Under the pieces are notes generated by a model. The model had not been told where the DNA came from. It saw only the letters and a list, made by a program, of their open reading frames with translations, and made no database searches. Shown one piece after another: positions 1-61,395 of a stretch of DNA of 61,395 bases. Origin of the DNA: Sphingobacteriales bacterium (GTDB taxonomy: Bacteria > Bacteroidota > Bacteroidia > Chitinophagales > Chitinophagaceae). The position numbers and the translations under genes are program-made. The DNA lies in the NCBI GenBank assembly GCA_900299255.1, contig OMJB01000122.1, positions 1 through 61,395 of the forward strand, in the 5' to 3' direction. Position 1 is the stretch's first letter, and each line of letters starts with the position of its first letter.

Positions 1-296
1 GTGCCAGTACCCGCACAGGTGTTAATAATTCCCGAATAATCTACCCGACGAATGCGGGCATAACCTGAGCCGCCATACCAGGTGCCAATATAAAAGCCCC
101 CAACCATGTCAGAAGCAACGGACCAGGGCCAATAAATCATTGCTGAAGTAGCTGGCCCGCCATCTCCACTATAACCCCAGGTGCCGTTTCCGGCTACAGT
201 CGTAATAATTTGGGCATTGGAATTTGAAAAAATGGAAAGCGCAAAAACAAAAGTAAAAGCGAGGAGCCGACAGGATTTGTAAAAGAAGTGGGTCAT
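1..296 (-). CDS. NHL-repeat secreted protein, N-terminal part only
   Basis: The gene runs off the left edge; only the first 98 residues are visible. The start is the ATG at 296-294. The N-terminus is a signal peptide (MTHFFYKSCRLLAFTFVFAL, then a small-residue stretch ending SNAQ). The mature part begins TTVAGNGTWGYSGDGGPATS, the glycine-rich pattern typical of NHL/SMP-30-type beta-propeller blades. Such proteins in Bacteroidota are usually large, exported and often carry a type IX sorting domain at the far end, which cannot be checked here. Function beyond a secreted beta-propeller is unknown. Confidence 0.75.
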   Translation of the reverse strand, partial: MTHFFYKSCRLLAFTFVFALSIFSNSNAQIITTVAGNGTWGYSGDGGPATSAMIYWPWSVASDMVGGFYIGTWYGGSGYARIRRVDYSGIINTCAGTG

Positions 297-515
297 AATA
301 GTCAATTTGGTAGCAAGATAAGCTATATTTTTATTATTGAACATTTTTAAATTTCCACTGAGGTATTCACCTAAAGTGGCTACCCGATAATACAACTTTT
401 GGTTAAAAATCAACTGTTTTTACTCAATTACCAAAATTAGTTTCGTTGATGGGACCGAAAAGTAAAGACTTATTGTTTTTTATTCTACTTTTATCAGTTA
501 AACAAACAAGATTCA

Positions 516-1049
516 ATGAAAAACATTTTAGCAACAATAGTTTTGTCATTTAGTGTTGCTTTTTCGGCAACGGCTCAATATGAAAATACCCAAATAGCAG
601 TTGGGCAAAAAGCCCCTGATTTGGCTTTCAGTAACCCTGATGGCAAAAAAATAGTTTTATCTAAGATAAATGAAGGGCGTTACGTGCTGCTTGATTTCTG
701 GGCTTCCTGGTGTGGGCCATGCCGCCGCGCTAATCCCGGCCTGGTAAAAATGTATAAAGAGTATTCAGATAAAAAATTCAAAAATGCTAAAAACGGATTT
801 ACAGTTGTTAGTGTGTCTATGGACAAGGACAAGGAAAAATGGGTAAATGCTATTAAGGCGGATAACCTGCTGTGGCCATACCACATGAGCGACCTTGTTG
901 ACTGGAATACAGGCAATTGCGTACCTGCTAATACGTATGGAGTCCAGTTTATACCTCAAGGTTTCCTGATTGACCCTAATGGTAAGATTATCGGCAAGTA
1001 TAGCTCTGCTGAGGGAGCAGAAGAAGACCTCAAGAAGTTTTTATTATAA
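516..1049 (+). CDS. TlpA-like periplasmic thioredoxin-fold protein
   Basis: 177 residues. It begins with a signal peptide (about residues 1-20, ending ATAQ) and then a TlpA/AhpC-TSA type thioredoxin fold. The redox motif is WCGPC within LLDFWASWCGPCRRANP, and a cis-proline region follows near the C-terminus (VQFIPQGFLID). Members reduce or isomerise disulfides in periplasmic proteins, often in support of cytochrome c maturation. It is a single gene, divergent from the NHL gene on its left, with about 220 bp between them. The physiological partner cannot be told from context. Confidence 0.85.
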   Translation: MKNILATIVLSFSVAFSATAQYENTQIAVGQKAPDLAFSNPDGKKIVLSKINEGRYVLLDFWASWCGPCRRANPGLVKMYKEYSDKKFKNAKNGFTVVSVSMDKDKEKWVNAIKADNLLWPYHMSDLVDWNTGNCVPANTYGVQFIPQGFLIDPNGKIIGKYSSAEGAEEDLKKFLL

Positions 1050-1113
1050 TCACAGAATCCTTTTACCTGAATAGCTTTTTTTTACAAAGTCATGGATGAA
1101 TTAACTATTAATG

Positions 1114-1142
1114 TTGATTTTCTAATTTTTTTCGTACATTTG
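1114..1142 (+). promoter_or_regulatory. Bacteroidota promoter for rpmE2
   Basis: TTG at 1114-1116, an 18-nt spacer, then TACATTTG at 1135-1142, a full match to the TAnnTTTG -7 element. Transcription would start near 1148, giving a leader of about 40 nt before the ATG at 1190. Confidence 0.65.
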
Positions 1143-1189
1143 CACCCTTAATCACGCATGGCAAAATCCATGCATTAAACAATTATAAA

Positions 1190-1438
1190 ATGAAAAAAGG
1201 CATCCATCCTGAAGCTTACCGTTTAGTTGTATTTAAAGATACGTCAAACGAGCATACTTTTTTGACCCGTTCGGCGGCTCCAACCAAAGAAACAATCACC
1301 TGGGAAGATGGGAACGAATACCCACTGGTGAAAGTCGAAATTTCCAATACTTCTCATCCGTTTTATACTGGTAAATCAATGTTTGTTGATACAGCAGGCC
1401 GAATTGAAAAATTCAGGAAGCGCTACGAAAAGAAATAA
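1190..1438 (+). CDS. rpmE2: 50S ribosomal protein L31 type B
   Basis: 82 residues starting [17 protein letters not shown], the standard type B L31 form. It contains no cysteine at all, so it is the zinc-independent paralogue type rather than the zinc-ribbon type A. It is a component of the large ribosomal subunit at the central protuberance. It is transcribed alone from its own promoter and is followed by a strong intrinsic terminator. Confidence 0.95.
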
Positions 1439-1473
1439 TAAACTACCGCATAACGACATTTTTATTGTACTTG

Positions 1474-1507
1474 AAAAATCCCTGCTTTGGTTGGGATTTT
1501 TTTAATT
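1474..1507 (+). terminator. Intrinsic terminator after rpmE2
   Basis: Stem AAAAATCCC (1474-1482), a 10-nt loop, then GGGATTTTTTT from 1493. The stem runs directly into a T tract. It ends 10 bp before the next start codon, so the glmU-like gene must have its own promoter or depend on read-through. Confidence 0.8.
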
Positions 1508-1517
1508 TTACCAAGTT

Positions 1518-2711
1518 ATGAATTACATACTTTTTGACGACTTTACCAGAGACCGCCTGTTGCCGTTTACACATACGCGCCCTGTAGCAGATATCAGGTG
1601 CGGTATACTTACAATGCGCGGCCGTTGGGAAACCTTACTCGGAAAAAAAACCAGCACCCTGACAGAAAACTATCTTCAGGAATTATACCCTGCCATTATG
1701 GTCGAAGAAAATATGTTCATCAATGGTGGAATATTGGGCAACGAAACACTGCTAGAGAAAATACAGGAACTGCCAGCTGAAACACTTTTGGTACAAGGCG
1801 AAATAATAATTGCTGCACGCACAATAAAACAACCTTTATCTGTGACTGAATTACTAACAGAGTTTAAGGGGCTGCAAACAACTGAATACCAGAAGGAAAT
1901 CATAAAACTGGAACACGTTTGGGATATTTTCACACTAAATGACAAAGCCATACGGTACGATTACGAGCTAATAACTAAAAACAGAATAAGTGCTGAAATT
2001 CCGGAAGGCGTTACTGTTACCGGCAAAGAAAATCTGTTCATAGAACAAGGAGCAAATATTTATGCAGGGTGTATTATCAATGCAGCAGCGGGCCCTGTGT
2101 ACATTGCTGCTGGTACAGAAGTTTTGGAAGGCACCCTGATGCGAGGCCCGGTAGCGGTATGTGAGCAGGCTGTTGTGAAAATGGGTGCAAAAATTTATGG
2201 AGCAACCACTATTGGCCCCGGATGTAAAGTAGGTGGTGAACTGAATAATGTGGTTATGTTTGCCAACAGCAACAAGGCTCATGACGGATATCTTGGCAAT
2301 GCAGTAATAGGCGAATGGTGCAATCTGGGAGCTGATACAAATTGCTCTAATCTGAAAAACAATTATGACGAAATAAAGATCTGGGACGAAGCTGAAAACA
2401 AATCTGTAAAAACCGGCCTTATTTTTTGCGGCCTTATGATGGGCGATCATTCTAAATGCGGCATTAATACTATGTTCAACACAGGTACTGTAGCCGGAGT
2501 ATCCTGCAATATTTTTGGCGGAGGTTTCCCCGAAAAATACATTCGATCGTTTACCTGGGGAGGAAATGAAGGCGTTACCAACTACAATTTTGACAGGGCT
2601 ATGGAAACCGCCGGAAAAATGATGGCAAGGCGTAACCATCAGATATCCCAAAAGGAAATTGCCATGTACAGATACATATACGACCTGCACCAGAAACCGG
2701 TAGTGCTGTAA
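1518..2711 (+). CDS. Alternative GlmU-like sugar-1-phosphate nucleotidylyltransferase/acyltransferase
   Basis: 397 residues. The N-terminal half begins MNYILFDDFTRDRLLPFTHT, characteristic of the Bacteroidota-type GlmU substitute (UDP-GlcNAc diphosphorylase/GlcN-1-P N-acetyltransferase family). The C-terminal half (about residues 175-350) is a left-handed beta-helix of hexapeptide repeats (for example GPVAVCEQAVVKMGAKIYGA) with the conserved NSNKAHDGYLGNAVIGEW segment. The predicted role is making UDP-N-acetylglucosamine for peptidoglycan and lipid A. It is shorter than classical GlmU (about 450 residues). A phosphohexomutase that could supply its substrate is encoded at 52536. Confidence 0.8.
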   Translation: MNYILFDDFTRDRLLPFTHTRPVADIRCGILTMRGRWETLLGKKTSTLTENYLQELYPAIMVEENMFINGGILGNETLLEKIQELPAETLLVQGEIIIAARTIKQPLSVTELLTEFKGLQTTEYQKEIIKLEHVWDIFTLNDKAIRYDYELITKNRISAEIPEGVTVTGKENLFIEQGANIYAGCIINAAAGPVYIAAGTEVLEGTLMRGPVAVCEQAVVKMGAKIYGATTIGPGCKVGGELNNVVMFANSNKAHDGYLGNAVIGEWCNLGADTNCSNLKNNYDEIKIWDEAENKSVKTGLIFCGLMMGDHSKCGINTMFNTGTVAGVSCNIFGGGFPEKYIRSFTWGGNEGVTNYNFDRAMETAGKMMARRNHQISQKEIAMYRYIYDLHQKPVVL

Positions 2712-2757
2712 AAATCTATAACGGGGAGGCAAACTATAAAGTTCCCACAGGCATTTG

Positions 2758-2765
2758 TATCTTTG
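2758..2765 (+). promoter_or_regulatory. -7 element for tpiA
   Basis: TATCTTTG matches TAnnTTTG. Transcription would start near 2771, about 30 nt before the tpiA ATG. No clear -33 TTTG is visible. Confidence 0.55.
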
Positions 2766-2799
2766 CGGCCATTAATTAATAAATTTTCAAAAACAACAT

Positions 2800-3561
2800 A
2801 TGCGTAAAAAAATAGTTGCAGGAAACTGGAAAATGAATCTGAACCTGAATGAAGGTGCACAGTTGGTAAACGACATTTTCAAAAACCTGCCTGCATTAAA
2901 TAGTAATAAACTGGTTGTTATCGCACCACCCTACCTTCATCTCACACAAACTGCGTCGCAGCTTGCCGGTATGGACTTTGTAATGTTGGGTGCGCAAAAC
3001 TGCCATCACGAAGCCTCAGGCGCATATACCGGTGAAGTTGCCGCATCTATGCTTAAAAGTGCAGAGGTGAACTATGTAATCATTGGCCACTCAGAAAGAA
3101 GGGAATACTGCAAAGAAGACGATGCAATGCTGGCTAAAAAGGTAAACCAGGCACTGAACAACGAAATGCAGGTTATTTTTTGCTGCGGAGAGCCGCTGGA
3201 AATACGCGATGCAGGTACCATGAATCAATATGTAGAATCGCAGGTAAAAGCCGGGCTGTTTCACCTAAATGCTGAACAATTTAAGAATGTTGTCATTGCA
3301 TATGAACCAATTTGGGCCATCGGCACCGGCCGCACTGCCAGTTCGGCACAGGCACAGGATATGCACGCACATATCCGCAGTGTTGTTGCTGCACATTTTG
3401 GAGCAGGCATTGCGGGGGAAATATCCATCCTATATGGCGGTAGCTGTAAGCCTTCAAATGCTGCCGAATTATTTGCCTGCCCAGACGTAGACGGAGGGCT
3501 GATTGGCGGAGCTTCACTTAAAGCCAGCGATTTTATTGGAATTATTGAGGCGATGCAGTAA
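2800..3561 (+). CDS. tpiA: Triosephosphate isomerase
   Basis: 253 residues, full length for the family. It interconverts dihydroxyacetone phosphate and glyceraldehyde 3-phosphate in glycolysis. Visible landmarks are the N-terminal MRKKIVAGNWKMNLN (Asn and Lys of the active site), IIGHSERR (electrophilic His), the catalytic Glu in AYEPIWAIGTG, and the phosphate-binding ILYGGS. It stands alone, with its own promoter and a tRNA gene downstream. Confidence 0.97.
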   Translation: MRKKIVAGNWKMNLNLNEGAQLVNDIFKNLPALNSNKLVVIAPPYLHLTQTASQLAGMDFVMLGAQNCHHEASGAYTGEVAASMLKSAEVNYVIIGHSERREYCKEDDAMLAKKVNQALNNEMQVIFCCGEPLEIRDAGTMNQYVESQVKAGLFHLNAEQFKNVVIAYEPIWAIGTGRTASSAQAQDMHAHIRSVVAAHFGAGIAGEISILYGGSCKPSNAAELFACPDVDGGLIGGASLKASDFIGIIEAMQ

Positions 3562-3577
3562 ATATTACCAGACAAAT

Positions 3578-3608
3578 TTTGCAGGAATAAAAAACTTACC
3601 TACCTTTG
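3578..3608 (+). promoter_or_regulatory. Consensus promoter for tRNA-Glu
   Basis: TTTG (3578-3581), exactly 19 nt, TACCTTTG (3601-3608). This matches the Bacteroidota -33/-7 consensus at every fixed position. It lies about 90 bp before the mature tRNA, implying a processed 5' leader. Confidence 0.75.
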
Positions 3609-3700
3609 CACTCCCAAAAACACGGTATTGTTATAAATTGGGTTTGCGGATTTTCTGATTTCATTTGCAATTTGAAACAGAAATGTTTGACCAGGTAAAT

Positions 3701-3772
3701 GGCGCGTTGGTCAATCGGCTAAGACGCCTCCCTTTCACGGAGGAATGACGGGTTCGACTCCCGTACGTGCTA
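3701..3772 (+). tRNA. tRNA-Glu (anticodon TTC)
   Basis: A cloverleaf can be folded by eye. The acceptor stem GGCGCGT pairs with ACGTGCT using two G-U pairs. The D stem is GTC/GAC, the anticodon stem is CCTCC/GGAGG around loop CTTTCAC, and the T arm is ACGGG-TTCGACT-CCCGT. Discriminator is A; the CCA end is not encoded. Anticodon TTC reads GAA/GAG. Confidence 0.93.
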
Positions 3773-3783
3773 CACAGAAAATG

Positions 3784-3818
3784 AGGCTGCCTAAACAGGG
3801 CAGCCTTCTTCTTTTCTT
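3784..3818 (+). terminator. Intrinsic terminator after tRNA-Glu
   Basis: AGGCTGCC (3784-3791), loop, GGCAGCCT (3799-3806), followed by a pyrimidine tract TCTTCTTTTCTT. It starts 12 nt after the tRNA. Confidence 0.8.
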
Positions 3819-3836
3819 AGACTGCCTTGATCCTGA

Positions 3837-3855
3837 TTTAAGACGCAGTCTTAAA
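3837..3855. repeat. Short perfect palindrome
   Basis: TTTAAGAC-GCA-GTCTTAAA, an 8-bp perfect inverted repeat with a 3-nt loop, immediately after the tRNA terminator. It could be a second hairpin or a protein site. No T tract follows. Confidence 0.6.
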
Positions 3856-3891
3856 CCAGTGGGGGCCTGCTAAGCGCGAGTGTTGCCTGTA

Positions 3892-3949
3892 AGAAAATAA
3901 GACCTGCAACGGCGAAAGACCTACAATGGCGAAAAAAAACTTATTTTCT
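3892..3949. repeat. Inverted repeat enclosing two tandem 17-bp units
   Basis: AGAAAATAAG (3892-3901) and CTTATTTTCT (3940-3949) are perfect 10-bp inverted copies. The loop contains two abutting 17-bp direct repeats, GACCTGCAACGGCGAAA (3901-3917) and GACCTACAATGGCGAAA (3918-3934), which differ at two positions. It lies 50 bp before the lipoprotein start. Function is unknown. Confidence 0.7.
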
Positions 3950-3999
3950 ATATATATTAATCAGACGGGGGATTACGTTTACTTTGTAGAAAAATTGCT

Positions 4000-4685
4000 A
4001 TGAGACTATTGACCAAGTCCGCATTTTACCTTTTATTGCTTATTTCAGAATTTGCCACTTGCAAGAAAAAGAAGATTCACCGGTACAAAATGGGATTACG
4101 AGAATTAAAAATATAGGAAATTACCGGTATTTAATTTACGATGATAAATGGAGGCTAATAATAGATACAATCAACAATGACACAAAAATAACTTACACCT
4201 ATTATCCGGATTCGATAGTATTAAAATACTATGAAAACAGCCATAGTATTTCAGATGTCATAATATATCATTTGAATTCTGCAGGACTTGCTGACAGTAT
4301 TTACGGACATACCAAATACAATATATTACAACCCGAAAAACGCAACTATAATGCAGACGGTTATTTGTCAAGTAAAATCGTATACAATTATGTAACGAAT
4401 GATGTAGTTAATTATCATGCTTACATAATAAGTAATGGAAATATTTTCTATGACTCAATTATAGAAAGAACATATGACACGACTCACTTGAATTCAATAG
4501 GGAATGAATACATGGGTTTGTCGTTCTTAGGCAAATCATCCCGAAATCCAATAATTACGGAAAAGAACACAACTCCCTGGTACCAAAAAACAATAAACTA
4601 CACATATACCTATGATGAAAAAAATCGAATAAAGACAGTGTCCACTGATGGCGGTGCTTCTACTACAGCTTATACTTATTATTGA
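4000..4685 (+). pseudogene. Lipoprotein gene interrupted by a one-base frameshift
   Basis: An ATG at 4000 opens a lipoprotein signal (MRLLTKSAFYLLLLISEFAT, then Cys and a Lys run) in one frame, which stops after 38 codons. The rest of the protein is in another frame from about 4062 to 4685, beginning QEKEDSPVQNG and ending in YD-repeat-like sequence (YTYDEKNRIKTVSTDGG). The only start for the body frame alone is a TTG at 4059 with no signal peptide. Adding one A to the A5 run at 4066-4070 would give Cys-KKKEDSP, a normal Bacteroidota surface-lipoprotein N-terminus. It could be a real mutation, slippage-based expression, or a sequencing error. The gene is visibly more AT-rich than its neighbours. 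The body is a hypothetical RHS/YD-like protein of unknown function. Confidence 0.7.
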
Positions 4686-4841
4686 GCATATAAATAAATG
4701 TGCTTTAATAAAACAATTATTCCATGAATATGTTAACCCCTCAAATTTTGTTTGATTGATTAGGTAAGTTAAAAAAGGTTGTTTACACTTAAAGCAATGA
4801 TTTGCGAATAGGAATAGATGTTGTTATCTACCCCCGCCTCA

Positions 4842-4873
4842 TTTTAAAATTCAAAAAAGATAGTTTACTTTTG
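4842..4873 (+). promoter_or_regulatory. Promoter for the carrier protein/acyltransferase operon
   Basis: TACTTTTG at 4866-4873 matches TAnnTTTG, with TTTT at 4842-4845 in the -33 position. The predicted start of transcription falls at about 4879, on the ATG of the first gene, so the message may be leaderless. Confidence 0.5.
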
Positions 4874-4878
4874 TGGGT

Positions 4879-5133
4879 ATGGATAATGAGATTATCGAGA
4901 ATATTAATGCGTTGCTAACTGAGGAGTTTGAACTGGAACCAGGGCAGATTACGCCTGAGGCTGATCTGAAAAATACGCTGGACCTGGATAGCCTTGATTA
5001 TATTGACCTGGTGGCTCTGACTGAGTCGAACTTCGGATTTAAGATGAAGCCGGAGGATTTCAATGATATCGTTACCTTCAAAGATTTCTACGCCTACATT
5101 GATTCCAATATCAAGAAGAAGGAGGTTATATGA
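4879..5133 (+). CDS. Acyl carrier protein
   Basis: 84 residues from the ATG at 4879; a GTG two codons earlier (4873) lies inside the -7 promoter element and is less likely. The phosphopantetheine site is the Ser of LDLDSLDYIDLV (Ser38). It carries acyl or polyene chains as thioesters. It opens a five-gene plus-strand operon; its stop overlaps the next start as ATGA. Two carrier proteins in one region (the other at 21711), only about 16.6 kb apart, indicate dedicated rather than fatty-acid-synthesis carriers. In aryl-polyene and flexirubin loci such carriers sit beside the acyltransferase, as here. Confidence 0.88.
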   Translation: MDNEIIENINALLTEEFELEPGQITPEADLKNTLDLDSLDYIDLVALTESNFGFKMKPEDFNDIVTFKDFYAYIDSNIKKKEVI

Positions 5134-6011
5134 GCCAGGAGTGGCAAGGTAAATCCAAAGGAAATACGCTAGGTTACAGGATTTTCATTGCGCTTTTAAA
5201 GTTTGCAGGCATACAACCAGCTTATTTTCTACTCAGGTTTGTAGCCTTTTACTATTTTCTATTTTCCTGGTCATCATCCAGGCACATCAAAAGCTTTCTG
5301 AGTAAGCGGCTTGGGTACAACCGCTGGCAGACTATTAAAGGGCTGTACAAGAATTACTACGTTTTCGGGCAGTCGCTGATAGACAAAATAGTGGTGATGT
5401 CTAACCAGAAGGTGCCGTATACCTTTGAGTTTGACGGTGAGCACCGTCTGGAAGAGATCATACAGGGCGGCAGGGGCGGCATACTAATAGGCTCACATAC
5501 AGGCAATTACGAGCTGGCAGGCTACTACTTCAAGCGGCTGACGATGAAGGTGAACATCGTAATGGTGGACAATGAGCGGGAGCAGATAAAAGAGTACCTT
5601 GAATCTGTGATGAGCGACAGGAACCTGAATATCATTTACATTAAGGAGGATATGTCGCATGTATATGAGATCAGCAAGGCATTGCAGAACAATGAGCTGA
5701 TAGCCATACATGGCGACAGGTATGTAGCAGGCAGCAGAACGGTGACAGGGAACCTGTTTGGTGCTGAAGCTAAATTCCCGATGGGACCATTTATACTGGC
5801 TACTACATTTAAAGTGCCGGTGGCGTATGTGTTCTGCTTTAAGGAAACAGATACGCACTACCACCTGTACACCTCTCAGCCCAGGGAATACACCGACAAT
5901 AAGAAAACAGCGATACCAGCGGCCCTTAAAGACTATACGGACGAACTGGAAAGCAAAATGAGGAAGTACCCTGAGCAATGGTTTAACTACTATAATTTCT
6001 GGCAGGAATGA
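5130..6011 (+). CDS. LpxL/HtrB-type lysophospholipid acyltransferase
   Basis: 293 residues with an N-terminal hydrophobic segment and a lipid A acyltransferase fold. The H-x4-[DE] type catalytic motif is in GSHTGNYELAGYY. The second conserved block is IAIHGDRYVAGSRTV. It moves an acyl chain from a carrier protein to a membrane acceptor. It overlaps the carrier gene upstream and the deacetylase downstream, so the carrier at 4879 is the likely donor. Its presence in a pigment-like module rather than beside lipid A genes suggests a lipid anchor for the pigment. Confidence 0.85.
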   Translation: MSQEWQGKSKGNTLGYRIFIALLKFAGIQPAYFLLRFVAFYYFLFSWSSSRHIKSFLSKRLGYNRWQTIKGLYKNYYVFGQSLIDKIVVMSNQKVPYTFEFDGEHRLEEIIQGGRGGILIGSHTGNYELAGYYFKRLTMKVNIVMVDNEREQIKEYLESVMSDRNLNIIYIKEDMSHVYEISKALQNNELIAIHGDRYVAGSRTVTGNLFGAEAKFPMGPFILATTFKVPVAYVFCFKETDTHYHLYTSQPREYTDNKKTAIPAALKDYTDELESKMRKYPEQWFNYYNFWQE

Positions 6012-6781
6012 AACTGAGAAGGCTGCATGTGATTCCGTTGCTGCTGCTGGTAATATTGGTTATGACCAGCACCGGCTACCCTGTAATCATGTGGTGGGGG
6101 TTTGCTGCCGTAGTGCTGCTGCAAATAGGCATAGTAGTCTATGGCTGTATCAATATACAATCGGGGTATTTTGTGCAGGCACTGTGCAAGGGTAAGAATG
6201 AAGAAAAAATTGTAGCCCTGACGTTTGACGATGGACCCAATGCCACCTATAGCGGTAACATACTGGATACGCTTAAAAAGTATGACGTACGTGCCGCCTT
6301 TTTTGTAATAGGCCGAAACATTGAGGGCAACGAGGCTATTCTGAAAAGAATGGATGCTGAGGGGCATGTAATAGGCAATCACAGCTATTCGCACCACTTC
6401 TGGTTTGACATGTACAGCACCAAGAAAATGGTTGCCGACATGCACCAGGCCGATGCAGAGATAAAGAAAGTAACTGGCAAACTGGTAAGATTGTTCAGGC
6501 CGCCATACGGTGTTACTAACCCAAATATTAAAAGCACTATCAAAAAAACCGGCTACATACCCGTGGGATGGAGTGTACGGTCGATGGACACAGCGGCGAA
6601 AAACAAGGCTCAGCTGCTGGCGAAGATTAACAATCAATTACAACCGGGTGCCATAATATTGCTACACGATTCAATGGAGCTGACAGCGGCAGTGTTGCCT
6701 GAGCTTATTGAATCTATTCAGGCCAAAGGATACAAAATAACAGGGCTAGATGAACTGCTAAACATAAGGGCTTATGCGTAG
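6008..6781 (+). CDS. Polysaccharide deacetylase family (CE4) membrane protein
   Basis: 257 residues. Two N-terminal membrane segments (about 8-22 and 26-46) are followed by a NodB domain with all five CE4 motifs: TFDDGP (Asp74/Asp75), HSYSH (His125, His129), RPPYG, GWSV and ILLHD. The metal triad is complete, so it should be active on an N-acetyl or other acyl amide group. It overlaps the acyltransferase by 4 nt and the LolA gene by 8 nt. Its substrate in this module is unknown. Confidence 0.87.
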   Translation: MKLRRLHVIPLLLLVILVMTSTGYPVIMWWGFAAVVLLQIGIVVYGCINIQSGYFVQALCKGKNEEKIVALTFDDGPNATYSGNILDTLKKYDVRAAFFVIGRNIEGNEAILKRMDAEGHVIGNHSYSHHFWFDMYSTKKMVADMHQADAEIKKVTGKLVRLFRPPYGVTNPNIKSTIKKTGYIPVGWSVRSMDTAAKNKAQLLAKINNQLQPGAIILLHDSMELTAAVLPELIESIQAKGYKITGLDELLNIRAYA

Positions 6782-7406
6782 AACGATCTTTATTATTTTT
6801 TATTTTCTGACAATACAACTGCAGGCTCAGACAGCAGGCTACAAGCCGGTGGCCAACAGCGATGAATTCAAGAAGCAATTTGCAAAAGCCGCACAGGCAA
6901 CCCAGACGATACAATGCGATTTTGTGCAGGAAAAAAACCTGAGTATGATGGCAGACAAGATAGTATCGAAGGGGAAATTCTGGTTTAAGAGAGATAATAA
7001 AGTTAGGATGGAATATGAGAAACCATCGTATTACCTGCTGGTAATCAATGGCACGAACATAAAGACCAAGGACGGGCAGAAGGAGAATAAAGTGTCTGCA
7101 AAATCGAACAAGATATTTGAGCAGGTGAACAATATGATGATAGATTGTGTGCAGGGAACGGCACTGGATAACAAGAATTTTACCAACAAACTATTTGAAA
7201 ATGGCTCTGCATACCTGGTAGAGCTTACTGCAGCCAATAAGAGCCTGAAGGGTATTTTCAAGACCATAAATCTGACGGTGGACAAGAAGGACTATACTGT
7301 AACCAAGATAGATATGCAGGAGCAATCGGGTGATAATACGGTTATCAGTTTTCAGCACAGGTTAACGAATGTAAATATCAAGGATGAGGTATTTTCGGTT
7401 AAGTGA
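6774..7406 (+). CDS. LolA-type outer-membrane lipid/lipoprotein carrier
   Basis: 210 residues with a signal peptide ending in LQAQ and a LolA fold (IQCDFVQEKNLSMM, then SKGKFWFKRDNKVRMEYEKP). LolA proteins carry a lipidated cargo through the periplasm in a hydrophobic cavity. A LolA copy beside an MMPL exporter and acyltransferases is a hallmark of aryl-polyene and flexirubin clusters, where it is thought to deliver the lipid-linked pigment to the outer membrane. It overlaps the next gene by 23 nt. Confidence 0.87.
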   Translation: MRRTIFIIFYFLTIQLQAQTAGYKPVANSDEFKKQFAKAAQATQTIQCDFVQEKNLSMMADKIVSKGKFWFKRDNKVRMEYEKPSYYLLVINGTNIKTKDGQKENKVSAKSNKIFEQVNNMMIDCVQGTALDNKNFTNKLFENGSAYLVELTAANKSLKGIFKTINLTVDKKDYTVTKIDMQEQSGDNTVISFQHRLTNVNIKDEVFSVK

Positions 7407-8058
7407 GCCAATAAGTGAAAAGTTAAAAGTTACAACCTCAAAGTGGCTTTGGGTAGCCGCTATAGTTTGCTTTTCCGGATGCAGTTCTTACTATAAACAT
7501 TTAGTGCCGGGCAAGGGAGATGTGCATTGTATAGAGCAGTTCACACCACAGTATGTATCTACCATGTACAGTGCCTATGTAGATGTAACAAAGCACCACT
7601 TCAGCGGGATTTTGTTTATTAAGCAAATGCCGGATAGCAGTACAAGAATAGTTTTTGCAAATGAGATAGGTGTAAAGTTCTTTGACTTTTCGTTTTCGAA
7701 AGAGGGTGAGTTTACCAAGAACTATATACTTGAGAAGATGGATAAAAAGGCTGTGGTACTTGCGCTTAGAAATGATCTGAAACTGGTACTACTCCACCCT
7801 AGCCTTAACAACGCTACTGTGCTCACCGACAATACAAATAACTTTGTTGCCGTGCCTAATAAAAAAGGGAACGACTACTATGTAACGAACAAGGATTGCA
7901 CGCGACTGGTGCGTATTGAAAAATCATCGAAACGGAAGCCGGTGGTGGTGGCTGAGCTGATGGATTACAAAAACGGCATACCGGACAGTGTGCATATTCA
8001 GCATAAAAATTTCAAATTCAGTATTGCGCTGAAAAAGGTAGAAAAAGAAAAGCAGTAA
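7384..8058 (+). CDS. Hypothetical lipoprotein, possible LolA acceptor
   Basis: 224 residues. The lipobox is AIVCFSGC-SS with Cys at about residue 33. The start at 7384 overlaps the LolA stop, and the N-terminal tail before the hydrophobic segment is long (about 20 residues), so a later start is possible. The mature domain is beta-rich, with no motif I can name. Aryl-polyene loci carry a small lipoprotein next to LolA, so a LolB-like acceptor role is a reasonable inference. It is the last gene of the plus-strand operon and converges on the 108-residue gene 20 bp away. Confidence 0.7.
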   Translation: MRYFRLSEPISEKLKVTTSKWLWVAAIVCFSGCSSYYKHLVPGKGDVHCIEQFTPQYVSTMYSAYVDVTKHHFSGILFIKQMPDSSTRIVFANEIGVKFFDFSFSKEGEFTKNYILEKMDKKAVVLALRNDLKLVLLHPSLNNATVLTDNTNNFVAVPNKKGNDYYVTNKDCTRLVRIEKSSKRKPVVVAELMDYKNGIPDSVHIQHKNFKFSIALKKVEKEKQ

Positions 8059-8078
8059 AATTGTAGCGGCCTGCCTTA

Positions 8079-8405
8079 TTACGGGAAGTTGTATTTAATG
8101 CCTCTTTCCAAAGCGAATGTGCGAATATCGATTGGAATTAAAGCCGATTCATCGTTTATATTGCAAGTCATAACCAACACATCGTATTCGTTGCCTGTAT
8201 ATAAGCTGAGGGCGCCATCCTTGTCTTTAGATATTTGATAAGCATCTGCAAACTGTTTTTGGGCATCGGGTGAAAAAGGAGCAACCAAGACGTTTTCGAT
8301 AAAGTAGGTTGTGACCCTATCTGTATTAAACTCCGTATCTATCAGATCCTCAAAATCGTCGGCGATCTCAATTGCCTCTTCGAGTGTAAATCCTTTGTCT
8401 TCCAT
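8079..8405 (-). CDS. Hypothetical acidic protein
   Basis: 108 residues, no signal peptide or membrane segment, with an acidic N-terminal helix (EEAIEIADDFEDLID). The upstream oxidoreductase stop and this start abut as TAAATG, so it is translated as the last gene of the four-gene minus-strand operon. I do not recognise a family. Conserved linkage would make it a small accessory factor for the oxidoreductase. Confidence 0.7.
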   Translation of the reverse strand: MEDKGFTLEEAIEIADDFEDLIDTEFNTDRVTTYFIENVLVAPFSPDAQKQFADAYQISKDKDGALSLYTGNEYDVLVMTCNINDESALIPIDIRTFALERGIKYNFP

Positions 8406-9914
8406 TTAAGATGCATTTATTTTTTCCAGTAGATCGTCTATGTTCAACAATTCGCCGCAGGTGATCAATGAGCTGATGGTAACTCCCAGTATACCATGCA
8501 GGTTGAGATTTTGCCCGGTGAGAAACAGATTGGGTATTTTAGTGCGGGCTGCAATGAACGTTTTTACCGGGTCACGGTAATCATTGGCTATACCATACAT
8601 ACTGCCATCTGCAGTACCCTGGTAATCGCGGTATGTGAGCGGAGTAGCTACATAGTAGGCATGTATACACTCCCTTATGTTGGGGAACTTCTGAGCAACA
8701 ACATCCAAAAGTAATTCTGCACGCTGTTCTTTAAACAGTTCATAATCTTCACCTCTATGAGAAGGATGGGAATCAGTACTAAATGTGCCGCTCCATTGAG
8801 CCACATCTGCATCCCGCATATAGGTCATTATGGTGAGGCTGTCGGCAAATTCGTTATGCCTTGAAGAGGCATTGACAAAGAGCGCATATGTGAGTGGCCA
8901 GGCTTCGTTATTATGAACCACGCCCTCCCATGCATCGTTGTGGCGATGATAATAATAATTATGGTTCAGGTATGGGAAAGTATCTTTCTTCAGTACAATA
9001 TTGAGCAGAAAAGTGCCGGCAGTGTTTTCCAGGCTTTTCATTCTGGATCTGTAGGCATTTCTAAACAATTTGCTCTTGGTCATTTCAATAGTCTGTGCCG
9101 GATGCAAATTAGATATAAAGTACTTTGCTGTGACCGTTTCTCCGTTTTCAAGCTCGATATTAGTTGCTTTCTCGTCATCGGCACAAATGGCTGTGACCTT
9201 ACAATTTCTGCGCACCACACCACCGTTCTCAGTAATTCTCCTTTGCAGCTGTTTTGCTATCTGAGAACCGCCATCCACACATTTCCAGGCACTCTCTATG
9301 AAACTGTTTGTTATGAGGGCATGAATGTATAAAGGTGTTTTGTTGCCCTCGCCTGCATACAGCATACTATTGCCTGCCAGCACCTGCTGCAGGCGCTTGT
9401 TGTCTGTAAGAGACTCTATAAAGGTTTTAGTATCTATATGCTGCACTTCTTCCTTTTCCCTGTAGTCGCCATTACGGAGGTTGTAGAGTGGAAACCGGCT
9501 GCACACATGCTTTATTGTATCACAGTATTTATTGAGTGCAGGCTCTTCATCAGGAAAGCTCTTCAGTAACTGCTGCTTGAAATTATCATATCCCTGTGCC
9601 AGCGGATAACTAATATCATCATCGCCAAAACAAATCATATCGAAACCATCTCTATCGAGCTGAACCAGTTTAAGCTTATCCATTATACCCAGGTAACTGA
9701 ATATTTTGTTTAGGTTCTGCCCCTCTCCCAGCCCCCCTATGTAGTGCACACCGGTATCAATAATAGTCTTATCGCGGGAGAAAGTTTGCAGGCAGCCACC
9801 TACCTGCCTGTTCTTTTCCAATACGCAAACTTTGAATCCATTCATGCCCAGAACAGCACCACATACAAGCCCCCCCAGCCCGCTCCCGATGATCACTACA
9901 TCATAGTCATGCAT
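8406..9914 (-). CDS. RetSat/CrtI-like FAD-dependent oxidoreductase
   Basis: 502 residues from the ATG at 9914. The dinucleotide-binding motif VVIIGSGLGGLVCG and the acidic VLEKNRQVGGCLQTF place it in the NAD(P)/FAD oxidoreductase group that includes phytoene desaturases, CrtISO and all-trans-retinol 13,14-reductase. The typical C-terminal FAD block is NLFLTGQNLNLHGILG. It overlaps the end of the MMPL fusion gene by 8 nt. Enzymes of this type are regular members of flexirubin clusters, where a polyene chain is the substrate. The exact reaction is not known. Confidence 0.82.
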   Translation of the reverse strand: MHDYDVVIIGSGLGGLVCGAVLGMNGFKVCVLEKNRQVGGCLQTFSRDKTIIDTGVHYIGGLGEGQNLNKIFSYLGIMDKLKLVQLDRDGFDMICFGDDDISYPLAQGYDNFKQQLLKSFPDEEPALNKYCDTIKHVCSRFPLYNLRNGDYREKEEVQHIDTKTFIESLTDNKRLQQVLAGNSMLYAGEGNKTPLYIHALITNSFIESAWKCVDGGSQIAKQLQRRITENGGVVRRNCKVTAICADDEKATNIELENGETVTAKYFISNLHPAQTIEMTKSKLFRNAYRSRMKSLENTAGTFLLNIVLKKDTFPYLNHNYYYHRHNDAWEGVVHNNEAWPLTYALFVNASSRHNEFADSLTIMTYMRDADVAQWSGTFSTDSHPSHRGEDYELFKEQRAELLLDVVAQKFPNIRECIHAYYVATPLTYRDYQGTADGSMYGIANDYRDPVKTFIAARTKIPNLFLTGQNLNLHGILGVTISSLITCGELLNIDDLLEKINAS

Positions 9915-12900
9915 AAACCGGGGGCTGAATTTTTCTAAGCACAAAAATGATATTGGAAGTGAAACGGGTATTATCTATCTGCTCCACCGACGCATTATTG
10001 CGGGCTGCTATCTCGCGCAACCGGGTTGAAGAAAAGAAAGACAAAGGCTTATCAGAAGTTTTATTGAACTTAAATGCCTTGGTAGAAAAATACTCGGACA
10101 GCACGGTGCCCTTGTGCCTTTTGCCCAGATCAGCGTCGCCATCCCTTACAATAAGCAGCCCATTTTCATTCAGATTATGGATGCACTTGGCAATCAGTTC
10201 CTCCTGCTCATCAGGCTGCAGGTAATGCAATACATCGCTGATAATAATGGCATCGTGCGGTAACACATTATAACGGGTCACATCGGCACATTCGAAATTG
10301 ATATGCTCGTTTCTGAGATAGTTGTGAGCAGCAGTTGCAATTTTCTCGTCATCGTAATCAACACCGGTAATAACCCTTTGGTTAGACAGAAAATGGAGCA
10401 TGTATGCCATAAATCCGTAGCCACAACCGATATCGAGTATCTTACATTTGGCAGGAACCAGTTGATGGAAAGGTTCGTAGTTCTTCTCGAGACCGGTTTT
10501 GATACGCATGTACCACTCCAGGGTGGGGCCTTTGTAGATGTAATTGTATTTGAGCTGCTCCCTGAAGTATTTGGGCACTTCCCGTTCTTGTCTGAGCTTT
10601 TCGTACTCGGCTTTAAAATATCGGGAAATAGATTTGGTACGCTCTGCGTAGCCTGAACCCCAAGTAGCATCTTCGGCTTTAATGCGAGGCAGAAACCGTA
10701 TATTGATCTCTCCGTCTTTGAGCAGGAAGTCGCCCTTGGTTAGTGAGTAGGCCAAACCATGCATCACAATGGGCAGTATATCCAGGCCCAGTTCTTCGGC
10801 AAGGAAAAACGCACCTTTATGAAAGCGCTTAACCTCACCAGAAACAGATCTGGTACCTTCAGGGAAGATAATAACGGAATATCCTTCTTTTACCTTCTCT
10901 TTGAGTTCGGCCGGTGCACCCTCTGCGCCTTCAGTAACGGGATAGTAATCAGCCAGCCGCACAACAGCACCAAATACCGGTGAATTCCATACCCATTTAT
11001 TGGTAAGCAATATTACCTTGGGGTGGAGCGCTGTAGCTACAAGAATATCAAGCACAGACTGGTGGTTGCAGATTATAAGAGCTGGTTTGCTGAAGTCTTC
11101 GTTGAGTGGATTCTCGGTATGTTTTTTGACGTTTGCCATTATGTGTACCAACGACCAGGTAAACTTAGACAAGACAACGTGATAGATATACTTTGCCTTT
11201 TTTCGTGCAAAGGGATTCAACTTGAGCAAGATGAAGCCGATAAAGGCAGCAACAAAACTGCCCACAACAAAATAGGTGAATGCAAATACTGTTTTAGCCC
11301 AGCCAAACAACGTCCATGGTGGACGGCCCTTGCTGACACGATCTGTAATGAGCCAGTTGAACAGGAAGGGAATGAGTACCTGCGATGTGAGCACCACACA
11401 GCAAATACCTACAATAGAAATTACAGCAATAGACCTGAGCGACGGATGCTTTGCAAAGATGAGTATGCCCAGACCAAGAATGGTGGTAATAGCAGAAAGA
11501 AAAATAGATGATTTGAATGAAGACAAATGCTTCTTGCCTGTTTTATACTGCTGCAGCAGCCCATCCATGATGAATATGCTATAGTCGTCTCCGAGGCCGA
11601 AAATAAATGTAGAGAGGATGATATTGACAATATTGAACTTAATACCAAAAATACCCATGATGCCTAGTATCCATACCCAGCTAATGAGCATAGGAATAAA
11701 GGTGATAAGCGTGAGCTCAATGCGGCCGTATGAGAGTAACAATGCCAGGAACACCAGCAAAGAGGTCATCCAGGCAATATTGTTGAATTCTGTGTTGATC
11801 TCGCCTACCAAGCTGTTGGTGGCGTACTGCCTGTCCAACAGAACTATACCGGGCTGGGCATCGAGGGCTTTGGTGAGCAACTCTTTTTGTTTGGGATCTA
11901 CTTTGATAAGGGTAACCAGCGAAACTGTGCCGTGCTTATCAATGATAAAATCATTAAACATACCGGACCGATAAATACCTAGCTCTGTGGGTGCAGTTGC
12001 TGTAAAAGGCTGGTTGAGGAGATTCTCGAATTGACTGAAGGCGGTGCTGCTGAATTTATATTCTGCACCGCCGGTTTTCAGCTGTGTGAGGAGCTGTTGT
12101 TTTTTTGCGGGGGTCCAGTAGTTGTTCCACATGGCTATGCGGGCCTGCTGTTCTTTTTCAGACAAGAGTAACTCCCCTACTCCCGACATCTTCTTAATGA
12201 CACCAGCATGCTGCAGCTCCTGTAGCTTACCGGCTACCCTTTCGTTGTTTTCCAGTGCCTCATTGAGTGTTTTACCTTCGGCCAGCAAATAAAGAGACTG
12301 AGCGGTATAGGCATTGATTGCATTCAGTTTGCTTTCGGCTTCAATCAGTTTTGGCGGCATGTAATTCATCCGCAGCATATCATTCTCAAAACCCACATTT
12401 CGTGCGGTGTAAAAGAATACTATGGTCAAAAGGAAAATAGCACCAATCAGGTATTTGTTTCGCTCAGGTTTAAACTCCGAAAGCTTGTCGAGCCAGCTGT
12501 GGTTATGCTCATGATTATGCTCCTGTTTCTTCTGGGGGTTACGCCCAACGATCCAATGCGGCAGGAAAATCAGCGAATACAGTGTGGCACCCACCAGGCT
12601 GAACGCAGCAAACAAGCCCAGATCGTTGAGCAAGGGCGATGGCACCAATAACAAGCAAAGGAAGCCACCGATGGTGGTGAAGCTGCCAATGGTCATTGGT
12701 GAGGCGACATCGGCAATCACAGCGCGCATTTCGGGCAGGTGCCGGTGGTGATTGAAGATGTGGAGTGAATAATTTACTGCAATACCCAAAACAATAGATC
12801 CGGCACCCAATGCCACTACTGAAATATGCCCTACCAGAAAATAAATAACAGAAAGGGAAAACAGTCCGCCAAACGCTACGGGCAACATGATCAGAACAGG

Positions 12901-13779
12901 AGCCCGCTTTTTACGGAAAAAGAACCCGATAAAAAACACCAGCAGCACAACTGTAATACCCTGCGTGAGCATGGTATCTTTGCGAATCTGTCCGGCATTG
13001 CCAGCCGATACAGCCGCAGCACCAAAATAACTTGCATCAATACCCAGAAAACGTTGTTGCAGGCTGTCGAGCGTATTGTCGAGCGCTTCAAAGAACCGGG
13101 CATTTTTTCCGGTGGCATTGGCCGGGTTGGCGGGCGTTATAAACAACTGCAGGTTACGGTGATTACGGGTCATTATATAACCATCGTAAGAATCGTATTG
13201 GTCATCAATTTTCCTGAGCTTCTTAATGGCTATCCATGACATGCCTACAGGATCGGCCTGAATAATTTTTTTCAGAACCAGGCCTGAGGGCGAAATCAGC
13301 GTGTTGTAGTCGTATGCCAAAGCCGCTTTGATACGGGGAGGTGAGATGAGTGAGTCAATCGTATCATAGTCTCCCTTGTTCAGATATACAGGTAATGCAA
13401 CCTGAATATCCTGCATCAGGTTCATAGCAGTGCTGTCGTCAGACTTACCTTTGATGTGCTTGATGTAAATGGCTAGTTTGCCGTTAGCAGCTTCGGTAAA
13501 TGCTTCAGCAAATGCAACCAGACTATCGGGCAGAGGTTCTTTTGAGGTATCTTTCTGTGAAAAGGTTACGGTAAGCAGATCAGAGAAACGGGAATCCTGA
13601 AAAACCTGCTGGAGTTTGTCGAGCTTTTTCTCGTGCGGGAGAATGCGCGTAATGTCTTCCTCGAGTTTTATGCGTGACGCAAAAAAGCCAACCGCCACAA
13701 ACGAAGCAATGGCAGCCAACCACATAACGCTGCGCCTGCGCTCAAAGAAATTATATATGGCTAAAAAAAAACTCTCCAT
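9907..13779 (-). CDS. Trifunctional MMPL transporter / acyltransferase / methyltransferase fusion
   Basis: 1290 residues in three parts. Residues 1-850 are an RND/MMPL-type exporter with two sets of membrane helices and two large periplasmic loops. Residues about 895-1090 are a PlsC-type acyltransferase with NHQSVLD (His906, Asp911) and FPEGTRS (about 972-978). Residues about 1110-1290 are a class I SAM methyltransferase with ILDIGCG (1114-1120) and GVDYDD. In most aryl-polyene loci these are separate proteins. Fusing them suggests acylation, methylation and export occur at one membrane site. It is second in the minus-strand operon after the GT2, with a 27-bp gap. Confidence 0.9.
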   Translation of the reverse strand: MESFFLAIYNFFERRRSVMWLAAIASFVAVGFFASRIKLEEDITRILPHEKKLDKLQQVFQDSRFSDLLTVTFSQKDTSKEPLPDSLVAFAEAFTEAANGKLAIYIKHIKGKSDDSTAMNLMQDIQVALPVYLNKGDYDTIDSLISPPRIKAALAYDYNTLISPSGLVLKKIIQADPVGMSWIAIKKLRKIDDQYDSYDGYIMTRNHRNLQLFITPANPANATGKNARFFEALDNTLDSLQQRFLGIDASYFGAAAVSAGNAGQIRKDTMLTQGITVVLLVFFIGFFFRKKRAPVLIMLPVAFGGLFSLSVIYFLVGHISVVALGAGSIVLGIAVNYSLHIFNHHRHLPEMRAVIADVASPMTIGSFTTIGGFLCLLLVPSPLLNDLGLFAAFSLVGATLYSLIFLPHWIVGRNPQKKQEHNHEHNHSWLDKLSEFKPERNKYLIGAIFLLTIVFFYTARNVGFENDMLRMNYMPPKLIEAESKLNAINAYTAQSLYLLAEGKTLNEALENNERVAGKLQELQHAGVIKKMSGVGELLLSEKEQQARIAMWNNYWTPAKKQQLLTQLKTGGAEYKFSSTAFSQFENLLNQPFTATAPTELGIYRSGMFNDFIIDKHGTVSLVTLIKVDPKQKELLTKALDAQPGIVLLDRQYATNSLVGEINTEFNNIAWMTSLLVFLALLLSYGRIELTLITFIPMLISWVWILGIMGIFGIKFNIVNIILSTFIFGLGDDYSIFIMDGLLQQYKTGKKHLSSFKSSIFLSAITTILGLGILIFAKHPSLRSIAVISIVGICCVVLTSQVLIPFLFNWLITDRVSKGRPPWTLFGWAKTVFAFTYFVVGSFVAAFIGFILLKLNPFARKKAKYIYHVVLSKFTWSLVHIMANVKKHTENPLNEDFSKPALIICNHQSVLDILVATALHPKVILLTNKWVWNSPVFGAVVRLADYYPVTEGAEGAPAELKEKVKEGYSVIIFPEGTRSVSGEVKRFHKGAFFLAEELGLDILPIVMHGLAYSLTKGDFLLKDGEINIRFLPRIKAEDATWGSGYAERTKSISRYFKAEYEKLRQEREVPKYFREQLKYNYIYKGPTLEWYMRIKTGLEKNYEPFHQLVPAKCKILDIGCGYGFMAYMLHFLSNQRVITGVDYDDEKIATAAHNYLRNEHINFECADVTRYNVLPHDAIIISDVLHYLQPDEQEELIAKCIHNLNENGLLIVRDGDADLGKRHKGTVLSEYFSTKAFKFNKTSDKPLSFFSSTRLREIAARNNASVEQIDNTRFTSNIIFVLRKIQPPVYA

Positions 13780-13806
13780 TTACCTGCAATCGCTAATCTA
13801 CAAATA

Positions 13807-15018
13807 TCATTGTGCCTTTGCACCTTTGCCAGCACTTATTTTTTCCGAGAACTTCAATAATACAAGTGTGATAATAAAACCCAGCAAACCTGCTACTACC
13901 GCCAGCGTGACGCTGCCGAAAACATATTGCTTAATATTCAGCTTGATAGCTTCCAGAGTGATGTTTTTACTGAAGATCAGCGAAACAGTATTGGCCGCTA
14001 CCCAGAACTTGCCAAACACAAAACTGAGAAACACTATGAGCGGAATCATGGGTGGTATGCTGATATTGGACGCAATCAGCGTAAGTGCCTTATTGAGCCT
14101 GAAAAGAGCCGCCAGCACAACCGCTATTGCCATCTGAAAACCCCACAGCGGCACGATACCCATAAATATGCCAAACCCTATTGAAGCTGATTTTTTTAAG
14201 TGCGATTCCTCTTTATTGAACAGGTTTTTGCGCAGCAGATCCTTCACGTTTTCAATCTTCGACATTTTGAGGATGAAATCGCGGGGTTTGATGTAGAGAA
14301 AGGCAACCAGCACCAGTATGGTGTTCAACACACTAATACGGGAAAAATCGGGGCCAGGGCGAAAATGGGATATTCGCTCCTCGCGGGGCGGATAGTACAC
14401 TGTAACGGGAATCCAACTGATCTTAATACCCTTCCATGCACAGCGAACCAGTACCTCCACCTCAAATTCATACCTTGTACCAAAGAAAATGACATTCTTC
14501 ATCAGGTACAGAGGGTATAAACGGTATCCTGATTGCGTATCTGGCGCCTTAAGCCCAGTCTCGACGTAAAACCAGAAATTAGAGAATTTATTGGCAAATG
14601 TGTTCTTGCCAGGCATATTCTCAGAATGGAGATTTCTGGATCCAATAACAACCGCTCGTTTTTCGGTATCGAGTGTAGCCAGAAATGCGGGTAGGTCTTT
14701 GGCGAAATGCTGGCCATCTGAGTCTATAGTGATGGTATAATCGTAACCCAGCTCTGTAGCCTTTTTGAAACCAATGCGCAGTGCCTTGCCTTTTCCTTTG
14801 TTGCGTGGATATTGTACCCGCACAATCTGAGGGAAGCCATCCAGAATGCCTGAAGTACCATCGGTGGAACCATCGTTTACCACAATAACCCTGTCGGTGT
14901 ATTCCAGCACAGAGCTAAGTACCTGCGCAAGCGTACCGGCATTGTTGTATGTGGGAACAATTACACAGGCATTGTGCCTCTCAAATAATTGCCGGTATTG
15001 GTTGTTCAGGTCTGACAA
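13807..15018 (-). CDS. GT2 glycosyltransferase with C-terminal DUF2062 membrane domain
   Basis: 403 residues. Residues about 15-240 are a family 2 glycosyltransferase (VIVPTYNNAGTL, VIVVNDGSTDGT, TITIDSDGQH as the DxD region). Residues about 270-400 form a DUF2062 domain with several membrane helices. The start is a TTG at 15018; an in-frame stop lies a few codons upstream and there is no ATG alternative before the conserved core. It probably transfers a sugar from a lipid or nucleotide donor to the module product. It leads the four-gene minus-strand operon. Confidence 0.85.
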   Translation of the reverse strand: MSDLNNQYRQLFERHNACVIVPTYNNAGTLAQVLSSVLEYTDRVIVVNDGSTDGTSGILDGFPQIVRVQYPRNKGKGKALRIGFKKATELGYDYTITIDSDGQHFAKDLPAFLATLDTEKRAVVIGSRNLHSENMPGKNTFANKFSNFWFYVETGLKAPDTQSGYRLYPLYLMKNVIFFGTRYEFEVEVLVRCAWKGIKISWIPVTVYYPPREERISHFRPGPDFSRISVLNTILVLVAFLYIKPRDFILKMSKIENVKDLLRKNLFNKEESHLKKSASIGFGIFMGIVPLWGFQMAIAVVLAALFRLNKALTLIASNISIPPMIPLIVFLSFVFGKFWVAANTVSLIFSKNITLEAIKLNIKQYVFGSVTLAVVAGLLGFIITLVLLKFSEKISAGKGAKAQ

Positions 15019-15084
15019 ACAGGTGGTGCTTTGGACTTAGGAAATAAAGACATATCAATTATTAACATTTCGATATATCTACCC

Positions 15085-15336
15085 TTAAAGGTGTGCAAAT
15101 TTACACACTAAAAACAGCAAGCAGTATATTATTTGCGGGAAATTAAAAAAGTAAACTGAAGGAATTTTGTTAGGCTCTTGCTTTCTGTGCCGCACAAAGC
15201 TCACCAGGCTCCACAACATCAGAAGTACCAATAAAACCAAAGCCGTATCAGTGCTGATGTATTTGTAATTCTGACAAATAGGAATAATTGTCAACAAAAA
15301 AAAGCGGAATATTGCCGACCAACGATAACTGTACAT
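15085..15336 (-). CDS. Possible small two-helix membrane protein
   Basis: An 83-residue reading frame fills part of the 555-bp gap between the GT2 and C45 genes. It has two hydrophobic stretches (FFLLTIIPI and ALVLLVLLMLWSLVSF), with a basic link RHRKQEPNK. There is no recognisable family, no clear promoter, and codon choice is not distinctive. It may be spurious; the rest of the gap shows only the palindrome at 15091. Confidence 0.22.
   Translation of the reverse strand: MYSYRWSAIFRFFLLTIIPICQNYKYISTDTALVLLVLLMLWSLVSFVRHRKQEPNKIPSVYFFNFPQIIYCLLFLVCKFAHL
15091..15108. promoter_or_regulatory. CRP-like palindrome upstream of the GT2 operon
   Basis: GTGTGCAAATTTACACAC has 8 of 9 positions paired about its centre and the TGTG-N8-CACA geometry of CRP-type sites. 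It is about 75 bp before the GT2 start. It also lies within the 3' end of the doubtful 83-residue frame. Confidence 0.35.
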
Positions 15337-15573
15337 ACCCAGGGCATATATTTTTGTAAGATAATTTATAAATATACTGCAATTTTCGGAATTGATTGGT
15401 TTTTACCGAAAACCAAGCTTAGTTTTTGTTACGTTACAAACGCTCTTAACAAGGCAACCGGATTCAGGATACCATTATTGGTTCAATGTTGAGCAGGTTT
15501 TAAACGCAGTTGCAGGACATTAGTTAACTTGCATCGTAATTTCAAGTATACATTATAAATATTACGCTGTTAA

Positions 15574-17262
15574 TTGGAACAGAAGAAACGAAGCTGGGGG
15601 AGGAAATTGCTGAGGGTTATCGGGTGGATAATGCTGGTGCTGCTGTTGCTAATAACGGGTTTGATTGTTTATGTAGTGAGTGTATCACATATAGACCCGC
15701 CAAAAATCGCTGACCAGTCGGCATTAAAACTAGAGCGGAAACAAATAGATTCCAACTGCTATGCGATAGGTAATAACTGGTTCAGGAAGAGTAAATCGGG
15801 ATTGTGGGAATTGTATGTACAGGGAGCACCGTTTGAACGGGGTGTGATTTGCGGCAAACTTACTGCCGAACTAGTAAAAAGGCAGGAGGATAACTTTACG
15901 GCCCAGATCAGGAAAATGATACCATCAGAGTCATACCTGAAGTTTCTGAAGTACTTTATTGGCTGGTTTAATCGCAACCTTGCCGACCATGTAAACGAAG
16001 AAAACAAGGAGGAGATTTACGGCATTTCTTTCTCGGCATCAGACGACTACGGATACATAGGCACTAAGTATGAGCGGCTGATGAACTACCACGCTGCCCA
16101 TGATATAGGGCATGCGCTGCAAAGCATGGCACTGGTGGGTTGCACTTCATTTGCCACATGGAACGGGAGGTCGGCAGACAGTTCGCTGATACTGGGCAGG
16201 AATTTTGATTTTTATGCGGGCGATAAATTTGCTGAGGACAAAATAGTGGCTTTTTACCACCCTGCGGCGGGATACAGATTTATGATGGTAACCTGGGCAG
16301 GCTTTACCGGAGTGGCATCGGGAATGAATGAACAGGGGCTGACAGTGACCATTAACGCTGATAAGACCAGTATACCTCCGGGCGCAGCAACCCCTGTATC
16401 GCTGGTGGCTAGGGAGATACTGCAGTATGCAAAGAATATTGACGAAGCCTGGGCTATAGCCAAGAAAAGGAAGATGTTTGTTTCTGAGTCGTTTCTGATA
16501 GGATCGGCGAATGACAACAAGGCTGTGGTGATAGAAAAGACGCCGGACAGCATGGATCTGTATGCATCGGACAATAACTTTATTACCTGCGCCAACCATT
16601 TTCAGGGAAAGCAACTGAGCAGGCTGGCATCGAATGAACAGCAGATGAAGGAAAGCGCGTCGCCATACAGATTTGAGCGGCTGAATGAACTGCTGGCGCG
16701 GAGCGGAGCCAACACTGTACAGAAAACAGTAGATATACTCAGAGACCGAGCAGGCGTACATGATGCCAATATTGGCATGGGTAATGAAAAAGCGATGAAC
16801 CAACTGATAGCTCACCACTCGGTGGTGTTTGAACCGAAGAAGCGGCTGGTGTGGGTTTCGACCCAGCCGTGGCAACTGGGGCAGTATGTGGCATATGACC
16901 TGAACAAAATTTTTGCAATGCACGGTCTGACAGGCAATACAGAGGTATGCGACAGTGCGCTTAATATTGCGGCAGATACATTCCTCCAATCCAAAGAATA
17001 CCAGAACTTTGTGGTATTCAGGCAGGTGAAACAGGATATAATGGATGGCAAGGACGCAGATGTGAAGAAAATGGTTCAGGCTAATCCGGAATTTTACAAT
17101 GCTTATGTGCTGGCGGGCGACTACGAATTCAAACACAGGCAGTATAGAGAAGCGAAGCATTACTATGAAGAGGCACTTACTAAGGTGATAGCCACATGGG
17201 GCGAAGAAGAAAAAGTGAGGAAGCAACTAAAGAAGATACAGGAAAAACATCTAGCAGATTAA
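15574..17262 (+). CDS. C45-type NTN hydrolase/acyltransferase with C-terminal TPR-like tail
   Basis: 562 residues. The TTG start at 15574 keeps a basic stretch (KKRSWGRK) before a signal anchor (about 15-36). The family is acyl-CoA:6-aminopenicillanate acyltransferase-like. The predicted self-cleavage nucleophile is Cys190 in ALVGCTSF, followed by LILGRNFDF. The last 60 residues (YNAYVLAGDYEFKHRQYREA) resemble one or two TPR helices. C45 proteins autocatalytically cleave and then form or break amides. They recur in flexirubin loci, role unknown. The gene is followed 11 bp later by the hydroxylase. Confidence 0.83.
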   Translation: MEQKKRSWGRKLLRVIGWIMLVLLLLITGLIVYVVSVSHIDPPKIADQSALKLERKQIDSNCYAIGNNWFRKSKSGLWELYVQGAPFERGVICGKLTAELVKRQEDNFTAQIRKMIPSESYLKFLKYFIGWFNRNLADHVNEENKEEIYGISFSASDDYGYIGTKYERLMNYHAAHDIGHALQSMALVGCTSFATWNGRSADSSLILGRNFDFYAGDKFAEDKIVAFYHPAAGYRFMMVTWAGFTGVASGMNEQGLTVTINADKTSIPPGAATPVSLVAREILQYAKNIDEAWAIAKKRKMFVSESFLIGSANDNKAVVIEKTPDSMDLYASDNNFITCANHFQGKQLSRLASNEQQMKESASPYRFERLNELLARSGANTVQKTVDILRDRAGVHDANIGMGNEKAMNQLIAHHSVVFEPKKRLVWVSTQPWQLGQYVAYDLNKIFAMHGLTGNTEVCDSALNIAADTFLQSKEYQNFVVFRQVKQDIMDGKDADVKKMVQANPEFYNAYVLAGDYEFKHRQYREAKHYYEEALTKVIATWGEEEKVRKQLKKIQEKHLAD

Positions 17263-17273
17263 TCTAGGGCAAA

Positions 17274-17768
17274 ATGAACTATTTGTGGAACGCGCTGGTG
17301 ATACTCTTTGCATTCGTGGGAATGGAGGGGGTGGCATGGGGGTTGCACAAATTTGTGATGCATGGATTCTTGTGGTGGGTGCATAAAGACCACCACATAC
17401 CGCACAACAAGAAATTTGAGCGCAACGATTTTTTTGCGTTGGTATTTGTGTTTCCTAGTTGGCTTTTTATGATGTATGGGATAATGGCTGGATGTGATTA
17501 CAGGCTGTACCTGGGCATAGGTATTACCCTGTATGGATTCTGTTATGTGATGATACATGAGGGGCTGATACACCGGCGTATAAAGGTGCTGGTAACCTCT
17601 AAGAATGTATACCTGCTGGGATTACGGCTGGGGCATTTGTCGCACCATGTGCATGATAAAAGCAAGAACCACAGAAAGGAGGACGATATATGCTACGGCA
17701 TGCTGTGGGTGCCGTACAGGTTCTTTAAAGAAGCAAGGGTGAAAGCTGCGGAGGGTGGTGAGCTTTAA
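17274..17768 (+). CDS. crtZ: CrtZ-like beta-carotene 3-hydroxylase
   Basis: 164 residues with about four membrane helices and the four histidine clusters of the non-haem di-iron hydroxylases: HKFVMH, HKDHH, HEGLIH (HDGLVH in typical CrtZ) and HLSHH. It adds a hydroxyl to the beta-ionone ring of carotenoids. It is probably co-transcribed with the C45 gene. A hydroxyl at this position is what a sulfotransferase or glycosyltransferase would need as an acceptor. Confidence 0.8.
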   Translation: MNYLWNALVILFAFVGMEGVAWGLHKFVMHGFLWWVHKDHHIPHNKKFERNDFFALVFVFPSWLFMMYGIMAGCDYRLYLGIGITLYGFCYVMIHEGLIHRRIKVLVTSKNVYLLGLRLGHLSHHVHDKSKNHRKEDDICYGMLWVPYRFFKEARVKAAEGGEL

Positions 17769-17773
17769 GTTCT

Positions 17774-17895
17774 AGTCACCGGGCTTTATACCTTTGAATA
17801 CCATCGCAGATGGGGATTTATTTGGGGGTTTTACCGACATTTTCTTTTTCCCGGGGGCTACACCCCCGACTAGTGTAATACAGCCCGTTGGGACT
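17774..17895. repeat. REP-like palindromic element
   Basis: Imperfect outer arms AGTCACCGGGCT (17774-17785) and AGCCCGTTGGGACT (17882-17895) enclose an inner hairpin CGGGGG-CTACA-CCCCCG near 17852-17868. The pattern looks like the extragenic palindromes common in Bacteroidota. The core CAGCCCGT is shared with the element at 19498. No gene lies in 17769-17965. Confidence 0.5.
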
Positions 17896-17965
17896 TTGCT
17901 ACTAAATTGCAATTGTTTTTTCTGTTATGAGCACATATGAATTGCACTCTCTGACGATACAGAAA

Positions 17966-19432
17966 TTACTTAAACACCTTATCCAGAATCTTTGCGGAAT
18001 TGAGACAGAGGGGTATGCCGGCACCGGGGTGTACGCTGCCGCCTGCAAAGTAGAGGCCTTTGATTTTTCGGGAGAAATTGGGGTGGCGCTGAAAGGCTGA
18101 AAAGCGGTTATTGCTGCTGTTGCCGTAGACTGCACCAAACGCACTAGAGTACTTATTTAAGATGATCTTTGGTGTGAGGAATTCTTCGCAGACAATATGC
18201 TGCTCAATGTTGGTATGCAGCATACGGTTTATTTTATCTACAATCGATTTACGGGCCTCCTGCCTTATGGCGTCCCAATACTGGCCAGTGTCGTTGGGTG
18301 CTGTGACAAGCAGGAACCAGTTTTCGCAACCGGGAGGCGCATCTTCCGGAACATATTTTGAGCTGATAAACAGGTATATAGAAGGATCTGAACTAATAAC
18401 GCCTTTCTTAAAAACAACCTCATACTCTTCATTATCGTCAGCAGCAAAAAACAGATTGTGCAGATTCAACTCGGGATACGAACGGTTGATACCCCAGTAA
18501 AAACACAAGAGTGAGGTAGACTTGGGCTGTGCCAGAATACGCTCAGGCGCAGGCTGTGAACGCAATAGTTTGCGGTAGGTAAAGAACACATCCATGTTGC
18601 TGACAACCGCATCGTATGCGACCGTGGTACCATTGCGGAGCTTAACGCCGGTTACAGAGCCACCAGTTACACAGATTTCATCAACCGGAGTATTCAGATG
18701 AAATGTTACGCCCATCTCTTCGGCAAGTGCGGTAAGCGCCCTGACAATATCATACATCCCTTTTTCAGGGAGGAATACGCCGGTATTTAGCTCCAGGTGC
18801 TGAATCACATTGAGCGTAGCCGGTGTGGTAAGCGGATCTGAGCCAATATAAGTAGCATAGTTATTGAAAATCTGAATGACACGCTTGTCTTTAAAGAACC
18901 GGCGGTTCAGCTCGTTCATTGACTTAAACGAATCGATTTTATTGAAATTAAAAATACCCGAGATGAACTTTCTGGTAAAATAGTTACTGAGTACATGCAG
19001 CGAATTCTCAATAAACACACCACTTGTGATTTCGTACTTAACAGCTATGTCTTTCAAATACTTATTAAATACGGCCGGGGGCGTACCTGTTTTCTGTTTA
19101 AGTTCGGCAGCGAATTCGTTCAGGTCGGAGCAGGCATTAATGACACTGCCATCCTCAAAAAAATACCGAAAAGGATCTTTTACCGGTCTGTACCTGAAGT
19201 AATCTTTGGGATCTTTGCCGCACAGCGTGAATAGTTCATCGATAAGGCCCGGCAGCATAAAAACGCTGGGGCCCATATCGAACCGGTAGCCGTTTATGTG
19301 CTTTTCTGAAATTTTGCCACCCGGCGCACTGTTGGACTCGTATACATCGACTTTATAACCTCTGGCAGCAATGCGGATGGCGGCGGCCAAACCGGCTATA
19401 CCAGAACCAATAACAGCGCACTTCTTTCCCAT
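17966..19432 (-). CDS. CrtI/CrtD-family carotenoid desaturase
   Basis: 488 residues from the ATG at 19432 (MGKKCAVIGSGIAGLAAAIR). The ADP-binding fold is followed by the CrtI-type block YRFDMGPSVFMLPGLIDELF, and the C-terminal motif is GLYFAGGSVHPGAGIPL. The wording of the first block resembles 1-hydroxycarotenoid 3,4-desaturases (CrtD) more than phytoene desaturases, which in Bacteroidota usually read GPSWYWMP. If so, it takes part in a myxol/saproxanthin-like pathway and crtI lies outside the window. It stands alone, flanked on both sides by REP-like repeats. Confidence 0.83.
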   Translation of the reverse strand: MGKKCAVIGSGIAGLAAAIRIAARGYKVDVYESNSAPGGKISEKHINGYRFDMGPSVFMLPGLIDELFTLCGKDPKDYFRYRPVKDPFRYFFEDGSVINACSDLNEFAAELKQKTGTPPAVFNKYLKDIAVKYEITSGVFIENSLHVLSNYFTRKFISGIFNFNKIDSFKSMNELNRRFFKDKRVIQIFNNYATYIGSDPLTTPATLNVIQHLELNTGVFLPEKGMYDIVRALTALAEEMGVTFHLNTPVDEICVTGGSVTGVKLRNGTTVAYDAVVSNMDVFFTYRKLLRSQPAPERILAQPKSTSLLCFYWGINRSYPELNLHNLFFAADDNEEYEVVFKKGVISSDPSIYLFISSKYVPEDAPPGCENWFLLVTAPNDTGQYWDAIRQEARKSIVDKINRMLHTNIEQHIVCEEFLTPKIILNKYSSAFGAVYGNSSNNRFSAFQRHPNFSRKIKGLYFAGGSVHPGAGIPLCLNSAKILDKVFK

Positions 19433-19497
19433 TTGCGCCCAAATATACTGGCTACCCATCAACAATCAAATGATATAAGTTGGTTTATTACATTAGC

Positions 19498-19564
19498 TTC
19501 AGCCCGTCGATCAAACTATTTTAAATACCGTTATGCATACTATGCGCAATGGGCGGGGGCTGAA
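19498..19564. repeat. REP-like inverted repeat
   Basis: TTCAGCCC (19498-19505) and GGGCTGAA (19557-19564) are perfect 8-bp inverted arms around 51 nt. The left arm continues as CAGCCCGT, the core also seen at 17881-17888. It lies in the divergent region between the desaturase and the ABC operon. Confidence 0.45.
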
Positions 19565-19583
19565 ATCATAAACCCTGTATTCG

Positions 19584-19613
19584 GTCAGTCTAAGTATCTT
19601 TGTGCCGACTGAC
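19584..19613 (+). promoter_or_regulatory. Promoter with flanking 7-bp inverted repeat before the ABC operon
   Basis: TATCTTTG (19595-19602) is a full TAnnTTTG match. It is bracketed by GTCAGTC (19584-19590) and GACTGAC (19607-19613), perfect inverted copies 16 nt apart. A dimeric repressor bound here would block the promoter. The leader to the ATG at 19677 is about 70 nt. Confidence 0.55.
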
Positions 19614-19676
19614 AGGTAAAAAACCAAGGTTTGCCTGAACATTCGTTACAATATATACTCAAACTAACCGATCTGA

Positions 19677-20429
19677 ATGGAGGGCAAGGCTTGCATAAAA
19701 GTCAGGGAACTTTCGAAACAGTACAAAGGCAGCAGTTATCTGGCTGTAAATAAGTTGAGTTTTGAGATATATGAAGGTGAAATATTTGGTTTACTGGGGC
19801 CGAACGGCGCAGGCAAATCAACTTTTCTGTCGATGCTGTCGGGTTTGATCAAGCCAACCAGCGGAGAGGCTGAAATATTTGACCACAAACTTACCACTGA
19901 TACTGAGCTGCTTAAGAGAATTATAGGCGTGGTGCCGCAGGATATCGCATTGTACCCTACCCTTTCAGGGCGTGATAATCTGTTGTTTATAGGAAGAATG
20001 TATGGGCTGAGCGAAAAAGAACTGAAGGACACGGTGGACAAATACCTGAACCGGTTTGGGTTTGAAAAGAACGGGAGCAATGCAGTGAAAACATATTCCG
20101 GGGGCATGAAGCGCAGGATCAATCTGATAGGCGGCATGCTGCACAACCCTAAAATACTGCTGCTGGATGAACCAACTGTAGGTATGGATGTGCAGGCAAG
20201 GACAAGCACCATGGAGTTTCTGAATGAGGTGAATGAACAAACCAAAATGACAATCATCTACACATCGCATGATATGGAACAGGCCAATACATTCTGCGAC
20301 CGCGTAGGGATCATAGACAGAGGACAGATACTGAAACTGGGCACACCAGACGGACTGCCAGCCAGTGAAGGCTGCAAAGACCTGGAAACTCTATTTTTAA
20401 AACTTACCGGCAGAAAAATAAGGGACTGA
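19677..20429 (+). CDS. ABC transporter ATP-binding protein
   Basis: 250 residues with Walker A GPNGAGKST, signature YSGGMKRRINL, Walker B ILLLDEPTVG and switch His in TSHDME. It energises export with the ABC-2 permease encoded next; stop and start overlap as TGATG. It is the first gene of a tightly packed six-gene operon that continues with a carrier protein, condensation enzyme, oxidoreductase and ligase, so the exported molecule is probably the product of those enzymes. Confidence 0.93.
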   Translation: MEGKACIKVRELSKQYKGSSYLAVNKLSFEIYEGEIFGLLGPNGAGKSTFLSMLSGLIKPTSGEAEIFDHKLTTDTELLKRIIGVVPQDIALYPTLSGRDNLLFIGRMYGLSEKELKDTVDKYLNRFGFEKNGSNAVKTYSGGMKRRINLIGGMLHNPKILLLDEPTVGMDVQARTSTMEFLNEVNEQTKMTIIYTSHDMEQANTFCDRVGIIDRGQILKLGTPDGLPASEGCKDLETLFLKLTGRKIRD

Positions 20430-21700
20430 TGTACAGGCTGAAAGCGACATTTATTAAAGAATTCAAGCTGCTGTCGGTGGACAAAACAGGTATTACCATT
20501 CTGTTTATCATGCCGGTATTTCTTGTTTTTATTATGACGCTGATACAGCAGCAGGCCTATAAAAGCATGAGCCAGTCGGGGGTGCCGGTGCTGCTGGTAA
20601 ACAGAGACCGGGACAGCCTGGGTACTGCAGTGGAAAGAGGATTCAGCAACTTTCCGGTGGCACAGCTGACAGTAGACCACGGAGAGCGGTACCCGAATGA
20701 AGATGCCATACGGAAAGAGATAACCAACGGCAAATACACAGTCGCACTATACATACCTGCCAATGCCACAAAAATACTGGAACAGAATGTGGAGGAGATT
20801 ATGGGTAGAATGTTTAATAAAGGCCAGATAGCTAACAATACCAAAGTAGACATAGGCATCATAATAGACCCGACTGCTAACAAACCGATGGTTATAGCCA
20901 TAACCAGCAGGCTGAAGCAATACCTGGCCGATGTGAAAACAGGTGTACTCTTCAACATTATGGGCAGTAAAATAGCCGGAATGATGCATGCAGAAATAAA
21001 GGGAGGCATGCCTCAGGAAGACATATTCAGCTATAAAGAAAATTATGCGTTCAGGGATAACCGTAGCAGTTACCAGCCTGATGCAGTGCAACACAATATA
21101 CCTGCATGGGCCATCTTCTCTATATTTTTTATTGTACTGCCGCTGGGCGGGGGAATTATCAATGAGCGGTCGGAGGGATTGTTTATCAGAATGCGTACGC
21201 TACCAGGGTCTTACCTTTCACTGCTATCGGGCAAGCTGCTGGCGTATTTTTTTATTGCGCTTATACAGTTTCTGCTAGTGATATTGCTGGGCGTATATGT
21301 GCTGCCGCTGGTTGGGCTGCCGGTATTACATATCGGGTCGAACATAGTGCCGCTTGTATTACTTACCGTTGTGCTGGCTCTGGCTGCCGTGGGGTACGGA
21401 CTGTTTATAGGCACCCTGTTTGATACACCACAGCAATCGGCAGTTTTTGGCGGGATCAGCGTGCTGATTATGTCGGCGCTGGGAGGTATATGGGTTCCTA
21501 TGAACATAATGCCTGAGGTAATGCAAAAAATCAGCAGTTGCTCGCCACTTAACTGGGCGCTTAGAGGCTACTACGAATTATTTATAAAGGGTGGAGGCTG
21601 GCCGGCAATACAGACTGAAGTAATCAAATTATCAGTGTTCTTTATTGTATGTTTAGCAATATCGTACCGAATCTTCCAACACAAAACGAACACCAATTAG
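20429..21700 (+). CDS. ABC-2 type transporter permease
   Basis: 423 residues with the ABC-2 layout: one N-terminal helix (about 22-42), a large extracytoplasmic domain to about residue 220, then five helices to the C-terminus. It forms the membrane part of the exporter with the ATPase upstream. The carrier protein gene follows after 10 bp. Confidence 0.9.
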   Translation: MYRLKATFIKEFKLLSVDKTGITILFIMPVFLVFIMTLIQQQAYKSMSQSGVPVLLVNRDRDSLGTAVERGFSNFPVAQLTVDHGERYPNEDAIRKEITNGKYTVALYIPANATKILEQNVEEIMGRMFNKGQIANNTKVDIGIIIDPTANKPMVIAITSRLKQYLADVKTGVLFNIMGSKIAGMMHAEIKGGMPQEDIFSYKENYAFRDNRSSYQPDAVQHNIPAWAIFSIFFIVLPLGGGIINERSEGLFIRMRTLPGSYLSLLSGKLLAYFFIALIQFLLVILLGVYVLPLVGLPVLHIGSNIVPLVLLTVVLALAAVGYGLFIGTLFDTPQQSAVFGGISVLIMSALGGIWVPMNIMPEVMQKISSCSPLNWALRGYYELFIKGGGWPAIQTEVIKLSVFFIVCLAISYRIFQHKTNTN

Positions 21701-21710
21701 GCTATAGGGA

Positions 21711-21965
21711 ATGGGTAAAATAACAGAAGCGGCGGTTAGTGCCGAACTTAAAAAGCATATTTCTGATAACATAGTTGACCGGTCGGTTGCTGTGGAACCA
21801 GACCAGCCGTTGCGCGATCTTGGTTTTGACTCAGTGGCCATCATTGACCTCATATTGTTTATAGAGCGGAAATTTGGTGCAGCGATAGACGACAAAGACC
21901 TGGTACCCGAAAACCTGTACAGTATTAATACGCTTGCTAAATGCGCAATGAAGTACATTGACTGA
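21711..21965 (+). CDS. Acyl/peptidyl carrier protein
   Basis: 84 residues. The phosphopantetheine attachment serine is Ser41 in LGFDSVAIIDL. It begins 10 bp after the permease and ends 2 bp before the condensation gene. It is unlike the carrier at 4879 in sequence and sits with a C-domain-like protein and an adenylating ligase, so it is likely to act as the one-module carrier of this pathway. Confidence 0.87.
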   Translation: MGKITEAAVSAELKKHISDNIVDRSVAVEPDQPLRDLGFDSVAIIDLILFIERKFGAAIDDKDLVPENLYSINTLAKCAMKYID

Positions 21966-21967
21966 AC

Positions 21968-23245
21968 ATGAGGGCTGCCAATAAACAGGAGAAAATATAC
22001 CTTACGGGTGCCGATTGCTTCATTCTGGCGCTGGAGCTGCACAATAAGCATGCAGGTATTACCGGCAACACCTGCCGGTATGTGCTTGAAACTGAAGGCA
22101 GACTTGATGCCCGACAAATTGAAGACTTAATAAACAGCCAACCCGCGCTCCAGGAGCTATCATCGTTTACGCTCGGCAGGAGCATGATTTTCGGGCTGCC
22201 TTACTGGAAACAGGGAACACCCAAACGGATACCAGTTGAAGAATGGAACAGTGATGCGTTTATACCGGACGTTATACTTGAGCGCAACTTGTCGCTGGAA
22301 GGGGCTCAGTTATTTACATTTGATGTACTACACCGGAGTGAAGACCGGAGCGCACTCATATTCTCGTGGAACCATCTGATACTGGACAGCCAGGGAGCGG
22401 CACTGCTGCTGAGCAGGATACTGGTTGGAGAGAAAACCGGGCCTCTGACAACGGAGGAAAAAAAAGACAAATGGACAGTCGGAGGGATGATCAAGGGCTA
22501 TAAAGTGACCCGTTTTGTGAAAAGATCTGCCAGAAAGCCGCTCACGGGTGACTACAGTAATACGGGCAGCAAATATGTGCAACAGCAGATAGGCTGTGTA
22601 TCATTTGATGAATCAGAGACAAAGGCAATAGACGAGAATGTACTCAACAGTGGATCGAAGTTCGGGCCGAGTGCCTATCTGCTTACGTGCTGTGCACAGG
22701 AGATGATGCACTTTATGCAGCAAAAGCAGATGGCTGTGAGTAATTTCTGGGTACCAGTGCCCAGCAACAGACGCAAAAAAGGAGCCAAAGGCCCGTTATT
22801 GGGCAACCACCTGACTTTTCTGTTTTACAGGCTGGCCGGCAGCAAATTGGCATCTGCGCAAGAAAGCGTGGCCGACATCAATGATCAGATGATGCGGCAA
22901 ATGCGTAAGAAAATGCCTGACTATTATGAAGCACTGCTAAAAATAGTAAAAAGGGTGCCGCTGGTACTGTATTACAGCAGAATCAAAAAACCACAGGGCA
23001 AGTCAATATCCAGCTTTCTGTTTACACTGGCAGACGACCACCCTGCTGCATTGGAGCAGATAATGGGCATAAACGTAGAAAATGCGTGGAGTTTTCCGCC
23101 CAACATATATCCGCCGGGCATTACATTTGCCTTTATGCGGTTCAAAGGCATGCTGAGGGTCATGATACTTTCGTATCATGAGGTATTGAGTACGGACGAA
23201 ATGGAATTGTTTAAAAATGGCCTGAGGCAGAGGCTGCTGGGGTAA
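21968..23245 (+). CDS. Free-standing condensation-domain-like acyltransferase
   Basis: 425 residues, the size of a single NRPS condensation domain or a WS/DGAT-type acyltransferase. The active-site motif H-x3-D is in NHLILDSQG (His136, Asp140). Later blocks also fit the chloramphenicol-acetyltransferase-like fold (GNHLTFLFYRL, then ISSFLFTLADDHP). It would join the acyl group on the carrier to an amine or alcohol acceptor. There is no attached carrier or adenylation domain; those are separate genes in the same operon. The acceptor is unknown. Confidence 0.78.
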   Translation: MRAANKQEKIYLTGADCFILALELHNKHAGITGNTCRYVLETEGRLDARQIEDLINSQPALQELSSFTLGRSMIFGLPYWKQGTPKRIPVEEWNSDAFIPDVILERNLSLEGAQLFTFDVLHRSEDRSALIFSWNHLILDSQGAALLLSRILVGEKTGPLTTEEKKDKWTVGGMIKGYKVTRFVKRSARKPLTGDYSNTGSKYVQQQIGCVSFDESETKAIDENVLNSGSKFGPSAYLLTCCAQEMMHFMQQKQMAVSNFWVPVPSNRRKKGAKGPLLGNHLTFLFYRLAGSKLASAQESVADINDQMMRQMRKKMPDYYEALLKIVKRVPLVLYYSRIKKPQGKSISSFLFTLADDHPAALEQIMGINVENAWSFPPNIYPPGITFAFMRFKGMLRVMILSYHEVLSTDEMELFKNGLRQRLLG

Positions 23246-23254
23246 ATGTAATTG

Positions 23255-24508
23255 ATGAACAATCTGGATGCAGATATTGTAGTTGTGGGGGGCGGAGTGG
23301 CAGGATTTTCGGCCGCACTGGCTGCTGTGGCTGCAGGAAGGTCTGTGATACTAGTGGAACGGCAACAGATGCTGGGTGGCAATGCTACCCAATCAAATGT
23401 GGGCACCATATGCGGTGCCTACTACAGGTCATTGACAGGACCTGCTGTTTTTGCGGGGCATACATTCGGATTGAATTTGATAAACGAACTTACAGATGCG
23501 GGTATATGCAGCGAACCCTTCATGCACCATAACGGGCTGTATGTACTGCATTACCACTGGCGCCAGTTTCATACGTATCTGGAATCAAAACTTGCGCAGG
23601 CCGGTGTTAGCGTGCTGCTGCAAACAGAGGTGCGAGAAGTAAACAGAACGGGCAACAAAATAACCCACCTGGTAACAGCATCTAACAATACCAAGACGAA
23701 AATATCCGGAGGGGCATTTATTGACTGTTCAGGAAATGCCATCTTATCGCGGCTGGCAAATGCAGCAGTTATCTCTACGGGCAATTATCAGGCGGCATCG
23801 CAGGTATTCAGGGTTGGGGGCATTGATGGCGACAATGAATTTACTGTGAATATGTCGCTGAAACGGTTGATCAGCAAATTAGTTACTGAAAAGAGTTTCC
23901 CGGAAAGTTACCGGTCCATCAGCATCATTCCCGGCTCGCTGGAAAACGGAGCAGCAGACATTAAATTTACACTTCCAGACAAAATAAGTGATGACACTGC
24001 GCTGCAGCAAATACTTACTGAAAAGTCGAAGAATTATGTGCAGGAGCTATTTGATTGCATTCAACACAATTCAAGCACTTTCAGGAAAGCAGAGATTGAA
24101 ACTATATTTCCGATGCCGGGAATAAGGACCCAGCAACGCTCAAAAGGAAAATATGTACTAACAGGCAGCGATGTACTTGCCTGCCGCAAGTTTGAGCACT
24201 ATGCAGCTGTTGGGACATGGCCCATAGAGGAATGGTTTAGCAATGGGGAACTGACCCTGGAGTATTTTGGTGAGGACAACTGCTATCAAATCCCGGCTGA
24301 ATGCTTGACATCGTGCGAAATTGAAAACCTGTACTTTGCCGGAAAGAACATAAGCGCTGATGACAAAGCAATAGCCAGTGCCAGAGTTATAGGCACCTGC
24401 CTGCAGACAGGCTATGCTGCAGGAAAATTGGCCGCCTGCCCTGGCCCGGATGCCATGCAGGGAATTTTACATGAACTACAACAAGATCTGGTTGCCCACC
24501 ATGCATAA
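23255..24508 (+). CDS. FAD-dependent oxidoreductase
   Basis: 417 residues from the ATG at 23255 (a TTG just before it is less likely). The N-terminus has a dinucleotide fold, DIVVVGGGVAGFSAALAA, then LVERQQMLGGNATQSNVG, typical of the FAD_oxidored group. The C-terminus has NLYFAGKNISADDKAIASAR, the second FAD-contact block. It probably oxidises the carrier-bound or released product. It is placed between the condensation enzyme and the ligase and overlaps the ligase start by 8 nt. Confidence 0.82.
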   Translation: MNNLDADIVVVGGGVAGFSAALAAVAAGRSVILVERQQMLGGNATQSNVGTICGAYYRSLTGPAVFAGHTFGLNLINELTDAGICSEPFMHHNGLYVLHYHWRQFHTYLESKLAQAGVSVLLQTEVREVNRTGNKITHLVTASNNTKTKISGGAFIDCSGNAILSRLANAAVISTGNYQAASQVFRVGGIDGDNEFTVNMSLKRLISKLVTEKSFPESYRSISIIPGSLENGAADIKFTLPDKISDDTALQQILTEKSKNYVQELFDCIQHNSSTFRKAEIETIFPMPGIRTQQRSKGKYVLTGSDVLACRKFEHYAAVGTWPIEEWFSNGELTLEYFGEDNCYQIPAECLTSCEIENLYFAGKNISADDKAIASARVIGTCLQTGYAAGKLAACPGPDAMQGILHELQQDLVAHHA

Positions 24509-25937
24509 TTTGTTCGACATATTGAAGAGGTCGGCAGAGCGGTGGCCTGACCAGCTGGCAGTAAGCGATGTATACGGAACCATTACGTTTGCGGAACTAT
24601 ATGAACAGGCCTGCACGCTGAAGAAATACTTTGCAGCACAAGGTGTGCAACCGGGCACAGGGGCTGCTATCATATTTGGAAACAACAGGTATTTTATCAT
24701 TTCACTGTTTGCGGTAGTAGGATGCGGAGCCGTGGTAATGCCGGTTTCACCTCAGCTCAAGGAGGCAGAAATAAAGAACGCTATCAGTGAGGGAGCCATG
24801 CACTTTGTGTTTTTGGAGAGGAGCATATCTTATTTGCAGCACGCTCCTTTGGAGCCGTGCCAGTTACTACCCGAGGCAATTTACGGCAGAAGGACGGAGC
24901 GGGCTCTGAGCCAAAAAACGGTGGAGATTGGCGAAGATCCGGCATTTATCAGGTTTACTTCCGGCACTACCGGAAAATCAAAAGGCGTAGTTATCTCACA
25001 CAAATCAGTAAAGGAGCGGGTTGATGCCGCCAATGAAGGACTTTGCCTCAATGAAACAGATAGAGTAGTATGGGTATTGCCAATGGCCTACCATTTTGTA
25101 GTTTCAATTGTGCTTTACATAAAATACGGCGCAGGAATCATTGTTAATGATGTTTTTCTGGCAGACGATATTCTGAAGAGCATAAAGGATTACGGAGGAA
25201 CTTTTTTGTATGCTGCACCCATGCACATAAGACTGCTGGCAGCTCACAAGGAACAGATGCATCTGCCCACTCTGAAAAAAGTAATTTCTACAACAACGAG
25301 TATCAGTGAGGAAGTATGCAGGGAATTTAAGGCCAGGTACAATGTGCCAGTTAGCCAGGCTTATGGCATTATTGAGATAGGTTTACCCATTATCAATCTG
25401 GCTAAATCAGACGATCAGCCGGGGGCACTGGGCTATGCATTGCCTGCATACACAACCGGAATTCTCAATGAACAATACGCAGAGCTGCCAGACGGAGTGG
25501 CTGGAAAACTGGGTATTAAGGGACCAGGCATGTTTGATGCTTATCTGTCGCCAGCCAGGAGGCGGGAGGAGGTATTGTGCAAAGGGTGGTTCCTTACCGG
25601 AGACCTCGCTTTTAAGCAGCCAGATGGCCTCATAGTGCTGCAGGGCCGCGAAAAAAACATGATCAATGTATCGGGCAACAAAGTATTTCCGAATGAAGTG
25701 GAAGATGTGGTTAACAATTTCCCGGGGGTGATACAATCGAGGGCATACAGTAAAACACACAGGCTGATGGGCGAAGTGGTAGCTCTGGACATAGTAACAG
25801 AACGAGATTCAACAATCGATGACGAAGCACTTATAACTTACTGCAAACAATACCTGGCCAATTTTAAAGTACCACAGTTTATATACCGGGTGCAGGAAAT
25901 AGCAATGACTGGAAGCGGGAAAGTGAAGCGCAACTGA
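24501..25937 (+). CDS. AMP-forming acyl/aryl-acid ligase
   Basis: 478 residues from the ATG at 24501, which overlaps the oxidoreductase stop by 8 nt; upstream in-frame starts at 24471 and 24414 are possible but sit deep in the previous gene. Adenylate-forming motifs are FTSGTTGKSKGVV (about 152-164), YGIIEIGLP, GWFLTGDLAF and the C-terminal catalytic Lys region TGSGKVKRN. It activates a carboxylic acid and loads it on the carrier at 21711. I cannot assign the acid. The downstream sulfotransferase converges with only 2 bp between stop codons. Confidence 0.87.
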   Translation: MHNLFDILKRSAERWPDQLAVSDVYGTITFAELYEQACTLKKYFAAQGVQPGTGAAIIFGNNRYFIISLFAVVGCGAVVMPVSPQLKEAEIKNAISEGAMHFVFLERSISYLQHAPLEPCQLLPEAIYGRRTERALSQKTVEIGEDPAFIRFTSGTTGKSKGVVISHKSVKERVDAANEGLCLNETDRVVWVLPMAYHFVVSIVLYIKYGAGIIVNDVFLADDILKSIKDYGGTFLYAAPMHIRLLAAHKEQMHLPTLKKVISTTTSISEEVCREFKARYNVPVSQAYGIIEIGLPIINLAKSDDQPGALGYALPAYTTGILNEQYAELPDGVAGKLGIKGPGMFDAYLSPARRREEVLCKGWFLTGDLAFKQPDGLIVLQGREKNMINVSGNKVFPNEVEDVVNNFPGVIQSRAYSKTHRLMGEVVALDIVTERDSTIDDEALITYCKQYLANFKVPQFIYRVQEIAMTGSGKVKRN

Positions 25938-25939
25938 TA

Positions 25940-27076
25940 CTAGCCTTTTGGGTAGCCATAAGCATCGAACATGAAGCCCCACTCATTTGCAATCCTTTTT
26001 CTGGTGGCGTCGTCTGGTGATTTGTAAGCGTTGGTTTTGTAACCAGCAGTACTGTTTACCTCTGCTTTAAAATGCGGCGCAGCGTGGCTGAAACCGTCAA
26101 TACCCAAGTGCTGATAGATGCGCTCCACCTGCCCCATAGGATCTGCTACCAGGGCATCGTAAGATATCTCTACCAATTGTGAGGAAGCGACAGATTTTCT
26201 ATCCGCCAGGAATTTTTCATAAATTTTCCGATAGGAGTAAAAAATGAAGTCATCTATTTCCTTATTGTCAGCTTTCTGAAAACTCAGAATAGGAAGAATC
26301 TTTTCGTAAAGGTTAACATTGGAAAGGTAAACCGCATGAGGATCACGGTGGATATGGATAAACACAGCATCCGGGTATAACGAAAGTAACTCCTTCATTC
26401 TGCCGGTGTTGGACGGACTCTTCAGCACCAGGCGCTTACCTTTATTTATAAACGAAAGTTTTTTCAGCAGATAACCGAAATTGGTTCTCCATTCGTCCAT
26501 TAATGCAGGAGAGGCTGTTTCGAAAGTGACAACGTCGTTAAATACTGATCTGATACTGTGCGGGAAATAATAACTGTGTGTAAACGAAACACCGCACATA
26601 TTTCCCATAGCGAACTCTTCTTCAATAGGCATCTCAGCACCGGACTTCACATTGTCCTGAGGGCGGGTGGCAGGCATAAACTTACCCAGCATACGACGAA
26701 AAATACCACCCCCAAGCAGGAACTGGTTCGGTATTAAAGCCTGAAACGTAGAACAGAAAGCGAGATTGGGATCGCGGGCAAGCAAATTGTGCAGATAAGT
26801 AGTGCCGCTGCGATGATGGCCCAGAATAAAAATTGGCCGCTCCACTTTTGTTTTGCTGATACGGGAGTGAAACAGCCACCGCTCTAAAAAGTAAACAGGC
26901 GCGAAAAAAAGAGTATTGACCGTAATGAAAAAAGCCTTGAGCCAAAATGCAGGAGCGATGCTAAACTTATTACGGGCGAGCAACCTGATCCAGCTGGTAA
27001 AATTGATGCCGAATACGGTATTGGAGAATAAATTAATATAATCCTTTCTTTTGTACTGAATGTTCATTACGGGCAT
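25940..27076 (-). CDS. Membrane-associated sulfotransferase
   Basis: 378 residues from the ATG at 27076. The PAPS 5'-phosphosulfate loop is FILGHHRSGTTYLHNLLA and the 3'-phosphate block is LVLKSPSNTGRMKELL followed by VFIHIHRDPHAVYLSN, as in the Sulfotransfer_3 group. An N-terminal hydrophobic stretch (FWLKAFFITVNTLFFAPVYF) suggests membrane attachment and a lipophilic acceptor. It transfers sulfate from PAPS. The gene for a PAPS-forming kinase lies 3.6 kb away on the same strand, with crtB between. The acceptor is not known. Confidence 0.85.
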   Translation of the reverse strand: MPVMNIQYKRKDYINLFSNTVFGINFTSWIRLLARNKFSIAPAFWLKAFFITVNTLFFAPVYFLERWLFHSRISKTKVERPIFILGHHRSGTTYLHNLLARDPNLAFCSTFQALIPNQFLLGGGIFRRMLGKFMPATRPQDNVKSGAEMPIEEEFAMGNMCGVSFTHSYYFPHSIRSVFNDVVTFETASPALMDEWRTNFGYLLKKLSFINKGKRLVLKSPSNTGRMKELLSLYPDAVFIHIHRDPHAVYLSNVNLYEKILPILSFQKADNKEIDDFIFYSYRKIYEKFLADRKSVASSQLVEISYDALVADPMGQVERIYQHLGIDGFSHAAPHFKAEVNSTAGYKTNAYKSPDDATRKRIANEWGFMFDAYGYPKG

Positions 27077-27121
27077 GCCCTTATTGAGTGTCAAATATAG
27101 TTAATAATTATCAGGGCATCG

Positions 27122-27152
27122 TTCGCAAAACATGCCTGTATCTATATCTTTG
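27122..27152 (+). promoter_or_regulatory. Promoter for the DUF5686-type gene
   Basis: TTCG (27122-27125), exactly 19 nt, TATCTTTG (27145-27152). Its position inside the longest reading frame argues against the upstream GTG start at 27088. Confidence 0.55.
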
Positions 27153-27159
27153 GTGCATC

Positions 27160-29679
27160 TTGGCAATACTATCCAACACAGGGCAACCATTTAGATTCAG
27201 CATTTTGCTGCTGACCGCGGCGATATTGGTATCGTTTACATCTGCTGCACAAAGTGTAACCATAAAAGGAAAAGTGGTGGAGAAAGGCAGCGGAGATGCC
27301 TTGCCGTATACCCATGTTTTTATTAAAGGCACCAATGTAGGTACTACCTCAGATACCGATGGGTCATTCATACTGACCTATGATAAAGGGGCGGTAAAGA
27401 GTGATTCTTTGTTTGTTTCTTACCTGGGATATAGCACCTATAAGACAGTTCTGGCAGGGATAAAAGAAGAGCTGCTTGTGACACTTGCACCGGATATGTT
27501 TGAGATGAGTGAATTTGTTATCAGGCCCGGAGAGAACCCTGCATGGGCGATACTGCGGCACGCTATAGCCAATAAAAAAGATAACGACATTAAATCCTCT
27601 AAAGCTTACAGATGTGAGGAGTATTCTAAGATCAGATTTGATCTAAATCACTTTACAGAGAAGATCAAAAAAAATCTGCTGCTGAAACCGTTTGACTATA
27701 TTTGGGCAAACGTTGATACTACACAAGAGGGCGTAACATTTCTGCCTGTGCTGATTGTTGAGAAATTCATCAGGCATTATAACCGCGTAAACCCTGAGGG
27801 AACTACCGATGAACTACTGGCTACTAAAACCTCTGGCCTTGCAGGGCCAAAACTGATGGCTTTTGTACAGGATCTGTATCAGGCTCCTGATTTTTATAAC
27901 GACTATGTGGTGATACTGGATAAGAACTTCCCGGGGCCACTGAACGAAAATTATAAGAACAACTACAAATTTCACCTGACAGACAGCATGACGGGAGCAA
28001 CCGGCAAGGTTTACAAAATAACCTTTAAACCTAAACAAAGGCACGGCCTGGCATTTACGGGAGATATGATGATTGACTCAACCACTGGCGGGCTCAAAGA
28101 AATCAATGTGCGGTTTGATATACTGGCAAATATCAATTTCGTCAGAAGCTTTTTTATACACCAGGAATATGAACTTTTAAACGGCAAAGACTGGGTAGTC
28201 AGCGCATCTAATGTGCTGGGCGACTTTACCGTGATCGAAAACTCCAGTGATCTTACCGGATTTTTTGGACGAAAGAATTCAACATTCAAGAACTATGAAA
28301 TAGGTGCCGGCACACCAAATGAACTACTTAGGCTGCATACCCGCGAGACGGAGGCAGACAGTGCAAGCAGCCGGAGTGAAGCCTACTGGGAACAGGCTCG
28401 TTACAACGAACTGACACAACCAGATAAAGAAGTATTCAAAATGTCGAACAGGCTGGAAAAGGATCGGGCATTCCTTTTCAGGAAAAATCTGATTGTGGCT
28501 GTAGCTACTGGGTACTACCACATAAAATACGTTGATATCGGAAACCTGTTTACGTTTTACAGTCACAACCCGGTAGAAGGAGACAGGTATAAATTAGGGC
28601 TAAAAACGTCGGATAAGACGGTACCTTTCCTTTCTCTGGGTGGATATGGTGCTTATGGCATGAAGGATGAACAATGGAAATACGCCGCCAGCGGCGAGCT
28701 GCACCTTAGCCGTAAAAAATACCCCAGATTGTATTTTGGAGCCAACTACAGGTACGACGTAGAGCAGATAGGCAGGAGTTTTAATGCACTGCCGACAGAC
28801 CATGTTATTTCGTCGCTGATACAGGTAGGCAAGGCTGATGCATCTTGGAATTATATAACAGAAGGGAATGTTTACATAGAGCGAATGTTGCTGCCGGGGC
28901 TGGTATTACGGGCGGGGCATTTTAATACTATCTATTCACCAACAGCGGGCTTTCAATACCAATATAAAAGCGGAATTATTCCGCAAAGCAAAGATCATTA
29001 TGAAGCAGACGGGCTAACCGCTACTCTGAAATATAGCAACCAGAATAAGGGGCTGAGAGGTGAATTTTATGATCAGGATGGATGGAAGAAGAATTTCAGC
29101 AAGTTCCCGGAAGTATCGGTTCAGTACAAATATGCAGACAATGCCCTGACCGGTTCAGAACAAAGTTTTCAGAAGCTGAAGATGTCGTTTAAACAGCAGA
29201 TACGGGCAAAAAAACTAGGGTACTTTCAATATTTTATTGAAGCCGGAAGAACATCTGGAGTGGTTCCCCACCCCTTCCTGGATTATCCCTCAGGCAATCA
29301 ACTGGTATTGAACAACGACTATGCGTTCAATCTGTTGAAGTTCATGGAATATGTGTCGGACGAGTATGTAAGCGTTCATCTGGCACACCACTTTGAAGGG
29401 CTGGGGCTTGACAGAATACCCTACGTGAACAAACTAAAATGGCGGAGTTTTGTGTTTGCAAGAGCTTACTTTGGCAAGTTAAGCGATGCGAATAAACAAT
29501 CGGTCTTTGTTCTTCCCAGTGGTGTAAAAATTGCTAATGGCCCATACTACGAGGCAGGTTTCGGGTTTGAGAATATTTTTAAGATTGCCCGTATAGACTT
29601 TGTTTGGCGGCTTACCGACAGAAACACACCTGATGTGTACTATTTTCTGATAAAGCCATCCTTCAACCTGAGCCTGTAA
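27160..29679 (+). CDS. Outer-membrane protein with carboxypeptidase-like regulatory domain (DUF5686 type)
   Basis: 839 residues from a TTG at 27160; a GTG at 27088 would give 863 but lies before the promoter. No ATG is available. The N-terminus is a signal peptide ending SFTSAAQS, then a CarboxypepD_reg-like domain (TIKGKVVEKGSGDALPYTHV, VGTTSDTDGSFIL), then a long beta-rich region ending in NLSL with a terminal hydrophobic residue, as in outer-membrane barrels. In this family the role is not established. It may be the outer-membrane component for the pathway around it. Confidence 0.78.
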   Translation: MAILSNTGQPFRFSILLLTAAILVSFTSAAQSVTIKGKVVEKGSGDALPYTHVFIKGTNVGTTSDTDGSFILTYDKGAVKSDSLFVSYLGYSTYKTVLAGIKEELLVTLAPDMFEMSEFVIRPGENPAWAILRHAIANKKDNDIKSSKAYRCEEYSKIRFDLNHFTEKIKKNLLLKPFDYIWANVDTTQEGVTFLPVLIVEKFIRHYNRVNPEGTTDELLATKTSGLAGPKLMAFVQDLYQAPDFYNDYVVILDKNFPGPLNENYKNNYKFHLTDSMTGATGKVYKITFKPKQRHGLAFTGDMMIDSTTGGLKEINVRFDILANINFVRSFFIHQEYELLNGKDWVVSASNVLGDFTVIENSSDLTGFFGRKNSTFKNYEIGAGTPNELLRLHTRETEADSASSRSEAYWEQARYNELTQPDKEVFKMSNRLEKDRAFLFRKNLIVAVATGYYHIKYVDIGNLFTFYSHNPVEGDRYKLGLKTSDKTVPFLSLGGYGAYGMKDEQWKYAASGELHLSRKKYPRLYFGANYRYDVEQIGRSFNALPTDHVISSLIQVGKADASWNYITEGNVYIERMLLPGLVLRAGHFNTIYSPTAGFQYQYKSGIIPQSKDHYEADGLTATLKYSNQNKGLRGEFYDQDGWKKNFSKFPEVSVQYKYADNALTGSEQSFQKLKMSFKQQIRAKKLGYFQYFIEAGRTSGVVPHPFLDYPSGNQLVLNNDYAFNLLKFMEYVSDEYVSVHLAHHFEGLGLDRIPYVNKLKWRSFVFARAYFGKLSDANKQSVFVLPSGVKIANGPYYEAGFGFENIFKIARIDFVWRLTDRNTPDVYYFLIKPSFNLSL

Positions 29680-29682
29680 TTA

Positions 29683-30519
29683 TCAAAGCATACCGAATGC
29701 ATACCTGATCCAGGCAAAAGCCATGAGGGTGAATTTTCGGAAATCAGATATTCGTATCCTTTTATGAAAAATAGCCTCAACAGGTATATGCTTTATTTTA
29801 CGGTATAAATTGAGGTAGTATATGTATGCCAGATACACGCCAAAACGAGCTTTCCGGGGGAGCATGATAATGCCTGAGCGGGCATCGGCAAAGTCCCTAT
29901 CAATATCTGCCTCTATTTCGCGTTTGTCTCTCGCTTTAAAAGACTCAAAATTGAGGTTAGGAAAGTACACCCTGCCCAGATCTTTATAGTCGGCACTCAA
30001 GTCGCGCAAGAAATTTACTTTCTGAAAAGCCGCTCCCAGTTTCATGGCAGATGGCCTAAGGCGTTCATACAGCGCTTTATCATTTCCGGAAAAAACATGC
30101 AGGCAAATGAGCCCAACCGATTCGGCAGAACCCAGAATGTAGTGCTTATAAGATTCTTCAGAATGTTCCTGGACGTCGAGGTCGGCCTCCATGCTTTTCA
30201 GAAACGTTTTAATCAATTCTTTGTCAATTGAATATTGGTTCACAACGTTTTGAAAACTGTTAAGAATAGGATTCAGGCTGATGCCTCGTTCAATAGCTTT
30301 CCAGGTATCAGCCTCAAATTCATTGAATAGCTCCCTTTTATTGTATTGATGAAAAGAGTCTACAATTTCATCTGCAAATCTGACAAATCCATATATAGCA
30401 TAAATGGGATTATGCATCGAACGGTGAAGGCAATTAATGCCCAACGAAAAGCTAGTACTATATGCTTTTGTGGTGAGCTTGCTTGACCTGATGGATATGT
30501 TGTCAAAAAGTTCCTTCAT
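29683..30519 (-). CDS. crtB: Phytoene synthase
   Basis: 278 residues, squalene/phytoene synthase family. The two Mg-diphosphate motifs are visible: DEIVD (Asp50-Asp54) in VRFADEIVDSF and DLSAD in FLRDLSADYKDLGRVYFP. It condenses two geranylgeranyl diphosphates into phytoene, the first step to carotenoids. It converges on the DUF5686-type gene with 3 bp between stops. It follows the APS kinase on the same strand with a 183-bp gap that has no gene. Confidence 0.92.
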   Translation of the reverse strand: MKELFDNISIRSSKLTTKAYSTSFSLGINCLHRSMHNPIYAIYGFVRFADEIVDSFHQYNKRELFNEFEADTWKAIERGISLNPILNSFQNVVNQYSIDKELIKTFLKSMEADLDVQEHSEESYKHYILGSAESVGLICLHVFSGNDKALYERLRPSAMKLGAAFQKVNFLRDLSADYKDLGRVYFPNLNFESFKARDKREIEADIDRDFADARSGIIMLPRKARFGVYLAYIYYLNLYRKIKHIPVEAIFHKRIRISDFRKFTLMAFAWIRYAFGML

Positions 30520-30702
30520 AAGGTATTAATGCCTGTGCTTTCATACTGTACTGGAAACAGCAGGCAGTTGACAAAGAAAACAAAAATTCACATTCACCGT
30601 AAACATAGCATAAATATAATCTGAACCGAATTAAATAAATCCAAAAGAGGCCCGGACAAAAGAGGCTAAAAACAGAAAACAAGCGGGCTAAAAAACAATG
30701 TA

Positions 30703-31584
30703 TTATACTGCGGAAACACTGCGTATTTGACCAGCAGCCTGCAAAAAAGAAACAATTTCGTTCAGGCAATCTTCCACTGCGGTATTATCTGTACGTACAT
30801 GCACTTCGGGCATAGTAGGAATCTCGTAAGGACTGCTAACACCTGTAAAATCTTTTATCTTGCCTGCCTCGGCCAATTTATACAGGCCTTTGGTGTCACG
30901 GCTTTTACAGGTAGCCAGGCTTGCATCAACATAGACTTCAATGAAGTTCGTATTCCCGATAATGTGCCTGGCACCGGCCCTGTCATCTCCAAATGGGGCA
31001 ATAAAAGAAGCAATTACGATTGAGCCGGAATCGTTGATCAGTTTACTCACCTGCGCTACCCTCCTGATATTTTCTTTCCTGTCTTCACTGGAAAAAGAGA
31101 GGTCACTGTTCAAACCCAGCCTTGTATTATCGCCGTCTAGTACAAAGGCTCTCATGCGCTGCTCATAAAACCAAGCTTCCAGCGCTTTGGCAATAGTAGA
31201 TTTGCCGGAACCTGAAAGCCCAGTTAGCCAAATTGTGTAAGCCTTATGCCCATTCAGCAGTTCCCTCTGCGTACGGTTAATGAGGTCGTGCTGTGCAAAC
31301 AGCTTGCCTTCATTGTCCTGCTTGATCTTATTGGCTTTTGAGGTTCTTGTAGGCAAACCAAAGGTGATTCTGTGCCAAACACGCTCATGAACGAAGTAAA
31401 AAACCATTTTTGTTATCAGCTCTAACGCCCCAATCTGCGCACCAACCGATACCTGCCCGGTAACAAACCAACCTAGAAAAAGTGTATCCAAAGACCCCAG
31501 GACGCGCCATGATACCGATTTTACCAGATGGCGTTTAATGGTGGGGTCGGAAACGAATACATTCTTGAAAAGGTCAAGTACCAT
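30703..31584 (-). CDS. cysC: DUF2061-adenylylsulfate kinase fusion
   Basis: 293 residues. Residues about 15-80 are a DUF2061 domain with two membrane segments (VKSVSWRVLGSLDTLFLGWF, then ITKMVFYFVHERVWHRI). Residues about 110-285 are an APS kinase with P-loop GLSGSGKST and the signature VLDGDNTRLGLNSDLSFS. It phosphorylates APS to PAPS, the donor used by sulfotransferases. No ATP sulfurylase (cysDN) or PAPS reductase is adjacent, which favours a role in sulfation rather than cysteine synthesis. The membrane domain would place PAPS synthesis near the membrane-bound sulfotransferase. Confidence 0.9.
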   Translation of the reverse strand: MVLDLFKNVFVSDPTIKRHLVKSVSWRVLGSLDTLFLGWFVTGQVSVGAQIGALELITKMVFYFVHERVWHRITFGLPTRTSKANKIKQDNEGKLFAQHDLINRTQRELLNGHKAYTIWLTGLSGSGKSTIAKALEAWFYEQRMRAFVLDGDNTRLGLNSDLSFSSEDRKENIRRVAQVSKLINDSGSIVIASFIAPFGDDRAGARHIIGNTNFIEVYVDASLATCKSRDTKGLYKLAEAGKIKDFTGVSSPYEIPTMPEVHVRTDNTAVEDCLNEIVSFLQAAGQIRSVSAV

Positions 31585-31786
31585 GCCGCTAAATTAAATA
31601 ATAAAATAGGATAAACTCTGACATTGAGAAATTCAGATACAACGAAGCAGGGTTAAAATGGGATGCATAATAACCTTCCTCATAGCATGAGTTAAACCCA
31701 ATCTCAGAACCGAAAACGAAAGTCACCGCCAATATTAGTGAACTGTGATTGCTCAACTATTTGAAAAAAAGAACAACACGCTGTGA

Positions 31787-32845
31787 TTACCGTATCAGAT
31801 TTTCCAAACGGGAGATATCGTTAATAATCACTTTACCGCTTTTGATTTCGATCAGATTCTCGCTTTTAAAATCGCTGAGCGTTCTGATGAGTGACTCTGT
31901 GGCTGTTCCGGCAATAGTTGCAAGTTCGTCTCTGCTGATATCAACAAGGAATGGGTCCTTTTTGTTGGTGTGGTATTTCTTTTCCATACTCAGCAGTGCT
32001 CCGGCCACCTTTTTACGGATTGTATTGTAGGCTATGCCCAACAGTAACTTTTCTTTTTCCACCAGATTTTTCGACAACAGTCCAATAAACTTCTTTGCTG
32101 TTTCGGGGTTATTGTTGATTACCTGCTCAAAGTCTCTTGTGGGAATCAGTGCAACTTCGGTATCGCTCATACTCTCTGCACTTTCCTGATAAGTAGTACC
32201 TTGTAGCAATGCAAGATAGCCGAAAAAGTCGCCCTCATTGTAGAGGTCTACAACCAGATCCTTGCCATCTTCATGGGTTTTGTAAGTCTTAACCTTACCA
32301 GATACAATATAGTATAAGTAGTGCGGATTGGCGCCTACTTTATAAATAACCTGCCTTTTTTTGTATGAGACTGTGTTGCTTTCCTCTTTTAAGGTATCGA
32401 GTGTTTTCTTGTTATCAACTGATGAAAGCAGCTCATTAAAACCTGCAAGGTCAGGTGTTAATTGTTTTTTGAGAATATCAATTTTCTGAAAACGTGCTTC
32501 AATTGCATTGAGCAGTTCGTTGCCTGCAAATGGTTTTGTAATATAGTCATCTGCCCCCATTTCCATCGCTGACCTGAAATCACTGCGTTCGCTTTTGGAA
32601 GTGAGGAAAATGAATGGAATATTCTGGGTTTTAGGATCTTTGTGCAAAATATGCAGCACACCATAGCCGTCGAGGCCAGGCATCATAATATCACAAATAA
32701 TAAGATCGGGTGTGGCTCTTTGTGCTACCTCAACACCTTCCTTGCCATTTGCTGCCGTTAATACTTTGTAGTCAGACAGCATCAGTATCTCTGCTACATT
32801 TTCCCTGATATCCTCATTATCCTCAATGATCAGTATAGTTTTCAT
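31787..32845 (-). CDS. Fused receiver / cNMP-binding / Crp-type DNA-binding regulator
   Basis: 352 residues. Residues 1-120 are a receiver domain with phospho-acceptor Asp52 (IICDIMMPG), Thr82 and Lys104. Residues about 160-270 are a cyclic-nucleotide-type beta-roll. Residues about 290-350 are a Crp-type helix-turn-helix. In the recognition helix (AGTATESLIRTL) Glu317 and Arg321 align with the Glu and Arg that in CRP and FNR read TGA/TCA. There is no FNR cysteine cluster. The gene overlaps the histidine kinase by 4 nt (ATGA), so they form one two-component system. It resembles FixJ and FixK joined in one chain. Confidence 0.9.
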   Translation of the reverse strand: MKTILIIEDNEDIRENVAEILMLSDYKVLTAANGKEGVEVAQRATPDLIICDIMMPGLDGYGVLHILHKDPKTQNIPFIFLTSKSERSDFRSAMEMGADDYITKPFAGNELLNAIEARFQKIDILKKQLTPDLAGFNELLSSVDNKKTLDTLKEESNTVSYKKRQVIYKVGANPHYLYYIVSGKVKTYKTHEDGKDLVVDLYNEGDFFGYLALLQGTTYQESAESMSDTEVALIPTRDFEQVINNNPETAKKFIGLLSKNLVEKEKLLLGIAYNTIRKKVAGALLSMEKKYHTNKKDPFLVDISRDELATIAGTATESLIRTLSDFKSENLIEIKSGKVIINDISRLENLIR

Positions 32846-34566
32846 ACACCTTTTGTTGCTTTATTAAACCTTATCGTGAATTCAGTGCCTTTACCCAATG
32901 TGCTGCTACAGGTTAATTTCCCATTCATTAACTCTGCGTATTTATTTACTATATGCAACCCCAAACCGGTACCCTGGATGTTGGTAACATTTGATGACCT
33001 GAAGAATCGCTTTGATAAACTAGGGATATCCTCTTTGGGAATACCGATTCCCCTGTCCCTGACAACAAGTATAAATTCCTTCTTTAGATTCTCAGTAACA
33101 AGGTCTACCACTGAGTCCTCGGGAGAAAACTTTACAGCGTTGGAGAGCAAATTTATTACTATATGCCGCATCATCGAAGCGTCGAGTGTTACATTGGGAA
33201 CACCCGTATGAACATAGGATACAGCCTGGCCACTTTTAAGAAGGTGATTTACTTCCAGTACAATATCCCCAATTAGTTTCTCAATATTGAATTCGCTGTA
33301 GTTTGGACGAATATTGCCTTCTTCAATTTTACCAACAGAAAGAAAGTCATTCAGTATCTCGGTGAGAGAGGCTACTGATGTCACAATACGCTGGATATGT
33401 TTATCCCGCTGCGGCTGCTCGGTGTCCTTTGTATATTTTGAGAGCAAATAGGCAGAAGACAGTACTGCACTCAGTGGTGTCCTGAACTCATGTGACGCCA
33501 TTGAAACAAACCTTGATTTCAGTTCATTCAGTTCCCTTTCCTTTTCGAGCGCAGCTAGCAACTCTACCTCAGCCTTTTTCTTTTCTGAGATATCAATGGC
33601 AATAATAAGGTAACTTGTCACCTCCTGATGTGCACCCTTCAGTGGGGTAATATTCAATGATACATAAAAAAGGCTTTTGTCCTTTTTTACATAGTACCAT
33701 TCCCCATCAACACCTTTATTCAGTTCGGCCGATGCCTCAAGCACCGAAAAATCAGGTTTCACTTCTCTGTTCAGACAAACAGAATACTCTGCGGCTTTGG
33801 CTGAAAGCTCGTCGGGCGAATGGAAAATCACTGGCGTATGGATATTTACTATCTCAGCAGAAGTGTACCCCAAAGAATTTTCCGCTGCAGGATTAAAAAA
33901 CTGAATTATCCCGGCTTTATCACATACTAAAATAATCGCTCCAGCGTGGTTCCAGATATTATTGAGGAATGTATTAACCCTTTCCAGTTCTTTATCTTTC
34001 CGCTCCGTTTCCTTGATTTGGGCGCTTAACTGGGCAACTGTAAATGCCAATGACTGGCTGCCCTCTTTTACTTTTTCTTCGAGATGAGCATTTAACTCAA
34101 CAACTGCATTTTCGGTTTCTTTTCGCTGGGTGATATCACTTACAAAAGCCAGCGCAAAGCGCTCTTCATCCATTTCAAAATACCCAAGGCTTACTTCTAC
34201 CGGAAATTCGACACCATTTTTTTTCAGCCCCCATAGCTCCATACCAAGGCCCATAGGGCGGCTGTGTGGGTCTGAGTTATAGTTTTCGCGGTGCTGTACA
34301 TGCTTTTTCTTAAACCTCGAGGGAATCAATGACTCAACCTTGAGTCCAAAAAGCTCCTGATCAGAATACCCAAACTGGTACTCGATGAACTTATTGGCCA
34401 TTTGAATTTCCCCATTCGAATTGGTAACAAGAATACCAATACTTGCGAAATTGAAAAGTGCCTGGAAAGTTTTCGTATTTAGGTTCGAAAAAGGCATGTC
34501 ATTGCTATCGTTTTTGCCGAATGCTGGCAAAGATAGGTTTCTGTTTGGTAAAAGCCTGCCTGACAT
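32842..34566 (-). CDS. PAS-domain sensor histidine kinase
   Basis: 574 residues from the ATG at 34566; 34617 (non-ATG) and 34497 are alternatives. There is no membrane segment, so it is cytosolic. The order is PAS1 (about 35-150), a coiled linker, PAS2 (about 200-320), then HisKA with MASHEFRTPLSAVL and an HATPase with HIVINLLSNAVKFSP, DRGIGIP and GTGLGLHIV. PAS1 contains SDPH (His101) where, from memory, FixL carries its haem-ligating His200, so oxygen sensing is possible. It is paired with the receiver-Crp protein and adjoins the cbb3 operon. Confidence 0.88.
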   Translation of the reverse strand: MSGRLLPNRNLSLPAFGKNDSNDMPFSNLNTKTFQALFNFASIGILVTNSNGEIQMANKFIEYQFGYSDQELFGLKVESLIPSRFKKKHVQHRENYNSDPHSRPMGLGMELWGLKKNGVEFPVEVSLGYFEMDEERFALAFVSDITQRKETENAVVELNAHLEEKVKEGSQSLAFTVAQLSAQIKETERKDKELERVNTFLNNIWNHAGAIILVCDKAGIIQFFNPAAENSLGYTSAEIVNIHTPVIFHSPDELSAKAAEYSVCLNREVKPDFSVLEASAELNKGVDGEWYYVKKDKSLFYVSLNITPLKGAHQEVTSYLIIAIDISEKKKAEVELLAALEKERELNELKSRFVSMASHEFRTPLSAVLSSAYLLSKYTKDTEQPQRDKHIQRIVTSVASLTEILNDFLSVGKIEEGNIRPNYSEFNIEKLIGDIVLEVNHLLKSGQAVSYVHTGVPNVTLDASMMRHIVINLLSNAVKFSPEDSVVDLVTENLKKEFILVVRDRGIGIPKEDIPSLSKRFFRSSNVTNIQGTGLGLHIVNKYAELMNGKLTCSSTLGKGTEFTIRFNKATKGV

Positions 34567-34573
34567 ATAAATG

Positions 34574-34638
34574 CAAATATTCCTGGTTGGCAACCGCAGA
34601 AAAATGACATTAGTCATTTAAATAAATGACCTTGGTCA
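34574..34638 (-). promoter_or_regulatory. Kinase promoter with two TGAC-N4-GTCA palindromes
   Basis: On the minus strand AATATTTG (34581-34574) is a near match to TAnnTTTG, with TTTT at 34604-34601. Two palindromes lie upstream: TGAC-ATTA-GTCA (34605-34616, extended to AATGAC...GTCATT) and TGAC-CTTG-GTCA (34627-34638). Their centres are 22 bp apart. The nearer is centred about 41 bp before the predicted transcription start, the classical class II activator position for CRP/FNR proteins. Confidence 0.55.
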
Positions 34639-34660
34639 GTTATGTAAATCAAGCCTAATA

Positions 34661-35371
34661 TTATTTTTTATGAGTACAGCAGGAATGGATAGCGTGCTGC
34701 TCAACCACCACTTTGGGGCTCAGGTAAGGGACACCCAGATTCATCCCCCGAAGTATGAAAAGGCATCCAAAGGCAAAAACCATAACAGGAACCAATTTTC
34801 TTATATGCGTAGTGCGCAAAAAAACTAGCCTGGATTTTAATATTGTGATACTCATTAACATAGGCATTGTGCCTAAGCCGAAGAGGTACATCATAGCAGC
34901 TGCTTGCGCCGCAGAATGAGCAGTGAGCGAAGTAGATAATGCCATATAAACCAGGCCGCAGGGCAATGATCCGTTTAAAACCCCTGTAAGTGCCATTGTG
35001 CCCAAACTGGGATTGCCAATAAAACGCCCCAACTGCTTCTTAACAAATTCAGACCAAGGCAGGTTGAACCGGGCCAGATGACCAGGCATAAATGTAAGAA
35101 TACCTACCAGCAACAGAGCAACACCCAGGGCAATAGATATATATTGCTGCATTCTGGGATCGAACAGGCTGCGGAACGAATGGAGCAAAATTGCAAGTCC
35201 TGCATATACAGAAATACGGCCCAAATGGTATAAACCAATGGCAGCTATTTTTTTTGCTCCACTAAACTGTTGAAAAGGCATAATCCAGACTATAGGCCCG
35301 CACATACCCGCACAATGGAGGCTGCCCGTGAAGCCCATTATTAATGCCAGTGTCCAGCTGAACGTATTCAT
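34661..35371 (-). CDS. SafE/TauE-like membrane protein of the cbb3 cluster
   Basis: 236 residues with about six membrane helices, beginning MNTFSWTLALIMGFTGSLHC with an HCAGMCGPIV metal-type motif at the end of the first helix. This is the CcoH-neighbour type of the sulfite exporter TauE/SafE family that follows FixH in Bacteroidota and many other bacteria. It also has a His/Cys-rich tail (HAIHSCCTHKK). A role in copper or haem supply to the oxidase is likely. It is the last gene of the cco operon, directly abutting fixH. Confidence 0.82.
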   Translation of the reverse strand: MNTFSWTLALIMGFTGSLHCAGMCGPIVWIMPFQQFSGAKKIAAIGLYHLGRISVYAGLAILLHSFRSLFDPRMQQYISIALGVALLLVGILTFMPGHLARFNLPWSEFVKKQLGRFIGNPSLGTMALTGVLNGSLPCGLVYMALSTSLTAHSAAQAAAMMYLFGLGTMPMLMSITILKSRLVFLRTTHIRKLVPVMVFAFGCLFILRGMNLGVPYLSPKVVVEQHAIHSCCTHKK

Positions 35372-35815
35372 TTATGAATGAAGATAAATTTCTGATTCCT
35401 GATAATAGTTTTTCCCGTCTACCACGCAGTTAATCTTAATAGTATAACGTGTATTGTGTAGCGCAGTACGAGGCACTGTAATACTATTGTCGGCAGTGTT
35501 AATCCTGAAGTTATAATCCCATTCTGAATTTACAGGAGAATAAAACAAAACCATTCCTGCCAGTTTCTTATACTTAAACTCATCTGGAAAATCAATAAAA
35601 ACCGAAGTTTCATTTGCATGTACCGCCAACGGCTTTGACAGAGCGGACTGATTTTTGCCCGCATCAATCACTTTCTGATATCCAACTTCTGCGTCATAGT
35701 AGTCTTTAGAAACCAGGTCAAAGTGCTGGTGATTAGCAGCAAATACCAGCGCCAGCATTAGCACTACAAATGAACCGTACAACAATCCGACTTTCCAACC
35801 CCAGCTAATTTTCAT
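35372..35815 (-). CDS. fixH: FixH-type cbb3 assembly protein
   Basis: 147 residues with one N-terminal membrane anchor (KVGLLYGSFVVLMLALVFAA) and a small periplasmic domain. FixH/CcoH is needed for stable assembly of cbb3 oxidase. It lies 17 bp after ccoG and abuts the SafE-like gene. Confidence 0.85.
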   Translation of the reverse strand: MKISWGWKVGLLYGSFVVLMLALVFAANHQHFDLVSKDYYDAEVGYQKVIDAGKNQSALSKPLAVHANETSVFIDFPDEFKYKKLAGMVLFYSPVNSEWDYNFRINTADNSITVPRTALHNTRYTIKINCVVDGKNYYQESEIYLHS

Positions 35816-35832
35816 AACAAATTATTTATAGA

Positions 35833-37242
35833 TTAGTTACCATTAAAAGGGCCCAGGAAAGATGTATTGATTGTATATATCTTCTGATCTCCCTCGTACA
35901 CGCTAATTCTGATTTTGGTCTTTCTGCCTGTCATTTCCTTGTTATCGAGTATAATAAACATGGTGCCTGTTGCAGTTCCGTCTTTAGGTACCAACAACCT
36001 GTTTTCACCAACGAGCTTAATAGCCCCATTGAAGTTCTCTGGTTTTAATGTTAAGACTTTGTCTTTGAACGTTTTATTGAGCAGCTTGTAATTATACAGA
36101 TTGCTCATCTGATTATTTGGCATTCCCTGGTACAACTGGCCGGGAGTGCGCAACAAAGTAATACCAACATCTGTTCTGGTACTCAGCAACCAGGCCAATA
36201 CGCCCAGTAATAGGCACATAACGATGGAATATGCTTTCATACGCCATGTAAGCCTCCATGGTTGCTTTTGAGCTATATTATTTTCGGAAGCATATCTAAT
36301 CAGTCCTCTGTTCAGGCCTACTGCATCCATCATCCTGTTGCAAGCATCTATGCAAGCAGTACAGTTAACACATTCCAGCTGGGTGCCGTTGCGGATATCA
36401 ATTCCAGTTGGGCAAACCTTTACACACTGCTCACAATCAATGCAATCACCAATAGCCCGCTTTTCGTTTTTATGGAATTTACCACGCTGCTCACCTCTCT
36501 TGTAGTCGTATGCAACAATTACAGAGTCTTTGTCTAGCAATACACCCTGCATACGGCCATACGGACAAATTACGGTACAAACCTGCTCCCTTAGCCATAA
36601 ATACACAAAGAAGAAGACAGTAGTAAAAATGGTTAATGCTATAAAACCGCCTATGTGCTTAGACATCGGTTCACTAATCCATTTTTCCAGTTCATCAATT
36701 CCTATTATATAGGCTAGGAAAGTATTAGCTATAATGAAGCTGATTATCCAAAAGGAGGCAATCTTTGCACTTTTCTTAATAATCTTATCGGTATGCCACG
36801 GAGCCTTAGCCAGCAACCTTTGTTTTTGAGCATCGCCTTCTATCCAGTATTCAATTTTACGGAAAACCATTTCCATAAAAACCGTTTGCGGGCAAGCCCA
36901 TCCACAAAATACCCTACCGAAAACGACTGTGAATAGCGCAACAAATACAATGAAAACAATCATTCCCAGGGCGAAGATGAAGAAATCCTGCGGCCAGAAA
37001 ATCTGCCCAAAAAGTATGAACTTGCGTTCCAGTACGTTTATCAGGAAAACGGGATGATCATGAACCTTAACGAAAGGTAATCCAAAAAAAACGATCAGAT
37101 AACCAAGGCTAACCCACGAACGAAGGTTGTAAAGGGCTCCACCTGGTTTATGAGGAAATACCCAAATTCTCTTTCCTGTTTTATCTACAGTTGCAACCTT
37201 ATCTCTAAATGACGCTCCCCCCTGCTCTCCTTTCTCTAACAT
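35833..37242 (-). CDS. ccoG: CcoG/RdxA-type ferredoxin-like copper-reduction protein
   Basis: 469 residues with about five membrane helices. The motif GRVFCGWACPQTVF is followed by two [4Fe-4S] sets, CIDCEQCVKVCP and CVNCTACIDACN, then a C-terminal Ig-like domain. CcoG is described as reducing Cu(II) to Cu(I) during cbb3 assembly. It lies 9 bp after ccoP in the operon. Confidence 0.93.
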   Translation of the reverse strand: MLEKGEQGGASFRDKVATVDKTGKRIWVFPHKPGGALYNLRSWVSLGYLIVFFGLPFVKVHDHPVFLINVLERKFILFGQIFWPQDFFIFALGMIVFIVFVALFTVVFGRVFCGWACPQTVFMEMVFRKIEYWIEGDAQKQRLLAKAPWHTDKIIKKSAKIASFWIISFIIANTFLAYIIGIDELEKWISEPMSKHIGGFIALTIFTTVFFFVYLWLREQVCTVICPYGRMQGVLLDKDSVIVAYDYKRGEQRGKFHKNEKRAIGDCIDCEQCVKVCPTGIDIRNGTQLECVNCTACIDACNRMMDAVGLNRGLIRYASENNIAQKQPWRLTWRMKAYSIVMCLLLGVLAWLLSTRTDVGITLLRTPGQLYQGMPNNQMSNLYNYKLLNKTFKDKVLTLKPENFNGAIKLVGENRLLVPKDGTATGTMFIILDNKEMTGRKTKIRISVYEGDQKIYTINTSFLGPFNGN

Positions 37243-37251
37243 TGTATTCTT

Positions 37252-38436
37252 TTATTTTTTAGCCGCCGCCACGGTATCAGTTTTTGCTTTTGTGCTGTCA
37301 GTTGCGCCTCCGGCTGCTGGCTGGCCTGCTTCAATATACAAATCACCTTGCGGCGCTTTAGGTACAGCCGGATGTGTGCCTTTCAACGATTTTACGAAGC
37401 TGGCTAGCTGCTGGATTTGCTTTGGTGAGAAATCATCTTTCCAGCTCTTCATGCCTTTATCCTGCCAACCATACTTAATTGATTTGAAAATATCTTTGAC
37501 GCCACCACCATGAATCCAGTATTCATCAGTCAGGTTTGGCCCCACTGACCCACCACCGTCCTGTAAATGGCAGGCAACACAGTTCTTATTAAATAAATCC
37601 TGCCCAGAAGCGATATCGGCTTGTTCAGTAAGCACAGTTACAGAGTTTTCATCCACATTGTTAGCCGAATTTGCCAGGTAAGCTGCTTTGTCTTCTTCGG
37701 CAGCTTGCATTGCTGCTTCATATTCCTCTTTAGAGCTCAAACCATCATGTGAAATATGGAACCTGTAAAGGTATATGGCACCTACAATTATTGTAAGGTA
37801 GAATCCATATTTCCACCATGGCGGCAAACTGTTGTCCAGCTCTTGAATACCATCGTAATCGTGATCGAGCAGTACGTCTTTTTCCTTTTCAATAGGCGCT
37901 GCGGCATTAAATTTGTCCCAGAACCAATTATACTTTGAAACTACCGCGGCACCTTCCAGCTCAGGATTACCTTTGATTGTTTTCAATAAAGACTTGATGA
38001 ACATTACCTGCGCGAAAATAATTATTAGTTCCAGCGCCAACACGGTAATAATCGTATAGAAATCACTTTCTGCAATGCTGCCAATCGACGTTGAAACAGG
38101 AGCAACTTTCTCAACAGCTGGTTTCTGGGCTAACAAGTCAATAGTAGGCAAAGAGAATGAAAGCAGGATCAAAATTACCTTTGCAACACCGGATCCCGAC
38201 TTCCTGTCTTTTCTTAATTTATCTTTAACTACTGCAGTTAGCTGAATCAGTGTATTACTTAACATGCCAATCATAAATACCAGCACTATAACAAGTGAGA
38301 GCAATACGATTAACACTGTATTGTAACCATCACCGGCTTTCTCGGCCTGTGCGGGAACGGCAGCAGCAAAACTTAACTGCGACATAAGTAAAAGTGCAAC
38401 TGCTGAAACAAAAGATAATATCCTAGTAGAACGCAT
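37252..38436 (-). CDS. ccoP: cbb3 oxidase subunit III (cytochrome c), extended N-terminus
   Basis: 394 residues. It begins with a signal-like helix and carries three more membrane helices (about 42-64, 130-155 and 210-230). One cytochrome c domain follows with a single CVACH haem motif in KNCVACHLQDGG and distal Met in KGMKSW. Typical proteobacterial CcoP has two haems c; the single-haem form is usual for this phylum. The Ala/Lys/Thr-rich C-terminal tail is of low complexity. It passes electrons to CcoNO. Confidence 0.9.
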   Translation of the reverse strand: MRSTRILSFVSAVALLLMSQLSFAAAVPAQAEKAGDGYNTVLIVLLSLVIVLVFMIGMLSNTLIQLTAVVKDKLRKDRKSGSGVAKVILILLSFSLPTIDLLAQKPAVEKVAPVSTSIGSIAESDFYTIITVLALELIIIFAQVMFIKSLLKTIKGNPELEGAAVVSKYNWFWDKFNAAAPIEKEKDVLLDHDYDGIQELDNSLPPWWKYGFYLTIIVGAIYLYRFHISHDGLSSKEEYEAAMQAAEEDKAAYLANSANNVDENSVTVLTEQADIASGQDLFNKNCVACHLQDGGGSVGPNLTDEYWIHGGGVKDIFKSIKYGWQDKGMKSWKDDFSPKQIQQLASFVKSLKGTHPAVPKAPQGDLYIEAGQPAAGGATDSTKAKTDTVAAAKK

Positions 38437-38473
38437 GATTAATGCCGGTTTATTATAAAAAATATTATTTAGA

Positions 38474-38644
38474 TTAGTTTTCGTTTTCAGGGAATGGAAT
38501 CTGCTTCATCGAATTGATATATAACTTGTCCGCCTTAAATGCCCATGTGGCAACTACAGCAAAGAAGAGAAAGAATATCATTAAAGACGTGAGCGGATAA
38601 ATACTTACTCCCGTAATAGTCTCCAGATAGTGTATGAATTTCAT
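38474..38644 (-). CDS. ccoQ: CcoQ-like small subunit
   Basis: 56 residues, from ATG at 38644 to TAA at 38474, between ccoP and ccoNO. The sequence is MKFIHYLETITGVSIYPLTS followed by a hydrophobic helix (MIFFLFFAVVATWAF) and a short polar tail ending PENEN. Position, size and one-helix topology fit CcoQ/FixQ, which stabilises the oxidase. Confidence 0.8.
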   Translation of the reverse strand: MKFIHYLETITGVSIYPLTSLMIFFLFFAVVATWAFKADKLYINSMKQIPFPENEN

Positions 38645-38662
38645 TGCTTATGCTTTTCAGAA

Positions 38663-40825
38663 TTAATTATTTGGTTTCTGTTCAAGTTTAATATCAGTGC
38701 CTACGCGCTGCAAGTAAGCAATCAGTGCTACAATCTCTTTGTTGCTCTTGATAGTAATCTTGTCCTTTGCCAGATTATCCCTGATGCCGTCGGCCTGCTT
38801 CATCAGATCGGCATTGGCAACTTTGTCGTAACCAGCTTCGTAAGGAACGCCCAGCGTCTGCATAGCCCTGATCATGCTTGGTGTGATATTTGTATCCACA
38901 TCATTTTTAAAGAGCCATTGGTAATTAGGCATTACGGTACCGGGTGAAATGCTTGAAGGCTCGTACATATGATTGAAGTGCCAGCTGTCGGGGTATTTTT
39001 TTCCTATCCTTGCCAGATCCGGACCGGTACGTTTACTACCCCACTGGAACGGATGGTCATAAACAAATTCACCTGCTTTTGAATATTCACCATATCTCAC
39101 AACCTCACTTCTGAACGGCCTGATCATCTGGCTGTGGCAGAGATAGCAACCCTCGCGGATATATATATCACGTCCGTGCAATTCAAGCGGAGTATATGGT
39201 TTTACGCTGGCAATAGTAGGTATGTTTGACTTAACCAGGAATGTAGGAATCATCTCAATTGCACCACCTATAATTACCAATACAAGGCTGAATATGAGCA
39301 TTTGTATCGGACTGCGCTCGATCCATCTGTGCCAGTGCTGGGTATTGTGTGGCACATATACTTTTGACAATGGTGCTGCTTCTGCTGGTTCTTCGTCAAG
39401 AACGCTACCTGCTTTAACTGTTTTGTAAAGGTTATAGCACATAATCAGAGCACCAATCAGGAACAGCACACCACCGATTCCCCTCATTGCATAGAAAGGC
39501 TGCATCTGTTTTACCGTATCCAGGAACTGATACTTCAGTGTGCCTTCGGGAGTAAATTCTTTCCATGCAAGGCTCTGCATAAATCCAGCCCAGTACATTG
39601 GTACTACATAGAATACAATACCCAGTGTACCTATCCAGAAATGCCTGTTGGCCAGTTTTACAGAGTACAGTCTGGTTCTGAATATTTTAGGAATCAGGTA
39701 GTACAGGATACCGAATGTGAGGAAACCGTTCCAGCCAAGGGCACCAACGTGTACGTGAGCGATGGTCCAATCGGTAAAGTGACTGATTGCGTTCACACTC
39801 TTCAGACTCAGCATTGGTCCTTCGAATGTGGCCATACCATAGGCGGTAACCGCAACTACCATGAATTTAAGAACCGGATCTTCACGAACTTTATCCCATG
39901 CACCGCGTAATGTGAGCAAGCCGTTCAGCATTCCACCCCAAGATGGAGCAATAAGCATAACGGAGAACACAGTACCCAAAGACTGAGCCCAGTCTGGCAA
40001 AGCTGTATATAACAGGTGGTGTGGACCAGCCCATATGTACAGGAAGATGAGTGCCCAGAAATGGATAATAGAAAGACGGTAAGAGTAAACCGGCCTGCCA
40101 GCTGCTTTAGGCAGGAAGTAATACATGAGACCCAGGTAAGGAGTAGTAAGGAAGAATGCCACGGCATTGTGACCGTACCACCACTGTACCAGTGCATCCT
40201 GAACGCCAGCATACCAAGAGTATGATTTGAGCATTGTAAACGGAATCTCGATTGAGTTTACAATATGCAGCATGGCCACAGTAACAAACGTTGCTATATA
40301 GAACCAAATGGCCACATACAGGTGGCGCTCCCTGCGTTTAAGAATAGTACCGAACATATTCCATCCGAATGCGACCCAAACCAGCGCAATGAGGATATCT
40401 ATCGGCCATTCCAACTCAGCGTATTCCTTACCTGTGGTATAACCAGCAAACAGGGTTACCGCTGCCAGCACAATTATAAACTGCCAGCCCCAGAAATGGA
40501 ATTTGCTCAGCTTATCGCTGAACATACGTGTTTTGCACAGGCGCTGGAGGGAATAATAGACGCCCATAAAAATACCGTTTCCCACAAAGGCAAAAATGAT
40601 TGCATTGGTATGCACTGGCCTCACCCTGCCAAACGTGGTAGCAGCCATGCCCAGATTGAGCACCGGGAATACCAGCTGGAACGCTGCCAGAATACCGGCA
40701 AGCATACCAACTATACCCCACATGATGGAGGCATAGGCAAACCATTTTACAATTTTGTTGTCGTAGAAAAACTTGTCTGTCTGGACAGCTGCAGCTCCGT
40801 GTGCTTCCTGGAAGGGATTACTCAT
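38663..40825 (-). CDS. ccoN: CcoN-CcoO fusion, cbb3 oxidase catalytic subunit plus monohaem cytochrome c
   Basis: 720 residues. Residues about 1-480 are the haem-copper oxidase subunit I with 12 or more helices (FGRVRPVHTNAIIFAFVGNG, VQWWYGHNAVAFFLTTPYLG, DWTIAHVHVGALGWNGF, containing the haem and CuB histidines). Residues about 510-700 are CcoO with CYLCH at 560-564 and GPDLARIG. The two are separate genes in Proteobacteria; fusion is known in Bacteroidota. It reduces O2 to water at low oxygen tension. Confidence 0.94.
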   Translation of the reverse strand: MSNPFQEAHGAAAVQTDKFFYDNKIVKWFAYASIMWGIVGMLAGILAAFQLVFPVLNLGMAATTFGRVRPVHTNAIIFAFVGNGIFMGVYYSLQRLCKTRMFSDKLSKFHFWGWQFIIVLAAVTLFAGYTTGKEYAELEWPIDILIALVWVAFGWNMFGTILKRRERHLYVAIWFYIATFVTVAMLHIVNSIEIPFTMLKSYSWYAGVQDALVQWWYGHNAVAFFLTTPYLGLMYYFLPKAAGRPVYSYRLSIIHFWALIFLYIWAGPHHLLYTALPDWAQSLGTVFSVMLIAPSWGGMLNGLLTLRGAWDKVREDPVLKFMVVAVTAYGMATFEGPMLSLKSVNAISHFTDWTIAHVHVGALGWNGFLTFGILYYLIPKIFRTRLYSVKLANRHFWIGTLGIVFYVVPMYWAGFMQSLAWKEFTPEGTLKYQFLDTVKQMQPFYAMRGIGGVLFLIGALIMCYNLYKTVKAGSVLDEEPAEAAPLSKVYVPHNTQHWHRWIERSPIQMLIFSLVLVIIGGAIEMIPTFLVKSNIPTIASVKPYTPLELHGRDIYIREGCYLCHSQMIRPFRSEVVRYGEYSKAGEFVYDHPFQWGSKRTGPDLARIGKKYPDSWHFNHMYEPSSISPGTVMPNYQWLFKNDVDTNITPSMIRAMQTLGVPYEAGYDKVANADLMKQADGIRDNLAKDKITIKSNKEIVALIAYLQRVGTDIKLEQKPNN

Positions 40826-40831
40826 CGTTGT

Positions 40832-41002
40832 TTAGCTTTTGTTTATATTAGATTCCTGAAGTAATTCGTTATCGTGTAATATTCTTAATGCGGCACCTTT
40901 TTTATCCTCGTACTGGTTATTTTTCACATTCCAGATGAATGCCATCAGGAACAGCCCCGCTATACCAATACTCACAAAAACCAGAACGAATAATGCACTC
41001 AT
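40832..41002 (-). CDS. ccoS: CcoS, cbb3 maturation protein
   Basis: 56 residues from ATG at 41002 to TAA at 40832. The start MSALFVLVFVSIGIAGLFLM is the single CcoS helix, followed by AFIWNVKNNQYEDKKGAALR, matching the family length and the conserved tail with Asp/Lys after the helix. CcoS is needed for cofactor insertion. It lies between ccoI and ccoNO, as expected. Confidence 0.9.
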   Translation of the reverse strand: MSALFVLVFVSIGIAGLFLMAFIWNVKNNQYEDKKGAALRILHDNELLQESNINKS

Positions 41003-41090
41003 TTTTTAATTGTTAAAGAACAAAAGTATTATAACAGATAAAAGAAGATTATGACAATGCTCAATGGAAATCATGATCATGGTCATAAAC

Positions 41091-43547
41091 TCACTCACCG
41101 TCTGACACTACTGTTAGCCCCTTACGCAGCGCACTGATATTGGCCATTCCACTTGTAACCAAAACAATACTCAGCGTACTGCAGGGCATTAATATTGCTG
41201 CATATATCGGCTGCAGCAAACCCTGCATTGCAAAAAATAATCCTATAAAATTGTACACCAGCGAAATAATAAAACTGGCGGCTATAATGTTACAACCTGA
41301 ACCTGCCAGCCTGAGCAGATCCGGAAACGATTTAAGTTTGGATGAGTCCAGAATAGCGTCACACGATGGAGTGAAATTATTAATATCATCAGCAAGTGTA
41401 ATACCCACATTGCTTTGCTGCAATGCTCCGGCATCATTCAGCCCATCGCCTATCATCATTACTTTGTCGCCTTTTTTCTGAAGCGACTCGATATATGCAA
41501 GTTTGTCAATTGGTTTTTGCCCAAATCGCAGCTCGCTGCCGGAACCAAATAACCCGGCCAGAACCGGGCGTTGATTGTCGTTATCGCCTGAAAGCAATGA
41601 AAGACGGGCATTATGACTCAATTCGGTGATTACCTCTGGAATCTCAGGTCTGAAAACAGGTAAAAAACGGAAACTGGTTACCTGATTGCCTATCCGAACG
41701 AAAACTGAAGTTTTTTCATCGGCCTGAATGTCATTATTAACGCCGGTAAATGCGGCAGAACCTACCATTACCTTTAGTGCTCCCGCGGTGCATTCCAAAC
41801 CTTTACCTGTGGCTTCAGCCCATTCAGCCACTTTTACCGGCTGCCGGTACCCCAGCCATTTAACCAACGCCTTGCTGTAAGGATGCTTGCTGGGTAATAT
41901 AGCTGCATATAAAATATCTTTCTCTTCCTCGGTTAACTGATGGCCGGAACAAACCACATTGGACTCACTGCCTTGAGTGATCGTGCCTGTCTTATCGAAA
42001 ACAATATGATTTATATTACCAATCTGTTCTAAAACAGTGGTATCCCTGAGGAAAAGGCCGTTGATACTTAATAACCTTAACAGAGTACCATTAGTAAACG
42101 TAACAGACAACAACAAAGCACATGGACAGGCCACAATAAGCATGGCAGTAACACTGGTCATGATCTTGGAAGGGTCATTGAAACCCCAATAAACAGCTGT
42201 TACCAAAGCCAGCCCAAGCAGGACATAAGTAAAATAGCGGCTCATCAGGTGTACAATGCTGTTTCTATCGTTAGTTTCAGCTTTGTTATTGGCAAATGAA
42301 TAGTGGTTCCAAAGCGAGGTGAGGTAACTGCCAGCTACCGGCTTAATGATTTGTATGGTAAGCTGGCCAACTGTCTGCCGTCCACCAGCATATACCTGCT
42401 GGCCCTGTAGAACCCTTACCGGCTCACTTTCACCAGTTACAAAACTATAGTCAATCGTTGCATTTCCCTCAACGACAATTGCATCGGCGGGGATGATTTC
42501 ATCGTTATGCAGCCGCACAACATCTTTTTCCCGCAAATCACTCAGCATTTTGTTTTCGACACCTTCGGATGTAACAACGTTTACAGCTATTGGAAAATAG
42601 GATTTGTAATCTCGGTTGAAGGAAATGAACTTATAAGTGCGTTCCTGAACTACCCTGCCCACCAACATAAAAAAAATTATGCCGCTCATACTATCCAGAT
42701 AGCCGCTACCAGCCCCTGAAGCAATCTCGTAAACGCTGCGTAAAAAAGTAATAATAACTGCCAGGGCAATAGGCGCATCAATATTCAGCGTTTTTTGTTT
42801 CAACCCTTTCCACGCAGCAGAAAAAAACTCTGATCCGCAGTAAAAAAACACCGGTAGTGCCAGCACAAGGTTGAGGTACCTGAACAGGTGTTCGTATTTC
42901 ATACCAATGCCTGTATCTCCAGAGAGGTACTCCGGAAAACTCATCATCATAATATTGCCGAAACAGAAACCAGCAATACCCAGTTTATATATTTTCTGCT
43001 TATCGAAACCCTTTACTGCTTTCATATCAGCATCGCCAAGGCTGATGTAGGGTTCGTATCCCAAAGTAGCCAGCAACTCTACAATTTCACGAAGGCTAAC
43101 GTTTGACTTGGTGAAATGAATTGTAATTTCTTTGGTTGTGAAATTGAGCCTACTCTCTGTTATATAAGGGTTTATTTTGTGTAAATGCTCGAGAAGCCAC
43201 ATACAGGAACTGCAATGCACCCCCGGAAGGTACAGGGTTACAATGGTTCGGTCACCGTCTGTAAACTTATATAACTGCCTGGCAATCTCTTCATTATCAA
43301 GGTAGGCATACTTTTCTTTCCTGATAGATTTAATACGTGAAAGACCTGGGTGCGACTGTAGTTTGTAATAATCACACAAGCCGTTTTCTGCAACAATTTC
43401 GTAAACCAGCTTACATCCCTCACAACAAAACACTTTTTCATCAATGGCAATATTTCTGGTAACACACGCTACACCACAATGATAGCAAAGTGTTTCAGGC
43501 ACTTTTTGTACAAATATGTAGGTGTTCCTATCCTTAGTTGTGAACAT
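41091..43547 (-). CDS. ccoI: CcoI/FixI copper-transporting P1B-type ATPase
   Basis: 818 residues. There is an N-terminal cysteine-rich zinc-ribbon-like segment (CYHCG and CCEGC, residues 21-45), an HMA domain with CSSC at 112-115, eight membrane helices, the CPC transport motif (474-476), and the phosphorylation site DKTGT (Asp518). It supplies copper for CuB of the oxidase. Its start overlaps the end of the hemerythrin-like gene by 14 nt, so the two are translationally linked. Confidence 0.93.
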   Translation of the reverse strand: MFTTKDRNTYIFVQKVPETLCYHCGVACVTRNIAIDEKVFCCEGCKLVYEIVAENGLCDYYKLQSHPGLSRIKSIRKEKYAYLDNEEIARQLYKFTDGDRTIVTLYLPGVHCSSCMWLLEHLHKINPYITESRLNFTTKEITIHFTKSNVSLREIVELLATLGYEPYISLGDADMKAVKGFDKQKIYKLGIAGFCFGNIMMMSFPEYLSGDTGIGMKYEHLFRYLNLVLALPVFFYCGSEFFSAAWKGLKQKTLNIDAPIALAVIITFLRSVYEIASGAGSGYLDSMSGIIFFMLVGRVVQERTYKFISFNRDYKSYFPIAVNVVTSEGVENKMLSDLREKDVVRLHNDEIIPADAIVVEGNATIDYSFVTGESEPVRVLQGQQVYAGGRQTVGQLTIQIIKPVAGSYLTSLWNHYSFANNKAETNDRNSIVHLMSRYFTYVLLGLALVTAVYWGFNDPSKIMTSVTAMLIVACPCALLLSVTFTNGTLLRLLSINGLFLRDTTVLEQIGNINHIVFDKTGTITQGSESNVVCSGHQLTEEEKDILYAAILPSKHPYSKALVKWLGYRQPVKVAEWAEATGKGLECTAGALKVMVGSAAFTGVNNDIQADEKTSVFVRIGNQVTSFRFLPVFRPEIPEVITELSHNARLSLLSGDNDNQRPVLAGLFGSGSELRFGQKPIDKLAYIESLQKKGDKVMMIGDGLNDAGALQQSNVGITLADDINNFTPSCDAILDSSKLKSFPDLLRLAGSGCNIIAASFIISLVYNFIGLFFAMQGLLQPIYAAILMPCSTLSIVLVTSGMANISALRKGLTVVSDGE

Positions 43548-44085
43548 TTATTTTAGTTTGTACGGCTGAAACCCTAGGCACCAAATAAGTTTCTTCAACA
43601 AAAAACAGCTCGGAAAGCGAGTTCTCCAAAGCAGCCATCTCACTGCGCAACGCCTTATATGTTTCGGTATATTTTGTTTCCGAATATAAAGGCAGTGACA
43701 TCATTTGCAATTTATTGAGGACACTGTGTACCCAATTAATTGACTCTTTTAATTCAATTAGTTTGGCTGTATGCTGTACAGAACACCTTCCTGAACAACT
43801 GGCACAATTGTGATTGCTGGCATCTTTCGTATATAGCTCTCTTAGGTAGGGCATGAAATATTGCTTTCTGGTTTGTATGAAGTTGGAAATTTCATGAACC
43901 AGCTTATCATACAATAATATATAATTCGAATTTGCCTGATTTAATTCAATTTTCTTGAGCTCATTAACCATTGCGAATGACTTGGAACATAGAGAATCTG
44001 TTGCCTGATAAAAATTTTCATCAAGTTTTTCAATCAGTGACATTAAATCGTATTTATCATAGCCACCTAACAGCATTTGATTCAT
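43534..44085 (-). CDS. Helical Cys-cluster protein, tentative hemerythrin-like
   Basis: 183 residues, mostly predicted helix, no signal peptide. It holds a cluster C-x2-C-x3-C-x3-H (Cys94, Cys97, Cys101, His105) in a loop between two helical halves. The halves end in similar phrases, RKQYFMPYL and EETYLVPRV, which resemble the HxxxExxxFPxL ends of hemerythrin-domain helices, but the usual histidines are mostly missing. It is the first gene of the cbb3 operon and overlaps ccoI by 14 nt. Possible roles are metal hand-over to CcoI or sensing of O2, NO or copper. I do not know a named family for it. Confidence 0.75.
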   Translation of the reverse strand: MNQMLLGGYDKYDLMSLIEKLDENFYQATDSLCSKSFAMVNELKKIELNQANSNYILLYDKLVHEISNFIQTRKQYFMPYLRELYTKDASNHNCASCSGRCSVQHTAKLIELKESINWVHSVLNKLQMMSLPLYSETKYTETYKALRSEMAALENSLSELFFVEETYLVPRVSAVQTKINVHN

Positions 44086-44103
44086 AGTAGCGCATTTAAT
44101 GCG

Positions 44104-44166
44104 AAAATATAATGCACAGAATCTTTAAACCATGATAATAGACGGTAGGAAAAATGACTTTAATCA
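44104..44166 (-). promoter_or_regulatory. cbb3 operon promoter with TGAC-N4-ATCA site
   Basis: On the minus strand TATATTTT (44111-44104) is a near match to TAnnTTTG, about 20 bp before the first gene. TGAC-TTTA-ATCA lies at 44155-44166, centred about 61 bp before the predicted start, a class I position. It has the TGA-N6-TCA core of the two palindromes in front of the kinase gene. The 509-bp gap 44086-44594 otherwise contains no gene that I can see. Confidence 0.4.
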
Positions 44167-44563
44167 GCTTTCAGACTCCCATGGTTATTTTGAAACTTTG
44201 AACGAGCAAATATGCGTCAGGAAGGAAGTTACATTAAGGGCAGTTAATATATATTGATTACACGAATTTAATCTTCGTAGTCAAAAAGCTACATACGGTA
44301 AATACCCTGATTTGATTTGTGAGTTAATAACTGAACAGTAAAGGCCAAATATTACAAAATGAGCTATTTTTCGTATTGGAAATTGCAACATGCATTAATC
44401 ACATTGTAAGCAAATCAATTTATAGGCTCGTTCAACAAAAGGCAATGATTAGCCTGCAGTAAATCAGAATGGTAAACCTAAACAATAAATATTTCGTTCA
44501 GCATTTAAAGTAAACTTTAACTTTTACTAAAAGCACAAAATAAATAAACCACCTACCTTTCGT

Positions 44564-44571
44564 TATATTTG
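44564..44571 (+). promoter_or_regulatory. -7 element for gldF
   Basis: TATATTTG is a full TAnnTTTG match 23 bp before the gldF ATG. No convincing -33 element. Confidence 0.5.
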
Positions 44572-44594
44572 CCTGGCCCGAAATATTTACATTA

Positions 44595-45344
44595 ATGCGC
44601 AGCATTTTCATAAAGGAGATCAACTCGTTTTTCAGTTCAATTGTAGGCTATGTCGCATTGCTCGTTTTTCTGGCGGCATGTGGCCTTTTTTTATGGATTA
44701 TACCTCAGTACAGCATTCTGAGTTACGGATATGCCTCGCTGGACCGTTTTTTTGATATCGCGCCCTGGTTGCTTCTATTGCTCGTACCATCTGTTACCAT
44801 GCGTTCACTATCCGATGAATTCAGGACTGGAACAATCGAATGGCTGACAACAAAGCCATTGACTGACCTTGACATTATTCTTGGTAAATATTTTGCTATT
44901 CTTGGCCTGATTTTGTTTGCATTATTGCCAACACTCATTTATGTGTACACAATCAGCAATCTGTCACTCCCGGATATCAGCCTGGATACGGGTGCCATCA
45001 TCGGTTCGTACATTGGACTGTTCTTTCTGGCTGCTACGTTTGCAGCAGTTGGTATTTTCTGCTCTTCGCTTACTTCCAATCAGGTAGTCGGGTTTCTTGT
45101 ATCACTGCTTTCATGCTACCTGCTGTATACTGGATTTGAACAACTGAGCAAATTGCCTAAATTTTCAGAAGGTGTTGATTATTACCTGAGCATGATAGGA
45201 ATGGAATTCCATTATAATTCTATCAGCCGCGGATTGATAGATTCCCGCGATGTAGTTTACTTTCTTTCAATTATTATACTGTTTATTTCCCTTACCCGCT
45301 TTTCGCTGAACAGCCGGACGAAGGGAGCAGGCAGACTGGGGTAA
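44595..45344 (+). CDS. gldF: Gliding-motility ABC transporter permease GldF
   Basis: 249 residues, ABC-2 permease with six helices, beginning MRSIFIKEINSFFSSIVGYV. The DEFRTGTIEWLTTKPLTD segment after the second helix is typical of GldF. With GldG and an ATPase (GldA, not in the window) it forms a transporter required for gliding in Flavobacterium johnsoniae, although many non-gliders also carry it. It opens a three-gene operon. Confidence 0.9.
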   Translation: MRSIFIKEINSFFSSIVGYVALLVFLAACGLFLWIIPQYSILSYGYASLDRFFDIAPWLLLLLVPSVTMRSLSDEFRTGTIEWLTTKPLTDLDIILGKYFAILGLILFALLPTLIYVYTISNLSLPDISLDTGAIIGSYIGLFFLAATFAAVGIFCSSLTSNQVVGFLVSLLSCYLLYTGFEQLSKLPKFSEGVDYYLSMIGMEFHYNSISRGLIDSRDVVYFLSIIILFISLTRFSLNSRTKGAGRLG

Positions 45345-45376
45345 GATTTGAATTTATTAAACGTTGTTTTAGTTAA

Positions 45377-47110
45377 ATGGCTAAAGATCAGCAAAAGAAT
45401 CATAGGCAGAAACAGGCACTCATCAGGATCATCATCATGGCGGGTATATTGCTGTGCGTAAATGTTCTGGCATCCTATTTTCATTCAGGTATAGACCTCA
45501 CCCAAGAGAAGCGCTTCACGCTAACTGAGCCCACCAAAAAGTTGCTCAGGAATATGAAAGAGGTAGCTGTAATAGATGTATACCTGAAAGGAAAATTTCC
45601 TGCTGAACTGCAACGAATGCAGGAAGCGGTTCGTGAGCGCCTTGCATCATTTAAGGACCTGGCGGGCAACAAAATCATTTACCGATTTATCAACCCTATA
45701 GAAGGCAAGGATGATAAAGGGCAAAAACAGGTTGTGCGGGATTTATATCAAAAGGGTGTCATGGTGATGCCGCTCAATAAAAAAGATGATGACGAGGAAG
45801 GCTATTCCATGAAAATCTGTTTTCCTTATGCACTGATTCAGTACAACGGCCGTGAAATGCCCGTACTATTACTCGAAAATCCGCCAGGCAAAACACCTGC
45901 CGAAAAAATCAGTTATGCCGAGGCAAACCTCGAATATAAATTTGCGCATGCTCTGAATGAGATGAACCGTCCCGATGTTGCACGCATAGCCTATATAACT
46001 GGCAATGGCGAAGCGATGGGAATCAAGACAATGGACCTGCTTTCTACTTTACCAAGATATTACACATTGGATACTGTAGACCTGACACATACGCTACAGA
46101 TATCTCTTGCCTATGATGCTATTATTATCAATCAGCCTACCATTCCATTTACTGGCCCTGAGAAACTGAAAATAGACCAGTATCTGATACATGGCGGCCA
46201 TATACTCTGGCAGGCCAACTCACTCAATGCTTCCCTCGACAGCCTTGCTCATTCGCCACAATTTCTGGCACTGGAGTATGGCCTTCAATTAGACGATCTC
46301 TTGTACAAGTATGGCATCAGAATAAACAACGATCTGGTTGAAGACATGCAGAACATTCCTATAGGCCGCACCTATAATGGAGGTTCGCCCGAGCTGCATC
46401 CCTGGGTTTATTTCCCAAAACTGAATCCAATTGCCGAGCATCCAATTGTCAAGAACATGGACTTTGTAATGAGCGGATTCTCAAACAGCCTGGATACAAT
46501 CAGAACACCTGGAATAAAAAAAACCGTGCTACTGCAGTCTTCAAAGTATAGCAGGACGTCTGGCGCACCGGTAAGGGTTAGTTTGTCAATGATGAATTAT
46601 CCACTGAAAAATGAAATGTTCAATAAACCTTATCGCCCCGTGGCAGTTTTGCTCGAAGGCAAGTTCAGGTCAGCCTACATGGGGCTCCTGGCACCGGAAT
46701 ACCTGAGGCTTATGGATTCCCTGAAACAGACATTCAAACTAACTTGCGATAGCCCAACTAGTATGATTGTAGTGTCTGCTGGTGACATTTTCAGCAATGA
46801 CTACACTACTAAAGACGGTGTACTGGCAATGGGCTATTACAGGTTTACTGGCGAATATTTTGCAAATAAAGATTTCCTGCTTAACTGCATTGAGTACCTT
46901 ACTGACCGCTCAGGTGTGCTCGAAGCCCGGTCGAAAGAAATTAAACTGCGGTTGCTGGATAATGGGCGCGCCAAAGAAGAAAAATCAATGTGGCAATTTA
47001 TCAATGTGTCGGTTCCAGTTGCAATCGTTTTGGTATTTGCTTCCTGTTACCTGTTTTTCAGGAAACGCCGCTATGAATCTAAACCTAATGAAATAAAACC
47101 TGCTGGCTAA
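45377..47110 (+). CDS. gldG: Gliding-motility ABC transporter substrate-binding protein GldG
   Basis: 577 residues with an N-terminal helix (IRIIIMAGILLCVNVLASYF), a large periplasmic domain of the ABC_transp_aux type (RFTLTEPTKKLLRNMKEVAV, DVARIAYITGNGEAMG), and a C-terminal membrane anchor (INVSVPVAIVLVFASCYLFF). It lies 32 bp after gldF and abuts the DUF4340 gene. Confidence 0.9.
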   Translation: MAKDQQKNHRQKQALIRIIIMAGILLCVNVLASYFHSGIDLTQEKRFTLTEPTKKLLRNMKEVAVIDVYLKGKFPAELQRMQEAVRERLASFKDLAGNKIIYRFINPIEGKDDKGQKQVVRDLYQKGVMVMPLNKKDDDEEGYSMKICFPYALIQYNGREMPVLLLENPPGKTPAEKISYAEANLEYKFAHALNEMNRPDVARIAYITGNGEAMGIKTMDLLSTLPRYYTLDTVDLTHTLQISLAYDAIIINQPTIPFTGPEKLKIDQYLIHGGHILWQANSLNASLDSLAHSPQFLALEYGLQLDDLLYKYGIRINNDLVEDMQNIPIGRTYNGGSPELHPWVYFPKLNPIAEHPIVKNMDFVMSGFSNSLDTIRTPGIKKTVLLQSSKYSRTSGAPVRVSLSMMNYPLKNEMFNKPYRPVAVLLEGKFRSAYMGLLAPEYLRLMDSLKQTFKLTCDSPTSMIVVSAGDIFSNDYTTKDGVLAMGYYRFTGEYFANKDFLLNCIEYLTDRSGVLEARSKEIKLRLLDNGRAKEEKSMWQFINVSVPVAIVLVFASCYLFFRKRRYESKPNEIKPAG

Positions 47111-48199
47111 ATGATTAAAACGCTTAGTTACCTTTCCATTCTGCTCCTCCTGGGGTTTGGAATATACTATTTTGTTTTCCGGAATGATGATAGAATATAC
47201 AGTCAATCCGAAGCTGATTTTACAATCAAAGATACAGGTGCGATTGGCAGGATATTTCTGGCCTCCTCGGATGGTGAATCCATTTTGGTAGAACGTACTG
47301 ATTCAGCCTGGATGGTCAATAAGCAGTACAGGGCACTGCCAAGCACTTTAAATCTGCTGCTAGTAACGCTTACACAGCAGGCGCCCCTTTATCCGGTAAC
47401 CAAAGTTGCATATGAAAACGCCATAAAAACTATGACAACCGACGCAACAAAAGTAGAAATTTATGGTCGCGATGGCAAAAAAATGCGAGTGTTCTACGTT
47501 GGCGGCAGTGCAGTTAATGGTGTTGGCACCAATATGCTTATGGAGGGCGGCAAAACTCCCTATGTAGTACAGATTACAAGTTTTAATGGGTCACTGGCGC
47601 CTCGGTACCCTACATCTATCAGGTTCTGGCGGGACAGGACAATTTTTAATATCAGTGCAGAAGAAATAAAAAGAGTTGCACTGAATTATGTAGACAAACC
47701 AATAAACTCATTTGAGATTGTACGCTCAGATACTAGTGTCAAAATCACCGCTGACCCAGAAATAATGAATCATCTGGATGGGCCTAATACCAGGAGGGCT
47801 AAACTATTTTTAAAGTATTTTACTGACGTAAACTGCGAAGGCTACCTTAACGGCCTGCCAGATAATGATACCACAATCAAGGTTGCACCAAAGCACTGTA
47901 CAATTGAAGTTGAAGGAATGCACGGGCAACACCAGCATTTGGACATTTATTGGATGGCTTTGAATAAACGAAGCAAAAACAGAACTGTAAGCAATCAGGA
48001 TATTCCGGACGATTATGACGCTGACAGGCTATATGCAGTTATGAACAACTATAAAGATACAGTTATGATTCAGCAGTGGGCGTTTCGAAATATATTCCAT
48101 AAAGCATTTGAGTTTTTCCAGAAAGACGGCACTCCAGTTGCAAACGATTTTGTTCGTAAGGGAGCTGAGAAAAGTGTAATAATGAAAAAGAATGAGTAA
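47111..48199 (+). CDS. DUF4340-type membrane-anchored protein
   Basis: 362 residues with one N-terminal anchor (LSYLSILLLLGFGIYYFVF) and a repeated beta-rich periplasmic domain (GRIFLASSDGESILVERTDS). DUF4340 proteins are regularly encoded behind GldG-like auxiliary proteins, and the start abuts the gldG stop (TAAATG). It is probably an accessory part of that transporter. Direct function unknown. Confidence 0.8.
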   Translation: MIKTLSYLSILLLLGFGIYYFVFRNDDRIYSQSEADFTIKDTGAIGRIFLASSDGESILVERTDSAWMVNKQYRALPSTLNLLLVTLTQQAPLYPVTKVAYENAIKTMTTDATKVEIYGRDGKKMRVFYVGGSAVNGVGTNMLMEGGKTPYVVQITSFNGSLAPRYPTSIRFWRDRTIFNISAEEIKRVALNYVDKPINSFEIVRSDTSVKITADPEIMNHLDGPNTRRAKLFLKYFTDVNCEGYLNGLPDNDTTIKVAPKHCTIEVEGMHGQHQHLDIYWMALNKRSKNRTVSNQDIPDDYDADRLYAVMNNYKDTVMIQQWAFRNIFHKAFEFFQKDGTPVANDFVRKGAEKSVIMKKNE

Positions 48200-48213
48200 G
48201 CAGGTAAAGCATT

Positions 48214-48915
48214 CTATTGCCTGGCCAACTTCATTACCTGCCTGATCTCATCAAAACTGAGATTCACCACTTCGTAGTTGCTGCGCCTGGCCCATTGATA
48301 GTGCCACCACTCGGAAGGCACAATGTTAAAACCAAATTTCCTCATCACGTTTTTAAGAACCTTCCGATTGGCCAAAACATTTGATGGCAAATTACAAAAA
48401 TCATGATGTGCGGTGTCTGTGAAATTATCGAATACAGTTCCCATGTCTAGTTCCCTGCCTGTATTTAAGTCAATCAATGTTAGGTCTACAGCAACGCCCC
48501 TGTTGTGATTACTGCCGTTCTTTGGGTTTGAAACATACCGCCTATCGGCAACAGTCTTCCATATTTTACAAGTAACGGAAAATGGCCGGTATGCATCAAA
48601 AATCTTTAGTGCCAGGCCCTGCTTTTTCAGTTTTTCCTGAACTTTTTTCAGCGCCATGGCTGGCTCAACCCTCATATACGCACCTGCATTGCGGTACAAA
48701 ACAGTATGCGTGAAATTACTGGCAGTGCTGTATCTGAGATCAATGGATAAATTGGGAATAAGTTGCTTCAGGTCAACAAACTGCTTACGCGCATCCTTAT
48801 GAATTGAAGCAAGCAACGAATCCCGACTGTTGATATATGCAGCATCTGTTTTGCAATCCTGCGCACTGCACTGCATTACAACAATTGCGCACAACAATAA
48901 CAGCATTACTCTCAT
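48214..48915 (-). CDS. D-alanyl-D-alanine dipeptidase, VanX/DdpX type
   Basis: 233 residues with a signal peptide (MRVMLLLLCAIVVMQCSAQ). Peptidase family M15D zinc motifs are present: SNHNRGVAVDLT (His and Asp ligands) and SEWWHYQW (catalytic Glu and His ligand). It cleaves D-Ala-D-Ala released from cell-wall turnover. It converges on the DUF4340 gene. No vanA/vanH-like partner is nearby, so a recycling role is more likely than glycopeptide resistance. The Cys before SAQ could also make it a lipoprotein. Confidence 0.88.
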   Translation of the reverse strand: MRVMLLLLCAIVVMQCSAQDCKTDAAYINSRDSLLASIHKDARKQFVDLKQLIPNLSIDLRYSTASNFTHTVLYRNAGAYMRVEPAMALKKVQEKLKKQGLALKIFDAYRPFSVTCKIWKTVADRRYVSNPKNGSNHNRGVAVDLTLIDLNTGRELDMGTVFDNFTDTAHHDFCNLPSNVLANRKVLKNVMRKFGFNIVPSEWWHYQWARRSNYEVVNLSFDEIRQVMKLARQ

Positions 48916-49050
48916 ATAAATAAAATCCGTTCAGGTAGCATACAAATCGGCAAATATCAACAATATTCAAAACACAATTCAATTGAAAATCTTCATTTGT
49001 ATTATTAACTGACAATCATTTTTTATACCTTGTTGTCAAAATATATACTT

Positions 49051-49152
49051 ATGATGTTAATGGCCACCTGGAACTGGATAGGATTGATCATCCTTGGTAT
49101 TATTGCTTTCTTCCTTTTCCGGATTTTCAGCGGTGATTCTGCAGAAGACTGA
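49051..49152 (+). CDS. Possible 33-residue single-helix membrane protein
   Basis: ATG at 49051, TGA at 49150. The sequence is MMLMATWNWIGLIILGIIAF, then FFLFRIFSGDSAED: one membrane helix with a short acidic tail. A near -7 match, TACCTTGT, lies about 20 bp upstream. It occupies the gap between the divergent dipeptidase start and the end of the GT operon. No homology can be claimed. Confidence 0.4.
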   Translation: MMLMATWNWIGLIILGIIAFFLFRIFSGDSAED

Positions 49153-49162
49153 TGCACAACAA

Positions 49163-50173
49163 TCAGGCCGTCAGCAATTTTAGCAGACGATCTGATTCAT
49201 TCTTCGTGACCAGTTTGGGAAAAGGCAATTCGGATCCGAGTGCTTTAATCACTGCCTCAGCAACAGACACTTTGTTCATCGGCTCAAAAGTGGCACTTGG
49301 TACTATAACGTCATACACATATTCCATATCAGATGCCAGCACTTTCATGCCGCTGTCTACGGCCTCAATCAAAGGCAAACCAAAACTCTCCATTACAGAA
49401 GGAAAAATCAGGTAAGGGCATTTAAAATACAGCTCACGCGGATCGAGATAAACATGATTGCGGATCCTTGCACCCTTATCAACCAGCGACTCCATTCTTT
49501 GCAGCAGCTGCGGGGCAGTATCATCAATGGTCACATGGAGCATTGGCTTGTATCCCTGTTCCAGCAGATATTCCCAGGCATCAAGTAATGTAGGGTAGTT
49601 CTTTTGCGGTGAAGGGTTACTGATAAAAACGAACTCATCTTTTGAGCGCTGACTGAAAGGCATATGGCCTTCCAAATACTTACGGTCGTCAAAGAAAGGA
49701 AGTATGATACAATGTGCCTTGTCACGCAGCCCGCTGGCTACCATCTCTTCAGCCATATGTGGTGTCTGTATCAGGTAGTAGTCTGTATTTTTATTGTACA
49801 GTTTTACAGCCAGGTACTTCAGGTATACGGAAAAGAAATTCCGCTTAAACTTTTGCTGGGGAGCTGCCAGCAGTTTCTGGTTATGAAAATAAGTGTAAAC
49901 CGGCACTTTCAGCTTCACTGGCGGTGGTGTATTTGCAAAACAAAACACCCTTGTGTAATTCTGCTTGTTGTATTTGTAAAATCTGATCCGTTCGCTCAGG
50001 CTGTTCTGTACAACTACATAGTTGCTCACAAGTGCCTGAGGCCTATCGAAACGGGAATCGAGCAGAAAGAAAAACTGATCTTTTTTGGGATGGGACAGAA
50101 TGCATTCAATAAGGTACTCAAGAAGCACTGCTCCCCCACCCTTATTTATAAACATCGCATCGATCAGTATCAT
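49163..50173 (-). CDS. GT4-like glycosyltransferase
   Basis: 336 residues with a two-lobe GT-B shape. The C-terminal lobe has the E-x7-E type motif in SVMESFGLPLIEAVDSG and a phosphate-contact stretch in FVFISNPSPQKNYPTLLDAW. It probably adds a sugar from a nucleotide donor to a surface polysaccharide or glycolipid. It is the last of three glycosyltransferase genes on the minus strand, 35 bp after the preceding one. Donor and acceptor are not known. Confidence 0.85.
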   Translation of the reverse strand: MILIDAMFINKGGGAVLLEYLIECILSHPKKDQFFFLLDSRFDRPQALVSNYVVVQNSLSERIRFYKYNKQNYTRVFCFANTPPPVKLKVPVYTYFHNQKLLAAPQQKFKRNFFSVYLKYLAVKLYNKNTDYYLIQTPHMAEEMVASGLRDKAHCIILPFFDDRKYLEGHMPFSQRSKDEFVFISNPSPQKNYPTLLDAWEYLLEQGYKPMLHVTIDDTAPQLLQRMESLVDKGARIRNHVYLDPRELYFKCPYLIFPSVMESFGLPLIEAVDSGMKVLASDMEYVYDVIVPSATFEPMNKVSVAEAVIKALGSELPFPKLVTKNESDRLLKLLTA

Positions 50174-50208
50174 TACGATTCCAAATGTATGCAGAATTAA
50201 GTAGAAAA

Positions 50209-51312
50209 CTACCTCAGCCAGGGAGCCACAGGCGGCTCAGCGTTGCTAAATACAGAAGATATCACCTGCATAAAATAGGCTGCACCTGCCTTACCACTGA
50301 TGGTTTCCTCGGCCCAGCTACTAATCTGCTGCTGCGATGCGAACTTATCTCCTCTCAGCATCCTTGATATAGCACGACTGCAACCACCATTTTCAGCCCA
50401 GTCAAATGCAATGCCGTTAAACCCGTCTTTGATTACCCAGCTTACACCACACTTATTACTGCAAATGGCTTTCAGCCCATTCAACAATCCTTCGCTGACC
50501 ACAACACCCCAACCATCTTTCTGTGTACTTGGCAGCACTACCCAGTCGTAATGTTTATATTGCTCCAGCAGTTCGGCATACTTAATGAAGCTGGTGAACG
50601 TAACATTTTCAGAAAGTCCGTTTTCAGCAAGCACTGCTTTGATTTTTGTTTCATCGGGCCCGGAGCCAAATATGCCCAACTGAAAATTTCTATTACCGGA
50701 TGCACAAAGTTCGCTGACAAACCTGAAGATACCCTTCGCTTCTTCCAGTCGCCCGGCATACATCATTCGGGTTACGGGTAAGCTGGCAGGGACAGCAACC
50801 GTTTTCTGCACCGTAATAAAATATGCCCAGGGAAATACAATCCGAGGCCTGTAACCCATTGCCCGGTAATGATCTGCACCACGTTTGCCAATAGCCAGAA
50901 TAAAACTGATGTGCCGGGCATATTTAAGCCGGAAGTACCGGTACTTCATACCTCTGAGCAATCCTTTGTACCCAGCATCATTATATTGCTCCGACATAAT
51001 ACCTATCCTGCACTTATATCTCACACACTGATCAAATGCCGCTGTTATCATGGACCCGATACGAATACCCCCCATTACATGCACTGCCCCGGCATATAGC
51101 TTTACGATCTGCTCAATCTTTGTTTTATCCGGCGAGATAACCACTTCAACTCCTTCCAGTTCCGGGGCATCCCACCCCATACTTTTGCGCACAGGTGTAA
51201 GTTCATGCTCCACAGCCAGCAACACTTTATCAACACCGGGCTGCAATGCGAGTGCTTCCAGAAACGACTTCTGATGGATACTGATAATATTTTGCCAGAA
51301 TACAAAAACCAT
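50209..51312 (-). CDS. GT4-like glycosyltransferase
   Basis: 367 residues, GT-B fold. Donor-side motifs are MMYAGRLEEAKGIFRFVSEL and DGWGVVVSEGLLNGLKAI (Glu of the E-x7-E region). The N-terminal lobe is unlike its two neighbours, so the three enzymes probably use different acceptors. It is the middle gene of the three-gene operon, 17 bp from the first. Confidence 0.83.
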   Translation of the reverse strand: MVFVFWQNIISIHQKSFLEALALQPGVDKVLLAVEHELTPVRKSMGWDAPELEGVEVVISPDKTKIEQIVKLYAGAVHVMGGIRIGSMITAAFDQCVRYKCRIGIMSEQYNDAGYKGLLRGMKYRYFRLKYARHISFILAIGKRGADHYRAMGYRPRIVFPWAYFITVQKTVAVPASLPVTRMMYAGRLEEAKGIFRFVSELCASGNRNFQLGIFGSGPDETKIKAVLAENGLSENVTFTSFIKYAELLEQYKHYDWVVLPSTQKDGWGVVVSEGLLNGLKAICSNKCGVSWVIKDGFNGIAFDWAENGGCSRAISRMLRGDKFASQQQISSWAEETISGKAGAAYFMQVISSVFSNAEPPVAPWLR

Positions 51313-51329
51313 TTCTTTAAAGTTACTGT

Positions 51330-52343
51330 CTATTTGCTGAGAACAGAATTGTCATTTGCCAGTTGTTGATACAGCTCAAAATACTGATCAGCAATTTTCC
51401 GGTAATCATATTTTGCTGCATTTGCACGCCCTTTTGCTACAATATCGTTATAAGTGTTCTTATTCTGTAATGATTCAATAGCCATGCGTATTTCGTCAGG
51501 CCGGTTGGGATCTACCAGTATTGCCGACCCTGCTCCGACTTCTTTCATGGCACCAAAATTACTGGTAATCACCGGCCGACCAACCGCCTGTACTTCAATA
51601 ATAGGCATCCCAAAACCTTCGTAAAATGAAGCATTAAACAGCAGGTCGCAAGCACAATACCTTTCGTAAACCTGCTGGTCTGTGAGTTTATTGTACACCG
51701 TATAAGATATCTGATATTGTATTAGTTTATCCAGTTCATCAGCCGAAGGCCATCCTATTATATCGATATGATAAGCACCGCCCTTTACCGCTTCTATTAG
51801 GTTATCCAGATTCTTATGTTTTCCCGTGCCCATCATCAGTATTCTGGCGTTGCCGGGTTGCTCATTTTCAGTGAATACAAAAACAGGCTTCACCGGATTG
51901 GGTATTACGCTTATTTTTTCCTGAGGGTAATTAAAATACTGCAACAGCTTTGACTTTGTGAATTCAGAAACTACAGTAACGCGGTCAACGTATTTCAATG
52001 GCAGGTAAAACCAGAATAGCCGGTAAATGAGTTTTACCGGTTTGGAGTGCACCGGATTTTCATAAAAACCAAAATCGTGAATGGTAAGGATGTTCTTTTT
52101 GCCCTTAAGGCCCAGTGCCAGAAAATTGACATCGCCGGTTATATGATTGATATCAGAGGCGTATTTGCCAGCATTTCGCGTATTCGCAGACCTTGACAGC
52201 CCTGCTGAGCAAAAAAATTCTTTGATGAGCATCCTGTCCTTCAGGCAGGTCTTTACCAGCGAAAAAATGCCTTCAATAGATTGTCCGGTATCACGGGGCT
52301 CCCTGTAAAAATATGTAACAGACAATTTTCGTAATCCGGCCAT
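51330..52343 (-). CDS. GT4-like glycosyltransferase
   Basis: 337 residues from the ATG at 52343 (a TTG three codons earlier is less likely). GT-B fold with VTVVSEFTKSKLLQYF in the N-lobe, ARILMMGTGKHKNLDNLIEA and SFYEGFGMPIIEVQAVG (E-x7-E) in the C-lobe. It is the first gene of the glycosyltransferase operon, divergent from glmM with a 192-bp gap that contains the glmM promoter. Confidence 0.87.
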   Translation of the reverse strand: MAGLRKLSVTYFYREPRDTGQSIEGIFSLVKTCLKDRMLIKEFFCSAGLSRSANTRNAGKYASDINHITGDVNFLALGLKGKKNILTIHDFGFYENPVHSKPVKLIYRLFWFYLPLKYVDRVTVVSEFTKSKLLQYFNYPQEKISVIPNPVKPVFVFTENEQPGNARILMMGTGKHKNLDNLIEAVKGGAYHIDIIGWPSADELDKLIQYQISYTVYNKLTDQQVYERYCACDLLFNASFYEGFGMPIIEVQAVGRPVITSNFGAMKEVGAGSAILVDPNRPDEIRMAIESLQNKNTYNDIVAKGRANAAKYDYRKIADQYFELYQQLANDNSVLSK

Positions 52344-52496
52344 TGGTATCAAAAAGCACTAATGCTCAGACAAATATACACAAGATTCCCCCCGCTGTTA
52401 CGGGCAAGATACTTGTACAAAAAGAAGGAGTAGATTACCCACCAATATTAATACTTCTTTTACAGCGGAATTACTCTTATTTTATTTAGTTTCGCC

Positions 52497-52504
52497 ACTG
52501 CAAA
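52497..52504 (+). promoter_or_regulatory. -7-like element for glmM
   Basis: TAGTTTCG, one mismatch to TAnnTTTG, 31 bp before the ATG. The pgk gene has the same TAnnTTCG form at 60563. Confidence 0.4.
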
Positions 52505-52535
52505 TGAACTGGAACAAAGCATAGCAGCTAAACAT

Positions 52536-53921
52536 ATGGCACTCATAAAATCAATATCAGGAATCAGGGGGACGATTGGTGGCAAACCGGGCAAAAGCCT
52601 TACGCCTATTGACGTAGTTAAATTTACTACTGCTTATGCAGCCTGGATAAACACTCAGGGTACTAATAAGAAAATCATCATAGGCCGCGATGGCCGCATT
52701 TCGGGAGGGCTGGTGCGCAATCTGGTAACAGCCACACTGCAAAGCATGGACTGCGAGGTAGTAGACCTTGGGCTGAGCACTACCCCTACAGTAGAAATGG
52801 CTGTAAAAATGGAAGATGCAGGAGGTGGTATCATTCTTACTGCGAGCCACAACCCCAGAGAATGGAATGCGCTTAAATTGCTAAACAAAGACGGCGAATT
52901 CATCAGTGCAGCTGAAGGACAGTGGATCCTTGATTATGCCGAAAATACCGAACCTGCTTATGCCGATATCACCAAACTGGGTTCACTTACAGAAGATAAC
53001 ACTTATATCGAAAAACACATAGCTGTTATACTGGCTCACCCACTGGTAGATGTTGCTGCAATCAGCAAGATGAAATTCGGGGTTGTGGTTGATGCGGTAA
53101 ACTCAACCGGTGCCATATCCGTTTTGCCATTGCTTCGTGCTCTTGGTGTGGATGATGTAACCGTGATCAACGAAGAGGTGACGGGCCACTTTGCACACAA
53201 CCCCGAACCATTGCCAGAGAATCTGATAGAGCTTTGCTCGGTGGTAGAAAAGACGAATGCCCACCTGGGTATTGCAGTAGATCCGGATGTAGACCGGCTG
53301 TGCTTTGTATGTGAAGACGGCAGCCTGTTTGGTGAGGAATATACGCTGGTGGCTATTGCAGACTACATACTTTCAAACAAGAAAGGAAACACCGTATCCA
53401 ACCTGTCTTCGACAAGAGCACTGAAGGATGTAACCGAAAAACACGGCGGCCAGTATTTCCCGAGTGCGGTGGGTGAAGTGAATGTGGTAAGAAAAATGAG
53501 AGAGGTAAATGCCGTAATAGGAGGCGAAGGCAACGGAGGCGTAATAGTGCCCGAACTTCACTATGGGCGTGATGCCATGATAGGTATAGCACTGTTCCTT
53601 ACGCATCTGGCTAAATCCGGCAAATCTGTTAAGGCGCTTCGCAGCACTTACCCCAGCTATTTTATATCAAAGAATAAAATAGAACTGGAAGAAGGTACAG
53701 ATGTGAAGGGCATCTTTGAACAGATCAAGAACAAGTACAGCAAACAGCCCATCAATACAGAAGACGGGCTTCGGATAGACTTTGATAATGATTGGGTGCA
53801 TCTGCGCACTTCCAATACCGAGCCTATTATACGTATATATAGTGAGAGCGGCTCTGAAACCACGGCCAACAATATTGCCCGCCGCATTATGGCTGATATT
53901 GGCGAGATGATGAAGGCATAA
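52536..53921 (+). CDS. glmM: Phosphohexomutase, GlmM-like
   Basis: 461 residues of the alpha-D-phosphohexomutase family. The phosphoserine is Ser104 in TASHNPREWN, the metal loop is DPDVDR in GIAVDPDVDRLCF, the sugar-binding loop is GGEGNGG, and the phosphate-binding loop is RTSNTEPIIRIYSE. It most likely converts glucosamine 6-phosphate to glucosamine 1-phosphate for the alternative GlmU encoded at 1518. Phosphomannomutase activity cannot be excluded from sequence alone. Confidence 0.87.
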   Translation: MALIKSISGIRGTIGGKPGKSLTPIDVVKFTTAYAAWINTQGTNKKIIIGRDGRISGGLVRNLVTATLQSMDCEVVDLGLSTTPTVEMAVKMEDAGGGIILTASHNPREWNALKLLNKDGEFISAAEGQWILDYAENTEPAYADITKLGSLTEDNTYIEKHIAVILAHPLVDVAAISKMKFGVVVDAVNSTGAISVLPLLRALGVDDVTVINEEVTGHFAHNPEPLPENLIELCSVVEKTNAHLGIAVDPDVDRLCFVCEDGSLFGEEYTLVAIADYILSNKKGNTVSNLSSTRALKDVTEKHGGQYFPSAVGEVNVVRKMREVNAVIGGEGNGGVIVPELHYGRDAMIGIALFLTHLAKSGKSVKALRSTYPSYFISKNKIELEEGTDVKGIFEQIKNKYSKQPINTEDGLRIDFDNDWVHLRTSNTEPIIRIYSESGSETTANNIARRIMADIGEMMKA

Positions 53922-53940
53922 ACAGTATTCAGTAAAATAA

Positions 53941-53971
53941 AGCGCCCCGATACCGGGGCGCTTTTATTTTA
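53941..53971. terminator. Bidirectional intrinsic terminator between glmM and the subtilase
   Basis: AGCGCCCCG (53941-53949), loop ATAC, CGGGGCGCT (53954-53962), with TTTTATTTT after it and an A-rich stretch before it. The 9-bp GC-rich stem can serve both converging genes. Confidence 0.9.
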
Positions 53972-53987
53972 CTGCTGGTTCTGAATT

Positions 53988-56900
53988 TTATTCCATCACC
54001 AGTTTAATATTGTATTTACGCCTGTCTATTTCGATATTCAGGAAGTAGACACCTCTGGGGGCATTGATAGTCTGAAAAGTTGACTTGTTCAGCCATCCGG
54101 TTGATGTTTCTGAAGTGGTGTAAATGGTTTTCCCAACAACATCGACCATAGCAAGCTGCATTACGCTGCCGGCATCTGCATGCCACTCCAGCGTAAAGGT
54201 GCCGTCATGGGTAGGATTCGGATAAATATTATCTATTGAATTTCCATCAATCCACTCTACGGTACGCACTGGTAGTACAACTGTTGTGCCGTCATTCATT
54301 ACAGCAGTAAGCCTGTAATGAAGCTGTGTTCCCTGCCTTAATGCTCCGGCAGGCTTATCCATTCTTATGTACTGGTGGCCATATTCATGCACTGCCCGCA
54401 CACTGTCGGTTGCGTAGTACGAGCCGTCTCCCCTTGCCCGCTCAATCAGGTAATGATCCGCAAATCCGTCAAGAAAGGACTGCCAGCTGAGCTGCACGGT
54501 ATTGTGATTAATCATCTGTGCATCAAACGTGATCTGTGTAACTGCTGAATCATTGTCATCTACCCTCCTGACAGGTGAAAAATAGACACTGTTTTTTCCG
54601 GTCATGGTCCACTTGAGCCTGTAATACAGGGTACGGTAGGTTATCCAGTTTACAGGGTCGTCTGCTGCATAGGCCGCCGCAGGCTCATGCCTGGCAGGTA
54701 CACTCAGAAACTCTCCAAAATGGATGCTGTCAGGAGACCACTGAGCGGTATAGGTATCAGCGGCCGTGTCTATAAGCGAGTACCAGCAAGTTCTCACATT
54801 GGTTCCGTTTCTGTAAGCAATAAAATCCAGGTAACCCTGACCGGCGGAAAATGTGCCGGTGGGGCCACCATTATTGAGCCAGAACTCAGAAAATGGTTTG
54901 GTTCTGAATTCGGCATAATAACCCTCGTCATACGGAACCCAGTTTACATTTTTGTAAGGAATATAGCTAAAGGTTCCCGCCGTATCATCATCAAGCCTTC
55001 CGTTGTGCAGAGCCAGATAGGGATATCGGAACTGTGTAATACCCAGCGAATAGGCATCTTCAATCCGCGTGCACGAACTGCAGCTTGTGTCATTAACTAC
55101 TCTTACCACATCACGGTCAGTGATATAGAGCCGGTACCCCAACGAGTCTATTGCAGGGGGTGTATTTATTCCGTTTGAAGTTAAAGGTATAGTGTGTACA
55201 AAACTTACCGGAAAGATGTACTGCGTCTTTTCAGTGTTAGTTATTGTATCGTGCCTATATAGGTTAAATATAGTACCATTGGCCAGCGCGTTTAAAGGTA
55301 CTATGCCAGCCAGCAAAGATGTGTCTGAAATGAAGTCCATTGATGGTGAACCAGTAATATCAGTTATGGCAGAGGTATTGCTACTGCCTGAGTATACCGG
55401 GTACTTCCGGTCGAAAATGTGAATATCATCTATAGCAAAACCTTCTTTGGTTACACCCGGATCTGTAGATAGAACAAAGCGGAACCTGATTGTTGCTCCT
55501 CCGCCCGGCTGCGGCAGTGGTATAGATGCCACATGCCAGCGCGTATTTTCTGCCTGGTTCCAGATATTAAATGCAGGATCGTACCAGTTGGTACCCTGCC
55601 CTGCTGAACCGAGTTTTATCCAGGTTGTTCCATCAAAGGAACACTCTACATAGGCTGCGTCACACAGCACAGTTCCGCAGTTTTCGATTTCCAGAGCAGA
55701 GCTAAAGCTCAACATGGGGTTACTAAGCCCCGAAATATCGAAGCAGGGAGAATACAGATAAGACAACTCAAGGTTTCCGTATTTGCCTGTAAGATTGGTT
55801 TTCCAGGCCTTGGTGCCACTGGCAGCCTTATTGATCTTTGCAGAAGCCGGAGTACCATATTGCCAGGTAGGCCTGAATCCTTCGGCAAAGTAACCACCAT
55901 CGCCCTGCTCAAAATTTTCGAGATAAGGGAACGAAGTGACAATAGCGCTGTTCCGTATATGATAGTTCAGCATACTGTCATTGGTATTATAGGTATCACC
56001 AGCCACACTCAGCCAAACACTCAGGGAGTGCGTGGTGCCGGCTGCCAGCGTTATCTTTTGCACAAACTGATAGTCCATTGTTGATTTTGGCAGCAGTGAG
56101 TCAATTAAACCCGACTGCACCGAGCCTCCATCCAGGGTGTAGTACATCTGTATATTATGCAGTGTATAATTGACCCCGTTGCGCACTTTTACGATCACCG
56201 ATTGCGGCGTGGTTACCCCACAGTTGGTAGGAATGGGAGACAGAACAGCTTCAACTGATGCATCGTTAGCCACAGTATACATTCTGAAGTTATCAATGGT
56301 CATGCCGTTACCGTATGCCATATCTGCTATGAGGGAAGTATCATTCTGCCCGAATGCGATCTGGCATGCAGTTGAAAAATTACGACCCGTGAACCTGATT
56401 CCATCAGTGAGCGACAACGACCGCACATGTGCAAGTGTACCGGGATATGCTGTACGGTCATAGCTGTATACAGGGTTCCAAAGCAGTGTATCGTAAGCTC
56501 TCACCGTAACTGAATTACCTATGGCTGAGGGCGGTATTCCATGCAGCACATAGTCAAAATCAACCCTGATCTCAGCTGTACCGGTATCGTAGCCGCTGAG
56601 ATTAAATGTACCAGTGAATGAATTCAGTGTACCCCCGGAAGTTACCTGACTGGCATCAAGATTGATGGAGCGGCTGCCGGTAATGTTCAGCTGATTGTCG
56701 AGGTAGGTTCTGAGCCGGCCGGTAGGCGCTATGGTGGAAAAATCCCAGTGTCCATCAGGTGACACGCCCATTGAATCACGCACCGCGGTTACTACGCCCA
56801 TGGATTCAAAACCATCTGCGAACGGCGTGGTGAGGTCAACGGGTGCATTGGGGAGGCTGGTGATGGTAAATACAGTAGTATCGTTGGCCCGGTTGGGATC

Positions 56901-59675
56901 AGTTTGAGCGTTGTTGGTAACTACTACCGTAACATTATGCGCACCGGCAGGCGCTATTGGCACGCCAATAAGGCTGTAATCAATAAAGCCGGCTGCCGAA
57001 ATACCTGCTGAGGCGGCAATAGATTGCCATGCACCGGCATCTACTCTGTACGATACAGTATAATTACTACAGGCCGTGTTGTACAAATTTCTGAGCCTCA
57101 CTTTTACAATGGAGCTTGCTGTAAATGCAGATTTGGATAAAGCCCTTCCGGCATTGGCTGACACCAGTTTCTCAGCCATCAGGTCGCCGTTTGAAACAGG
57201 CCTGGTGCAGTTGCCTGTGTTGGCCTGTGTAATCAGTGCAAGGCTTCTGAACGCAGGCTTACCGTCTATAACCGGCTGTACTGATACATAGGATTTCTCG
57301 GCGAGCGACATATTTCTGAATGAATATGCCGTATCGGTAACAGAGTCTACCACCTGCATATAGAACCCTTTCTTGCACAGCATGTAATAAGATGTTGCAT
57401 TGGGTACCGGAGCCCAGTGGATATTGATATAACCCGGGCACTGAGCCGTATCCAGCACAGCCACCGGCTGGGTGCTGATACTGAAACTGCCCGAAGTGGC
57501 CACTTCGGCTGTTCCATTTCTGGAAAGCCGTATCATACACTTACCTGAATTAATGCCACCACCTATAAAACCAAAATGGCGCTCACCAGCTGGCACTGAT
57601 GACGAAAGTACCGACCAGCTTGCACCATTGTCAGTTGAGAGCTCTACCTTGAAGGTGTTGCCATCGCTGACCGCATCCCAGCAAACACGAATGGTGTCGA
57701 ACGGAGTGGTATAATTGCCCAGCCGCTCGCCGCCCAGCGGATAGGTAAGATGCAGGGCCTTGGGCACAAAATCGTAGGCTATGATATAACGCTGCGGCCC
57801 TTTAGGTACGCTGTACCCCTTTGTTTTTATAGTGTAGGAGCCGGCCACAGGGTTACTGATGGTTACCTGCTCTGTATTGTTCAGATGATCTGCACCCTCC
57901 ACAGCCAGATTATTTACATTGCCAGGTGCGGGATCTAGTATCAACGGCAGGTGCTTACCGCCTGTAGGGTCTATTACAGAAAGGTCGAGGTCATTGACCA
58001 GCGCCTTCGATGCCGCCGGATTTGCCGGTACATCAGGCCAGCACAACATTACTTTCAACAATCCGGTATTAGGCGGCACCACAATAGTAGTGGCCTGCGA
58101 ATCTCCGTTGGCAATATTATTGGTCAGGTAACGATTATTATCCAGCATTTGCAGCGACCGGTAGATATCCATCACACCAAATCCGTAGCTAAAATCAGGA
58201 CCGGGATTGCCCAGATCCATAGCCCCGTTCAGTAAAATAGTTTTGAGCACATCAGCCTTGGGCTGGGCACCGCCGTTGAGTTGTTTATACCGCTGAGTGA
58301 GCTGTGCGAGTCCGCCTGCTACCTGAGGCGAAGCCATACTTGTGCCAGCTGCCCACATATATTCATCATCAGCTATTGGCGCATATGCAACCACGCCTAC
58401 CGCTACTATCTCCGGCTTTAGCCTGCCATCCTTCATAGGCCCCCTGGACTCATCAGGTGCCTGCAGAAAACCATCAAGAATGCTGCCAACTACAATATTG
58501 TTCTTCGCCGGTTGGTATCCGCCCCCTATAGTGGCAAATCCCTGCATAAAAGGTGCACAGTTCATACCTCCATCATTGCCTGATGCAAATACATGCACCA
58601 CATCGGGATACTGTGCAGTAAGCGTATCTACAAAGTTGGAATACGCATCGTAGGTGCCGCAGTAGGCGCAGTTGGATTCGGATATTGTATAGGAGTTGTT
58701 CGTAATGGTCATGTTGTAGTCCTCATACATAGGGCCGGTGGCCGGCAGTATCAGGTCGTACAGAAAATCAATGAGCGCAGAATGAGGTGCCATACCAATA
58801 GCAAACGGATCCACATTGCCCGCTCCGGCTACTATTCCGTTTACATGCGACCCGTGGCTGGACTTAGGCGCAGGATTAAAGTTCCTTATCCTGTCTTTGA
58901 TATCGGCATGGTAAATACCTGAGCAGTTATCTCCCACCCCTACTGTAACACTATCTCCCAGCAAGCCGTAACCACCATAGAGCGGGGAAGTCATAGCGAC
59001 ATTACCCTTTACAACCGGTATTGATTCCTGATCAAGTGGAGCAATATCGGTAACCGGGCTGATGTAGGTAACACCATACCATTGAGCCAGTGACCTTACC
59101 CTTGCCGCACTGATAGCAACCTTGTACATTCCATATTTTTCCAGCGGTCCGGCGTTGATGGTGCCGCCCATTTTACCCACAAAATCTGCTATCTCTGTTC
59201 TGGTGAGGTACCTGGCAAAAGATACCAGCACCTCCGTATTTCCCTTCTGTGCGGCCAGCCCGCTCCAGACAAAATCATTTGATTTCCACTCAGCACGGGC
59301 ATTGGTTATCCCTGCCAGCTGAAAGGCAAGCACCACCTCTTTCACAAAACCAGGCTGAACAATGGAAGAAAAAGTATTATCAGGAAGGTAGTCGATCAGT
59401 GTGACGCCACCTTTTCTCAGGGCCTCCTTATCTTCCTGCGATGGCAGTTTATTGAAGCTGAGCAGCACCTGTGCAGGGGTACCATCGTTGTGAGCCGCGA
59501 AGCTATCCAGCCAGGCCGAGGCATTTGCCTCAGCCCTGATGGCGCCACTCTTCAGATAGATTACAGGCGGGCCCGCGACAACCTGCGCTGCCGAGCTGAA
59601 CCCGGCAAGCGCAAATAAAATAACAAACGCAAAAAAGTTTCCGGTAAAGTAAGAGGTTCTGATCATACTAGTCAT
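53988..59675 (-). CDS. S8 subtilase with type IX secretion sorting domain
   Basis: About 1,895 residues from the ATG at 59675; TTG at 59708 and ATG at 59666 are alternatives. Counting from 59708, the signal peptide is about 12-41. The subtilase triad is Asp260 (GVGDN), His285 (SHGSHVNG) and Ser457 (GTSMASP). After it come P-domain or jelly-roll-like segments, adhesion-type beta domains, and a MAM/laminin-like region. The last 80 residues are a type A T9SS sorting domain (NIYPNPTHDGTFTLEW ... RGVYFLNIE). It should be secreted and attached at the cell surface. It is a single-gene unit. Confidence 0.9.
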   Translation of the reverse strand: MTSMIRTSYFTGNFFAFVILFALAGFSSAAQVVAGPPVIYLKSGAIRAEANASAWLDSFAAHNDGTPAQVLLSFNKLPSQEDKEALRKGGVTLIDYLPDNTFSSIVQPGFVKEVVLAFQLAGITNARAEWKSNDFVWSGLAAQKGNTEVLVSFARYLTRTEIADFVGKMGGTINAGPLEKYGMYKVAISAARVRSLAQWYGVTYISPVTDIAPLDQESIPVVKGNVAMTSPLYGGYGLLGDSVTVGVGDNCSGIYHADIKDRIRNFNPAPKSSHGSHVNGIVAGAGNVDPFAIGMAPHSALIDFLYDLILPATGPMYEDYNMTITNNSYTISESNCAYCGTYDAYSNFVDTLTAQYPDVVHVFASGNDGGMNCAPFMQGFATIGGGYQPAKNNIVVGSILDGFLQAPDESRGPMKDGRLKPEIVAVGVVAYAPIADDEYMWAAGTSMASPQVAGGLAQLTQRYKQLNGGAQPKADVLKTILLNGAMDLGNPGPDFSYGFGVMDIYRSLQMLDNNRYLTNNIANGDSQATTIVVPPNTGLLKVMLCWPDVPANPAASKALVNDLDLSVIDPTGGKHLPLILDPAPGNVNNLAVEGADHLNNTEQVTISNPVAGSYTIKTKGYSVPKGPQRYIIAYDFVPKALHLTYPLGGERLGNYTTPFDTIRVCWDAVSDGNTFKVELSTDNGASWSVLSSSVPAGERHFGFIGGGINSGKCMIRLSRNGTAEVATSGSFSISTQPVAVLDTAQCPGYINIHWAPVPNATSYYMLCKKGFYMQVVDSVTDTAYSFRNMSLAEKSYVSVQPVIDGKPAFRSLALITQANTGNCTRPVSNGDLMAEKLVSANAGRALSKSAFTASSIVKVRLRNLYNTACSNYTVSYRVDAGAWQSIAASAGISAAGFIDYSLIGVPIAPAGAHNVTVVVTNNAQTDPNRANDTTVFTITSLPNAPVDLTTPFADGFESMGVVTAVRDSMGVSPDGHWDFSTIAPTGRLRTYLDNQLNITGSRSINLDASQVTSGGTLNSFTGTFNLSGYDTGTAEIRVDFDYVLHGIPPSAIGNSVTVRAYDTLLWNPVYSYDRTAYPGTLAHVRSLSLTDGIRFTGRNFSTACQIAFGQNDTSLIADMAYGNGMTIDNFRMYTVANDASVEAVLSPIPTNCGVTTPQSVIVKVRNGVNYTLHNIQMYYTLDGGSVQSGLIDSLLPKSTMDYQFVQKITLAAGTTHSLSVWLSVAGDTYNTNDSMLNYHIRNSAIVTSFPYLENFEQGDGGYFAEGFRPTWQYGTPASAKINKAASGTKAWKTNLTGKYGNLELSYLYSPCFDISGLSNPMLSFSSALEIENCGTVLCDAAYVECSFDGTTWIKLGSAGQGTNWYDPAFNIWNQAENTRWHVASIPLPQPGGGATIRFRFVLSTDPGVTKEGFAIDDIHIFDRKYPVYSGSSNTSAITDITGSPSMDFISDTSLLAGIVPLNALANGTIFNLYRHDTITNTEKTQYIFPVSFVHTIPLTSNGINTPPAIDSLGYRLYITDRDVVRVVNDTSCSSCTRIEDAYSLGITQFRYPYLALHNGRLDDDTAGTFSYIPYKNVNWVPYDEGYYAEFRTKPFSEFWLNNGGPTGTFSAGQGYLDFIAYRNGTNVRTCWYSLIDTAADTYTAQWSPDSIHFGEFLSVPARHEPAAAYAADDPVNWITYRTLYYRLKWTMTGKNSVYFSPVRRVDDNDSAVTQITFDAQMINHNTVQLSWQSFLDGFADHYLIERARGDGSYYATDSVRAVHEYGHQYIRMDKPAGALRQGTQLHYRLTAVMNDGTTVVLPVRTVEWIDGNSIDNIYPNPTHDGTFTLEWHADAGSVMQLAMVDVVGKTIYTTSETSTGWLNKSTFQTINAPRGVYFLNIEIDRRKYNIKLVME

Positions 59676-59723
59676 ATAACGCAGCTTTCGCAGATATTGT
59701 TGCTTCAATCTATGCGGCCGCTG

Positions 59724-59748
59724 TTGTCTTTTAACTTTAAAAAGACAA
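59724..59748. promoter_or_regulatory. Perfect 9-bp inverted repeat upstream of the subtilase
   Basis: TTGTCTTTT-AACTTTA-AAAAGACAA, 49 bp before the subtilase ATG. It is symmetric, with a 7-nt spacer, so it could be an operator for a dimer or a hairpin in the 5' leader. Confidence 0.4.
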
Positions 59749-59810
59749 GTTACAATAAATCAGTCAAATAAACACCGGAGTGCAGTGGAGCCGGGCGATA
59801 CCCGGTGTAT

Positions 59811-59846
59811 GGGCAACAAAAAAGGATATCTATCGATATCCTTTTC
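59811..59846 (-). terminator. Intrinsic terminator after rpsP
   Basis: On the minus strand GGATATC, loop GATA, GATATCC, then TTTTTTGTT. It lies about 25 bp after the rpsP stop codon. Confidence 0.8.
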
Positions 59847-59869
59847 CTGTTTTACCTTACGGTAAGTTC

Positions 59870-60388
59870 TTATGCTTCTGCTGCAGGTGCTTCAGTTTCC
59901 GCATCAGCTTCGTTGCTGTCTGCTTCAGCTTCAGCTATCTGCGCTGCTCTTGCTGCATTCTTTTCTTCTATTTTACGCACAGACTCACGCATAGTTTCGT
60001 GGCGTTTTTCGCTCTTATGTTTGCGGTGCGTTTCTTCGCGGCGGGCTACCAGAGCCTCATGTTCGCCGTTCCACTTTTCAAATTTCTCCATGGCTGTAGC
60101 CTCGTCAAACAGACCAAGCGATACACCACGCATGAGGTGCTTCATAAACAATACACCTTTGAAAGAAAGGATTCTGCGGCAGGTATTGGTAGGCTGTGCA
60201 CCTTTATCCAGCCAATGTAACGAACGCTCACGGCTGATACGTACAGTTGCTGGTACAGTCAGTGGATTGTAGGTTCCTAATTTCTCAATGAATTTACCAT
60301 CACGGGGAGCAGTTGTGCTGGCCACTACGATGAAATAAAACGGGCGCTTCTTAGACCCATGTCTCTGGAGTCGAATTTTTACCGACAT
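59870..60388 (-). CDS. rpsP: 30S ribosomal protein S16
   Basis: 172 residues. The first 85 are the S16 core ([40 protein letters not shown]). The rest is a charged extension with a coiled, Glu/Lys/Arg-rich part and an Ala/Glu-rich end ([13 protein letters not shown]). Proteobacterial S16 is about 80-90 residues; long tails are common in Bacteroidota. The usual partners rimM and trmD are not next to it here. Confidence 0.95.
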
Positions 60389-60433
60389 AATAATAGAAAT
60401 TATTTTTCGTTAACAATAAATTTTTTCGGATGG

Positions 60434-60467
60434 CAAAGATACAGTAAAAAACAGAAAATCACCAAAA
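60434..60467 (-). promoter_or_regulatory. Promoter for rpsP
   Basis: On the minus strand TTTTG (60467-60463), 21 nt, TATCTTTG (60441-60434). This is a full match to the phylum consensus about 45 bp before the rpsP start. Confidence 0.65.
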
Positions 60468-60562
60468 CAATAAATTTATTTCCCGCCTATTTTTGCCACC
60501 TGCCTGTGCAAAGTAATGAAACTTTCCAGATGCCGGCAGCTACTTACTTTCAATAAGTTCTG

Positions 60563-60570
60563 TAATTTCG
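60563..60570 (+). promoter_or_regulatory. -7-like element for pgk
   Basis: TAATTTCG, one mismatch to TAnnTTTG, 53 bp before the pgk ATG. Confidence 0.4.
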
Positions 60571-60623
60571 CCACCCGGTTTTATACCGGAATATTCACGC
60601 ACAAAAAACAACATTTATCATAT

Positions 60624-61395
60624 ATGGCTTCGTTCTCTTCTCACAATTTCGCCGGTCAGAAAGCGCTGATACGCGTAGACTTTAATGTACCGATTAAAAA
60701 CGGTGTAATTACCGACGATACCCGCATACGTGTTGCACTGCCCACTATTAAAAAGGTTCTGGCAGATGGTGGTTGTGTGGTGCTGATGAGCCACTGGGGC
60801 CGACCGCTCAAGGATATAGAAAAGAAACCACATCTTACCCTGGCCGATTTTACTTTGAAGCCGGTTGCCGCCCATCTGTCAGGCATGCTGGGCACAGATG
60901 TGCAGTTTGCCGAAGACTGTATCAGTGATGATGCTGCCGGTAAAGCTGCTGCGCTGCAGCCCGGCCAGGTACTGCTGCTCGAAAACCTTCGGTACTACAA
61001 GCAGGAGGAAAAAGGTGATGTTGATTTTGCCTCAAAGCTTGCCAAAATGGGCGACGTATATGTAAACGATGCATTTGGCACTGCCCACAGGGCTCACGCA
61101 TCAACAGCCATCATTGCTCAGTTTTTCCCCGGCGATAAGAAAATGTTTGGGCTTTGCATGGAAGGCGAAGTGACTGCAGCAGAAAACGTATTGCATAACA
61201 ATAAAAAACCATTTACTGCCATCATTGGCGGCGCCAAGGTATCAGACAAGATACTGATCATAGAAAACCTGCTGGAAAAAGCTACCGACATTATCATAGG
61301 CGGCGGCATGGCCTACACCTTTTTTAAAGCAGAGGGTGGACACATCGGCAGCTCGCTGTGCGAAGAAGACCGCCTGGATATGGCACTGGAACTAA
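60624..61395 (+). CDS. pgk: Phosphoglycerate kinase, N-terminal part
   Basis: The gene starts at the ATG at 60624 and runs off the right edge; 257 residues are visible out of about 395. Landmarks are [30 protein letters not shown] (typically SHLGRP), [28 protein letters not shown] and [12 protein letters not shown]. It makes ATP and 3-phosphoglycerate from 1,3-bisphosphoglycerate in glycolysis. Trp replaces the usual Leu in SHxGRP. Confidence 0.97.

Follow-up and report, generated by a model that had tools for sequence, protein, structure and literature searches.

Scattered Bacteroidota link a carrier protein and a free-standing condensation-superfamily enzyme to a CrtD-family desaturase and a sulfotransferase

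In a 61,395-nucleotide contig of a Sphingobacteriales bacterium (OMJB01000122.1, assembly GCA_900299255.1; this whole stretch is the window below), a six-gene operon, A-F, encodes a carrier protein (C) and a free-standing enzyme of the condensation/CAT superfamily (D). The core formed by these proteins travels with genes outside the operon: a CrtD-family desaturase, a sulfotransferase and a DUF5686 protein (Table 1). Together with the unusual desaturase and the sulfotransferase, the occurrence of this core in scattered Bacteroidota suggests an undescribed decorated pigment. We tentatively favour, with slightly less than even confidence, a single acyl-transfer module of discrete proteins acting in trans, which would put an ester on a pigment of the carotenoid type that also receives sulfate. 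The intact genes and their motifs, the superfamily of D, the conserved linkage and the co-occurrence across genomes are shown directly.

Table 1. Features in and beside the operon, with their matches and their recurrence at 29 loci that carry D
Feature	Position	Strand	Match or motif	Recurrence
CrtZ-like hydroxylase	17274..17768	+	no Pfam or NCBIfam match (two scans)	homologues at 5/29 D loci, 8/20 control CrtD loci
CrtD-family desaturase, divergent from operon	17966..19465	-	NF042421, 514.6 bits (cut-off 500)	18/29 D loci
A, ABC transporter ATPase	19677..20429	+	PF00005, 8.7e-34	4/29 D loci
B, ABC-2 permease	20429..21700	+	PF12698, 4.9e-38	4/29 D loci
C, carrier protein	21711..21965	+	PF00550, 6e-8; DS motif (GFDSV)	beside D at 24/29 loci
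D, free-standing condensation/CAT-superfamily acyltransferase (predicted)	21968..23245	+	hhalign 97.6%, 3.3e-12	H136 and D140 invariant, 23/23
E, FAD-dependent oxidoreductase	23255..24508	+	FAD_oxidored, PF12831, 3.7e-67	15/29 D loci
F, AMP-forming acyl ligase with C-terminal domain	24501..25937	+	PF00501, 2e-56	9/29 D loci
PAPS-type sulfotransferase (Sulfotransfer_3), convergent	25940..27094	-	PF13469, 2.2e-35	27/27 D-positive genomes
DUF5686 protein with CarboxypepD_reg domain	27088..29679	+	PF18939, 4.9e-44	14/29 D loci
DUF2061-APS kinase fusion	30703..31584	-	PF01583, 1.5e-61	2/29 D loci

An earlier note on this DNA had described A-F as one operon in which every domain of an NRPS-like module is a separate protein. 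An ORF check of the window confirmed six intact, operon-like reading frames on the same strand, with intergenic gaps of -1, 10, 2, 9 and -8 bp. Start codons were picked by comparison with a genome of the same genus (L010); the mechanical first starts lie further upstream for E (23252, TTG) and for F (24414). The proposed families, including the C-domain-like enzyme, were confirmed by Pfam for A, B, C, E and F and by profile comparison for D, and models for ketosynthase and thioesterase gave no match in the six proteins. The order A-F is repeated in L010 at 78-90% identity and in two genomes of one genus from another family (L040, L041) at 43-64% identity, so the synteny on which the earlier note had staked its proposal does extend to other genomes. 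We found no description of the set in open-licence PMC literature.

D alone gave no Pfam or NCBIfam match at 0.01. When its profile was aligned by hhalign with that of 19 Bacteroidota C domains, the match extended over 360 columns, whereas four unrelated control families scored 0.1-0.2%; by this comparison D is assigned to the NRPS-condensation/CAT superfamily. The two invariant residues are those of HxxxD. The whole canonical HHxxxDG was present in 0/23 rows of the D alignment, and HxxxDxxG in 22/23. AF2 models built from two-row alignments (window plus L010) had a mean pLDDT of 32.6 for D and 29.5 for E, levels from which no fold can be read, owing to the shallow alignments; for D it is the profile evidence that is positive.

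D was found in 3/60 relatives and in 27/395 genomes of the class, scattered in Bacteroidota; in the phylum sample, at 1e-10, it was found in 1/395, the genome of the window itself (genomes passing the quality mark were 371/395 in the phylum sample vs 339/395 in the class sample). A contig scan for D gave one locus, that of L010. These counts speak against D being widespread. Over 29 D loci, counted at thresholds that we set and in stretches that end at contig ends, which makes absences uncertain, the carrier was present at 24, the CrtD family and the sulfotransferase at 18 each, E at 15, DUF5686 at 14, F at 9 (unseen at 20) and the A/B pair at 4. The six genes as a unit, as the earlier note had drawn it, were thus not supported, while its carotenoid-type neighbourhood was borne out by the conservation of CrtD. 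The sulfotransferase and DUF5686, just outside the coordinates of the six genes, were the most constant extra partners. At the 11/29 loci where CrtD was unseen, contig ends may be the cause in L042, L047, L063 and L065, and hardly so in L011, L046, L051, L054, L059, L060 and L064.

As a control, we used the CrtD loci of 20 D-negative genomes, hand-picked from the CrtD-positive genomes for spread over families, with the same queries and thresholds. D, the carrier, E, F, the sulfotransferase and DUF5686 were each found at 0/20. Given this result and the recurrence of the A-F order elsewhere, a chance neighbourhood was rejected.

The linkage is matched by co-occurrence at the level of genomes, although the sampled genomes are related, so that Fisher values overstate their independence. 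At 1e-30 the sulfotransferase was present in 27/27 D-positive vs 13/368 D-negative genomes (17/17 once the 10 genomes that gave query rows are left out), and in 10/27 D-positive genomes it lay on another contig than D. At 1e-80 CrtD was present in 25/27 D-positive vs 149/368 D-negative genomes, and the two D-positive genomes missed have a truncated CrtD near D. In the sulfotransferase, GHxRSGTT is invariant (10/10) and RxPxxVxxS is kept; we take these to be the PAPS-binding loop and the 3'-phosphate motif. The DUF2061-APS kinase fusion could possibly supply PAPS, and the DUF5686 protein is probably located in the outer membrane.

The desaturase at 17966-19465 was assigned by NCBIfam to CrtD, and the possibility that it is an ordinary CrtI was rejected on this basis. 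The usual partner of CrtD, the hydratase CruF, was present in 5/29 D-positive vs 20/20 D-negative control genomes, a count in which six incomplete D-positive genomes (60-78%; G254, G322, G307, G297, G209 and G281) may lack CruF, or the ammonia-lyase discussed below, through gaps. Four of the five CruF-containing D-positive genomes have a second CrtD. In the genome of the window, a search for CruF gave no PF04240 match at 0.001; a 1-hydroxycarotenoid 3,4-desaturase, the function for which CrtD is named, would draw its 1-hydroxy substrate from such a 1,2-hydratase. A tree split CruF-linked from D-linked CrtD with weak support (53/67), its bootstrap being unsettled and the D-linked CrtD of G112, G296 and G067 and the truncated copies being left out. 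The name CrtZ for 17274-17768 is our assumption, based on its HKxVMHG stretch and otherwise resting on homologues in carotenoid loci.

In the preferred reading, F would activate a carboxylic acid and load it onto C, and E would oxidise or tailor it, a role that a flavin halogenase-like enzyme might take in some other species. D would then take the acyl group off C and pass it to an acceptor hydroxyl, giving an ester. The divergent CrtD-family desaturase, here without CruF, would help to form this acceptor, a molecule of the xanthophyll type; the sulfotransferase would add sulfate, and DUF5686 and, in a few lineages, the ABC-2 pair would place or export the product. Of this scheme we infer the donor acid, the ester over an amide, the acceptor, the order of the steps and the export. 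A carotenoid acceptor is likely made, because the genome of the window also has another CrtI-type enzyme, CrtB, a CrtZ-like gene and a lycopene cyclase. A fuller version, which we hold to be unlikely, would amount to an undescribed pigment class: carotenoids without CruF hydration, desaturated by a role-changed CrtD, esterified by the free-standing condensation enzyme with an acyl group that is perhaps tyrosine-derived, oxidised or halogenated, and sulfated by a pathway-tied sulfotransferase. NRPS-like chemistry would here, in effect, attach an acyl group to an isoprenoid pigment.

The pigment could instead be an aryl polyene, because a flexirubin-type ammonia-lyase also co-occurs with D (26/29 D-positive vs 2/20 control genomes, three of the 26 having given rows to the query, which weakens the count) and because the window at 4873-15018 is flexirubin-export-like, resembling flxP-flxU as far as the available part of PMC3992019 describes them. 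In this main rival, to our minds somewhat unlikely, C would carry an aryl or aryl-polyene acyl group, started from tyrosine by the ammonia-lyase, for D to transfer to some alcohol that is not a dialkylresorcinol, and CrtD would act on the polyene or be a mere neighbour. Genes for tyrosine ammonia-lyase (TAL), ketoreductase (KR), ketosynthase, carrier and LpxL-type proteins stand together in many of the D-positive genomes with the ammonia-lyase, the genome of the window has TAL and KR on another contig (C90), away from the operon, and halogenase-like genes occur at both D loci and TAL loci. Yet D was beside TAL in 0/20 TAL stretches, other than by distance, and adjoins CrtD instead (18/29 loci); G370 has flx-type TAL and several ketosynthases without D, while G113, 98% complete, has D and only a lower-scoring ammonia-lyase. 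CrtD does adjoin TAL in L082, L086 and L087, but these copies are of the CruF-positive kind: their genomes have CruF and the tree places them on the canonical side (at the same support), so that we rejected them as D-linked CrtD.

The co-occurrence could also stem from shared ancestry and envelope location if the target of D is a lipid or another component of the envelope made alongside pigments, with no common product. We consider this improbable. In G012 D stands without carrier or pigment genes nearby, in G101 and in the genomes of L046, L051 and L054 it lies away from CrtD, and the relatedness of the sampled genomes and the probable outer-membrane location of DUF5686 would fit. However, D co-occurs with CrtD and the sulfotransferase across 10 genera, the latter even when it is on another contig, and CruF loss follows D. 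Quite improbable, in our judgement, is a system whose product is a small signal molecule of the N-acyl amide (or acyl ester) type, with the pigment genes as mere neighbours, although the three discrete protein types are those of OaaA, OaaACP and OaaC (in the accessible portion of PMC13142362), D has its profile match in NRPS condensation domains, where amide formation is the usual reaction, and ABC export genes occur at four loci. This would leave the linkage to CrtD and the sulfotransferase and the genome co-occurrence unexplained, and it sits poorly with the absence of F from 20/29 stretches and of HHxxxDG from all 23 rows.

The one-module logic with separate proteins is not unprecedented. 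In the fatty acid amide pathway of Coprococcus eutactus (PMC13142362, available part), as here, the AMP-forming adenylation protein, the carrier and the free-standing condensation enzyme are separate and the set has no ketosynthase or thioesterase; in the window the corresponding trio lies side by side. Unlike that pathway, the present set adds the FAD enzyme, the CrtD-family desaturase, the sulfotransferase and DUF5686, has HxxxDxxG in place of HHxxxDG, often has no visible ligase, and probably uses an acceptor that is not a small amine. Such discrete sets are thus already known, and the pigment-linked form is new. The chloramphenicol dichloroacetyl genes (CmlK ligase, CmlM carrier, CmlS halogenase; PMC4249514, in part) likewise group a ligase, a carrier and a flavin enzyme with which an acyl group is prepared, whereas the window has a PF12831 enzyme, no halogenase match and no NRPS adenylation partner.

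Among pigment pathways, the flx cluster of Chitinophaga pinensis makes flexirubin in the same phylum, and its tyrosine ammonia-lyase, acyl ligase, acyltransferase, LolA and exporter types occur in the genome of the window, but the part of PMC3992019 available names no condensation-type enzyme, sulfotransferase or CrtD. The CruF-CrtD route to the monocyclic carotenoid flexixanthin in Algoriphagus (PMC10784355, in part) has in common with the present genome a CrtD-family desaturase accompanied by CrtB, CrtZ and cyclase types; in contrast, 24/29 D-positive genomes have no CruF, and a carrier-acyltransferase pair and a sulfotransferase are added. Sulfated carotenoids do exist in bacteria: Erythrobacter has sulfates of zeaxanthin, caloxanthin and nostoxanthin, although that genus belongs to another phylum and the accessible text (PMC6627997) describes no acylation. 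An HSO4- fragment at m/z 97 is reported there for carotenoid sulfates. If the preferred reading is true, carrier-protein and condensation-enzyme chemistry decorates isoprenoid pigments, for which we found no earlier case in open-licence PMC literature; the sulfotransferase would be a candidate for carotenoid sulfation, whose gene the same Erythrobacter text calls unexplored; and a form of CrtD would work without CruF. The co-occurring carrier, D, CrtD form and sulfotransferase make a short list for heterologous tests.

The remaining proteins of the operon gave further detail. F keeps the TSGTTGKSKG loop and the terminal Lys, and its nearest solved ligases (LgrA and malonyl-, oxalate-, feruloyl- and 4-chlorobenzoyl-CoA ligases) were not separated by substrate; a search with the F alignment at 1e-70 returned nothing, an effect of the threshold. 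By the usual rules for A-domains, the His in LPMAYH of F would speak against an amino acid substrate. PDB matches of E span little beyond its FAD-binding end. The carrier DS motif was found by pattern search in 12/19 and by eye in the other stretches inspected and in L044. A flavin halogenase-like gene, resembling PltA, ChlB4 and CmlS, is present at seven D loci, five without E and two with it.

Genes A to F are uninterrupted ORFs on the same strand with intergenic gaps of -1, 10, 2, 9, and -8 bp, confirming the earlier note's statement that the six overlap or lie within 10 bp of each other. Family scans assigned all except D, which had no Pfam or NCBIfam match at 0.01. A promoter-like match lies 5′ of A; such matches show no regional excess (12 versus 13.4 in shuffles).

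Features of the window in and around the operon
Feature	Position	Strand	Assignment	Basis or remark
Flexirubin-like segment	4873-15018		carrier, LpxL-type acyltransferase, polysaccharide deacetylase, LolA, CrtI-like FAD enzyme, MMPL fusion, glycosyltransferase 2 with DUF2062	
MMPL fusion	9907-13779	-	1290 aa; MMPL exporter + acyltransferase + methyltransferase	
562-aa protein	15574-17262	+	acyl-CoA:6-aminopenicillanic-acid acyltransferase domain	PF03417
Second CrtZ-like gene	17274-17768	+		extra copy; fuller set on contig C88
CrtD	17966-19465	-	CrtD-family desaturase	
Promoter-like match	19631-19659			5′ of A
A	19677-20429		ABC ATPase	family scan
B	20429-21700		ABC-2 permease	family scan
C	21711-21965		carrier protein	family scan
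D	21968-23245		predicted acyltransferase	profile comparisons
E	23255-24508		FAD oxidoreductase, PF12831	family scan
F	24501-25937		AMP-forming ligase	family scan
Sulfotransferase	25940-27094	-		
DUF5686 protein	27088-29679	+		
Second phytoene synthase (CrtB)	29683-30519			extra copy; fuller set on contig C88
APS kinase	30703-31584	-	DUF2061-APS kinase fusion	

Among 60 near genomes, 3 have a relative of D; in the class sample of 395 genomes, 27 do. Both counts include the window's own genome, and the 27 span 10 genera. A PDB search with a 23-row D profile returned NRPS condensation domains, the best being bacitracin synthase 3 (whole-sequence E 2.2e-7). In profile-profile comparison, D matched condensation domains (19, drawn from 20 loci, one of <380 residues having been excluded) at 97.6% (E 3.3e-12, 360 columns), and the two HxxxD motifs fell in register; control profiles of four unrelated families gave 0.1-0.2%. 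Weak Pfam matches among the 23 relatives were to Condensation (14; E up to 1, best 1.7e-4), Transferase (8), and WS_DGAT_C (4). Residues D16, H136, D140, N280, Q307, Q311, and P383 are invariant in their alignment; HxxxDxxG is present in 22 of 23 and the whole HHxxxDG in none. Because the profiles match and HxxxD is kept with HHxxxDG missing, D is predicted to be a condensation/CAT-superfamily acyltransferase that keeps its catalytic residues and is not a canonical C domain, in agreement with the free-standing condensation-like enzyme proposed earlier. At one locus (L011, 9029-10315, genome G012), a D homologue of 42% identity has ~9 kb on each side without carrier or pigment genes.

We compared 29 D loci (the window, L010, L011, and 26 from the class sample) using match thresholds that we set. 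These loci contained a carrier (24), CrtD (18), sulfotransferase (18), E (15), DUF5686 (14), F (9), a flavin halogenase-like gene (7), a CrtZ-like gene (5), the ABC pair (4), APS kinase (2), and a second CrtB (2). When these queries and thresholds were applied to the CrtD loci of 20 D-negative genomes, none showed D, carrier, E, F, sulfotransferase, DUF5686, the halogenase-like gene, the ABC pair, or APS kinase, while a CrtZ-like gene was seen in 8 and CrtB in 3; a second method agreed for D and sulfotransferase and gave a weak DUF5686 likeness in 2. The complete A-F order, preceded by CrtD and a CrtZ-like gene, recurs in L010 (same genus) and in L040 and L041, both from a single genus in a different family, so the synteny asked about earlier does extend to other genomes. 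WxWxIP is kept in 7 of 7 halogenase-like proteins inspected, one of these from a tyrosine ammonia-lyase (TAL) locus; nearest in the PDB to two such proteins were PltA, an uncharacterised flavoprotein, other FADH2 halogenases, ChlB4, and CmlS.

Co-occurrence was also examined by genome, with Fisher tests that treat genomes as unrelated. The sulfotransferase profile, whose rows came from 10 of the 27 D-positive genomes, matched at 1e-30 in 27/27 of these (17/17 of the remainder) versus 13/368 D-negative genomes. Matches were below 1e-120 in 26/27, the other (G307) being a contig-end fragment, and the best D-negative value was 1.4e-101. Because sulfotransferase and D lie on different contigs in 10/27 genomes, their co-occurrence exceeds linkage. 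CrtD was detected at 1e-80 in 25/27 versus 149/368; in the two misses (G243 and G297), a truncated CrtD lies near D.

CruF (PF04240) was present in 20/20 D-negative controls versus 5/29 D-positive genomes. Four of these five (G079, G112, G192, G322) carry two CrtD genes, and the fifth, G307, has a single CrtD on a different contig from D. When 42 CrtD and 7 CrtI proteins were placed in one tree, all 24 copies that come from CruF-positive genomes and do not lie beside D fell on one side of a branch, with support of only 53/67. The CruF distribution, and weakly the tree, suggest that D-linked CrtD may use a changed substrate. A carotenoid is probably produced independently of the D locus, since contig C88 of the window's own genome carries a CrtI-type desaturase, a phytoene synthase, a CrtZ-like gene, and a lycopene cyclase (PF18916).

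From the observed motifs, superfamily, linkage, and co-occurrence, we infer a candidate donor, acceptor, bond type, and step order. F would activate an acid and load it on carrier C; at 20/29 D loci, where F is unseen, loading would take another route unless F is encoded elsewhere. E, or the halogenase-like flavin enzyme in other genomes, might tailor the acyl group, which D would pass to an acceptor hydroxyl. The sulfotransferase would add sulfate, with PAPS perhaps from the APS kinase, and DUF5686 and, rarely, the ABC pair would place or export the product. The APS kinase fusion has an 84% identical copy in L010 and was seen at none of the other D loci.

We tentatively favour a carotenoid-type acceptor. 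The main rival, an aryl-polyene product, seems rather unlikely, and is argued for by ammonia-lyase co-occurrence and the flexirubin-like segment. Contig C90 of the window's own genome encodes an aromatic ammonia-lyase and a ketoreductase, and ammonia-lyases of this type (all scoring >550 bits except a strong fragment in G297) occur in 26/29 D-positive genomes versus 2/20 controls (G304, G370); 3 of the 26 and 1 of the 2 contributed rows to the query. Lower-scoring matches, at about 230-370 bits, resemble histidine ammonia-lyases. Many ammonia-lyase loci share TAL, ketoreductase, ketosynthase, carrier, and LpxL-type acyltransferase. The segment resembles the export part of flexirubin clusters, and flxP-flxU as described for Chitinophaga pinensis (PMC3992019); the ten proteins scanned in it included no ketosynthase. 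A lipid or other envelope molecule is improbable, and a small amide slightly more so.

In one genus (L082, L086, L087), aryl-polyene genes neighbour carotenoid genes: CrtD adjoins aromatic ammonia-lyase, ketoreductase, ketosynthase, carrier, and an LpxL-type gene. Homologues of the MMPL fusion adjoin TAL in other genomes.

The discrete ligase/carrier/condensation logic is already known: fatty acid amides are a described case with these as separate proteins (PMC13142362), and chloramphenicol has a ligase, a carrier, and a flavin halogenase (PMC4249514). Also described are CruF-CrtD carotenoids from the same phylum (PMC10784355) and carotenoid sulfates of Erythrobacter, whose responsible gene is called unexplored (PMC6627997). 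Searches of open-licence PMC texts showed no description of A-F-type genes with pigment genes, so we regard the combination as a new variation on known systems. In L010, a Por_Secre_tail-domain protein (3332-4198) lies between the CrtZ-like gene and CrtD, where the window's ORF list has no ORF of comparable size; the 562-aa protein is 95% identical in L010.
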